From positions 1-45,161 of the forward strand of contig CAIOVX010000095.1 of NCBI GenBank assembly GCA_903861835.1: a stretch of 45,161 nt of DNA, given 5' to 3'. Position 1 is the first letter of the stretch; each line of letters opens with the position of its first letter. Of the stretch, positions 1 through 45,161 are shown in pieces. Under the pieces are notes generated by a model. That model was not told the DNA's origin. It searched no databases and saw only the letters and a program-made list of their open reading frames with translations. This DNA is from Candidatus Firestoneibacteriota bacterium (GTDB taxonomy: Bacteria; Oederibacteriota; D2-FULL-39-29; CAIOVX01). The position numbers were made by a program, and so were the translations under genes.

Positions 1-2673
1 ATAATCCGTACTCCAGAGCGAGTGATATACGGCCAGTTTTTTCGGATAGTAGCGTTTATTCACATGACCAAAGACATCAGGGTTATAGTCGTACTTTGGG
101 TCGGTGCCCACATAATAATTACAGGATATTTTTGTCTGGTCATAATTCGGTGTTTCATATTGAGGCGCCAGCGTGTAGTCCGTATAGACAACTCCTTTTG
201 ATATCACCGCTACCGGCTGATAGGCGTCATCCTCATATTTTGTCGGGAAAACGTGCAGTTTCCTGGTATCCCAGAACTGATCGTTGTCAAGATAGCTCTG
301 GTTGATGGCCCCGAGATACACGTCATCCTCGCAGAAAATAGTCACCGGAACTTTCGGAACGCCGTAAAGCGCTACCGGCACCTGGCAGTAAATAATACCG
401 TACTTCTGCTTTTCTATCGGGTCGTTCAGGTCTCCTATAACCTGAGGCCTCGGGCAGTTATCCTCGTTGACATTTGACAGGTCATATTTTATAACCTTCT
501 GCGTATCGTGCAGCCAAACGCTGAGGTTAGTCGGAAAATCGTGGCTCCAGAGCGCTTCGACTCTTACGTAGCCGAGGGTTGCATTAGCTACGTATGGCCA
601 GGCCGTGCCGCCGCTTACCGTGGATCCGCTATGAACATCCCACTTGCCGGGTTTCGCGCCGCGTTGAGAACCTCCTACCATCTTTGCAAAAACAATATCT
701 CCTGTGCTGAAATCGCAACCTGCGACCGCGCTGAACTGATTGAATATTGCAGCCCCATTCGTATCCACGGAGGTCAAACTGACATTGGGATCGCTTTCTC
801 CCGTGACGGTAATATTCGCGCCTCCCAACGGGGTCACAGGCACGACTCTCCATTCATCAGTAAACTGCGCGGCTAAGTAAAGCGGATCACTCGAGTAGCC
901 TTTAACTCCGTTAAATCCTCCAAATACAAATCTAACCCTCACAAGGTTCTTCTTATTATAATCCTGCCAGGGATCTGTAGGACTAACGGCGTAATCGGGT
1001 ATACTGGGAGTATTTGGATAGGTGCCGTCATTCGGCGGATTATTACTAAAGCTGAAAGACATTGGTTTGGTAAGATTATAAACAGAAGCCAGGCCCGTGC
1101 TATCAAGCGGCATATTGGCGGCAACATCCCCTCTCAGCGTGAAAACCTGGTCTGTAGCACTGTCTACAACCCTGTCTACCGCGTAGCCATTCGGGGCTCC
1201 CGGGTTTGAGGATTTCAAATTCAAGACCGCCCAGGTATATCTTCTTCCCCTCCACTTCTGGCCGGTGTCTGCCGGTTTTGTGTCAAATCTCCACCAGCCC
1301 CAAACCACGGGATAGGTTATTTTGAGTTTTTTCGAAGGATAATCAATATTAATGCAGGTCGGAGGCAGGTTAGTCGGATCAACCGGATCTCCGGGGTGAT
1401 TAACAAGGTCCGTCTTATCAGTCCCTTGATACAAGGAATTCTGCCCGTATCCTATCGGAAGATTGGGAATATTCGGCCAGCTGTCATACCTCAGCATCGC
1501 TACATTAATATAGGCAAGATCCCTGTCCGAAGGAATATCGTAACTGAAACCGTCCGCTTGAAAGAGAACGGGGCCGAGATTCAAGGCAGGGCCCCACCAG
1601 TGAAGAGTTTGCAATCCCTTATTCGGCAGGGCATCGGTTTGGCCCGGGACAACTTTTATCTCGTAGTTGGTAATATTGGTGACCTTGCCGAGCGGGTGCT
1701 GCCAATTCATAGTCCAATCCGCGGTAATAAGGTGCGCGAAATATTTATAAGTTATGTTTGCCATTGTCGGAACATTGATAAATTTCCCGCCATTGCTGCT
1801 GTCTGTCAGCAGGTTATAACTGTAAGTACTGCCGTCATCGGCGGTTTTGGTTACCGTGCAGGGGTACTTCTTCGCGTCATAGGGCCCGTCAGACCAGAAC
1901 GAGTGCCCTTTTGCCTCAAAAAATACACGCGAGAAGTGCGGCCAGGCCTCCGGGGTTTTTGAATAGACAGCGTAGTTGTAATAGACGTCAAAAGGATCCG
2001 GGGTATCGCCTTCGGCAAATAGAACATGACTATCTGATCCCACCCAAGAGGAGGTCGGGTCGCCATCTTTAATATTGATTCTCTGAGAACAATCTATCAC
2101 AGGACCGAAAATAGAACTTTCCTTGAAAAAGGAAGAAGCACCGTACATCTTGCCTATTAAGGCATTGCCGTTAACATGCAAAGGGCCGTTAATGTTAGTG
2201 CGGTAAAAACTCTTGGTGCCATTCCCTAAATCCATAAATTGAGCAAAATCTGTGGTTGCGTTCATTTCTAACCTTGCCGTCTCAGCGAACCTCGCCGTCA
2301 TAGAATCCGTCACCGTTGAAGTGCTCACGGGATACTCGCCAACGCTCGCGATTAGAGAGTAATGAAAACCCCGGCCGATCAGCGCCATACTGCCGATACT
2401 GTACTGCCCGCCGCCGAAAGCTACATCTTTGCTCACACGGTACTGGTAAAGGTTATAATAACCGCGGAGATCGTGAATCTGCTGCGAAATCCCGGCTCTC
2501 GCAATCCAGGAGGCCTTTATCCTTTCCGCCTCCCTCACCACGCTCTTTATGTTCACTGTGGTGAGCTGCAGAAAGACCCCGGCAAGAAACATAATCATTA
2601 CCATAAAGACCATCGCCAGCACAAGAACTGAGCCACGGTTCTTCTTCATTCCTTTAGCCGCTGTCCTTTTCAT
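1..2673 (-). CDS. PilX-like surface/pilus-associated protein (3' end outside window)
   Basis: The frame is open for 891 codons and runs off the window edge, so the C-terminus is missing. The N-terminus is a few basic residues, then a hydrophobic helix (about residues 14-36, containing RGSVLVLAMVFMVMIMFLAG), which matches the N-terminal segment of PilX/PilX_N-type pilus assembly proteins. The rest is a long, W-, Y- and P-rich exported region without cysteine clustering; a stretch near residue 750 (VTIFCEDDVYLGAINQ) resembles the beta-helix-like tail of bacterial surface PilX-like proteins. The start ATG overlaps the stop of the upstream TIG-repeat gene in an ATGA, with GGGAGG 11 nt upstream, so translation is probably coupled. 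A second in-frame ATG at residue 9 is possible but has poor ribosome-binding spacing. Seen: N-terminal helix and coupling. Inferred: role in pilus or surface assembly, consistent with pilT elsewhere in the window. Exact function unknown. Confidence 0.75.
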   Translation of the reverse strand, partial: MKRTAAKGMKKNRGSVLVLAMVFMVMIMFLAGVFLQLTTVNIKSVVREAERIKASWIARAGISQQIHDLRGYYNLYQYRVSKDVAFGGGQYSIGSMALIGRGFHYSLIASVGEYPVSTSTVTDSMTARFAETARLEMNATTDFAQFMDLGNGTKSFYRTNINGPLHVNGNALIGKMYGASSFFKESSIFGPVIDCSQRINIKDGDPTSSWVGSDSHVLFAEGDTPDPFDVYYNYAVYSKTPEAWPHFSRVFFEAKGHSFWSDGPYDAKKYPCTVTKTADDGSTYSYNLLTDSSNGGKFINVPTMANITYKYFAHLITADWTMNWQHPLGKVTNITNYEIKVVPGQTDALPNKGLQTLHWWGPALNLGPVLFQADGFSYDIPSDRDLAYINVAMLRYDSWPNIPNLPIGYGQNSLYQGTDKTDLVNHPGDPVDPTNLPPTCINIDYPSKKLKITYPVVWGWWRFDTKPADTGQKWRGRRYTWAVLNLKSSNPGAPNGYAVDRVVDSATDQVFTLRGDVAANMPLDSTGLASVYNLTKPMSFSFSNNPPNDGTYPNTPSIPDYAVSPTDPWQDYNKKNLVRVRFVFGGFNGVKGYSSDPLYLAAQFTDEWRVVPVTPLGGANITVTGESDPNVSLTSVDTNGAAIFNQFSAVAGCDFSTGDIVFAKMVGGSQRGAKPGKWDVHSGSTVSGGTAWPYVANATLGYVRVEALWSHDFPTNLSVWLHDTQKVIKYDLSNVNEDNCPRPQVIGDLNDPIEKQKYGIIYCQVPVALYGVPKVPVTIFCEDDVYLGAINQSYLDNDQFWDTRKLHVFPTKYEDDAYQPVAVISKGVVYTDYTLAPQYETPNYDQTKISCNYYVGTDPKYDYNPDVFGHVNKRYYPKKLAVYHSLWSTDY

Positions 2674-5600
2674 TTTAGCACCAGCCTCCCGGTGACCTTC
2701 TCGCCGGCGGTATTTGTGATCATATAAAAATAGATACCCCTTACTACGGCTGAACCACCGTCATTTTTCATATCCCACTCAATAAGACCCGTGTCATCCT
2801 TTATGGTCCTGGCAAGCTCTCCCGACACGGTATAGATTCGCAAGGTCACGCCTGTCGTAAGGTTCATAAACTTCACAGTCTGTCCAAAAGCAGTCTGCGG
2901 GTCTGCCGGGTTGGGGAAAACTGCCACGGATTTTAGATCCGACGAGGCAGTTACAAACCTTCCCAGCCGGTACGTAGAAAAATGCGTAACATCCGCATAA
3001 ATTATTTTGTTAACTGTGTCGACAACAGCCGTATCAACAATTACCCACCGACCGGTGTCCAATACCAACAACTTGAGGTTGTTTTCCAGCGTGCTGTCGT
3101 TGAGCCCCGCGGAAGAATAATCAATTTGCACCCTGACCGTTTTGCCGGGCTGTATCGTGAGCCCAAGCATAATATTGAAATCTATCGTGAACGGGTCCAG
3201 ATAAGAAGGAAATCTCAGATTGGTATAGACGGCGGAGTTAGCGCCCGCGACCAAAGAGTCAGCCGGCGCGGCTCCTAAGATTAAGGTGTCCTGGCTAAAA
3301 CATCCGGAAGGAACCAACAGTCTAAACTTGCTGCCTATTATTGTCTGCGTGGTAGGCGAGGTGCTGTCAAGCATCACATATATGGCAGAACTGGTCGCGT
3401 CAGTAAAAACAGTAGAGCTGACTACCATTGAGTATTGGGCGAGAGCCTGCCCGGACGGCAGAATTACAACCATACTTGTATCAGCAGTCACATTGTATGA
3501 GAGTGAAGCGCCCGTGTTGAGCTTGACTCCGGTAACAACCGGGCTGCTGGTGCCTCCGTAAAAACCTCCGCCGCTGACTGTCATCGTAAGCGCGCTTGTC
3601 GCCCTGCCGTGGTTAGGGGTTATTGTCCCCAGTATTAACGGCGAGGTTACAATGCTTACCGGAGAGGAAGTGACTGCCGCTGAGGGATTTCCGGTTGTGA
3701 GTATGAGGTTATAGGTTCCGGTGTAAGGCATAACCGGCACGGAAAAAGAGATTGAGGAGTCGGAAATAACAGAATACGAAAGTACACTCGTCTGCGGCGA
3801 TGTATCAATAACCAAAGTCCTGATATCCCCGCTCCTAGTACCGCCGTAAAAACCGCTCCCCAAAATAGTAATTACGCTCGTACCGTTATTGTAAACCTGC
3901 GACGGAGAAAAAGACGCAATATACGGAGCGGCCGTGCTGATTAAGAAATTCGGGCTTGTCAGGTTCGTGCCGAGACCGGTAGTTACCCTTACATTGTAAG
4001 TACCGGCCTTTGTGTTACCGGAAAAAACCACACCGTAAATATCAAGGTTTGATTCTACCGTGTAGGAGACAGCGCTGGTCTCCAAAGGATCATCAAGCTT
4101 TACAGAAGTTACCGTAGAAGAAGGGGTGCCGCCGAAAAACCCGGAACCGGAAATATTATTTATGACAATGGTTGCTCCTGGCGTGGAACTGTTGGAATAG
4201 GAGCCCGAGGGTGATGGACCAGGACCCGGGGTTACCAAAGAGATGTTCACGCCGTAAACGCTGTTATAAAGTCCTGCCGAAGTTGCGTTTGAACCGCCGC
4301 CATTTACGGCAATCATATTGTAATAATTATTGGTGCCCAAGCCGCCGTCGTATAGCGCGGGCAGTACCGCCGTAAGCGTAGTGTCAGAATTAACGGTCAG
4401 TGAAGAGGCCGTATAAACCGTCGTGGTTACGGGAGTGGACCTTAAAAGGAAACTGCGGACATCAGGAGCGTCCGCCCCTCCGTAAAAACCGGCGCCGGTC
4501 ACGGAAATAGTCGCGTACCCGGTATTGCCTCTCGTTGCCGGGGAGCAGGTCAAGACCGTCGGAACCGCGGTCGTCACGGAAAATTTCTGGGCGCTTGTTG
4601 TGTTTGAGTCGGAGTTCGTGTAGACCTTGACATTGTAGGAACCGGTACGAATACCCGCGGGAACCACAGCGGGTCCAATCATCGTGTCAGAGAATGAGGC
4701 GCCGGAAAGATTGAAGGATGTATTGTAGGCGTCGTCAAGCTTTACAAGCGTGAGAGGAACTTTGCTTCCCGTTCCTCTGAAGAAATTCGAGCCTGTCACC
4801 GTAACGGTAGTAAGCCCTGTGTTGTTCCCTGTTGCCGGAGTTATCCCGGTGACGGTCACGCCGCTGCCGGGAATACCGTATTGCGCCGCGCTGGCGTCGT
4901 TCCAGATCTGGTCGCTGCCGGAAATACCCAGCTGGACCCTTAATCCGTAAGTACCGGGAAGCATGCCGGCGGGCAGCACTGCTCCGTCTATCTCGGTATC
5001 GCTCGCGACAGAAAAACCGGTAAGCGGGGTCCAGATACCGTTAATAAGATAACAAGACTGCACCCCCCCGTAAAGCGAGAAACCTGTCCCGTAAAGCGTA
5101 AGCGTGGCCGCCGAAAGGCTTGTACCCGCGGACGGGGTGACTCCCGTAACCGCAGGTCCGGCAAGCACCGTTATCTTCTTTGTGCTGGTTGAATTGCTTC
5201 CTGTGGTATTTGCCACACGAACGTCATAAGTGCCTGCCGGTAAACCCGCCGGAAGCAGAGCGCCTGTGATAACAGAATCGGAAATAACAGAATATGGGCT
5301 CGCCGGATAACTGGAGGCGCCTCCGTTAAGATTTACCGAAGCCACATCAGAAGTGGAAGCCATTCCTCCGAAGAACATGTTTCCGGTTATGGAAAGCGTC
5401 ACTGTGCCGTTTGTCGCTATCCTTGAAGGATAAACATTCGTAACGGCCGGCATCTGGCTGGTGACCTGAAACGAGGAGTTCGCCGAGGTGTCTGCGGTTA
5501 CGCCTCCGGCAGTTACGCTAACCTGATACGCCCCTGCCTTGAGCCCTGAAGGCACCCTCAATTGGATTGAAGTCGCGGCGTTAACCGTATAATTTCCTGC

Positions 5601-7850
5601 CATGCTGTAAGTCAAAGGCCCCTGCATTGAGATTGAGGAAACAGCCGAAACCGCTCCGCCGCCGAAAAAGCCCGCGCCTTTTATGGTAGTGGTTGTTATG
5701 GAAGTATTAAGGCCTGAAACAGTGGTAAGCGAAGTCACCAGCGGTTTCAGAAATATTTTATCAAGATAAATTGACATCAGCGAGGACGGAGGATTCCCCG
5801 GGCTGCCGCTGTTATAATTCGCTTCCGACCACATAACAGGTAACACCGTATTTACCCTTGACGGAAGCGAGAACGAGGCCGGATTGTTCCTGTACATATA
5901 GATGCTGTCAAGCTGGCAGCCTCCGGTCGCGCCATAATTATAATTGCCTGACTCGAAATAAGTACCGGTATAGAAACCCAGTGTGCCGTTTGCAGTTCCA
6001 TTCCCGATGGTCAGGCTTGAAATAGTGGTCGGACCAGAACCAAGCGTGTATTCAGGGCCGCTTGACTGGAGTACGAGCCTGCAAGCTGGGTTTGTAATGG
6101 AAGCTGCCGCTGTTGTGCCGAAACAGGTTACCCCTGTTGTTCCAATCTGCGCGTTTATTTGATTCATCGCTGACAGACAGTCAGTCGCGGCTGAAGTAAA
6201 AGTCACGGTTGCAGGAGATTTTGATTCGCTGTTTATAATAAGGGTCTTGCCGTTCAGCGAGTAGGGGCTGGCAAAACCGGCGCCGGCATCGGCTATAGAC
6301 GTCGCTCTCCACCCCACCTGCAGCATTATCCAGTAATTAGAAACACTGTTAACGGTGTTCGGCACCCAGTCGGCATGAGAATTGCCGATGCCCCATAAAG
6401 ATAGACCGCCTATATACCACCCGGCCCATAAGCTGGAATTAAATAGCGCCGCAGCCGCTCCGGTGTCCGGAAGCGTGGGCATGAACCTCTGCCAGTTACC
6501 CGATGAAGAAGACCAGTAGAAATATTTTAGGAGCGCGATGTTATATGACGGGTTTATGTTATATGAAAGCGGGAAGGCATTGGAATAGTCTCCTGAGGTG
6601 CCGCCTGCTCCCGTAGGGAATATCGCGCTGAAGGGAGTGGACTTCCCCAGGAAGATCCTGTCTCCCTTGTTTGTAAGAGCGCAGCCGTTTGTATTCATGA
6701 TGTCGCTGATTGAGGCAGTTGAAGCCTGCACGGTCATATCGGTGTAATTATTGTTCATGCTTGAGTAACAGAACACGCGATCGAATGCCACTGGTACCGG
6801 AGAATTTCTGAAAACCGTCTCGGAAGCATCCCAGGTCTGCGTGGCCGCAGTCCACTTTTTGTAGACTATGCTGTAATCGCCGTTCAAGGAGTTCATGTGT
6901 CCCCAGAAAGCCCAGAGATTCGCGCCGTCTGTAGTCAAATTGGGCCAGGAAACTATATCGCCTGTTGTCGAGAGCTGGGTCCAGTTGCCGTCCCAGAAAC
7001 CGGTGGCGCTCCTCTTCGCGTAGACAACATTGCCTTTGTACTTGCCGATAAAATGAAGCGCGCTGTCATCAGTGCAGACCGTCCTGCCGGAATAAAGTAT
7101 GTGGTTATAGGCAACGTTATAATTCTGCGTGTCTCCGGAAGCCAGGGCGAAATTTTCCCCTGAGACATAAGTCCCGTTGGACCTGAATTTTGAAACATAG
7201 ACAGGGCTGTAGCCGTAATTTGTCGTCGTGGTCGTGAATATGGAGTCATACCCTGCCGACAAAGTCGGAACAGAAGAACCTCCTGACTGCGGAATCGGAA
7301 GCAGCGACGAGAAACTATTGCCCGCGTCCGCGGAATATAGATAGTTGTCGTTGGGTTGTCCCGTGTTCGCGTTGGCAAGGTAAAGGTAATCATTATACGG
7401 AGTAACGGCGCTTAAGGGAGAGGCAAATGCTGCGATAGTTATGGGGGTACCTGATGCGGCAATCGCTCCGGTGGAAGCATTGTAAGTGTATTTTTTAAAG
7501 ATTGTAGATGTCCCGCCGGGTGAGTTGTAGGAAAAAAATAAATTATTGGAAGAATCTCTGGCAAGGCTTATGCCGCCTGCTGTCAGCGGAGTGGAAGCGG
7601 TAAAAGAATTGCCGTTATCGTAAGAGACATAAAACGCGTTGCCGGCAACAGCCACAAGCGTGCCGTCGCTTAATTCAACAATACGCCTTTGAGTTGTAGG
7701 ATAGTAATCTCCGGTATGCCAAACAGTCGGGAAACCGCCTCTGGAATTGCTTGTCGTCGTTACAAGCGTTGTTGAGGGAAAAAGGACAAAAGGGGACAGC
7801 AGCAAACTAATAAATAGTAAGATCCTATTAAGGATTTTCACGGGCGCCAT
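2670..7850 (-). CDS. Giant secreted protein: sialidase-like N-part, eight IPT/TIG repeats, FlgD/T9SS-like C-terminal tail
   Basis: 1726 residues. An N-terminal signal peptide (about residues 8-25, ILNRILLFISLLLSPFVLF) is followed by a BNR/sialidase-like, probably beta-propeller, region to about 420. A middle segment follows, then at about 700-1500 eight IPT/TIG-type immunoglobulin-like repeats, each marked by a G-x-G/N-F-[FY]-G-G type motif (for example GSGFYGG). The last ~85 residues (FPNPADP, then IYTVSGELARTI, WDMKNDGG, GIYFYMI, ending GRLVLK) match the FlgD-like or type A T9SS sorting domain. The protein is therefore exported and probably displayed on the cell surface. It has no catalytic motif I can identify. 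It is the first gene of a two-gene unit with the PilX-like gene, and its start lies only 7 nt from a consensus -10 box with no Shine-Dalgarno sequence. Family assignment of the repeats is firm; ligand and role are not known. Confidence 0.85.
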   Translation of the reverse strand: MAPVKILNRILLFISLLLSPFVLFPSTTLVTTTSNSRGGFPTVWHTGDYYPTTQRRIVELSDGTLVAVAGNAFYVSYDNGNSFTASTPLTAGGISLARDSSNNLFFSYNSPGGTSTIFKKYTYNASTGAIAASGTPITIAAFASPLSAVTPYNDYLYLANANTGQPNDNYLYSADAGNSFSSLLPIPQSGGSSVPTLSAGYDSIFTTTTTNYGYSPVYVSKFRSNGTYVSGENFALASGDTQNYNVAYNHILYSGRTVCTDDSALHFIGKYKGNVVYAKRSATGFWDGNWTQLSTTGDIVSWPNLTTDGANLWAFWGHMNSLNGDYSIVYKKWTAATQTWDASETVFRNSPVPVAFDRVFCYSSMNNNYTDMTVQASTASISDIMNTNGCALTNKGDRIFLGKSTPFSAIFPTGAGGTSGDYSNAFPLSYNINPSYNIALLKYFYWSSSSGNWQRFMPTLPDTGAAAALFNSSLWAGWYIGGLSLWGIGNSHADWVPNTVNSVSNYWIMLQVGWRATSIADAGAGFASPYSLNGKTLIINSESKSPATVTFTSAATDCLSAMNQINAQIGTTGVTCFGTTAAASITNPACRLVLQSSGPEYTLGSGPTTISSLTIGNGTANGTLGFYTGTYFESGNYNYGATGGCQLDSIYMYRNNPASFSLPSRVNTVLPVMWSEANYNSGSPGNPPSSLMSIYLDKIFLKPLVTSLTTVSGLNTSITTTTIKGAGFFGGGAVSAVSSISMQGPLTYSMAGNYTVNAATSIQLRVPSGLKAGAYQVSVTAGGVTADTSANSSFQVTSQMPAVTNVYPSRIATNGTVTLSITGNMFFGGMASTSDVASVNLNGGASSYPASPYSVISDSVITGALLPAGLPAGTYDVRVANTTGSNSTSTKKITVLAGPAVTGVTPSAGTSLSAATLTLYGTGFSLYGGVQSCYLINGIWTPLTGFSVASDTEIDGAVLPAGMLPGTYGLRVQLGISGSDQIWNDASAAQYGIPGSGVTVTGITPATGNNTGLTTVTVTGSNFFRGTGSKVPLTLVKLDDAYNTSFNLSGASFSDTMIGPAVVPAGIRTGSYNVKVYTNSDSNTTSAQKFSVTTAVPTVLTCSPATRGNTGYATISVTGAGFYGGADAPDVRSFLLRSTPVTTTVYTASSLTVNSDTTLTAVLPALYDGGLGTNNYYNMIAVNGGGSNATSAGLYNSVYGVNISLVTPGPGPSPSGSYSNSSTPGATIVINNISGSGFFGGTPSSTVTSVKLDDPLETSAVSYTVESNLDIYGVVFSGNTKAGTYNVRVTTGLGTNLTSPNFLISTAAPYIASFSPSQVYNNGTSVITILGSGFYGGTRSGDIRTLVIDTSPQTSVLSYSVISDSSISFSVPVMPYTGTYNLILTTGNPSAAVTSSPVSIVTSPLILGTITPNHGRATSALTMTVSGGGFYGGTSSPVVTGVKLNTGASLSYNVTADTSMVVILPSGQALAQYSMVVSSTVFTDATSSAIYVMLDSTSPTTQTIIGSKFRLLVPSGCFSQDTLILGAAPADSLVAGANSAVYTNLRFPSYLDPFTIDFNIMLGLTIQPGKTVRVQIDYSSAGLNDSTLENNLKLLVLDTGRWVIVDTAVVDTVNKIIYADVTHFSTYRLGRFVTASSDLKSVAVFPNPADPQTAFGQTVKFMNLTTGVTLRIYTVSGELARTIKDDTGLIEWDMKNDGGSAVVRGIYFYMITNTAGEKVTGRLVLK

Positions 7851-7857
7851 TTGTTAA

Positions 7858-7887
7858 ATTATACAATAAAAATAAAGGTTATGTCAA
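7858..7887 (-). promoter_or_regulatory. Sigma-70 promoter giving an apparently leaderless mRNA
   Basis: On the minus strand TTGACA (7887-7882) is separated by 18 bp from TATAAT (7863-7858). The predicted transcription start, about 7 nt downstream, coincides with the ATG of the TIG-repeat protein at 7850. There is no purine-rich ribosome-binding sequence between the -10 box and the ATG. Confidence 0.75.
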
Positions 7888-7973
7888 CAAAACATTCCCA
7901 GGAAAGTATGACAAGGAAAGGACTCTAGCGGTTTTACGGCTGAATTTTTACCTAAAAGCAAGGCGTCTTTTTT

Positions 7974-8756
7974 TCAGTTAAGCGGCCTGTAAATCCTCTG
8001 TATTGACTTCGCAAGTCCGGTAGTTTCGTCGGCTTCAATAAGACAACCGGCAAGAGCAGCGCCGTCTTCAGCGACCTCGAATTTTGTCTTTACCGAGGTC
8101 AGAAACCGTTCCAGCGCCATCTCTTTTTTTATCCCGATAACGGATTCATAAGGGCCGGTCATTCCGGCGTCGGTTATATAGGCGGTACCGCCCGAAAGGA
8201 CCCTCTCATCCGCGGTTTGAACATGTGTGTGGGTGCCAAGCAGGGCAGTTATGGAGCCGTCAAGATAATGCGCGAGGGCGTTCTTCTCGGAGGTGGCTTC
8301 AGCGTGGAAATCAACAATGATTATTTTAGCGTCTTTCTTGAGTTTTGCAACCTCGGCCTTTCCTATCCGAAAAGGACAGTCAATGGGAGTCATGAAAGTT
8401 CTGCCTTCAAGGTTCAAGACCCCAATATTTACTCCATTTTTCGTCCTAGAAACCCTTGAACCCCTTCCCTTTACGCCTTCAGGATAATTGGCGGGACGCA
8501 ACAGCCGTTCCTCAGAGTCTATTATGTTCATAACTTCTTTCTTGTCCCAAATGTGGTTTCCTGAAGTCGCGGCGTCCAGACCGTAAAAGAAGAGCTCGTC
8601 AAGCACCGAAGGGGTAACTCCAAATCCCGATGCCGCGTTCTCCACATTGCCTATGGTAAAATCCACGGCAAGCTCGTCTTTAAGGCCGGGAAGGAGCTGC
8701 TTTACGCACTCCCTCCCCGGTTTCCCGTTTATATCCCCAATAAATAGTATTCTCAT
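7974..8756 (-). CDS. ymdB: YmdB-family metallophosphodiesterase
   Basis: 260 residues, the normal length of the TIGR00282/YmdB family. Members are dinuclear metal phosphodiesterases active on 2',3'-cyclic nucleotides; in Bacillus subtilis YmdB affects biofilm formation and motility decisions. The metal-ligand set is visible: D8 (FIGDINGKPG), E39-N40 (GNVEN), N67-H68 (SGNHIWD), H151 (DFHAE), H176 and H178 (GTHTHVQT). It sits directly downstream of rny, an arrangement known in many bacteria and probably reflecting a shared role in RNA turnover. The 48-bp gap to rny is filled with 9-bp ACGTT repeats, and the ribosome-binding site (AAAG) is weak. Function by homology is secure; the physiological substrate is not. 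Confidence 0.93.
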   Translation of the reverse strand: MRILFIGDINGKPGRECVKQLLPGLKDELAVDFTIGNVENAASGFGVTPSVLDELFFYGLDAATSGNHIWDKKEVMNIIDSEERLLRPANYPEGVKGRGSRVSRTKNGVNIGVLNLEGRTFMTPIDCPFRIGKAEVAKLKKDAKIIIVDFHAEATSEKNALAHYLDGSITALLGTHTHVQTADERVLSGGTAYITDAGMTGPYESVIGIKKEMALERFLTSVKTKFEVAEDGAALAGCLIEADETTGLAKSIQRIYRPLN

Positions 8757-8762
8757 ATCTTT

Positions 8763-8804
8763 ACGTTAAGAACGTTACGAACGTTAAAAACGTTATAAAC
8801 CGTT
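8763..8804. repeat. Array A: 9-bp ACGTT tandem repeat between rny and ymdB
   Basis: ACGTT begins at 8763, 8772, 8781 and 8790, an exact 9-bp period, followed by a degenerate ACCGTT at 8799. Units are ACGTTAAGA, ACGTTACGA, ACGTTAAAA, ACGTTATAA. The array fills the gap between the rny stop codon and the ymdB start. Same family as the arrays at 33152-33182, 33284-33370 and 34175-34347. Confidence 0.85.
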
Positions 8805-10376
8805 CTATTTCGCATACTCCGTCGCCCTCATCTCCCTTATCACGGTAACCTTCACCTGACCGGGATATTCCACTTCTTCCTCTATTCTCTTGGCGATGTC
8901 CTTTGCTATCTGATTGGCGTCGGCGTCGCTGATCTGCTCGTGCTCCACCATCACTCTGACTTCCCTGCCGGCCTGTATCGCGAAGGACTGTTTCACGCCG
9001 CTGAAAGATTCGGCGATGGCTTCAAGTTTTTCAAGCCTCTTAATGTAAGTCTCAAGGCTTTCCCTTCTCGCTCCGGGACGCGCCCCTGAAATAGAGTCAG
9101 CAGACTGAACAAGAACAGCTTCCATTGTCCTCTGCGGGTCATCGCCGTGGTGATCGCGTATAGCGGATATTATTCTTTCGCTCTCCCTGTACTTGCGCGC
9201 GACATCAGCGCCGAGTTCCGGGTGCGTTCCTTCCACTTCCTGATCCATTGCTTTGCCTATGTCATGCAAAAGCCCCGCGCGTTTGAAAGGCACGGGATCA
9301 AGACCCAGTTCGCCCGCCATAAGCCCGGCAAGATGCGCGGTTTCAATGGAATGCTGCAGCACGTTTTGTCCGTAGCTGGTTCTGTATTTGAGGCGGCCAA
9401 GCAGCCGGATAAGTTCCGGATGAAGCCCGGAGACTCCCATATCAATTACTACGCGCTCGCCTGTCTCTTTTATCTTCTCTTCAACTTCCTGCCTTGCCTT
9501 GTTGACCACTTCTTCAATCCTGGTCGGATGAATCCTGCCGTCGGCTATGAGGCGTTCAAGCGCGACCCTGGCGATTTCCCTTCTGACCTGGTCAAAACCG
9601 GAAAGAACAACTGCTTCCGGCGTGTCGTCTACTATAACGTCTATTCCTGTCGCCGCTTCAAGAGCGCGGATGTTCCTGCCTTCGCGGCCGATTACGCGGC
9701 CTTTCATCTCTTCCGTGGGCAGAGATACAACTGAGACGGTAAACTCCGCCGTGTGCTCAATCGCGCAGCGGGAGATTGACAATGAAATTATTTTCTTTGC
9801 TGTCTTATCCGCCTCTGCCTTAGCCTCGTCCTCTATCTTTTTAACAAGACCTGCGGCCTCGTGGCGGGCTTCTTTCTCTATCATCTCCATAAGAAGCTGC
9901 TTGGCCGATTCCTGCGTAAGGCCGGAAATGCGCTCCAACTTCGCTTTCTCCTCGGTGATCATTAAGTTTAGCTTGTCGTCTTTTTCTTTAAGCACTTTGT
10001 CCTTGCCGGACAACTCGGTCTCTCTCTGCTTCAAATCTTTTTCTTTGCCGTCCAGGGTCTCGTTCCTCTTGTCAAGGTGCTCTTCCTTCTGGGCCAGCCT
10101 TTTTTCAAGTCCGGTTATTTCCTGTTTGCGTTCTCTGCTTTCGTCCTCAAATTGTTTCTTGGCTTTGTAAAGCTCGTCTTTCGCCTCAAGTATTACCTCT
10201 TTCTTCTTCTGCTCTACCTGTCTTTCGGCATCGGCAAGCATTTTTTTCGCCATCTCTTCCGCAGACTGGAGTTTGTCCCTCGATTGTTTTTGATGAAACC
10301 ACCAGCCGAAGTAAGTACCCCCGAGTCCGATAATGAGGATAGCGGCCGCAAAAAGAATTGTGTAAGTGTTGCTCAT
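8805..10376 (-). CDS. rny: Ribonuclease Y
   Basis: 523 residues from the chosen start. RNase Y is a membrane-anchored endoribonuclease that initiates mRNA decay. Visible in order: an N-terminal transmembrane helix (about 5-25), a long charged coiled coil (about 30-200), a KH domain with GRVIGREGRN at about 226-235, and an HD domain with HDIGKAMDQ (H371-D372) and the DHHGDD motif near 408. Length and order are typical. I start at 10376 rather than the ATG at 10400 because AAAGGAGG lies at ideal distance from the 10376 ATG and the extra eight residues are not family-like. A near-perfect promoter 280 bp upstream implies a leader of about 270 nt. ymdB follows downstream. Confidence 0.97.
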   Translation of the reverse strand: MSNTYTILFAAAILIIGLGGTYFGWWFHQKQSRDKLQSAEEMAKKMLADAERQVEQKKKEVILEAKDELYKAKKQFEDESRERKQEITGLEKRLAQKEEHLDKRNETLDGKEKDLKQRETELSGKDKVLKEKDDKLNLMITEEKAKLERISGLTQESAKQLLMEMIEKEARHEAAGLVKKIEDEAKAEADKTAKKIISLSISRCAIEHTAEFTVSVVSLPTEEMKGRVIGREGRNIRALEAATGIDVIVDDTPEAVVLSGFDQVRREIARVALERLIADGRIHPTRIEEVVNKARQEVEEKIKETGERVVIDMGVSGLHPELIRLLGRLKYRTSYGQNVLQHSIETAHLAGLMAGELGLDPVPFKRAGLLHDIGKAMDQEVEGTHPELGADVARKYRESERIISAIRDHHGDDPQRTMEAVLVQSADSISGARPGARRESLETYIKRLEKLEAIAESFSGVKQSFAIQAGREVRVMVEHEQISDADANQIAKDIAKRIEEEVEYPGQVKVTVIREMRATEYAK

Positions 10377-10648
10377 GCGCCCCTCCTTTGGGAAACACAC
10401 AATAGATTAGTAGAAAAAGGGATGCGGGCAGGTACAGGAATGGTTTCCGGGAAAACGCGGAGAAACTTCAGCCCCGGAGCATAAATACCGGACTTTTCAT
10501 TTTAAAAATTATTGTGCTGCTTTTATTTTTGTAGCCGCCAAAATTATGCGGTGAATCCAAATAATTTTTAAACGGGAAAGCCGTTTCATTCTGTACGAAC
10601 GTCATCATCCTCTTCCAACTTCCTTAAGTATCTATAAGGACATTAATT
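10377..10648 (-). ncRNA. Structured 5' leader of rny, possible embedded ncRNA
   Basis: Predicted to be transcribed from the promoter at 10655-10683. Two complementary arms, TTTAAAAATTATT at 10571-10559 and AATAATTTTTAAA at 10513-10501, can close a stem around an inner hairpin CCGC/GCGG near 10530-10550. Just upstream AAACGG/CCGTTT (about 10570-10586) forms a second hairpin with a 5-nt loop. A 46-codon open frame (10468-10608) overlaps the same stretch. No family such as 6S RNA or a riboswitch could be recognised by eye. 6S RNA often neighbours fthC in other bacteria, so it is worth testing, but I cannot demonstrate its closing stem. Confidence 0.35.
10468..10608 (-). CDS. Possible small protein, 46 aa, in the rny leader
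   Basis: Begins with two adjacent ATGs preceded by AAGGAAG about 9 nt upstream, roughly 40 nt after the predicted transcription start, and ends in TGA. The protein starts MMTFVQNETAF and ends SPVFMLRG; it is basic and aromatic, with no membrane helix or recognisable motif. Its codons are more AT-rich than those of flanking genes, and the frame overlaps a predicted stem, so it may be chance. It could equally be a regulatory leader peptide. Confidence 0.25.
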   Translation of the reverse strand: MMTFVQNETAFPFKNYLDSPHNFGGYKNKSSTIIFKMKSPVFMLRG

Positions 10649-10654
10649 ATGTTA

Positions 10655-10683
10655 ATTATATGAAATATAGGCCTCTTTGTCAA
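10655..10683 (-). promoter_or_regulatory. Consensus sigma-70 promoter for the rny leader
   Basis: TTGACA (10683-10678), exactly 17 bp, TATAAT (10660-10655). The -35 box overlaps the fthC stop codon. It is a perfect consensus, so it should be a strong promoter, and predicts a start near 10648. Confidence 0.85.
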
Positions 10684-11261
10684 GAACGGCGGAGGACTCC
10701 CGTTTCGGTTACCAGAATATCCACTTTCCTATCGTTGATTTTTACAGGAATGCCTTCTGTAAGCTGCATTTTATAGCAGAGCGCGGCTTTTACGGCTCTT
10801 ACCCCGGCCTCGGAGAAGAGCCCGTCATAAAAACCACCGCCGTAGCCAATCCTGTTAAACGCGCTGTCAAAAGCAATTCCCGGAGCCACTATCAGGTCAA
10901 GCATATTCTTCTCAGCCGGCCTTATACACTCTTTCTTTGGCTCAAGTATACCGAAGGTTGAAGGGGCAAGCTCCAAATCAGGATCTATTACTTCTGAGAT
11001 GTGCAGGCAGTTCTTCTCAAGGTCCGTAATCGGGACAAAAACCCTCTTCCCTGCATTCAGCGAGGCCTTAATCATTTCATGCGTGTTCACTTCGCTGCCG
11101 AATGAGACATAGTAAAGAATGTTCTTTGCGGTTTTGTATTCGGGAAGTTTGAAGAGCTCTTCCGCTATTCTTTTGCTCTTCTCAAGAATTTCCGGCGCGG
11201 AAAGGGCGCTCCTCGCTTCCCTGAATTTCTTCCGTATGTTTTGCTTGGGGGATTCGCTCAT
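10680..11261 (-). CDS. fthC: 5-formyltetrahydrofolate cyclo-ligase
   Basis: 193 residues. Converts 5-formyl-THF to 5,10-methenyl-THF with ATP, recycling folate in one-carbon metabolism. Family hallmarks: the basic N-terminus KKFREARSAL, a central region FVPITD, and the signature GYGGGFYDGLF near residue 140, which belongs to the nucleotide/folate site. Length is typical. GGAGAG lies 4-5 nt before the ATG. The gene stands just downstream of the sugar importer and its repeat-filled gap, and upstream of rny. The folate link to metF and metV about 5 kb away may be more than coincidence. Confidence 0.93.
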   Translation of the reverse strand: MSESPKQNIRKKFREARSALSAPEILEKSKRIAEELFKLPEYKTAKNILYYVSFGSEVNTHEMIKASLNAGKRVFVPITDLEKNCLHISEVIDPDLELAPSTFGILEPKKECIRPAEKNMLDLIVAPGIAFDSAFNRIGYGGGFYDGLFSEAGVRAVKAALCYKMQLTEGIPVKINDRKVDILVTETGVLRRS

Positions 11262-11277
11262 TTCTCTCCGTTAATGA

Positions 11278-11302
11278 ATAGGGCCGGAAATCCCGGCCCT
11301 AT
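11278..11302. terminator. GC-rich hairpin downstream of the ABC importer (no U-tract)
   Basis: Perfect 10-bp stem (ATAGGGCCGG paired with CCGGCCCTAT) and a 5-nt loop, in the gap between the permease gene and fthC. Neither strand has a run of T after it, so it may be an mRNA 3' stabiliser or a weak terminator rather than a standard intrinsic one. Confidence 0.45.
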
Positions 11303-11307
11303 GCTGC

Positions 11308-11342
11308 AACTACTAATTACTGACTGCTCATTGCTAATTAAA
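11308..11342. repeat. 7-bp AATTACT-type tandem repeat
   Basis: Five consecutive heptamers in register: AACTACT, AATTACT, GACTGCT, CATTGCT, AATTAAA. Same heptamer family as at 19823-19857 and 34071-34105. Confidence 0.65.
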
Positions 11343-11369
11343 GGCTCAAGTATTAAGAGGTCCATGCCT

Positions 11370-11409
11370 CATCCAGCGTCCAACCATCCAACCTTCCAAC
11401 CTTCTGCCC
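11370..11409. repeat. 8-bp TCCAACC tandem repeat abutting the permease stop codon
   Basis: Five octamers in register: CATCCAGC, GTCCAACC, ATCCAACC, TTCCAACC, TTCTGCCC. The array ends exactly at the TAA stop codon (11410-11412) of the minus-strand permease gene. Confidence 0.65.
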
Positions 11410-13359
11410 TTAATGCTGCACCGGGATAATAATGCCCCTCATGATAATTCTCTGGGCGAAGATAAAGATAAGAAGCGTGGGAATAGAAGCTACAACGTAC
11501 GCGGCCATTCTCACATGCGGCGGAGCCCATTCCCACATTTGATACAGCCATACCATTATAGTCCACATATTGGGGTCCTGACAGACAAGCATCGCGAACA
11601 TAAAGGCGCCGTAGGCTCCGACGAACGCGCCGATGGTCAGGTAAGCGAGCACCGGTTGAGCCAGCGGGAGCGTTATATTAAAGAAAATATTTAACTCGCT
11701 GGCGCCGTCCATCTCGGCAGCCTCGTAGAATTCTTTCGGAAGGCTGTCAAAGAAGCCCTTCAATATGAAGATGGAGAAACCGTTTGCCAGGCCGGGCAAT
11801 ATCAGCGCCCAATAGGTATTTAGCAAATGAAGGTTCTTAAGCAGCAGGAAGTTCGGAATCATGCCGACTTCAGCGGGGAAAGCCATCGTAGCCAGCAGGA
11901 AAAGCAGAACTTTGTTCCCGTAAGAGAGCTTGAACCTTGAAAGCGCGTAAGCGCACATCGGGTTTATGGTAAGCGTGACCAATATTACCGCAAGCACATA
12001 AATTACCGTGTTCAGCACCGCTTTGCCGTGAAGCACGACATAGCCGAAAACTTCATTGTAATTTCTCTGAATAAAATACCAGCGAAGCTGAGCCTTTTTC
12101 GCTTTGAATTCAAAGGTATCAAAAACCTGGTAAGGAACGCGCGCGGAGTCAAGTGAGACTATCTTGGTCCCGTATGTCTCATTGACTTTTGCCGTGCTGG
12201 CATACTTATTCTTCAACCAGGCGCGATACAGGTTCTCGGTGCTGTTAAGAGTTATGTATTCAGCCGGCAGCTTCTTCGCCACAAACTCACCCAGGCATTG
12301 AAAATACTGCCTCTGGCTGCTGTTTAAGATATCTCCGGACGCCTTAAAGGAATCAAAAGAGGTAATCTTTTCAGCCCACACTTCCGACATTATTGTGACA
12401 GTCTTGTATTTTTCCCTCAAGAATTCGCTGAAAAGCGGATCAGCCTTCTTGCTGACAATCATATACCTTATCGGATATTTCAGTTTGGCGAACTCTTTCC
12501 ATTCTTCCTTAAGCGCTCCGGCGTCATTCAGAGTCGGCGCAAGCACTATCTGGTTGAACTGCGTGAAGTTTGTCTTATTCTTCAGGTTGAGGTCAGCTAG
12601 ATTTTCCTCATCGGTGCTCTTCTTATTATATTTCACGCGCAGAAAGGTCTGCCACGGCCCGTCGCAGTTTACAAAGAAATACTCGTCAGGGCTTAATCCC
12701 TTCTTAAATTCCGTAAAATCCTTCTGTATGGGTGAATTTTCAAGCGTGTAGACCCGGTCCCAAAGACGCTCAACCGGAGACCTGACAGAAGATATGTCAA
12801 GATATTCGGAAGTGTACGCTTTATTCACCTCCGCAATAGTCCCGTATCTCTTCTGAACCCAGACCCTAAACTTATTCTCTACAGGACCGGTCATGCTTCC
12901 GGTACCCTTAAACCCGCCAATCTTGTAATTCAGAGGAAGAGCCGAAACAAAAGTTTCCCAGTCCTCATACATTTTCTTCCCGTTAAGACCGGTCAAATCA
13001 GCTTTCGGCACCTCTTTGAACTCGATAGGCAATATTTTGTCATTCTTTGCCGCCATCGCCTTGTTGGTAGTCGAAACATCAACCCTCTCGCCGAATCTTT
13101 CATTTACAAACGGAAGGTTGGCGCTCGGCGTGGCATATTTCAAAGCCAGGAATTTCCTAAATAGCATGTCATCGTCATGAGTGTATCTCGGAATCAGGTT
13201 AAACTCTTTAAAATCTACATCATCCGTAATTGAATTACTCAACATTATGGCAAACGGATACACCATTGTGATACCGCCGAGTATCAATATCGCGTACATT
13301 ACCGCGAAGATAGCTATGACCCTGGGGCTTTTTCTTCCGACTATGTCTATTAAAGGCAT
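11410..13359 (-). CDS. MalG-type sugar ABC transporter permease with a large repeat-containing insert
   Basis: 649 residues, against about 270-300 for normal MalG-type permeases. Residues 13-38 form the first transmembrane helix, and about 445-649 contain the remaining helices of a binding-protein-dependent permease, including the EAA loop (EAAEMDGASELNIFFNITLP, about 546-565). Between them lies a hydrophilic insert of about 390 residues, predicted periplasmic. It contains six copies of [FWY]-x2-[FW]-x3-[KR]-Y, starting at residues 67, 164, 236, 287, 310 and 378; in two copies the context continues as KY-x-[ST]-x3-VN-x2-Y, recalling sequences in GH42-type sugar enzymes. It follows the binding-protein/permease fusion gene by 9 nt and is presumably its heterodimer partner. 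No ATPase gene is in the window. Transport role is firm; insert function is unknown. Confidence 0.88.
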   Translation of the reverse strand: MPLIDIVGRKSPRVIAIFAVMYAILILGGITMVYPFAIMLSNSITDDVDFKEFNLIPRYTHDDDMLFRKFLALKYATPSANLPFVNERFGERVDVSTTNKAMAAKNDKILPIEFKEVPKADLTGLNGKKMYEDWETFVSALPLNYKIGGFKGTGSMTGPVENKFRVWVQKRYGTIAEVNKAYTSEYLDISSVRSPVERLWDRVYTLENSPIQKDFTEFKKGLSPDEYFFVNCDGPWQTFLRVKYNKKSTDEENLADLNLKNKTNFTQFNQIVLAPTLNDAGALKEEWKEFAKLKYPIRYMIVSKKADPLFSEFLREKYKTVTIMSEVWAEKITSFDSFKASGDILNSSQRQYFQCLGEFVAKKLPAEYITLNSTENLYRAWLKNKYASTAKVNETYGTKIVSLDSARVPYQVFDTFEFKAKKAQLRWYFIQRNYNEVFGYVVLHGKAVLNTVIYVLAVILVTLTINPMCAYALSRFKLSYGNKVLLFLLATMAFPAEVGMIPNFLLLKNLHLLNTYWALILPGLANGFSIFILKGFFDSLPKEFYEAAEMDGASELNIFFNITLPLAQPVLAYLTIGAFVGAYGAFMFAMLVCQDPNMWTIMVWLYQMWEWAPPHVRMAAYVVASIPTLLIFIFAQRIIMRGIIIPVQH

Positions 13360-13368
13360 TTTTACCCC

Positions 13369-15840
13369 CTATTCTTTGTTCGCGGACGTCTGGAATCTTA
13401 CGTCCTTGAGCATATTGAGCTGGAAGATGGTGAAACCGACAAGAATGCTGCCTAGTATCCACGCTATCGCCGTGGCATAACCGAATTTCAGATAGACGAA
13501 GGCATTATAGAAGACCTCAAGCCCGACCACGTGCGTGGCGTAGGCAGGTCCTCCTCCGGTCATCAGCAGGATCCTCTCCGTAGCATAGAAGGAACCTATG
13601 AAGGCGCCCACAAAATTCATAGTGACAATAACGCGAAGCGTCGGGAAGGTAACATTCCAGAGCTTCTTCCAGATGCCGGCGCCGTCTATAGCAGCGGATT
13701 CATAGAGTTCGTCAGGCACATTCTTAAGGGCGGCAAGGTAAAAGATACTGCCGCTCCCCACACCCGCCCAGATTCCGGGGATAATAACACAGAGCATAGC
13801 CAGGTTCGGATCTCTCAGCCACATCTGCCTCTTAATGCCTACAAAATGAATTATAGTGTTCAACAAGCCTGCCTGCGAAGGATCATAGAAGAGTTTCCAG
13901 AGCAGCAGCACGACTATTCCACTGGTGATGGTCGGAAGATAGAATATGATCCTAAAAAGCAGAGAACCTCTCGGTATCTCGTTCAAAAGAAGCGCAAGGA
14001 ATATCGGAGCAAGAAAGCCGAGCGACATAGAGAGCACAACATATAGAAGCGTGTTCCCCATAGCTTTCCAGAAGAGCCCGTCCCAGAGAACTCGCGCAAA
14101 ATTCTCTAACCCTACGAACGAACCGACGAAAGATTCAAAAAAGGGCCTGCTGTCCATTACCTTATAATCCTGGAAGGCCATTAGCAGTCCTCTAAAGACC
14201 GGCAGATAGCCCCAGAGCGTCACGGTTATTACCGCCACACCCATAAAGAGCCATGCATAAATGTGAATGCGTAAAGGAACCTTCCCGACCTTGGCTTCTG
14301 TTTTTTTCTGACCGACTATTCCTGAAAGAGTTGAAATCACTTTCACGGCTATAAAAACCAGCGAGGCACCTACCAGGCAAAGGGCAATCAGTATGATGAG
14401 CTTTCTCTTATGCATCTCTTTCTCGGCAATTATACCGAGAAGTTTTTCATTAGTGCTTGCGACCGCCTTGTCCAATTCGGCCTTATAATCAAGATGGTCA
14501 TTCGCAGGAAGCATGATCTTGTCCATCAAAGGCGCGAGTTCAAAATAGATTCTGTCGCAGTTCTTTCCGAAAGGCTCCGGATGGGCGTATTCAAAGGCTT
14601 TATCGTTTGCCGCGACCCACTCAGGGTTAATCTCGTCAAGTATGGCTGTATAGCCGAACTTTTTGAGCCAGGTCGGGTGGACGAACTTTCCGAGGCCCTC
14701 TTCAACATAAATCTGGGTATAGATTCTGTAAGGCTCGTCGCTCGCCATATACTTAATGTATTTAACAGCGGCTTTTATTGTAGCTTCCGCTTCGTCGGGC
14801 GGAAGAGTCTGCCGTATCTGGGCATTCACGCCCATCATAGTCTGGTTGTATTCACCGCCTCCGACGCCATTCGGGCCTACCGGCAGCGGAGCAATTCCGT
14901 TAATATCAGGATTGGTTGTTGCAGGCATTGCCTGCAGTGAATCCAGGTAGTCAAAGCTCATACCAACTTTGTTCTGAGTCCATTTGGTGTAGTCATCAAC
15001 ACAAACAACTCCCTTCGCTTTCTTGCCGCTCGGGGTCGTGTATTCCTCGTGGAAAAGTCTGCCGTAGAACTTCAGCGCTTCAACGCCGTGCTCGTCATTG
15101 TAGCAGGCTACCCAGTTGCCCTTTTCATCCTGCTTTACAACCTCGCCTCCGGCCTGATAAATAAAGTTAAAATATTTCCAGGCGGCTTCGTCGCTTCTGC
15201 CGGTCAGCCAACCGTAGGTTCCTTCATCCGGATCGCTCATCTTCTTGGCGTAATCAAGAAACTCTTCCCAGTTCTTGGGCGGTTTATTTGGATCAAGACC
15301 TGCCCTCTTAAAAGCCACTTTGTTGTACCAGAGCGCCATAATCATCGGTGTTCCGTAAGGGACAGCGTAGATATGTTCGTTGCTGTCAGGCGGGCCTTTT
15401 TGAATAATAGTTTTTCTAGTCTTCGGGCTTATCGCGTTTTTTGTCGCCTGATCAAGATAACTCTCAAGCGGCAGGAAGAAACCCTCCTGTATGAAAGTGG
15501 TGGATTTTCTAAAGTTGACATACATCACATCAGGCGCGGTGCCCCCGGCAATTGACATCGTTACCGCATCAAAAGCCATCTGGCCTTCAAGTTTTATTCC
15601 GGAGGCCGTTGTAATATCAATATCGGGGTTGTCTCTGACAAATTTCTCGAAGATCAGCCTGTCGGCCCTCATCTTTGCGCCGCGGGCATCCTTGGGCGGT
15701 ATGCTCCAGAGTTTAAGCCTTGCCTTCTTTTTGTGCGCGGCGGCTGTGTCTGCCGGCTCAGCCGTCTGGGCCAAAGCGGTTACTGCCACGCAGGCAGTCA
15801 GCACAAGAGCAATAACAAGCTTATAGAGCCTGTTCAACAT
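13369..15840 (-). CDS. Sugar ABC transporter: substrate-binding protein fused to MalF-type permease
   Basis: 823 residues. Residues 1-25 are a signal peptide (MLNRLYKLVIALVLTACVAV). Residues about 40-475 are a family-1 extracellular solute-binding protein (TAPDVMYVN; AVPYGTPMIMALWYNK; NWEEFLDYAKKM). A transmembrane helix (about 481-500) leads into a MalF-type permease with its EAA loop (ELYESAAIDGAGIWKKLWN, about 711-729). Normally these are separate proteins, so the receptor is tethered to the channel. I start at 15840 because GGAGG precedes that ATG by 6 nt; an upstream ATG at 15912 would overlap nuoA and hide the signal peptide. Substrate is presumably a carbohydrate; it cannot be specified. 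The fusion boundary lies in one uninterrupted frame, and the signal peptide plus helix spacing make topological sense. Confidence 0.9.
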   Translation of the reverse strand: MLNRLYKLVIALVLTACVAVTALAQTAEPADTAAAHKKKARLKLWSIPPKDARGAKMRADRLIFEKFVRDNPDIDITTASGIKLEGQMAFDAVTMSIAGGTAPDVMYVNFRKSTTFIQEGFFLPLESYLDQATKNAISPKTRKTIIQKGPPDSNEHIYAVPYGTPMIMALWYNKVAFKRAGLDPNKPPKNWEEFLDYAKKMSDPDEGTYGWLTGRSDEAAWKYFNFIYQAGGEVVKQDEKGNWVACYNDEHGVEALKFYGRLFHEEYTTPSGKKAKGVVCVDDYTKWTQNKVGMSFDYLDSLQAMPATTNPDINGIAPLPVGPNGVGGGEYNQTMMGVNAQIRQTLPPDEAEATIKAAVKYIKYMASDEPYRIYTQIYVEEGLGKFVHPTWLKKFGYTAILDEINPEWVAANDKAFEYAHPEPFGKNCDRIYFELAPLMDKIMLPANDHLDYKAELDKAVASTNEKLLGIIAEKEMHKRKLIILIALCLVGASLVFIAVKVISTLSGIVGQKKTEAKVGKVPLRIHIYAWLFMGVAVITVTLWGYLPVFRGLLMAFQDYKVMDSRPFFESFVGSFVGLENFARVLWDGLFWKAMGNTLLYVVLSMSLGFLAPIFLALLLNEIPRGSLLFRIIFYLPTITSGIVVLLLWKLFYDPSQAGLLNTIIHFVGIKRQMWLRDPNLAMLCVIIPGIWAGVGSGSIFYLAALKNVPDELYESAAIDGAGIWKKLWNVTFPTLRVIVTMNFVGAFIGSFYATERILLMTGGGPAYATHVVGLEVFYNAFVYLKFGYATAIAWILGSILVGFTIFQLNMLKDVRFQTSANKE

Positions 15841-15862
15841 AAAACCTCCGTACAGAGATAGA

Positions 15863-16216
15863 TCATTCCCACTGAAGGGAGCCCTTCTTCCAGGCATAAA
15901 GCAGTCCGGCAAGAAGTATTCCCAAAAATACTAATAGTTCTACCAGCGCAGACACCCCGAAAGACTTAAAAACGACGGCCCAGGGGAAAAGAAACACGGC
16001 TTCAACATCAAAGACCACGAAGAGCAGGGCAAAAACATAGTAGCGCATATTGAACTGTATCCAAGCCCCGCCGACAGGTTCTTCACCGCACTCATAGGTT
16101 TCGTTTTTCTTAAGCGAAGGTCTTGAAGTTCTGACCAGATAAGCCGTGATGAGGCCTGCGGCCGTAAAGCCCAGAGCCATTACAATGAATATGAAAACAG
16201 CAAGATAGTCGTTCAC
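15863..16216 (-). CDS. nuoA: NADH-quinone oxidoreductase subunit A (orphan)
   Basis: 117 residues with three transmembrane helices, the usual NuoA size. The diagnostic stretch TYECGEEPVGGAWIQFN, then FDVEAVFLFPWAV with the conserved acidic residues, is present. NuoA is a small membrane subunit of complex I, near the quinone site. Oddities: the start codon is GTG, placed directly after the metF stop (TAA then GTG, zero gap), and none of the other complex I subunits is in the window. nuo genes normally sit together with nuoA first, so either the operon is broken up here or this copy serves another membrane complex. Downstream, 22 nt away, is the sugar importer. Family certain, role uncertain. 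Confidence 0.92.
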   Translation of the reverse strand: MNDYLAVFIFIVMALGFTAAGLITAYLVRTSRPSLKKNETYECGEEPVGGAWIQFNMRYYVFALLFVVFDVEAVFLFPWAVVFKSFGVSALVELLVFLGILLAGLLYAWKKGSLQWE

Positions 16217-17095
16217 TTAAACACCCGCCAGCTCAAGAATTTTAGAAACTTTGTCGTCCCAGCCGAGCGGCATCATGTGCACGCCCTGGCACATACCTTT
16301 CATCTCTTTTATTAGGCGCGCGGAAATTTCAACGCCCGTCTGTCCTGATTTTGTCTTTTCTTTGTCCTTCTTAAGTTCTTCTATCAGAGTATCCGGAACA
16401 TGGATGCCGGCGACATTCTCGTTCATAAACTTCGCCATCCCCACGGTCTTTAGAACTACTATTCCCACGTACACAGGAACGCCAAAATCCTTCACTCTCT
16501 TCATAAACTTCTCAAATTTTTCAGGCTCATAAACTGCCTGGGTCTGGAAGAATTCTACTCCCGCTTTTATTTTCTTTTCCATTTTGAACAATTGCGGATC
16601 AAGCGGCTCGGCGCACGGAGAAACCACAGCGCCTTTGCAAAACCTGGGGGCTTCACCGTCCAGCTTGTTGCCCGCAAGGTCAAAACCCTCTTCGAGCCTC
16701 TTTACCGCATGCGCGAGAGAAACCGCGTCAAGATCAAAGACCGGCTTAGCGTCTTTGTGGTCGCCGAGAACTATATGATCTCCCGTAAGCAGCAAGAGGT
16801 TCTCTATGCCAAACATTGCCGCGCTTAAAAGATCCGACTGAAGGGCAAGACGATTCCTGTCCCTGCAGGTAAGTTGAAAGACTGTTTCAAAACCCTTATC
16901 TTTCAGAACCTTGCAGGCCGCAAGCCCGCCCATCCTCATAACAGAAGACTGGTTGTCCGTGACATTTATGGCCGCGACCCTACCGCGCACATATTCCGCT
17001 TCTTGAAGCATTTTGTCAAGGTTGATTCCCTTTGGCGGGCCAACCTCGGAGGTCACGACAAATTTGCCGAGCCTTGTAAGATCAGTTAACTTCAT
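16217..17095 (-). CDS. metF: 5,10-methylenetetrahydrofolate reductase, catalytic subunit
   Basis: 292 residues forming the FAD-binding TIM barrel of MTHFR, which reduces methylene-THF to methyl-THF. Visible: the N-terminal TSEVGPPKG with the catalytic Glu, NVTDNQSSVMRMGG, the QLTCRDRN motif, LLLTGDH, and the FFQTQAVYE motif. The start is taken at 17095 because the four codons from the upstream ATG (17107) form the ribosome-binding sequence GGAGGAAG itself. Neighbours metV (84 nt upstream) and the MetV-RnfC fusion indicate the short, multi-subunit type of MTHFR found in acetogens rather than the stand-alone enzyme of E. coli. nuoA follows without a gap. Confidence 0.95.
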   Translation of the reverse strand: MKLTDLTRLGKFVVTSEVGPPKGINLDKMLQEAEYVRGRVAAINVTDNQSSVMRMGGLAACKVLKDKGFETVFQLTCRDRNRLALQSDLLSAAMFGIENLLLLTGDHIVLGDHKDAKPVFDLDAVSLAHAVKRLEEGFDLAGNKLDGEAPRFCKGAVVSPCAEPLDPQLFKMEKKIKAGVEFFQTQAVYEPEKFEKFMKRVKDFGVPVYVGIVVLKTVGMAKFMNENVAGIHVPDTLIEELKKDKEKTKSGQTGVEISARLIKEMKGMCQGVHMMPLGWDDKVSKILELAGV

Positions 17096-17121
17096 TTCTT
17101 CCTCCATACTGAAAATCTAGT

Positions 17122-17185
17122 GATTACGCAGATTACGAAAAGCGATTGCATGGATTAAATCTATTACTAATCAGCGTAATCAGAG
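17122..17185. repeat. 9-bp GATTACGCA repeat, forward then inverted
   Basis: Forward nonamers GATTACGCA (17122), GATTACGAA (17131), GATTGCATG (17144) and GATTAAATC (17153) are followed by reverse-orientation TAATCAGCG (17168) and TAATCAGAG (17177). The last unit runs into the metV stop codon. The array fills the metV-metF gap. Confidence 0.65.
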
Positions 17186-17209
17186 ACTACTTTTTTTGTA
17201 GTCCCTGAT
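17179..17209 (-). other. Hairpin spanning the 3' end of metV
   Basis: On the minus strand ATCAGGGACTAC and GTAGTCTCTGAT form a 12-bp stem (one G-U) around a seven-A loop, with the metV stop codon in the 3' arm. No T-run follows, so it is not a standard terminator; it could protect or process the metV-metF mRNA, or be chance. Confidence 0.4.
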
Positions 17210-17797
17210 CTGAACGCCTTCCTTAAGCCCCTTATCGCTGCCTTTCAACGCCGTCATCCGTTCAAATATTCTCTGCCAACCGCACTCCATATCTTTGTCT
17301 ACTTCGCATTTTCCGTTCTTGGCGCCGCCGCACTGGCCGTTTAGCAGTCCCTTGGAACAGGCCGTGACCGGGCAGATGCCGAAAGTTAGGCCCATTCTGC
17401 ACTCGCCGCACTGCTCGCAATCGTGAAGTGACGGCGTAAACCCGGGGAAGCCCGGAACATAAAAGGTATCGCTGCCTGAAACAATCTTCTTTTCCGCGAG
17501 CAAACCGGCGAAAGTCTGGATGCCTACTCCGCAGGAGAAAATCAGCACTGTGTCTGCCGCCGCAAGCTGTTCCCCGTAAATCTCGAGCCTGCGCTCCGTA
17601 AAATCCTCTCTGCACATATAATCAAAAACAACCTCGGAGGTGATATTTGCGCCGGCAGCCTTTAATTCCGCTTTCAGCTTATTAAATTCCTCGACAGGGA
17701 AAAAACTTTGAGCGCAGCCAAGGCACGGAATAACGAGCACCCGCCCGGTAAGCGACGGGAGCAATTCCTCTTTTGTCTTTACCTTTGTAATCAGCAT
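17180..17797 (-). CDS. metV: MetV: cysteine-rich MTHFR partner subunit
   Basis: 205 residues of the MTHFR C-terminal/MetV family, a zinc- and Fe-S-binding protein that forms a complex with MetF in acetogens. Twelve cysteines are positioned as in the family: C25, C28, C62, C89, then C127-x2-C130-x2-C133, C142, C147, C156, C164, C172. The block from C142 on contains the signature KGLLNGQCGGAKNGKCEV. All twelve align with the N-terminal domain of the next gene upstream, so the two MetV units are paralogues. Its ATG lies 1 nt after the stop of the MetV-RnfC gene, indicating an operon. The C-terminal codons form a hairpin. No function other than MetF partner is suggested by the sequence. Confidence 0.93.
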   Translation of the reverse strand: MLITKVKTKEELLPSLTGRVLVIPCLGCAQSFFPVEEFNKLKAELKAAGANITSEVVFDYMCREDFTERRLEIYGEQLAAADTVLIFSCGVGIQTFAGLLAEKKIVSGSDTFYVPGFPGFTPSLHDCEQCGECRMGLTFGICPVTACSKGLLNGQCGGAKNGKCEVDKDMECGWQRIFERMTALKGSDKGLKEGVQIRDYKKSSL

Positions 17798-17798
17798 G

Positions 17799-19787
17799 CT
17801 ATTTTTTCTTCCCCCTAATGACTTTCTTCGCCTGTTTAATTATTTCAACTATGGAGGACTTGGCGGCGCAGATATTATCGCAGCAGCCGCACTCTATACA
17901 GTTCATAACCCCGTGGTTTTCCATTTCCGCGTATTTGCCCTTTTGCGCGAGCAATACATAGAAAGTCGGCTTCAGTTCCATCGGGCAGACCTCAACGCAA
18001 CGACCGCACTTTATGCATTCCGGGCCCGACTCCACGATATCGTGCTTCTTCACAACGACTAAGCCGCCCGTGCCTTTGATCACCGGAGCTTCCCCGTCTG
18101 ACTGCGAAACTCCCATCATCGGGCCGCCGGTCTTCAGTACTTCGTCCGCGTTTATTTTTATGCCGCAGAACTTCACAAGCTCTTTTAGCTGGGTGCCGAG
18201 AAGCACTTCAAAATTGCCTCGCTTCGGTACCGATTCGCCGGATACGGTAAGCACGCGCTTAATGAGCGGCGCGCCGTTATAGACAGCATCCCAGACTGCG
18301 TACGCAGTGCCGACATTATTGACAACCACGCCTACATCAAGAGGCAGCCCTCCAAGTGGGACTTCCCGCTTTAGGACGCGCTTTATGAGCATCCTTTCGG
18401 CGCCCTGAGGGTATTTCGTCTTAACAACTTCAACCATAATGGAGGCATCATTCTGCAGCAGCTCCTTTAATTTCGCTGCGGCCTCAGGTTTATTATCTTC
18501 TAAAGCTATTATTCCGTTTGAAACACCGGCAGCTTTCATTAGGAGCCGCAAGCCCAGAATGAGTTCTGCCGGGCGTTCCAGCATAACGCGGTAGTCGGCG
18601 TTAAGCAGCGGCTCACACTCGCAGCCGTTTATCAAGACCGTATCAAGCGGCTTGGGGGATTTTAATTTGACCGCGGTAGGAAAACCTGCGCCGCCCATTC
18701 CGACTATCCCTTTATCCCTGATCACTTCCGTTATCTTTTCTTTCGTGAGAGATTCCAGGGTGCCGGCCGGTCTGATAGAAGCGTCAAGTTCCTGCTTTTT
18801 ATCTGACTTAATGACCACGGAAAGCACCGGCGCCGGAAGAACAGGATGCTTTTTGGGCGCTACCTCAAGAACCTCGCCGCTTACACTGGCATGTACCGGA
18901 GCCGAAATCGGCGACTTTACGCTCTCTCCTATCTTTTGCCCTTTCAAAACTTTGTCGCCCTTTTTCACAAGCGGCTCGCACACAAGGCCGGCATGCTGGG
19001 ATAGCGGTATTATTACGGTATCCGGTTCCGGAAATATTTCTATGGGCAGTTCCGAGGCAAGTTCTTTGAGTTCGAAAGGATAAAGCCCTCCGTAGAAACC
19101 TTCCGACCTTTTTGCTCTGATGAGCTTAACATACTCATCAACTAATTTAAAACTGTTGCGCCGGTAATTCCTGAACTTAGGCGCCTCTTCAACAAAGCCT
19201 TTCGTCCTGCCCTGCTTATCAAGCCGGTTATATATTAGTTCCCAGGCGCAGTCGCGGTGTTTCCCCACTTCGCACTTTCCGTTCTTGGCTCCCCCGCAGG
19301 GGCCGTTGACCAGACCTTTCGCGCAATCCACCACCGGACAAATGCCGCCCGTTGAGGTCAGAAAACACTCTCCGCAGGCTCCGCACTTCTCCGCCGAAAG
19401 CGTAACGCCGTGGTGTCCATTCTGCCAGAGTGAATCCGCGCCGGGGAGCGTTTGCTTATTAACCAGCGCTGAAACCGTCTGGATGCCCAGCCCGCAGGCA
19501 ATGACCAGAACAGCCCCGGAGTTTTCTACTTCCTTTTTATATGCCTCAAGAATCTTTTCAGTCAGGTACTGGTTGCAAAGGTAATCAACGGGGATGTAAC
19601 CTGAAACGGTTTTTCCAGCCGACTTGATAATCTCAGCCGCTTCCTGGTATTCCGGCTCCGCAATGGACACGAATTCCTTGAAACATTTGTTGCAGGAAAC
19701 AACAAGAATGTTATCCTTTCCGGAAACCAGCTCCTGCAGCTCTTTCGCCGGTTTCAGCTTATATTTTGTAAAATCCTCTTTAATCAT
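17799..19787 (-). CDS. MetV-RnfC fusion: NADH-linked electron-transfer subunit for MTHFR
   Basis: 662 residues in two parts. Residues 1-210 are MetV-like, with all twelve cysteines (C32, C35, C71, C98, C135, C138, C141, C150, C155, C164, C172, C180). Residues about 230-662 are a full RnfC/NuoF-like module: a biotinyl-lipoyl-like SPISAPVHASVSGEV, the flavin/NADH-site glycine run GIVGMGGAGFP (361-371), INGCECEPLLN, and two 4Fe-4S clusters (C591, C594, C597, C601 and C630, C633, C636, C640). In Acetobacterium woodii RnfC2 is a separate subunit that feeds NADH electrons to MetVF; here it is covalently joined to a second MetV. No other Rnf subunit is present, so this is unlikely to be part of an Rnf pump. 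Role by analogy: NADH input for MetF. The GGAG ribosome-binding sequence is 12 nt from the start. Confidence 0.9.
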   Translation of the reverse strand: MIKEDFTKYKLKPAKELQELVSGKDNILVVSCNKCFKEFVSIAEPEYQEAAEIIKSAGKTVSGYIPVDYLCNQYLTEKILEAYKKEVENSGAVLVIACGLGIQTVSALVNKQTLPGADSLWQNGHHGVTLSAEKCGACGECFLTSTGGICPVVDCAKGLVNGPCGGAKNGKCEVGKHRDCAWELIYNRLDKQGRTKGFVEEAPKFRNYRRNSFKLVDEYVKLIRAKRSEGFYGGLYPFELKELASELPIEIFPEPDTVIIPLSQHAGLVCEPLVKKGDKVLKGQKIGESVKSPISAPVHASVSGEVLEVAPKKHPVLPAPVLSVVIKSDKKQELDASIRPAGTLESLTKEKITEVIRDKGIVGMGGAGFPTAVKLKSPKPLDTVLINGCECEPLLNADYRVMLERPAELILGLRLLMKAAGVSNGIIALEDNKPEAAAKLKELLQNDASIMVEVVKTKYPQGAERMLIKRVLKREVPLGGLPLDVGVVVNNVGTAYAVWDAVYNGAPLIKRVLTVSGESVPKRGNFEVLLGTQLKELVKFCGIKINADEVLKTGGPMMGVSQSDGEAPVIKGTGGLVVVKKHDIVESGPECIKCGRCVEVCPMELKPTFYVLLAQKGKYAEMENHGVMNCIECGCCDNICAAKSSIVEIIKQAKKVIRGKKK

Positions 19788-19822
19788 CGCTGTTTATTCT
19801 CCAGCCCCTGCCGGCTCCGCCG

Positions 19823-19890
19823 GATTACTAATTGCTGATTGCTAATTAATGACTCACGGGTTCAAACGTTCCACCGTCTTCCGTCAACTG
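19823..19890. repeat. 7-bp GATTACT array followed by an 8-bp GTTCAAAC array
   Basis: Heptamers GATTACT, AATTGCT, GATTGCT, AATTAAT, GACTCAC run in register from 19823 to 19857. From 19860 the period changes to about 8: GTTCAAAC, GTTCCACC, GTCTTCC (7), GTCAACTG. This is the same 7-then-8 order seen at 11308-11409. Confidence 0.55.
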
Positions 19891-19906
19891 ACCTCCGGCC
19901 CCCGCT

Positions 19907-19974
19907 CCGATGCACCTTGGCGGTCAATGCACTCCATACCCGAACTCAACTTTCTAAAAGCCAATGTGCATCGG
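19907..19974. other. Imperfect 15-bp inverted repeat after the dehydrogenase stop codon
   Basis: Arms CCGATGCACCTTGGC (19907-19921) and GCCAATGTGCATCGG (19960-19974) pair over 14 of 15 positions around a 38-nt loop, a few nt downstream of the Gfo/Idh/MocA stop. No T-run follows; a 3' mRNA structure or a dispersed repeat are both possible. Confidence 0.5.
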
Positions 19975-19977
19975 CCA

Positions 19978-21252
19978 TCAGTACTTCTTGTATTCCGTTA
20001 CCTCTTTAAACCTTACCCCGGGATTCTTTCCGTATTCAATTACCACATCGCGCCCGCCATTCATAATTGAAAGGCGTCCTGCTTCCATCACCAATTCATT
20101 ATAAAAGCTGTTTGCAGGAGTGGCGATAATACCTTCCGCATCTATTTCCTTTATGGCTTTCTGTCTCTCGTCAAGCCCGCCCGCAGCATTGACTCTGTTC
20201 GTGGAATTTACAATAGCCTCTATGGACCTATAGCCGTAGCCTACCGGCGTGAGGCCGGTTCCGCCCCTGTAAACAAACTGGAAATAGTCCGGATTAGGCT
20301 CAGTGTAAATGGTATCACCGGGGTCCGTCCCTTTTTCAACAAGAGAATGCTTAACGCCCCTGAATTGATCGGAGTGGGCAATAACCCCGCCGTCCCCGTT
20401 GCACTTTGTGTAAAGCACGATACCCTGGGCGTTTCCGCCCGGCGCGTTGTCCGGGTAACTCAGGGTGTTTTGCACATTAAGCACGGCGCCATTGTTCCAT
20501 ACCACCCTTCCGTCCGTCCAGAGAAACCCGTCGTTGCCGTTTGGATACTTGTCGGGCAATCCGAAGACCGAGACTTCAACCGGAAGCAGGCCGGTCACGA
20601 ACGCGACCAGGTCTATATAATGGCAGGCGATATAAGAAAATGTGTCGGAATTTTTTAGAGTGCACCAGTTCTGGAAGTTTGAATGCCTGTAGTACCATTT
20701 TTCGCAAAGGTGGGCCTGCCCGAGCATAAACTCGCCGAACTCGCCCTTCCTGAATTTGCGCCTCGTTATCAGACTCCTGTCGTCAAACCTCTTGTGATAC
20801 TCAACGCCGACAAAGAGCCCCTTGCCAAGCGCCTCTTCCTCTATCTCTTTTGATTCCTTGAAGGTTAAAACGAGGGGTTTCACGCTTAAGACATGCTGGT
20901 TGTGTTTGAGCGCTTCCTTAACCACCATATAATGCAGCTGGTCAGGCATGGCAACGATAACCAGGTTGTTCGGCTTCATCTTTGCTATAACTTCTTTGAA
21001 AAGTTCAGGATAGTTTTTTGAGGTATCGCCCGATTTAATATCGGGATAGGGGGTGAAACTCTGCCCCGGGAATGCGTCTTTAAGCATCTTGTTTTCGGCA
21101 AGCGGTTTTAGAACGTTGCCGTTTAGGGCGACTATGTTGATATTTCCAAGCGCCCCAAGCCGCTGGAGCTGGTAAATTGATGGCAAAATCTGGACCGCGG
21201 TGATCATTCCGCCGCCGACTATCGTCACTTCCAGTTTATTATCGGTCACCAT
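19978..21252 (-). CDS. Gfo/Idh/MocA-family NAD(P)-dependent oxidoreductase
   Basis: 424 residues. N-terminal Rossmann fold (VTIVGGGMITAVQILP, residues 9-24) binds the nicotinamide cofactor; SVKPLV carries the conserved Lys-Pro pair and CHYIDLV the conserved His-x-x-Asp catalytic pair. The family oxidises or reduces sugars, inositols and related polyols; the substrate cannot be told from sequence. Large for the family (usually 330-390). It has its own promoter with a leader of about 50 nt and stands alone, 190 bp upstream of the MetV-RnfC gene. iolB and a Cgl0159-like aldolase elsewhere in the window make an inositol-type substrate conceivable but not shown. Confidence 0.88.
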   Translation of the reverse strand: MVTDNKLEVTIVGGGMITAVQILPSIYQLQRLGALGNINIVALNGNVLKPLAENKMLKDAFPGQSFTPYPDIKSGDTSKNYPELFKEVIAKMKPNNLVIVAMPDQLHYMVVKEALKHNQHVLSVKPLVLTFKESKEIEEEALGKGLFVGVEYHKRFDDRSLITRRKFRKGEFGEFMLGQAHLCEKWYYRHSNFQNWCTLKNSDTFSYIACHYIDLVAFVTGLLPVEVSVFGLPDKYPNGNDGFLWTDGRVVWNNGAVLNVQNTLSYPDNAPGGNAQGIVLYTKCNGDGGVIAHSDQFRGVKHSLVEKGTDPGDTIYTEPNPDYFQFVYRGGTGLTPVGYGYRSIEAIVNSTNRVNAAGGLDERQKAIKEIDAEGIIATPANSFYNELVMEAGRLSIMNGGRDVVIEYGKNPGVRFKEVTEYKKY

Positions 21253-21308
21253 ATAAAGTCCTTTTAAATTAAGAATTTCCGATTAGAAACGGATAATATT
21301 AGTTGAAT

Positions 21309-21338
21309 ATTATATTGCAAAATAGCGATCATAGTCAA
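21309..21338 (-). promoter_or_regulatory. Sigma-70 promoter of the Gfo/Idh/MocA gene
   Basis: TTGACT (21338-21333), 18 bp, TATAAT (21314-21309), with a predicted start near 21302 and an AAGGAC ribosome-binding sequence before the ATG at 21252. Confidence 0.75.
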
Positions 21339-21404
21339 CATCTCATTTCCCTGCGCAATATTTTCATTAGTTTTTCAGACCGGGAGCAGAAGCTTTTCAG
21401 ATTA

Positions 21405-22031
21405 CTATTTCTTGTAAGGAACCATTACAAGCCCTTGTCCTTTGCAATCCGGACAGATTATATCCTTCACATTCTTTTTCTTGTCATTTCCAGAGGCATA
21501 TGAATCCGAACCCTGCTTAGCAGCAGTCGTTATTTTCTGAGATATTTTTACCGGCTCACTTATGTAGCCGGTCCCCTTGCATCTCTTGCAGTTGATAAAG
21601 TCACCAGGCAGCGCATATTGATTCTTATTCAGGCCGCCAAACGTGGTCTTTCCCTTGCTTGAGCCGGTTTGCGTTTTTCCGAAAACACCGCCCGATATTT
21701 TTCCCGGCTTACGCTTGACGCGGCCTGTACCGCCGCAAAAAGAACAGTTGACCAGGCCAGTACCCGAGCAATTCTTGCACTTTTCTTTGCCCGCCGCTCC
21801 CGAACCTGCGCAAACAGAGCATTTTACTTTGCCGGAGTGGCAGAAAATGCAGTCTTCCATATTTGAACCGAAGGATCTTTTTTCTTCGGTGGTTTCTCTC
21901 TCAGGAGCCGGCATTGCAAGCTGCTTGGGAGAGATAATCTCGTTTATCCGTTTAAATAGGCCGGGATTGACAAAATACGCTCCCAGTCCAAGCAGGCTTA
22001 GGACAAAAAAGAACAAAAGGATTTTTTTCAT
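21405..22031 (-). CDS. Membrane-anchored DnaJ-type zinc-finger protein (copy 1)
   Basis: 208 residues: an N-terminal hydrophobic helix (about 4-21), a linker, then about five CxxC pairs, several in the DnaJ cysteine-rich form CxxCxGxG: CIFCHSGKVKCSVCAGSG, CKNCSGTG, CSFCGGTG, CKRCKGTG and, after a low-complexity linker, CPDCKGQG. There is no J domain, so it is not a co-chaperone DnaJ but a zinc-cluster protein facing the periplasm, or anchored to the membrane with the cluster in the cytoplasm. It is the downstream paralogue of the next gene (34-nt gap) and starts similarly (MKKILLFFF against MKKLMLILF). Function unknown; a redox or protein-folding role is only a guess. Confidence 0.75.
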   Translation of the reverse strand: MKKILLFFFVLSLLGLGAYFVNPGLFKRINEIISPKQLAMPAPERETTEEKRSFGSNMEDCIFCHSGKVKCSVCAGSGAAGKEKCKNCSGTGLVNCSFCGGTGRVKRKPGKISGGVFGKTQTGSSKGKTTFGGLNKNQYALPGDFINCKRCKGTGYISEPVKISQKITTAAKQGSDSYASGNDKKKNVKDIICPDCKGQGLVMVPYKK

Positions 22032-22065
22032 TATTTCCTCCGACCTGTCGAATAAACCAAAATAC

Positions 22066-22722
22066 TTATTGCAAGTCTTGTATCCTGCCGCTGCCGCCGC
22101 AAAGATCGCAAGTGAGGCTTCTTGAAGAAAGGAGATATTCGCAGTGACCGCAGAAATAGGTTATACCGCTGGATTCAGTTTTTCTCTCGACGGTGCTTCC
22201 GCACATCGGGCAGGTGATGATTCTAAGGTAGCCTTTCCCTGAACAGTTAGGGCAGGATTTTGAAGTTGAACGGGAGTCAATTCCCCGGGTGACCGGTTTT
22301 GTTTTATAATCATACGTGTCAATAAAGAGAGAAACGGTGCCTGCGCCCTTACAGCTTTTGCAACTTACATGCCCTATGCTGTCGCAATAGAGACATTTCT
22401 TTCCGATACCGTCCTTATCCGTAAACTCCCTTCCGCACGCGGAACAAAACTTACGGGTAACTCTTGTCTTGGCGTCATAAGTAAAACTGATTTCACTGTG
22501 GCATTTGGGACACCTCGTTAGAAGAGCATATCCTGTGCCGTGACAAACTACGCATTTGAATCTGCCGGCAGTGCACCACATGCACTTCTTTACCGGACCT
22601 TTAGCTGCCGGTTTGACCGTCTTAATATTGTTTTGCGGAAATATATGTGTGCCGTGTTTGAGCAAGTAGTAGGATAGCCCCGCGACGGCCGCCAGAAAAA
22701 GAATAAGCATCAGCTTTTTCAT
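22066..22722 (-). CDS. Membrane-anchored DnaJ-type zinc-finger protein (copy 2)
   Basis: 218 residues with the same plan as its downstream neighbour: N-terminal helix MKKLMLILFLAAVAGLSYYL, then CMWCTAGRFKCVVCHGTG, CPKCHS, CSACGRE, CLYCDSIGHVSCKSCKGAG, CPNCSGKG, CPMCGS, CGHCEY and CDLCGGSG, about ten CxxC pairs. DnaJ-type clusters (CxxCxGxG) alternate with rubredoxin/zinc-ribbon-like knuckles (CPxC/CSAC). GGGAG is 6 nt before the ATG. The start lies about 15 bp after the hppA terminator, so transcription needs read-through or a promoter inside the hppA 3' region. Function unknown. Confidence 0.72.
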   Translation of the reverse strand: MKKLMLILFLAAVAGLSYYLLKHGTHIFPQNNIKTVKPAAKGPVKKCMWCTAGRFKCVVCHGTGYALLTRCPKCHSEISFTYDAKTRVTRKFCSACGREFTDKDGIGKKCLYCDSIGHVSCKSCKGAGTVSLFIDTYDYKTKPVTRGIDSRSTSKSCPNCSGKGYLRIITCPMCGSTVERKTESSGITYFCGHCEYLLSSRSLTCDLCGGSGRIQDLQ

Positions 22723-22736
22723 AGTTTCTCCCGGTA

Positions 22737-22771
22737 AAATAAAAGGGCCCCGCCGTTTCCGACGGGGCCCT
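22737..22771 (-). terminator. Intrinsic terminator of hppA
   Basis: Minus-strand stem AGGGCCCCG/CGGGGCCCT (nine GC-rich pairs, loop of about ten nt) followed by TTTTATTTTA. Located 8 nt beyond the hppA stop. Confidence 0.85.
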
Positions 22772-22778
22772 CAACCTC

Positions 22779-25190
22779 TTACTTTCTTTTCCTTGTAACT
22801 TTCTTCTTCCCTTCCGCTTGCAGCAGTGAACCTTTCCGGTTCATTACCATTGCGAAACCGAGAGCCGCTATACAGGCAACGGCTATCAGGCCTTTTTGCC
22901 AGAAGTGCACATCACTTAACATTATCACGCCCGCGGGCGCGATAGGAGCAAGGATGATGGCAACCAGGTTCATAACCTTAATCATCGGGTTAATCGCCGG
23001 TCCCGCCGTATCTTTGAACGGGTCGCCGACGGTGTCGCCTATGACCGCAGCCTTGTGCGCGTCAGTGCCTTTGCCGCCAAGGAAACCGTCTTCAATCTTT
23101 TTCTTTGCATTATCCCAGAGACCGCCGGTGTTGGACATATAAACCGCCATAAGCTGTCCGACAACTATCGCTCCGACAAGGTAGCCGCCGAGAGCTCCGA
23201 CGCCGAGAAGAACCGCGACGAGAACCGGGGTTGCGACCGCGAGAATTCCGGGGCCAACAAGTTCCCTCTGAGCCGCTTCGGTAACTATTGCCACGCAAGG
23301 TCCGTATTCCGGCTTCTCGGTGCCTTTCATTATCCCGGGGTGCTGTTTAAACTGCCTTCTTACTTCCATAACCACCAGCGAGGCCGCCCTTCCGACCGCC
23401 TTGAGCGCGAACGAAGAGAACAGGAACGGCACCGAAGCGCCGATCATGAGACCGATAAAGATCTCGGGAAGCTGGATCTGTATTGCCGCTATGCCGTTGG
23501 TTACCAGTTTAGCGCCTGCTTCATCGATAAAGGATCTGAACAATGCCGTCGCGGCAATTACCGCAGTGGCAATGGCAAGACCTTTTGTGAGGGCCTTAGT
23601 AGTATTTCCGATAGCGTCCATCCACGCAAGCGTGTCTGAAGCTTTCTTCACGTTCAGTTTTGACATTTCAAATATTCCGTGCGCGTTGTCCGTGATGGGC
23701 CCGAAGGTATCCATCGCAAGCACAAAACCGGTGGTCGCAAGCAGGCCAAGGCCTGAAAGCGCAACGCCGAGCGAGGCCATCGCAAGGCCGTCGTTGTGGA
23801 ATATCACAAGCGAGGCCATGATGGTGGCACAGATCAGCACGATTGCCCAGACCGAGGATTCCATGCCTTCCGCCATTCCGTTAAGGATAAGCGTGGCCGG
23901 TCCGGTCTTTGACGCAAGCGCAGTCTCAGTGACCGCCCTCTTGTCGGGGTGAGTAAAGATATTGGTAAGTATCAGCGTGGCCACGGAAAGCAATATTCCG
24001 ATTGAAGTGATAAGTGAGAACTTCAGCCAGAGATTAGTACCCGTGAATCCGAAAAGCCATTTTGAAACGATAAAGAAAGCAATTATTGAAAGGATCGAAG
24101 ATGTGATATAGCCGGTAACGATAGGCTTCATAGGATCAAATACTTTCGCCTTGTCATCGCCCCTGACGCAGAGAATGCCGACGATGGAAGTGACCACGCC
24201 GACAGCCCTGATAATAAGCGCGAACATAACGAACTTCAGCGTCATGCCGCCAGCGTTGCCGCCCCACGCCTTGAGGAATGCAGGGTCTGCAAGCATTGAA
24301 GCAGAAAGAATAATAGCCGCAACAAGAGTAACTTCATAGGATTCAAACACGTCCGCTGCCATACCCGCGCAGTCGCCCACGTTGTCGCCTACGTTGTCCG
24401 CGATGGTTGCCGCGTTCCTGGGGTCATCCTCAGGAATGCCTGCTTCCACTTTGCCCACAAGATCCGCGCCCACATCGGCTGCCTTGGTGAATATTCCGCC
24501 GCCGACCCTCATAAAGAGAGCCGCGAGCGAACCGCCGAATCCGAAACCTACCAGGACTTTCATAGCGTCCTGTTTAAAAATCATAAATATGATGGTGGCG
24601 CCAAGCAGTCCGAAACCGACGGTGAACATGCCTGAAACCGCGCCTGCCGAGAACGAGACATTAAGCGCTTTTGAGAAACTGGTAAGAGCGGCATTCGCAG
24701 TCCTTACATTGCCTTTGACCGCGAGCTTCATGCCGACGAAACCGGCTCCGTAAGAGCAAGCAACGCCCGCAACGAAGGCCAGCGCTATTCCCCAAGAGAG
24801 GAATGCCCTGTTCGTCGCTTCAAATGTTGCCACAAGAAGGTTTACCGTTACATTTCCTTCCACTGCGGCATTGGTCTTGAAATAATACATACAGAGCAAA
24901 CCGACAAAAATCAGGCCAATGAAAACCACCATGATCTTCATCTGCTGTTTGAGGTAAGCCATGGCGCCTTCTTCTATCGCAGTCGCCACGTCAGTCAGGG
25001 CCTTAACACCCGGATCCTGCTTCATTACCTTTATTACATTGAACGCGCCATAGAGTATTGCCACGCCTGCTGCGGCAAGCACCCAGTATAACACGCTCCA
25101 TTCGAACGGCCCGAAAGCGGGCAGCTGAATGGCGGACTCGCTTACGCCAAGCGCAAGCGAACCCAGTTTTGCTGCGAGTGTACCTATCAT
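22779..25190 (-). CDS. hppA: Membrane-bound proton-pumping pyrophosphatase (K+-independent type)
   Basis: 803 residues, many transmembrane helices. Hydrolyses PPi and pumps ions across the membrane. Signatures: GGGIFTKAADVGADLVGKVE (230-249), PEDDPRNAATIADNVGDNVGDC with the Mg-PPi Asp cluster, ITDNAHGIFEMSKL, and GDTVGDPFKDTAGPAINP near the C-terminus. In GNTTKALTKG (528-537) Lys532 and Thr535 are at the positions that distinguish K+-independent from K+-dependent enzymes, which have Ala and Gly/Ala there. That predicts a K+-independent H+ pump. GGAGG is at ideal distance from the start. With PPi-type phosphofructokinase 2 kb upstream it points to PPi-based energy conservation. Downstream is a strong terminator. 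Confidence 0.96.
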   Translation of the reverse strand: MIGTLAAKLGSLALGVSESAIQLPAFGPFEWSVLYWVLAAAGVAILYGAFNVIKVMKQDPGVKALTDVATAIEEGAMAYLKQQMKIMVVFIGLIFVGLLCMYYFKTNAAVEGNVTVNLLVATFEATNRAFLSWGIALAFVAGVACSYGAGFVGMKLAVKGNVRTANAALTSFSKALNVSFSAGAVSGMFTVGFGLLGATIIFMIFKQDAMKVLVGFGFGGSLAALFMRVGGGIFTKAADVGADLVGKVEAGIPEDDPRNAATIADNVGDNVGDCAGMAADVFESYEVTLVAAIILSASMLADPAFLKAWGGNAGGMTLKFVMFALIIRAVGVVTSIVGILCVRGDDKAKVFDPMKPIVTGYITSSILSIIAFFIVSKWLFGFTGTNLWLKFSLITSIGILLSVATLILTNIFTHPDKRAVTETALASKTGPATLILNGMAEGMESSVWAIVLICATIMASLVIFHNDGLAMASLGVALSGLGLLATTGFVLAMDTFGPITDNAHGIFEMSKLNVKKASDTLAWMDAIGNTTKALTKGLAIATAVIAATALFRSFIDEAGAKLVTNGIAAIQIQLPEIFIGLMIGASVPFLFSSFALKAVGRAASLVVMEVRRQFKQHPGIMKGTEKPEYGPCVAIVTEAAQRELVGPGILAVATPVLVAVLLGVGALGGYLVGAIVVGQLMAVYMSNTGGLWDNAKKKIEDGFLGGKGTDAHKAAVIGDTVGDPFKDTAGPAINPMIKVMNLVAIILAPIAPAGVIMLSDVHFWQKGLIAVACIAALGFAMVMNRKGSLLQAEGKKKVTRKRK

Positions 25191-25214
25191 TGCTTTTCCT
25201 CCTTCAAGGAATTT

Positions 25215-26093
25215 TTACGCGTCTGCGTTTTCTATCTGGCTTTTTGAAGGCCCCTCGATAACGCAAAGGCCTTTTAATGCTTCTTCAAGTTGTTCCTTGT
25301 TCGGGACCACTCCGTGCCACTCGGGCTTGTTCTCCATAAAACAGACGCCCCTGCCTTTCTCGGTTTTGGCAACAATCATTGTCGGCTTGCCCTTGGTTTC
25401 CCTCGCTTCCTTGAAAGCCTTGAGGGTTTCTTCTATGGAATGGCCGTCTATCTCTATGACATGCCAGTTGAACGCTTTAAATTTTTCGGCAAGCGGGGCA
25501 ATTCCTTTCACATCTTCAACCTTGCCGTCTATCTGCAGATTGTTATAATCAACCCACGCGACCAGATTGTCCAATTTCCTGTGAGACGAAGTCATAATCG
25601 CTTCCCAGACAGAACCTTCCTGAAGTTCGCCGTCGCCCATAACGCAGAAAACCCTTGAATCGCTGCCGTCCATTTTAAGACCTATGGCAGTGCCGTTAGC
25701 GATTCCGAGCCCCTGACCGAGAGAACCGGCCGAGATTTCAATGCCCGGCGTCTTTAACATATGCGGATGCCCCTGCAAGCGGCTGTGAAGTTTTCTGAGA
25801 GTTAATAGTTCCGGCACAGGAAAATAACCGCTTTCAGCAAGCGCCGCATAGAGTACCGGGCACGCATGTCCCTTGGAAAGGAATACCCTGTCCCTGTCCG
25901 GCCATTTGGGATTCTTTGGGTCATGTCTGAGTTCCGCGAAATAGAGCGCCGCAAAAAAATCAGCGGCGGAGAGCGAGCCTCCCGGATGCCCGGAACCCGC
26001 GGCATTAAGCATCTCAAGAATGTCCTTCCTGATAGCCATCGCTTTTTCTTTTATATATTTGATATCCGGCTTACCGTTTTTCCCCTGGAACAT
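25215..26093 (-). CDS. Transketolase, N-terminal (TPP-binding) subunit
   Basis: 292 residues, the length of split transketolase N-halves (tktA, TIGR family of archaea and anaerobes). Visible: SGHPGGSLSAADFFAALYF, KGHACPVLYAAL, SAGSLGQGLGIANG, and the TPP motif GDGELQEGSVWEA to DYNNLQIDG. It transfers two-carbon ketol units in the pentose phosphate pathway and needs the C-terminal half, which normally follows directly; here hppA follows 24 nt downstream and no C-half is in the window. The next gene upstream is an unrelated sugar-phosphate isomerase. GGAGGG lies 4 nt before the ATG. Confidence 0.92.
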   Translation of the reverse strand: MFQGKNGKPDIKYIKEKAMAIRKDILEMLNAAGSGHPGGSLSAADFFAALYFAELRHDPKNPKWPDRDRVFLSKGHACPVLYAALAESGYFPVPELLTLRKLHSRLQGHPHMLKTPGIEISAGSLGQGLGIANGTAIGLKMDGSDSRVFCVMGDGELQEGSVWEAIMTSSHRKLDNLVAWVDYNNLQIDGKVEDVKGIAPLAEKFKAFNWHVIEIDGHSIEETLKAFKEARETKGKPTMIVAKTEKGRGVCFMENKPEWHGVVPNKEQLEEALKGLCVIEGPSKSQIENADA

Positions 26094-26127
26094 TTTCCCT
26101 CCGCTTTACAAGACTGCAAAACAGAAT

Positions 26128-26268
26128 GATTACTCTAATCAATGCAATCAAACTTTAGTTGATTACTCGGATTCACAAAACAAATTACGCAGATTAAATT
26201 AAAACCATCACAATCAATGTTTCATCCCTATCTAATCTATGTAATCTTACTTTCTAATCCGCGTAATC
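26128..26268. repeat. AT-rich GATTACNNN/TAATCNNNN repeat, largely 9-bp period
   Basis: TAATC or CAATC at 26136 and 26145; GATTACTCG (26161), GATTCACAA (26170), AATTACGCA (26183) and GATTAAATT (26192) in forward sense; then TAATC at 26233, 26242, 26255 and 26264 in reverse sense. The 178-bp gap between transketolase and isomerase genes contains no other feature I can identify. Confidence 0.5.
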
Positions 26269-26271
26269 ATA

Positions 26272-27192
26272 TTAAACTATTGACCAGGCCTTCGTCCAGG
26301 CTCTCTTCGCGTCGGCCAGAACCAATTCCGGATCTTCTTCCGGAAGCGGCTTAACCTCAAAACTGATAATGGGCGCTTTCGCGCTCGTTTTCTTGCTAAG
26401 GTAGCCGATTTTGAAAAGGTTCCTGACGAAATCAGCGAGATCTTCGACCGTGTTTTCCGCGCCGGGGAAGCTGAATCTGGGATGATTATCCCCGTAGGCG
26501 GGAGTGTTAGTGTCTTTCACATAGCAGTTGCCGACGTGTACGTGAGTAAGTACCTTCTTAACCGTGCTCAAGGCAAAAGCATTTTTTTCTTTAAGCAAAG
26601 GCAGGTGCGAAAGATCAACAGTAAGCCCGAACTCCGGGTAATCCTTTTTTACTTCAGCCGCTATCTCGGAAGAGAACTTTGAACCGCCGACAAAACACTT
26701 CTTGTCGACTGTTTCATCAAAGGTCTCGAGCGTTAGCGCTACCCCTTTCTCTTTTGCGTAAGCGCAAAGCTCGCGAAGCGAGGCAAGTAAAGCCGCCTTC
26801 GCGGCAACTTTCTTGTCTTCGGACGGCATCGGACCTGAAAGTATTGCAATCTTTTCAGCTTTAAAAAAGGCCGCGTCATCTATGGATTTCTTCACATCGT
26901 CAACCGCTCTTTTTCTTTCTTCCTCAACGGTCGCATTGATATTGAGCTTTCCGCCGAGAAGCGGCGGCTGGCCCGCGAGAACAACCCTGATACCTGAGGA
27001 ATCAAGAACCTTCTTCATCTGGTCCTTGAGCGCCGGATCTGCAACTCTGACTATCTCTATCGCGTTCCAGAAACTGTCCTTGCAAATAATGCGGACCGTG
27101 TCAACAACCGTGCCATAATTCTTTACATACGCCGGGAAAGCCATACCGTGAATGATTCCGACGCTTACGTGTCCATGCCAAAGTTCCTTCAT
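26272..27192 (-). CDS. Sugar phosphate isomerase/epimerase, xylose-isomerase-like TIM barrel
   Basis: 306 residues of the AP_endonuc_2 fold, which includes xylose isomerases, 3-keto-sugar epimerases and inosose dehydratases. Metal-site features seen: LTLETFDE (acidic ligand), TVDLSHLP (Asp-His), LTHVHVGNC (His) and ISFEVKPLPEEDPE (Glu). The family cannot be narrowed by eye. It is preceded by GGAGG before the ATG and lies between transketolase and phosphofructokinase, so a role in carbohydrate conversion is likely. A tandem heptamer repeat separates it from pfp. Confidence 0.8.
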   Translation of the reverse strand: MKELWHGHVSVGIIHGMAFPAYVKNYGTVVDTVRIICKDSFWNAIEIVRVADPALKDQMKKVLDSSGIRVVLAGQPPLLGGKLNINATVEEERKRAVDDVKKSIDDAAFFKAEKIAILSGPMPSEDKKVAAKAALLASLRELCAYAKEKGVALTLETFDETVDKKCFVGGSKFSSEIAAEVKKDYPEFGLTVDLSHLPLLKEKNAFALSTVKKVLTHVHVGNCYVKDTNTPAYGDNHPRFSFPGAENTVEDLADFVRNLFKIGYLSKKTSAKAPIISFEVKPLPEEDPELVLADAKRAWTKAWSIV

Positions 27193-27210
27193 AAAACCTC
27201 CTTGAAATTT

Positions 27211-27245
27211 AAATCACAAATCTCAAGCACCAAATCACAAATAAA
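27211..27245. repeat. 7-bp AAATCAC tandem repeat
   Basis: Five heptamers in register: AAATCAC, AAATCTC, AAGCACC, AAATCAC, AAATAAA, in the gap between pfp and the isomerase gene. Confidence 0.6.
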
Positions 27246-27260
27246 GACAAAACATCAAAA

Positions 27261-28475
27261 CTACTTCAACTTTTTGGGTATGAAGTTCTTATCCAGCCTC
27301 GCGTATTCCTGCAGCGGTCCGCCGATAAGAGGCAGGACATAATCAATGAACTTTTCGTTTACACCCATGCCGTCCGCCGCGATAAACTCCGCGGGAATCT
27401 TCCTTTCCTTGTTCGCAATATTTGAAAGTTCCGCTAAGCCGGTCACGCACTTGTAGGGCTTGTTAGACTCGCGAATAAGCGTCACCATAAGACCGCTCTT
27501 GCCGTTCACCGCGTGCTCAACCGCCTTTGCGCCGGACTGGTAGGCCTCTTCGACATCAATCTTAGACTGCATTACGCCCGAGACCCTTTGAATTGTTCCA
27601 GGTTTGTCGCATCTTGCCTTGATCTTCAATCCTTCGGCTATCATACTCACAAGGGACTCACCTACGCCGCCGAGCTGTTTATGCCCGAACTTGTCGGTAT
27701 CAATAGACCTCTTGGAAGAAGTCAGGTAGTCGCCTTTCTCATCTTTCAAACCTTCGCAGCAGGTGATAACCACATAACCAAGTTTCTTATATACTTTTTC
27801 AACCGCGGTCAGAAATTTATCCTGATTGAAGGGAACTTCAGGGAGGAGAATAATATGGGGAGCGTCGTCTTCTTTTTGTTTCGCGAGTACCGTTGAGGCA
27901 GTAATCCAGCCGGCATTTCTACCCATAGTTTCAATTACCTTAATGGTGTCGCTGGTATAAATTGCTTCAGTGTCCAGACCCGCGTCTCTTACTGACTGCG
28001 CGAGCCACCTTGAAACCGAACCGTAGCCCGGACAGTGGTCCGTCACAGCAAGGTCGTTGTCTACTGTCTTGGGCAGCCCCATGACCATCATCTCGTAATT
28101 TAGTTTCTTGGATATCTCGAACATCTTGTTCGCGGTATCCATTGAATCGTTTCCGCCTGCGATAAAGAAGTACCTGATATTGTGCGCTTCAAGCACTTTG
28201 AGAATCTTGCCGTAGTCCTCTTCTTTTAGTTTCTGCCTGCTGGAACCGAGCAGCGAAGAAGGTGTCTGCCTGAGAAGTTCAATGGTCCTCTTGCTCTCTT
28301 TGTTCAGGTCTATCATGTTTTCGTTAAGGACGCCAAGGATGCCGTTTATAGAACCGTACATCCCGGTTATCTGAGGGTGTTTCGCGGCTTCCTGGATGGC
28401 GCCGCAGATGCTGCTGTTGATTACTGCCGTCGGTCCTCCCGACTGAGCGAATACCGCGTTTCCTCTAAGCACCAT
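27261..28475 (-). CDS. pfp: 6-phosphofructokinase, PPi-dependent type
   Basis: 404 residues. Phosphorylates fructose 6-phosphate. The active-site motifs are GGND110S (GGDDS in most PPi-enzymes, GGDGS in ATP-enzymes) and P135-K136-T-V-DND (PGTIDND in ATP-enzymes). An Asp at the first site and a Lys at the second mark PPi as phosphate donor. The first site has Asn before Asp, a slight variation. Also visible: AQSGGPTAVINSS, and METMGRNAGW-type ETMGRNAGWITAS. Close to hppA and transketolase, giving a PPi-linked glycolysis set. GGAGAGGG before the ATG. Confidence 0.92.
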   Translation of the reverse strand: MVLRGNAVFAQSGGPTAVINSSICGAIQEAAKHPQITGMYGSINGILGVLNENMIDLNKESKRTIELLRQTPSSLLGSSRQKLKEEDYGKILKVLEAHNIRYFFIAGGNDSMDTANKMFEISKKLNYEMMVMGLPKTVDNDLAVTDHCPGYGSVSRWLAQSVRDAGLDTEAIYTSDTIKVIETMGRNAGWITASTVLAKQKEDDAPHIILLPEVPFNQDKFLTAVEKVYKKLGYVVITCCEGLKDEKGDYLTSSKRSIDTDKFGHKQLGGVGESLVSMIAEGLKIKARCDKPGTIQRVSGVMQSKIDVEEAYQSGAKAVEHAVNGKSGLMVTLIRESNKPYKCVTGLAELSNIANKERKIPAEFIAADGMGVNEKFIDYVLPLIGGPLQEYARLDKNFIPKKLK

Positions 28476-28515
28476 ATCCCTCTCCTTGAATTATTATGTA
28501 AGAAATCTTGAGTGC

Positions 28516-28542
28516 AAAAAAAAACAGGGGCTTTCGCCCCTG
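28516..28542 (-). terminator. Intrinsic terminator of the aldolase gene
   Basis: Minus-strand CAGGGGC GAAA GCCCCTG followed by nine T. Lies 4 nt after the aldolase stop codon, so pfp begins a separate unit or depends on read-through. Confidence 0.92.
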
Positions 28543-28546
28543 CCGT

Positions 28547-29578
28547 TTACTTAATGTATTTTGTCAAAGCGTCCAAATTCATATCCCTGTTCTTCATGAT
28601 AAAGTCAACTGCCTGTTCCTTTGAAAAACCGTTGTGTACAACTTTGTTTACGGCAAGCGCCGCGGCAAGAGGGTCATCATTGCCCGGGAAGAGAATATTT
28701 CTTCCGACCAGCGCGCCCCTGATAGTGGCTCCGGCTTTCATGCCGTCCGCGAACTCACCGATAGTTCCTGTCGGGTCGCCTTTCGCTTCGCCGCCGAGCA
28801 TAAGCATCGGGAGCGTGGTCGCTTTCGCGATCTTTTCATAGTTGTCCGCAGTGGGTATTTTCAGCCAGAGGTTCCTGGAAGAATCTCCCATCGCCGAAGC
28901 AACTCCAATAATCTTTATCATTTCTGCCAGTGATTTCTGGATCTTGTAGCCTTCGCTGGTTACATAGAGCGGTTCCAGAAAGCAGGGGATTTCGTATTTA
29001 TTAAGCTGGCTGATGATATCCGAACAATATAGGAGAGTTTTTGCGGAATCTTTGTTCGTGGGATCAAGCCTCAACATAATCTTCGCGCCGTCAAGCCTGA
29101 GCGCGCGCAGGGAATCAACCGAGAAACAGGTAAAGGTATCATCCATCTCAAACGCGGTTCCGGCAAGTCCGCCGCGGTTCATGGAACCGAGCATTACCTT
29201 ATCATCAAGGAAGGAAGCCCCTCCTTTCTGTTTTACAAGGTAGTTAACTATGAAAAGGTCTTCGATGATATCCGTAGTCGCCATTATGCCGTCAAACTCA
29301 GGGTTTGTAACTACTCTGAGCACCCTGCCGAGGTATTCCTGCCTGTTGCCCATTGCTATCGGATCATCGCCGTTCTTATTTACCATCCTGCCCGGGTGAT
29401 CCGCTGCAAGTACGGTCAATTTGCCGTCTTTTGTTATCTTCTTTCTTTTCTTGCGGGTAGAAGCTTCTTTGAGGATAACTTCCGGATTATTTACCCTGAC
29501 TTCGGTAATCTGGTTGAAGATGTTCTCCGGAAAAAACTTTTTCAAATCAAACTGATAATTCCCCAATTCATATGCCAT
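28547..29578 (-). CDS. Class I aldolase-like (beta/alpha)8 protein, Cgl0159/LacD-like
   Basis: 343 residues. LTVLAADHPGRMV is the phosphate-binding start of the barrel, LDGAKIMLRLDP and FLEPLYVT are strand ends, and LWLKIPT carries the Lys expected to form the Schiff base of class I aldolases. GGEAKGDP and GALVGRNILF form the C-terminal phosphate-binding region, as in FbaB/LacD/DeoC relatives. The overall order resembles the Cgl0159-type proteins seen in inositol catabolism loci of actinobacteria; I cannot exclude a fructose-bisphosphate or tagatose-type substrate. It has its own promoter, a GGGAGG ribosome-binding site, and a strong terminator. Confidence 0.75.
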   Translation of the reverse strand: MAYELGNYQFDLKKFFPENIFNQITEVRVNNPEVILKEASTRKKRKKITKDGKLTVLAADHPGRMVNKNGDDPIAMGNRQEYLGRVLRVVTNPEFDGIMATTDIIEDLFIVNYLVKQKGGASFLDDKVMLGSMNRGGLAGTAFEMDDTFTCFSVDSLRALRLDGAKIMLRLDPTNKDSAKTLLYCSDIISQLNKYEIPCFLEPLYVTSEGYKIQKSLAEMIKIIGVASAMGDSSRNLWLKIPTADNYEKIAKATTLPMLMLGGEAKGDPTGTIGEFADGMKAGATIRGALVGRNILFPGNDDPLAAALAVNKVVHNGFSKEQAVDFIMKNRDMNLDALTKYIK

Positions 29579-29643
29579 TTTAAAACCTCCCTTTCACGAT
29601 ATTTTATATTTAAAAGCCTGCCTGGGCAGACCAAACAAGTAGG

Positions 29644-29673
29644 ATTATACACTAATAAAACAGGCATAATCAA
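29644..29673 (-). promoter_or_regulatory. Sigma-70 promoter of the aldolase gene
   Basis: TTGATT (29673-29668), 18 bp, TATAAT (29649-29644). Predicted leader of about 60 nt ahead of the ATG at 29578. Confidence 0.75.
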
Positions 29674-29741
29674 CAGGATTTTAGCGGAAAAAGATAGGGT
29701 TTTTTAATGATATATTGAATAATTCGTCTCTGGGAAAACGT

Positions 29742-30248
29742 CTATTTACGCTTTTGAAGAACTATTGCCGCTGCCTTTGCTGAAATCTTCCTAACTACCA
29801 GAGCCGGAACGAACTGGCGGATATTCCCGCCCAGAAGGCCGATCTCTTTTGTCATGCTTGAACTGAGATAAGTGTATTTTTCGGAAGGCATCATATAGAC
29901 AAAATGCAAACTTTTGTAAAGTTTCCTGTTCATAAGCGCCATCTGGAACTCATATTCAAAGTCAGCAATGGCCCGAAGCCCCCTGACGATTGTGGTTCCC
30001 TTCTCGCGTCTTGCGAAATCAACCAGCAGACCGTCAAAACTCTTAATTGCTATTCTTTTGTCATTCCGGACAGCGTTTCTTATCATTGCCATTCTTTCCT
30101 CAACCGAAAAGAGAGGTTTTTTGTGGGGATTCACCACTATAGCAATGGTCAGCTTCTTAAATATCTCAAGACTCCTCTTGATGAGGTCAAGATGGCCGTT
30201 AGTGATGGGGTCAAAACTACCGGGATAGATTGCTTTTGTTTCTCTCAT
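29742..30248 (-). CDS. coaD: Phosphopantetheine adenylyltransferase
   Basis: 168 residues, standard length. Fourth step of coenzyme A synthesis: 4'-phosphopantetheine and ATP give dephospho-CoA. The nucleotidyltransferase motif YPGSFDPITNGHLDLIKRS is at residues 8-26, with VRGLRAIADFEYEFQMA and the second ATP-site motif YTYLSSSMTKEIG towards the C-terminus. Its ATG overlaps the rsmD stop by 4 nt (ATGA). The rsmD-coaD pair is conserved in many bacteria. Confidence 0.97.
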   Translation of the reverse strand: MRETKAIYPGSFDPITNGHLDLIKRSLEIFKKLTIAIVVNPHKKPLFSVEERMAMIRNAVRNDKRIAIKSFDGLLVDFARREKGTTIVRGLRAIADFEYEFQMALMNRKLYKSLHFVYMMPSEKYTYLSSSMTKEIGLLGGNIRQFVPALVVRKISAKAAAIVLQKRK

Positions 30249-30799
30249 TTTTTTGCCTTCCTTAGAAAAGTGAGGAATGTTCCCCCGTACTTCTTTTCCT
30301 TTTCCATGATAAAAGCCGTTCCTTCCGGGACTGCTTCCTTGCCGTCCCGCTTTATAGCTATTACCCCTTCTGATTTGAGAATATCATTAGTTTCAAGGCA
30401 TTTCAAGATTAAACTTATCTGCCCGGCAAGGTAAGGCGGATCAATGATAATAATATCAAATTTTTCCCCGTTGCGTTTCAGCTCTTCTACGGCGCGCTCT
30501 GCTTCTAAAGCCAGGCATTCTGCCTGAGCCGCGAAACCGAGCAGAACCGCGTTTTCCTTTATTACATTCACGCAGTCCGGTTCGTTATCCGAAAGAACCG
30601 CTTTGGCTGCTCCCCGGCTGAGCGCTTCCAAGGCAAGATTCCCGCTCCCGCCGTAAAGATCAAGCACCGAGGCGCCGGCAAGCTCGTGCTTCAATATTTC
30701 AAAGAGAGCCATCTTAACTTTTCCCGCAGACGGGACAATCGGGAGGCTCTTGGGTATCTTTATGTGTCTTCCGCCGGCTGTGCCGCCGATTATTCGCAT
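30245..30799 (-). CDS. rsmD: 16S rRNA (guanine966-N2)-methyltransferase
   Basis: 184 residues. SAM-binding VLDLYGGSGNLALEALSRGA near 45-64, and the methyltransferase motif IIIDPPYL (aspartate-proline-proline-tyrosine) that flips the guanine. The N-terminal MRIIGGTAGGRHIK is typical of the family; the following segment VPSAGKVKMALFEIL departs from the usual PTSDRVREALF-like form. Between recG (12 nt upstream) and coaD (overlap). Confidence 0.93.
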   Translation of the reverse strand: MRIIGGTAGGRHIKIPKSLPIVPSAGKVKMALFEILKHELAGASVLDLYGGSGNLALEALSRGAAKAVLSDNEPDCVNVIKENAVLLGFAAQAECLALEAERAVEELKRNGEKFDIIIIDPPYLAGQISLILKCLETNDILKSEGVIAIKRDGKEAVPEGTAFIMEKEKKYGGTFLTFLRKAKK

Positions 30800-30811
30800 T
30801 TTCCCCGCCTC

Positions 30812-32893
30812 TTAACTGACCGTAATCAGTTCCATGTCTTTGCTGAATCTTTTATCAAAGAAGGACCTTATTCTTTTATTCTCTTCCGCGGCAAGTTTTG
30901 GATCCGCCGCTATGATGCGGAACGCTTCCTGCCTGGCTGCTATCAAGACCTCTCTGTCTCGAGAAAGATCCATATATTTCAAATCAAGCTCTCCGTGCTG
31001 GCTGGCTCCGAACAGTTCTCCGGGACCGCGTATCTCAAGGTCAGCCTCTGCGACCTGGAAACCGTCGTTGGTTTTTTCCATTATCTTTAGCCGTTTAAAA
31101 GCATCGCTCGTCACATTCCAGCTGGTCAGCAGAAAACAAAACGATTTTTTCTCGCCTCTCCCGACCCTGCCTCTGAGCTGGTGCAGTTGCGCAAGGCCAA
31201 ACCGCTCGGTGTGCTCGATTACCATAACCGTGGCGTTGGAGACATCAATTCCGACTTCTATCACCGTAGTGGCGACCAGAATATCTGTTCTTTTTTCTTT
31301 GAAATCGCGCATAGCGGCTTCTTTCTCTTCACCCGACATACGTCCGTGAATAAGGCCGACATTACTCCCTTTGAATACTTCATTTTTCAGGTAGACATAG
31401 TCGGACTCCGCCGCTTTCAGCATCAGCTTCTCGGATTCCTCAACCAGCGGATAGACGATAAACGCCTGCTCGCCGGCCGCAACCTTGTTTCTTATGAACT
31501 CATAAACATCCTGGCGGCGTTTTTCCTGCGTCCACTTTGTATATATAGGAAGTCTTCCCTTCGGCAGTTCGTCTATTACGGAAAGTTCCGTGTCCCCGTA
31601 AAGCGTCAGCACCAGCGCTCTCGGGAAGGGCGTCGCGGTCATCATAAGGCAGTCCGGGAATACGCCTTTTGATTCCAGCGTGAGCCGCTGAAAGACTCCG
31701 AACTTATGGCGCTCGTCAATCACTATCATTCCGAGCTCCTTAAATTCCACGGCCTCCTGTATCAAAGCGTGAGTACCGACAACCAGCGCGGCCTCTCCGC
31801 TTTTCACCAGCGCAAGCGCTTCGCGCTTCTGCTTCGCGGTCAGAGAACCGGTTAAGAGCACGGCCTTCCTGCTTCCGCCGATAAGTTCAAAGTACTTGCT
31901 GTAGTTCTTGTAGTGCTGCTCGGCAAGTATTTCCGTCGGAGCCATTATAGCGGCCTGGTAGCCGCTGTCTATAACCTTAAGCATCGACATTAGAGCTACG
32001 ATAGTTTTTCCGGAGCCGACATCCCCCTGCAACAGACGGTTCATCGGCGCCTTCTTCATAAGATCTGCGTTAATCTCGGCTATAGACCTTTTTTGCGCCA
32101 CGGTCAGTTCGAAGGGCAGTTTCTTTTCCAGCTCGAGAGCCGAGGAGCTCTCCTCTTTGTAAACACGCGTCTTGATTTTCTTTGACAGAAAAAGCTTGCG
32201 CCTGGCGAGGAAGAGCTGCAGCATAAAGAGTTCGTTAAAAACCAGCCTTCTTCTCGCCTTTTCAAGATCTTCCGCATTCTCAGGAAAGTGGAAGTTGATT
32301 AGGGCTTCCCTGATCCGGTAAAGGTCGTGACGCAGGGTAATGTCCGGAGAAAGCATTTCTTCAATGAGAACAAGCTTCGTATCAATCAGCTGTTTGATAA
32401 TATCCCTAAAAAAGGCCTGGGTAAGTATTTTTGTTGATTTGTAGAACCCGAGTATCTCGCCCCGCTCAATCGCAGCGTGTTCTTCGGGGGAGAGGAACTC
32501 AAAGGTTCCTGCAGAACCGTTTATCTGAAGGCCCCAGCGGGTTGATTCAACGGCATCGTGAATTACCACCTGCCTGCCGGGCGCCAACGCCTCTCTCATA
32601 TAGGGACGGTTGAACCAGGTCCAGGTAAGGTAGGTTCCGCTGCTGTCCTCAATGGTCGCCTTAAGGATGTTTCGCCCGGGTCTCTTTAATTCTTCGAGAC
32701 CGGATATTATGCCTCTTATGAAAGTCTTTTCCCCGTTTTTTGCAAGGGCTATCGGCGTTATTCCTGCTTTATGCACATGCCATTTCGGATAGAAAGTCAG
32801 GAGTTGTTCGGGCGTGTTTACACCGATCCGCTTTAACGAGGATGCCCTTACGGGCCCGATTCCTTTTATATAGCGCAGGTCTTTGCTTTCCAT
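30812..32893 (-). CDS. recG: ATP-dependent DNA helicase RecG
   Basis: 693 residues from the chosen start. A branched-DNA translocase that processes stalled replication forks. Walker A (QGDVGSGKTIVALMS), the DERHKFGV motif II (DExH class), TATPFPR motif III and RGRVGRGEKKSFC motif VI are visible, after an N-terminal wedge (KGIGPVRASSLKRIG). I prefer the ATG at 32893 over a GTG at 32923, which lies at or next to the predicted transcription start; neither has a good ribosome-binding sequence. The 5' end overlaps the rpmB promoter on the other strand. Confidence 0.93.
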   Translation of the reverse strand: MESKDLRYIKGIGPVRASSLKRIGVNTPEQLLTFYPKWHVHKAGITPIALAKNGEKTFIRGIISGLEELKRPGRNILKATIEDSSGTYLTWTWFNRPYMREALAPGRQVVIHDAVESTRWGLQINGSAGTFEFLSPEEHAAIERGEILGFYKSTKILTQAFFRDIIKQLIDTKLVLIEEMLSPDITLRHDLYRIREALINFHFPENAEDLEKARRRLVFNELFMLQLFLARRKLFLSKKIKTRVYKEESSSALELEKKLPFELTVAQKRSIAEINADLMKKAPMNRLLQGDVGSGKTIVALMSMLKVIDSGYQAAIMAPTEILAEQHYKNYSKYFELIGGSRKAVLLTGSLTAKQKREALALVKSGEAALVVGTHALIQEAVEFKELGMIVIDERHKFGVFQRLTLESKGVFPDCLMMTATPFPRALVLTLYGDTELSVIDELPKGRLPIYTKWTQEKRRQDVYEFIRNKVAAGEQAFIVYPLVEESEKLMLKAAESDYVYLKNEVFKGSNVGLIHGRMSGEEKEAAMRDFKEKRTDILVATTVIEVGIDVSNATVMVIEHTERFGLAQLHQLRGRVGRGEKKSFCFLLTSWNVTSDAFKRLKIMEKTNDGFQVAEADLEIRGPGELFGASQHGELDLKYMDLSRDREVLIAARQEAFRIIAADPKLAAEENKRIRSFFDKRFSKDMELITVS

Positions 32894-32901
32894 ATTTTTT
32901 G

Positions 32902-32930
32902 TTGACAATCGAGGAAGGAACACCTATAAT
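32902..32930 (+). promoter_or_regulatory. Consensus sigma-70 promoter of rpmB
   Basis: TTGACA (32902-32907), 17 bp, TATAAT (32925-32930). Predicted start near 32937, leader of about 44 nt with GGAGGAAAT before the rpmB ATG. Confidence 0.87.
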
Positions 32931-32956
32931 CTACCACATTCTGTCAGCAAAATCAA
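32928..32956 (-). promoter_or_regulatory. Possible recG promoter overlapping the rpmB promoter
   Basis: On the minus strand TTGATT (32956-32951), 17 bp, TAGATT (32933-32928). The -10 boxes of the two opposing promoters share three base pairs, so only one polymerase could bind at a time. Confidence 0.45.
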
Positions 32957-32980
32957 AAGATTAGGTTTTTGGAGGAAATA

Positions 32981-33139
32981 ATGTCAAAGGCATGCGAAAT
33001 CTGCGGGAAAAAAGTAATATTCTTAAATACTGTTTCTCACGCTAAGAACGCGAGCAGGAGAAGCGCGCTTCCCAATCTCCGTTCGGTAAAAGGCAAGAAA
33101 GTTTGCGCGAAGTGTTTAAAAGCGGGAAAAGTAAAATAA
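32981..33139 (+). CDS. rpmB: Ribosomal protein bL28, zinc-binding form
   Basis: 52 residues (MSKACEICGKKVIF to GKVK). Two CxxC pairs (C5-C8 and C42-C45) form the four-cysteine zinc site of the C+ type of L28, and SHAKNASRRSALPNLRSV is the rRNA-binding segment. Short for the family (usually 60-78) but complete. It is one of only two plus-strand genes supported in this window. GGAGG precedes the ATG, a consensus promoter drives it, and a terminator follows a 9-bp repeat array in the 3' UTR. Confidence 0.96.
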   Translation: MSKACEICGKKVIFLNTVSHAKNASRRSALPNLRSVKGKKVCAKCLKAGKVK

Positions 33140-33151
33140 AGGCGGTTCATA

Positions 33152-33182
33152 ACGTTCTTAACGTTAAAACGTTTGTAACGAA
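33152..33182. repeat. Array B: 9-bp ACGTT repeat inside the rpmB 3' UTR
   Basis: ACGTT at 33152, 33161 and 33169, then ACGAA at 33178 (spacings 9, 8, 9). Lies between the rpmB stop codon and its terminator. Confidence 0.75.
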
Positions 33183-33187
33183 AAAAC

Positions 33188-33218
33188 AGGGCGCTCAATA
33201 GAGCGCCCTTTCTTTTTC
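33188..33218 (+). terminator. Intrinsic terminator of rpmB, usable in both directions
   Basis: AGGGCGCTC, loop AATA, GAGCGCCCT, then TTCTTTTTC on the plus strand; on the minus strand the same stem is followed by GTTTTTT, so it could also stop transcription from ridA. Confidence 0.9.
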
Positions 33219-33283
33219 CCTCTCTTTGACCAGCAACTCGTTTAAATCTTATTCAAAAGTCCAAGCATCTAAATAAAACAATT

Positions 33284-33370
33284 AGGTTCTTAACGTTCTT
33301 AACGTTACTATCGTTTTTAACGTTTATAACGAAAACATAAAACCTCTATGCGTTTTACGTTACAAACGTT
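33284..33370. repeat. Array C: 9-bp ACGTT repeats with spacer, downstream of ridA
   Basis: Units start at 33284 (AGGTT), 33293, 33302, 33311 (TCGTT), 33320 and 33329 (ACGAA), all exactly 9 bp apart, then a spacer of about 20 bp containing CCTCTATG, then ACGTT at 33357 and 33366. Positions 33333-33372 are a perfect 40-bp inverted copy of 34199-34238. Confidence 0.87.
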
Positions 33371-33378
33371 ATTCTGCT

Positions 33379-33443
33379 ATGCCAGACGGAGTCTGGCATT
33401 TAAATATCCTACCTTACAGAACATGACGCACGAAGTGCGGCAT
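33379..33443. other. Two 9-bp hairpins downstream of ridA
   Basis: ATGCCAGAC GGA GTCTGGCAT (33379-33399) is a perfect hairpin; ATGACGCAC GAA GTGCGGCAT (33423-33443) has one mismatch. Both share the ATG...CAT ends and a three-base purine loop, so they look like two members of one repeat class. No T-run on either strand. Confidence 0.6.
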
Positions 33444-33451
33444 ATAAACCA

Positions 33452-33835
33452 TTAGTCAGTTGTAGCTATCGCCTCTATCTCAACATCCACATCCTTCGGC
33501 AGCCCTGCTACCTGAACCGTCGACCTGGCCGGATAATTACCTGGGAAGTATTTCTCGTAAACTGCGTTCATAAACTTGAAGTCGTCCATACTCTTCAGAA
33601 AGACTGTAGTCTTTACAACCTTTTCAAGGCTTGAACCGGAAGCCTCTAGAACTGCCTTCAGGTTATCAAGCGATCTTTTCGTCTGAGATTCAACACCGGT
33701 GCGGAGCGTGCTGCCGCTGACCGGGTCAATCGGAATTTGCCCGGAGACGAATACAAGGGTTCCTGTCTTTACAGCCTGTGAGTAGGGCCCTATGGCTTTA
33801 GGAGCGTTTGGTGTTGAGATTATTTCCTTTGGCAT
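33452..33835 (-). CDS. ridA: RidA family enamine/imine deaminase
   Basis: 127 residues, the family length. RidA hydrolyses reactive 2-aminoacrylate and other enamines made by PLP enzymes. Present: N-terminal TPNAPKAIGPYSQAVK, SGQIPIDP, the catalytic Arg in YPARSTVQVAGLP, and the conserved Glu in VEIEAIAT. AGAAGGAGG lies 6 nt ahead of the ATG. It is downstream of tRNA-Pro (149-bp gap, no obvious terminator), and the pair is flanked by ACGTT arrays. Confidence 0.95.
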   Translation of the reverse strand: MPKEIISTPNAPKAIGPYSQAVKTGTLVFVSGQIPIDPVSGSTLRTGVESQTKRSLDNLKAVLEASGSSLEKVVKTTVFLKSMDDFKFMNAVYEKYFPGNYPARSTVQVAGLPKDVDVEIEAIATTD

Positions 33836-33857
33836 GTGGCCTCCTTCTGCAAAACAA

Positions 33858-33897
33858 GATGTTCAGATGGTCAGCTGGTCGGAGGCTCAGACGCGCA
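33858..33897. repeat. 8-bp tandem repeat upstream of ridA
   Basis: Octamers in register: GATGTTCA, GATGGTCA, GCTGGTCG, GAGGCTCA, GACGCGCA. Further octamer-like words (GAGCGTCC, GAGCATCC) occur out to about 33978. The 148-bp tRNA-ridA gap has no other feature I can see. Confidence 0.55.
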
Positions 33898-33983
33898 ACT
33901 TCCTGCTGGCCACAGACCACTGTCCTCTGTCTTCTTCCCTGCTGAGCGTCCGCGCCTCTGAGCATCCGCGCGTCCGCTTTTAT

Positions 33984-34060
33984 TGGTCGGGGCGACACGA
34001 CTTGAACGTGCGACCCCTTGCTCCCAAAGCAAGTGCTCTAGCCACCTGAGCTACGCCCCG
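33984..34060 (-). tRNA. tRNA-Pro (anticodon UGG)
   Basis: 77 nt including an encoded CCA end. Acceptor stem CGGGGCG/CGCCCCG, D-arm GCTC/GAGC, anticodon stem CTTGC/GCAAG with loop TTTGGGA (anticodon TGG), and T-arm GCACG/CGTGT with TTC in the loop. All stems pair (one G-U). Reads CCN proline codons, mainly CCA. ridA lies downstream on the same strand. Confidence 0.97.
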
Positions 34061-34070
34061 AACTAAATGC

Positions 34071-34105
34071 GATTACTGATTGCTGATTACTAATTACTTA
34101 TTGGG
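34071..34105. repeat. 7-bp GATTACT tandem repeat upstream of tRNA-Pro
   Basis: Five heptamers in register: GATTACT, GATTGCT, GATTACT, AATTACT, TATTGGG. They lie in the predicted transcript just before the tRNA. Confidence 0.7.
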
Positions 34106-34112
34106 TAGATAG

Positions 34113-34141
34113 AGTTTAACAAAATACGAGGGGGGTTACAA
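34113..34141 (-). promoter_or_regulatory. Possible promoter for tRNA-Pro and ridA
   Basis: TTGTAA (34141-34136), 17 bp, TAAACT (34118-34113) on the minus strand. Predicted start near 34106, giving a 45-nt leader that is almost exactly the heptamer array. Confidence 0.5.
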
Positions 34142-34174
34142 TAAAAGAAATCTCGGGGACATAAATACTCAAAA

Positions 34175-34347
34175 AAGTTTATAACGTTTATAACGTTCAT
34201 AACGTTTGTAACGTAAAACGCATAGAGGTTTTATGTTTACGTTATAGACGTTAGTAGCGTTAAGAACGTTATTAACGATAATGAGCTCAATCCAAAGGCT
34301 TATGTTTACGTTATAAACGTTAGTAACGTTAAGAACGTTATGAACAT
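34175..34347. repeat. Array D: three blocks of 9-bp ACGTT repeats between rdgB and tRNA-Pro
   Basis: Block 1 units start at 34175 (AAGTT), 34184, 34193, 34202, 34211 (ACGTA); block 2 at 34239, 34248, 34257 (GCGTT), 34266, 34275 (ACGAT); block 3 at 34308, 34317, 34326, 34335, 34344. Every step within a block is exactly 9 bp. Blocks 1 and 2 face each other around a spacer, each ending in TAACGTAAA. Blocks 2 and 3 are direct repeats: 34231-34272 matches 34300-34341 in 40 of 42 positions. The array ends at the rdgB stop codon. Confidence 0.9.
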
Positions 34348-34348
34348 T

Positions 34349-34945
34349 TCAGATTTCTTTTTTAATTAACGCGTTTATTAATTTCCGGGCCTTTAATAGC
34401 GCAATTCCCCTATGACTTATCCCGTTCTTCTGCGCGAGGCTCATTTCCGCAAAGGACTTGCCATAGCCGGAAGGTTTAAAGACAGGGTCATAGCCAAAAC
34501 CTTTCAGCCCCCTTCTTTCGCGCGTTATGACACCTCTTATTCTTCCGGAGACCGTAAACTCCCTGCCGTCAGGAAGACAAAAAGCTACTACAGTGCGAAA
34601 AGAAGCACCCCTGCGGGAAATATTTTTCATTTCGCGGAGGAGCTTTCTGCAGTTATCATCGTAGGAAGCGCCATAGCCCGCAAATCTTGAGGAGTAGACA
34701 CCCGGCCTTCCGCCCAAGGACAGGACTTCAAGCCCGGTATCATCAGCAAGCGAAGCAAGCCCTGTTCTTTTGAGCACTGCTCTGGCCTTTATAAGCGCGT
34801 TAGCTTCAAGCGTTCTGCCGCTCTCTCTCGGCTTGGGAAAATTTTTGTAATCTGAGAAATCAAGAAGGGAAACCTTCAAACCTTTAAACGCGGCTCTCAT
34901 CTCACGAACTTTGTCCTTATTTCCAGTTGCTAGAACTATTTCCAA
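34349..34945 (-). CDS. rdgB: XTP/dITP diphosphatase (house-cleaning NTPase)
   Basis: 198 residues. Removes ITP, XTP and their deoxy forms from the nucleotide pool. N-terminal [13 protein letters not shown] (purine-NTP binding), [26 protein letters not shown] with catalytic Asp, and GYDPVFKP near the end are diagnostic. Start overlaps the rph stop by 10 nt; rph-rdgB is a conserved pair. Last gene of the operon, with repeat array D immediately downstream. Confidence 0.96.
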
Positions 34946-35679
34946 GATTTCAGGACCTTTTTCTGCAGAGTAGTAAGCTCCCTGACACCGGAGGCGCCAA
35001 GTTTCAAGAGAGCATCAAGATCTTCTTTTGTATACGGCTCGCGTTCTGCGGTACCCTGTACTTCTATGTATCTTCCAGAGCCTGTCATAATAATGTTCAT
35101 ATCCACATCAGCAGTTGAATCTTCGGAGTAGCAAAGATCCAGAAGTTTTTTTCCGCTCACGATTCCCGCGCTTATGCCGGCAACCGTATCCCTAAGAGGG
35201 TTTTCCTTAAGCGCTCCCTTCTTCATAAGCCGCCCCACGGCAAGCGCCAGGGCAACATACGCTCCGGTAATGGAGGCCGTCCTGGTTCCGCCGTCTGCCT
35301 GGATAACATCACAGTCTAACTGAATGGTTCTTTTACCGAGCTTCTTCATATCAACTACAGCCCGCAAACTCCTCCCGATCAGCCGTTGAATTTCAAGCGT
35401 TCTGCCTGAAGCCCTGCCTTTTGAGATTTCCCTGTCCATACGCTCATGAGTCGACCCCGGAAGCATGCCGTATTCGGCGGTTACCCAGCCGCGCTCTTCG
35501 TTCCTTAGAAATTTTGGCACTTCTTCAAGAACACTCGCCGCGCAGATAACCTTAGTATTCCCGCAGGAGATCAACACTGAACCTTCGGGATAGCGCAAAT
35601 AATCCTTCACTATTTTTACCGGTCTGATTATCCCGGCTTTTCTTCCGTCTGCTCTCAAGCGCCCTCCGCCTTTACTCAA
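34936..35679 (-). CDS. rph: Ribonuclease PH
   Basis: 247 residues. Phosphorolytic 3'-5' exoribonuclease that trims tRNA 3' ends. [52 protein letters not shown]-type core (split motif [17 protein letters not shown]) and the phosphate-site Arg in [12 protein letters not shown] are present. The start codon is TTG, overlapping the murI stop in a TTGA. Directly upstream of rdgB. Confidence 0.96.
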
Positions 35680-36476
35680 TCAATATTCAGCAGCTTTACC
35701 TTTTCAATCCCATACCTTAGAAAACTCGAACCCAATTTCTTGAATTTTTCCGGAGCGTCCGTCACATAGAATCTGTAGGCGGGCTTCCTGCCGGAAGTGT
35801 TTAAGATCCCCTTTTGCGCAAGCAATGCGCGCACGGCGTGAGCCGTCTCGTAAGCCGAATCTATCAGCGTTGCACCTTTCATCACATTCCCAATCGCTTT
35901 TTTAAGGAACGGATAATGAGTGCAGCCAAGTACAAGAGTGTCCACCCTGTGTTTTCTTAGTTCCGAGAGGTATTCTGCGCAGATCTCTCCTGTTATTTTC
36001 TTGTCCCACCAGCCTTCTTCAACAAGAGGAACAAAGAGCGGGCAAGCCTTGCTGTAAACACGCGCTCCGGGAAGCAGCTTTTTTACCGCCTTCCGATAAG
36101 CGCCGCTGCCAACGGTCCCGGTGGTTCCTATTACCCCAATTCTTCCGGAAACGCTCGCCTTTACAGCGCCTGCGGCGCCCGGCTCCACTACTCCGACCAT
36201 CGGGACACGGAATATTTTTTTAAGATCCGCAAGGCTTAGAGCCGAGGAGGTATTGCAGGCAACAACTATGAGCTTAACATTCTGCTTGAGCAGATATTCT
36301 ATATTGCTCGAGGAAAGTCTGGTGACGGTAGCGGCTGATTTTGACCCGTACGGAACATGTTTTGTGTCTCCGAGATAGTAAATATTCTCGCCCGGCAGCG
36401 CTTTTCTTATTTCTTTCATAACCGTCAGCCCGCCGAGGCCGGAATCAAATATCCCTATTGCTCTTTTGTCGTTCAT
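35676..36476 (-). CDS. murI: Glutamate racemase
   Basis: 266 residues. Makes D-glutamate for peptidoglycan. Two catalytic cysteines are visible: VACNTSSA (near 75) and LGCTHYPFL (near 186), with [14 protein letters not shown] at the N-terminus and [15 protein letters not shown] overlaps the stop of the GerMN gene by 4 nt. In line with the neighbouring amidase, this part of the operon serves the cell wall. Confidence 0.96.
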
Positions 36477-36996
36477 TTTACCTTCAGTTTTAGGCGCGTT
36501 GAGATATGCCCGGCAAGAGAAGCAAGTTCTTTCCCTTCAACAAGCAGTTTCATAGAGTCCAATTCCGGAAAGTTTTCGGCCATTGTTCTTTTCAGCGCTT
36601 CAAGCGTAAGGGACTCGCCCTCCGTCCCGCCGACATGCCTGTCAATAATAGACCTCTCAAAGTCAATATAGACGCACTTATTCTCGTCTATGAATACATT
36701 CCTTACAGCCGTCCCGACCGGAATGGCGTTCAAAAGACCTCCGGCCCGGGCTAAGCTCTCTTGCGTTATAAGCGATTTTATATCGTCAAGCACGGTTGCT
36801 CCGCTGACTATTTCGGTATCACGGCCGACAATTTTGCCGTCCTGATTCACGAAAAAGATTACCGCGTTTCTCTTGGACTGCCCGCTGTTGATAAGAGCCC
36901 CTTCGTGAAGGGAAAACTTCCGCCTGAGAGGAAAATAAAACAGGGAAACCAGGAGCAGCGCGGCTACAGCCGCCACCAATATTTTACGGCCGGGTT

Positions 36997-37000
<4 letters not shown>
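36473..37000 (-). CDS. GerMN-domain exported protein
   Basis: 175 residues: an N-terminal signal anchor (ILVAAVAALLLVSLFYFPL, about 6-24), then one GerMN domain: VFIDENKCVYIDFERSIID near 108-126, the GGTEGESLTLEALKRTMAENF region and LVEGKELASLAGHI near the end. GerMN domains occur in Bacillus GerM and, as here, beside peptidoglycan amidases in non-sporulating bacteria, where they are thought to help wall remodelling. Lacks a lipobox cysteine. Overlaps both the amidase and murI genes by 4 nt. Confidence 0.85.
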
Positions 37001-39723
<2,723 letters not shown>

Positions 39724-39727
<4 letters not shown>

Positions 39728-41568
39728 TTTCGTTTTAATCCCAGGACAGCATAGATCTTAACTTTAGACTGTTTTCCTTTTAAGCTGGCCTCGCCCAGAT
39801 CTTCTGCCACGATTATGTCCTTAACTTTGTCATACACCGACTGGCTGATGATAATATCACGTTTGTATTCCTTGGTCAAAGACTCAAGTCTGGAGGCAGT
39901 GTTGGCCACATCGCCTATAACGGTATAGTTCATCTGCTGGCCGGAACCGATGTTACCGACAATAACTTCGCCGGCGTTAAGCCCGATGCCGATAGCTATC
40001 TCATTTTTTCCCTGAATCTTCAGCGTTGCCCGAAACTCCTTCATCTTTTCCTGCATCTCTATCGCCGTCCTAACCGCAAGTTCTTCGCTGTTCGGCAGTT
40101 CTTTGGGGGCGCCGAAGAGAGCCATAATTGCGTCACCGATATATTTATCCAGGGTCCCCCGGTATTTGAATATTATCCCGGTCATTTCCGAGAAATACAT
40201 ATTCAGCAACTCCACAACTTCTTCCGCTTGCAGGTTCTCTGACAGCGGAGTAAAGTTCCTGATATCGGAGAACAGGATAGTCATATGCTGGCGCCGGCCG
40301 CCAAGAGCCAGCCCCTCAGGGTTTTTCAGTATCTCTTCGACAACGTCCCGGCTGACATACCGCTGGAAGGTCTTCTTTATCATATCTTTCTTGCGCCCTT
40401 CGGTTACCGCTTTATAGGCGACATTTCCTATATATGCAAAGACTAACGCCCACAACGGCAGGGTAAACTCCGTATAGTAATTAAAAGTTATGAAGAGGAC
40501 AGAAACAGCCAAAACATAAATAATTGCGAGCAGCAGAACAACAAAGATGCTCCTTATCGGATTGAGCTTATAGGCGGCAAGTGTGGTGATGCCTATTAAA
40601 ACGAAGAGGAAGAATGCCGTGAGCGCAAAGGGAGCCTTCCTGAGATAATTATCCTTCTGGAGAGTGTCCAACAGGCTCGCGTGTATTTCTACCCCGGGAA
40701 GCACTCCGCAAGGCGTCGGAAACTCGTCGTGCAGTACAGAGGAGGTTGAACCGAGCAGGACAATCTTTCCCTTGTAGTTCTCCAGGTTCTTTCCCTTGAG
40801 CAGGTCCACGAAAGGAATGGTCTTATAGGTCTTCGCCGGGCCGCAAAAATTGATAAGCAGAGAATCGCTCTCCCCGCTCTCAGGTCCCTTGAGCATTACT
40901 GAATGCGCCTGCAGCGCTTTTAGCGCCGCATCTTCGGACAAACCCCTGGCAAAAGAACTTATCTTCAAACCAAAACAGTAATAATAATTGCCGTTTATAT
41001 TCTCAAAGATCTCGCCTGACCGAATGTACTTGTCCTGATCCTGCTTGTAGCCGGTATAGCCCACACCCGCAAGACCTGACTGCAGAGAACTCATCGGATA
41101 AATCGGCCTCTTGACATTCATAGACCTGTTGCTGATATTTATCAGTTCATCCTGAAGGCTGTAGACTCCGATGCAGTTCCCGGCATTCTTTACGGCAGCA
41201 CTGAAGATTCTGTCGTTGGCCGGGCTCGGAGAGTCACTGGAAAATTCTATATCCAGGCAGATAGCCTTCGCTCCGGCCTTTTTCAGATTATCTATTGCGG
41301 TCGCGTAAACATGCCTGGGGAAAGGCCAGACCTTCAGTTCCGCCACCTCGTCATTGCCGATTGACCAGTCATCGATTGCCGAGATGACAATGTTCTCAGA
41401 AGGCCGGTTGAAAGCTGATTTGAACCCGAAGAGAAAATCATAACCCTTCAGCTCAAAGTATTGGAAGAAATTAAAAAAAGAGAGCAGCAAAACAAAAAAG
41501 AGCACGCTGCCGGCGATAATAAGACTGGCCGTGAGCGGCTTATTTTCTTTCTTCCTCTCGTTTACCAT
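39724..41568 (-). CDS. CHASE2-domain class III adenylate cyclase
   Basis: 614 residues. One transmembrane helix (13-33), a periplasmic CHASE2 sensor (about 40-310), three transmembrane helices (about 312-332, 339-361, 366-385), then a class III cyclase domain (about 425-612). Metal-binding D435 (FSDIRNFT) and D479 (KYIGDAIMALFG), adenine-specifying K475 and T549 (class IIIb pattern), and the transition-state pair N556/R560 (GDVANTASRLE) are all present, so an active adenylate cyclase is expected. Heads the purA-murI-rph-rdgB operon. The signal sensed is unknown. The 112-bp gap upstream (41569-41680) holds no clear promoter. Confidence 0.92.
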
Positions 41569-41680
41569 TTTTGATTATATCCCCTGATGTTCTTCCCGCA
41601 GTCAAGCAAGCAAACCGCCAAGCAGCAAAAGAACCATGTTTCATAGAAAATATTTTTTCACTTAGCCCGAAAACCTTCTG

Positions 41681-42472
41681 CTACTTGTTCAGCCACTCGT
41701 AACGCGGATCAACATACTGTTTAAAATCTTTTTCCTTGCCTGCAAGTATCCAGAGATAATACATTTTATAACCCGGACAGACAGCAAGCGCGTGATACCC
41801 AAGCGGCATACAGAGCAGCGTGTTGTCTTTCAAGGTCCAGGTGTGGTCGAATTTTTCGCCTTCCGTATAAAGACGCTGGAACCCAAACCCGTCCTTCGGC
41901 TGCATTTTAAAGAAGTAGAGTTCTTCAAGTTTTGATTCTTTCGGCATGCGAGCCACATCGTGCTTGTGCGGAGGAATACAGGACCACATACCCTGCCGGT
42001 GATAGGTTTCTCCGGCGATCATCCTGTCCGTTTTTATATCGTTATTATTCAGTATGTCGTAAATGTCCCTGGTGTAAAGCGCCTTTCCGGCGACTCGTGA
42101 GCCGACCTTGCCTGCCTTAATTGCCGCGGCCGCATGTCCGGTTCTCGCAGGAACGGCGCTGATTGCTGCTTCGCAGAGCGCAAGCCCTTTGACGGCAAAG
42201 GAAGCTCCTTTCCCGAGGTAAAGCGATTCCGGTTTGCCGCTGAAAACATCCTTTCTGCCGCCAAGTTTATAGGACTTGCCTCCGGAGGTTATCTCAACCT
42301 TGCCGGAGAGCACCGTGATCAGCCCTTCTTCCGCCTTCAGCTTTCCTTTCCAGGAAGCTCCTTTCTTAAGTCGAAGAATCCCGAACCTGATATATTTCAG
42401 CGGGGAATTCTTTTTATTTACGAGTTCCGTGTAGCCAAACTTTTCATTATACCGCTTGAACCAGTTTTTCAT
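41681..42472 (-). CDS. iolB: 5-deoxy-glucuronate isomerase (IolB/KduI family)
   Basis: 263 residues, cupin fold. In inositol breakdown IolB converts 5-deoxy-glucuronate to 5-dehydro-2-deoxygluconate. Motifs: GETYHRQGMWSCIPPHKHD (metal His), EELYFFKMQPKDGFGFQRLYT, GYHALAVCPGYKMYYLWILAG and the C-terminal DPRYEWL. GGGAG is 6 nt before the ATG. The AMMECR1 gene lies 2 nt upstream. No other obvious iol genes surround it, though a Gfo/Idh/MocA dehydrogenase, a sugar isomerase and a Cgl0159-like aldolase are in the window. Confidence 0.9.
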   Translation of the reverse strand: MKNWFKRYNEKFGYTELVNKKNSPLKYIRFGILRLKKGASWKGKLKAEEGLITVLSGKVEITSGGKSYKLGGRKDVFSGKPESLYLGKGASFAVKGLALCEAAISAVPARTGHAAAAIKAGKVGSRVAGKALYTRDIYDILNNNDIKTDRMIAGETYHRQGMWSCIPPHKHDVARMPKESKLEELYFFKMQPKDGFGFQRLYTEGEKFDHTWTLKDNTLLCMPLGYHALAVCPGYKMYYLWILAGKEKDFKQYVDPRYEWLNK

Positions 42473-42474
42473 TT

Positions 42475-43017
42475 TTACTCCCTTATGATTTCGGCTTCAA
42501 AGGTATATATTTCAGCCTTGCCGGTCTTCCAACAATCCGGAGGAAGGCCTGCCTTGCCTTCGCACAGATGCTCAAGAAACTCTTCCAGACCCCACCCTGT
42601 TTCCACGGCTACCTGGGGAAGAAAAACTCCTGAACTTCCGCCCTGCCGGACCATCACCCCATGCCGCCCGAGCTCTATTTCTTTCGGATCCTTTATCTTC
42701 TTGAAAGGCGTAAGGACTGAGATCTCAAAGTTGATGTTCTCAAGTTCTCCTGCGGTAATACCCTCAAATCTTCTGTCTTTGAAAGCCGCTTCCGACGCCA
42801 TCGCGCTTATAGTTTGATAGAGCGGCTGATTCGACTGCATCATGCCTATACAACCGCGCAGCACTCCGTTCTTGCCGTGCAGCGTGACAAAGGCCCCTCT
42901 TTTGGAAAGGAGAAAGTCGCTTTCCGGTTTAACAGGAACAAACTTTTCTCCGCAGAGGCTTGCCTTCACGGTTTCACGCGCTATTTTAAGCAGTACTTTC
43001 TTTTCCTTTTCAGTCAT
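42475..43017 (-). CDS. AMMECR1 / AmmeMemoRadiSam system protein A
   Basis: 180 residues. The AMMECR1 hallmark GVLRGCIGMMQ near residue 52 and FLPQVAVETGWGLEEFLEHLC near 130 are present; family function is unsettled. In other genomes it is often found with Memo and a radical SAM protein (the AmmeMemoRadiSam trio); neither is visible here. Located between pilT and iolB with a GC-rich palindromic stretch in the upstream gap. Confidence 0.92.
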   Translation of the reverse strand: MTEKEKKVLLKIARETVKASLCGEKFVPVKPESDFLLSKRGAFVTLHGKNGVLRGCIGMMQSNQPLYQTISAMASEAAFKDRRFEGITAGELENINFEISVLTPFKKIKDPKEIELGRHGVMVRQGGSSGVFLPQVAVETGWGLEEFLEHLCEGKAGLPPDCWKTGKAEIYTFEAEIIRE

Positions 43018-43056
43018 GTATTACGGCCTCCCTGCCGCGCGCGCGGCGGGACGAGT

Positions 43057-44160
43057 TCATTTCATACGCTCTCTTGCCGAAGCTGAAGAGGAAACTATGC
43101 CGCTCAAACTCAGTTTGAGGTCGCTGGGGCTCGTGGCCTCCGCTATAGCTTCTTCAAGCGATATCAAGCCTTTCCGGTAAAGATCTGCAAGGCTCTGGTC
43201 GAAAGTCTGCATGCCGTACTGTGAAGTGCCCTGTTCTATCACCGTCTTTAAGTGCGACATCTTATTTTCCCTGATAAGATTTCTGACTGTCGGCGTGCCA
43301 ACCAGCACTTCTACCGCTGGAACACGCCCCACACCATCGGCCTTTGTAATGAGCCGCATGGAGACTATCGCAGTGATTATGGAACAAAGCTGGCTTCGCA
43401 CCTGCTGCTGCTGTCCGGACGGGAAAAAATCAACAAGCCTGTCCATAGTCTGTATCGCGTCTATTGTATGCAGCGTCGAAAGGACAAGATGCCCGGTCTC
43501 AGCTGCGGAGATAGCAGTGGCGACGGTTTCATAATCGCGCATTTCTCCGATAAAGATAACATCCGGATCCTGCCTGAGCACGTATTTAAGCGCTACAGAG
43601 TACGCATCCGTATCTATACCCAGCTCGCGCTGGGAGATACTGCTTTTACTGTCCGTATGCAGGAATTCTATCGGGTCTTCAATGGTAACAATGTGGTACT
43701 GGAAGTTCTGGTTCATATACTGTATCAGCGAAGCGATGGTCGTTGATTTTCCGCTGCCAACCGTACCTGTCAGAAGAACTAGTCCCCTGGCTTCGTTGGC
43801 TATCTTTTTTATTACCTGCGGGAGGTTGAGGTCTTCAAGATGAGGGATGGTCTTCGGGATCATTCTTATTACAAGCTCTAACGTCCCTTTCTGCCTGAAA
43901 ATGTTTATTCTGTACCTTACATCGCCGCCCGGGTAAAAAGCCAGATCTATCTCGTTGCTTGAGGCAAATCTCTCGCGCTGCCTCTGGGTCATCAGCGTGA
44001 AAGCTATCTCTTCAACATCTTCCTCCGTAAACTCAGTCCCGTTTTCCGACAAGAGCTTGCCGTCAACCCTGTACAAGGGAGGTCTTCCCACTTTTATGTG
44101 CAAATCAGACGACCTTTTAGCGGCCATAGCACGGAGCAGATCAAGAATTACATAGGCCAT
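43057..44160 (-). CDS. pilT: Type IV pilus retraction ATPase PilT
   Basis: 367 residues. Hexameric ATPase that powers pilus retraction. Walker A GTVGSGKST (132-140), Asp box with E161-D162 (TIEDPIEF), Walker B DPDVIFIGEMRD with E206, His box HLVLSTLHT (H224, H231) and the PilT-specific VRNLIREN at 292-299 are present. GGAGA precedes the ATG. With the PilX-like protein at the other end of the window it indicates type IV pili. AMMECR1 follows 39 nt downstream; a divergent gene lies upstream. Confidence 0.96.
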   Translation of the reverse strand: MAYVILDLLRAMAAKRSSDLHIKVGRPPLYRVDGKLLSENGTEFTEEDVEEIAFTLMTQRQRERFASSNEIDLAFYPGGDVRYRINIFRQKGTLELVIRMIPKTIPHLEDLNLPQVIKKIANEARGLVLLTGTVGSGKSTTIASLIQYMNQNFQYHIVTIEDPIEFLHTDSKSSISQRELGIDTDAYSVALKYVLRQDPDVIFIGEMRDYETVATAISAAETGHLVLSTLHTIDAIQTMDRLVDFFPSGQQQQVRSQLCSIITAIVSMRLITKADGVGRVPAVEVLVGTPTVRNLIRENKMSHLKTVIEQGTSQYGMQTFDQSLADLYRKGLISLEEAIAEATSPSDLKLSLSGIVSSSASARERMK

Positions 44161-44183
44161 AATGTCTCCATAGAATAATACTT

Positions 44184-44215
44184 GACTTGTTTGCCTTTAT
44201 CTTTTAAATTATAAC
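44184..44215 (+). promoter_or_regulatory. Possible promoter of the plus-strand membrane protein
   Basis: TTGTTT followed 17 bp later by TATAAC (ends about 44215) in the 93-bp gap between pilT and the divergent gene; AGGGGGT precedes that gene's ATG. Only a moderate match. Confidence 0.35.
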
Positions 44216-44253
44216 ACAATTCGGCTTTTCTTTTCAACAAAACAGGGGGTTAA

Positions 44254-44988
44254 ATGAAAGGAAGGACACTTTTCTTAACACTGCTTGCCGCTTTTTCTGC
44301 CTCTCTTATGGCACTCTCACTCCTGCTGCCAGCTGACAATCCTTCAAAGAGCAGCGAAAGCAGGACAGGCCCTCTGCTTGCCGCGGCGCTCTCTTTGCCG
44401 GCAAAACAGGGCGACGATCTTGAGATTAATTCCCTGCTTGATGCGGGTAAAAGATCAGGACTGGTTTCCAGGGCAACAGTCGTAAATTCCGGGAAAAGAA
44501 TAATTGCGGACACGGAAGCCGAGGCAGTCGGCACTTTTTTTGTGAGACCTTCAGTGGCCAAGGCAGGGGAGAGTTATGACATACCTGGCGTTCCTGGCTG
44601 CAAAATGATGTTTTATGCTTCGTCATCAAAACTTGAACAATACTCCCTGGCGAGAATCCTCGGTTTTCTCGCGCTCGCGAGCTCACTGCTTTACGCCTTT
44701 ATTTCACTAACACTGCCTGCAGGGAAACTTACTACCATCCCTGCAACTCAGGGAGCAGCAGAGCGCGACGCGGCATTCATCGGAAAGATACTGGTAAGAA
44801 GCGGCGGTTCTGAAAAATACGTGGTGCTTAACAGCGCGGGAGTCATAATCGGCTCCGGACCCTCGGAGCAACAGGGAATTAACGGCAAAAAGTTATTTGA
44901 GAGCGAGCTTAAGAACAGGATACTGCGGAGCGCGGAGAACCCGGAGAACGTCTTTGACGTTGCCGGAATGAAGTTTATATTTTACTGA
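44254..44988 (+). CDS. Two-helix membrane protein of unknown function
   Basis: 244 residues. First helix about 4-24, a hydrophilic stretch of about 110 residues predicted outside, second helix about 131-153 (LARILGFLALASSLLYAFI), then a cytoplasmic domain of about 90 residues; VVLNSAGVIIGSG resembles the beta-strand turn of a PAS-like sensor fold but that is weak. The start has AGGGGGT at good distance. It is one of only two plus-strand genes supported here. Its 3' end overlaps the convergent peptidase gene by 7 nt. I do not recognise the family; a signalling membrane protein is a guess. Confidence 0.7.
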   Translation: MKGRTLFLTLLAAFSASLMALSLLLPADNPSKSSESRTGPLLAAALSLPAKQGDDLEINSLLDAGKRSGLVSRATVVNSGKRIIADTEAEAVGTFFVRPSVAKAGESYDIPGVPGCKMMFYASSSKLEQYSLARILGFLALASSLLYAFISLTLPAGKLTTIPATQGAAERDAAFIGKILVRSGGSEKYVVLNSAGVIIGSGPSEQQGINGKKLFESELKNRILRSAENPENVFDVAGMKFIFY

Positions 44989-45161
44989 AACAGGTAGGGC
45001 TTGGGATTAACCAGCGCGCCGTTCTTCCAGACGGTAAAATGAAGGTGCGGCCCGGTAGACCTTCCGGTGCTGCCGACAAGCGCGATAACATCCCCTCTCT
45101 TTACCTTCTTTCCTTCATTTACGAGCAGTTTTTCGCAGTGCCCGTAGAGCGTCACATAACC
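44982..45161 (-). CDS. M23-family metallopeptidase (C-terminal end only)
   Basis: Only the last 59 codons are in the window. GYVTLYGHCEKL carries one zinc-ligand His and GPHLHFTVWKNG the H-x-H pair typical of the lysostaphin/M23 fold; it ends VNPKPYLFQ. M23 proteins cleave peptidoglycan peptide bonds or act as EnvC/NlpD-like activators. Because both His sites are seen, the catalytic form is likely. Converges with and overlaps the plus-strand membrane protein gene. Confidence 0.88.
   Translation of the reverse strand, partial: GYVTLYGHCEKLLVNEGKKVKRGDVIALVGSTGRSTGPHLHFTVWKNGALVNPKPYLFQ

Follow-up and report, generated by a model that had tools for sequence, protein, structure and literature searches.

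The window, a 45,161-nucleotide stretch of DNA from Candidatus Firestonebacteria, very probably carries the operon (rnfC2-metV-metF) for a methylene-tetrahydrofolate (methylene-THF) reductase, or MTHFR, of type III (3S). The locus displays the traits of this enzyme type, namely the gene cluster, the joined MetV and RnfC domains, grouping with the Acetobacterium subunits and conserved Fe-S cysteines. For this lineage, a soluble enzyme that makes methyl-THF for methionine is the most likely reading, since searches of the order's genomes detected neither Rnf nor acetyl-CoA synthase. The MetV-RnfC fusion is itself already known as RnfC2 from reports of 2012 and 2021. Only the setting is modestly new, that is, a little-known phylum and an order whose examined genomes yielded neither the Rnf pump nor acetyl-CoA synthase.

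The fused gene and its operon

The rnfC2 reading frame runs from 19787 to 17799 on the minus strand and encodes 662 amino acids without an internal stop, while the plus strand over 17799-19787 is rich in stops. A preliminary description had placed a MetV-RnfC fusion across exactly this span, and the domain searches agree with it, the gene lying on the minus strand. Pfam recognized PF12225 (DUF5981/MetV C-terminal domain) at residues 115-204 (E 3e-29), followed toward the C-terminus by RnfC_N, Complex1_51K, SLBB and Fer4 domains, and NCBIfam assigned residues 231-661 to TIGR01945 (rnfC) at a score of 477.8 bits, above the 245.95-bit cut-off. Coordinates of the operon and of a folate gene in its conserved neighborhood are collected in Table 1.

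Table 1. Genes of the rnfC2-metV-metF-nuoA cluster and a neighboring folate gene in the window
Feature	Position	Strand	Basis
rnfC2: MetV domain (residues 1-~212) and full RnfC (~230-662)	17799..19787	minus	Pfam, NCBIfam, conserved cysteines
metV, stand-alone, 205 aa, same twelve cysteines	17180..17797	minus	PF12225; separate clade in tree
metF, methylene-THF reductase catalytic subunit, 296 aa	16217..17107	minus	PF02219, E 1.4e-36
nuoA, complex I subunit A	15863..16216	minus	PF00507
5-formyl-THF cyclo-ligase, folate gene in conserved neighborhood	10680..11261	minus	PF01812, E 3.5e-40

The MetV half contains exactly 12 cysteines (32, 35, 71, 98, 135, 138, 141, 150, 155, 164, 172 and 180), all of which are invariant across 30 aligned fusions and have counterparts in stand-alone MetVs. 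The same alignment of 30 fusions showed no variation in the glycine motif of the RnfC half (GMGGA, 363-367) or in the eight cysteines of its two 4Fe-4S motifs (591/594/597/601 and 630/633/636/640). The preliminary description was therefore correct in reporting that all twelve MetV cysteines, the RnfC glycine run and both 4Fe-4S motifs had been kept. It had also called the fusion a one-protein NADH module for methylene-THF reductase. The NADH-input subunit of that enzyme is indeed the best reading of the gene, but the enzyme is not one protein, as separate metV and metF genes follow downstream. Read along the minus strand, the order is rnfC2, metV, metF and nuoA. The fused MetV half is 38% identical to the stand-alone MetV of the window, and metF is the only match to PF02219 in the window’s genome.

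An assembly chimera was considered as the source of the fusion and rejected, since the same fusion occurs in other genomes of the order: it is full-length in seven further genomes and broken by assembly gaps in an eighth.

The best fold match of the fusion model was A. woodii RnfC with NADH (9eri_C; 42% identity, TM 0.80 by target), and solved structures matched the fusion by sequence in the RnfC half only. AlphaFold confidence was low in the Fe-S regions of the fusion, which was modeled as a single chain, as was the stand-alone MetV. The C-terminal Fe-S half of the latter was poorly modeled; a fold search with this model returned no match at E < 0.001, and no solved structure was found for it by sequence.

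Several other genes of the window were recorded in passing. A single open reading frame at 13369-15864 combines an extracellular solute-binding protein with an ABC permease domain (PF01547 and PF00528), and it adjoins a second large permease with a long insert at 11410-13359. At 21405-22722, two neighboring genes encode small proteins rich in cysteine, with CxxC motifs of the zinc-ribbon and DnaJ-like kinds, and three such genes stand in a row in two relatives (G002 and G003). The 292-aa product of 25215-26093 corresponds to the N-terminal half of transketolase (PF00456), with no C-terminal half adjoining. At 2670-7850 lies a gene for a secreted-looking protein of 1726 aa in which GxGFxGG stretches recur; it is probably a surface protein rich in repeats.

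Distribution and phylogeny of the fusion

The query for a scan of genome contigs was an alignment covering the MetV part and the start of RnfC, and the best 80 loci were kept; as the query favored fusions, these loci are not an unbiased census. Five belong to Candidatus Firestonebacteria and 75 to Bacillota (e.g. Blautia, Acetobacterium and Oscillospiraceae). All 80 encode the MetV-RnfC fusion, at an identity of ~50%. Downstream of it, metF is present in 73, and the order of metV before metF is repeated where the contig continues; the other seven loci end 1-616 bases past the fusion, hence their lack of metF. A search of the flanks of the 80 loci with one RnfD query found RnfD in none. The pattern that would have counted against the preliminary description, fusions accompanied by rnf operons and no metF, did not appear in these loci. 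One locus (L090) appeared to encode a triple fusion of 924 aa, which was rejected, its extra N-terminus being low-complexity sequence ahead of the usual MetV start and the product of an overlong start call.

In a maximum-likelihood tree of MetV, 31 fused domains, including those of the window and of Acetobacterium, fell on one side of a 100/99 branch, with the stand-alone domains opposite. The fused RnfC halves likewise formed one clade (100/99) that contained Acetobacterium and stood apart from five canonical RnfCs; within it, Firestonebacteria and Bacillota each formed a clade of their own. Because all of the fused MetVs share one clade with the stand-alone ones outside, the tree fits a single metV duplication and a single fusion, and on these sequences the simplest account would place both events before the Firestonebacteria and Bacillota lineages parted. 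Fused and stand-alone MetVs also differ consistently at certain alignment columns (e.g. K34/G27, A137/Q129 and D154/A146), which suggests that the two MetV domains may have different partners.

The host lineage and the question of Rnf

The rnfC2-metV-metF cassette was present in all nine genomes of the order that were searched, with gaps in one (G008), and the fusion found no match at E 1e-40 in any of the 36 other genomes of the phylum. Each of the nine has a single MTHFR gene, the metF of the cassette. A different kind of MTHFR is present in most other genomes of the phylum, in many cases with a far higher PF02219 score and in several as a reading frame of 560-655 residues.

Rnf-Nqr membrane subunits (PF02508; RnfA/RnfE) were found in none of the nine order genomes by a search whose control was positive in known Rnf/Nqr genomes, and the window’s genome has no second RnfC. 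CdhC/acetyl-CoA synthase (PF03598) was likewise found in none of the nine, in a search controlled by two archaeal matches, with no separate demonstration that it is sensitive to bacterial AcsB. The order therefore offers a natural test, with an intact RnfC2-MetV-MetF as its sole MTHFR where Rnf membrane subunits and CdhC were not found. The result argues that RnfC2 needs no Rnf and that this type of enzyme is not bound to acetogenesis.

These searches bear directly on a published hypothesis for A. woodii (Poehlein 2012, PMC3315566) in which RnfC2 docks on the Rnf complex. Applied to the window, RnfC2 would replace RnfC on that complex and wire the MTHFR to a membrane ion pump. The genomic company of the fusion in Bacillota is compatible with such an arrangement, as 32 of 36 sampled carriers also encode Rnf-Nqr membrane subunits at other sites in their genomes. 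In Candidatus Firestonebacteria it is extremely unlikely: with PF02508 unmatched in the nine genomes under a positive control and no second RnfC in the window’s genome, docking on Rnf is excluded in the order unless assembly gaps hide the Rnf genes in every one of the nine. The type III enzyme has moreover been described as soluble and outside chemiosmotic energy conservation (PMC8760232).

It could also be supposed that RnfC2, its original acetogenic setting having gone from an order without detected CdhC/acetyl-CoA synthase, has drifted to another role in NADH-linked electron transfer and has ceased to serve MetF. We consider such drift highly unlikely, given that metV and metF stand in the operon in every genome examined, that all of the cysteines and glycine motifs have been kept, and that metF is the sole MTHFR gene.

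In the preferred reading, a soluble NADH-dependent enzyme, methionine synthesis is the likely sink for methyl-THF. A homocysteine methyltransferase domain was detected in seven of the nine order genomes, and the window’s genome encodes a methyl-THF methyltransferase (PRK07535) after nuoI. Against this sink, the window’s genome is one of the two without a match to the homocysteine methyltransferase domain, and the MetH reactivation domain was mostly absent.

nuoA and a possible link to complex I

The nuoA gene begins on the base right after the metF stop. In each of the eight genomes with a match, this nuoA is the genome’s only copy and is directly downstream of metF; the other complex I genes lie at two separate places, as nuoBCDHI and nuoLMN. 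This arrangement raises the possibility that in this order complex I takes the place of Rnf as the partner to which the enzyme is coupled, such that NADH-dependent methylene-THF reduction would contribute to ion pumping and nuoA would be the trace of that coupling. Two further juxtapositions point the same way: a methyl-THF:corrinoid methyltransferase-like gene (PRK07535; L152:10370-11167) follows nuoI in the nuoBCDHI operon of the window’s genome, and in a genome from another family of the phylum (G010), a MetF-MetV fusion with MetF first (L189:14780-16444) lies ~1 kb after nuoLMN. However, long stretches of the neighborhood, functionally unrelated genes among them, are syntenic throughout the order, and the complex I genes are simply scattered over three places. 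Since the wider neighborhood is conserved in this way, the adjacency of nuoA and metF is weak evidence, and we regard coupling to complex I as very unlikely. NuoA, a membrane subunit, is not known to serve as a dock for NADH modules.

A physical coupling of the type III methylene-THF reductase to complex I in Candidatus Firestonebacteria, linked through the nuoA of the operon, is very unlikely in our estimation. Were it true, methylene-THF would accept electrons in a reaction tied to a membrane ion pump, and this in a lineage without detected Rnf or acetyl-CoA synthase.

Two observations on the surroundings may be added. A gene with the same start as the PRK07535 gene (IIxGERINATRKHVG) follows nuo genes in three other genomes (G004, G006 and G007). 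In relatives, the gene placed similarly to the 5-formyl-THF cyclo-ligase of the window lies downstream.

Proposed electron route

The domains, conserved ligands and operon of the enzyme are observed here, and the most likely electron route through it may be drawn from the A. woodii enzyme and from the anatomy of the subunits. FMN in the RnfC part of RnfC2 would take up two electrons from NADH. From there, the electrons would pass by way of the two 4Fe-4S clusters of RnfC and the Fe-S clusters of the fused MetV domain to the stand-alone MetV and on to the flavin of MetF, which would reduce methylene-THF to methyl-THF.

Comparison with known systems

The closest known system is the methylene-THF reductase of A. 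woodii, whose genes are ordered rnfC2-metV-metF. Its RnfC2 was reported to have an N-terminal “extension of 220 amino acids” that is “surprisingly similar (59%)” to MetV (Poehlein 2012, PMC3315566), and two papers from 2021 describe it as an N-terminal MetV domain joined to a C-terminal RnfC domain (PMC8760232, PMC8515935). The enzyme has been purified as a 1:1:1 complex of RnfC2, MetV and MetF with 2 FMN; it is NADH-dependent (248 U/mg) and is not stimulated by ferredoxin (PMC8760232). These reports bear on the preliminary description in several respects. It had taken A. woodii RnfC2 for a separate, unfused partner of MetVF, when the protein there is already MetV-RnfC (PMC3315566, PMC8760232, PMC8515935). 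The distinct enzyme architecture that it proposed is the architecture and gene order already described for A. woodii. Finally, its Rosetta-stone argument that RnfC-like proteins dock on MetV adds nothing, given that the complex containing the same fused subunit has already been purified.

The window shares with A. woodii RnfC2 (Awo_c09290) the N-terminal MetV and C-terminal RnfC domains, the metV and metF genes that follow in the same order, and the conserved twelve MetV and eight RnfC cysteines. Against a locus from a metagenome-assembled genome labeled A. woodii (L051), the fusion is 51% identical over 655 residues, its MetV and RnfC halves reaching 50% and 51%, respectively; the separate MetV and MetF subunits are 47% and 66% identical to their counterparts there. 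The A. woodii cluster is preceded by fhs-fchA-folD, whereas in the window those genes are not adjacent. The order represented by the window also differs from A. woodii in that Rnf membrane subunits and CdhC were not found in its genomes and in that nuoA comes directly after metF.

With the RnfC of the Rnf complex (9eri, 7zc6 and 8ahx), the window protein shares the whole RnfC domain, the glycine motif and the two 4Fe-4S motifs. It differs by the added MetV domain, by being encoded with metVF, and by belonging to a genome in which Rnf membrane subunits were not found. The X-type MTHFR (PMC8515935) resembles the window’s enzyme in having an NADH-dehydrogenase-like module encoded with metFV; there the module is a NuoEFG homologue with its genes upstream of metFV, whereas in the window it is the MetV-RnfC fusion.
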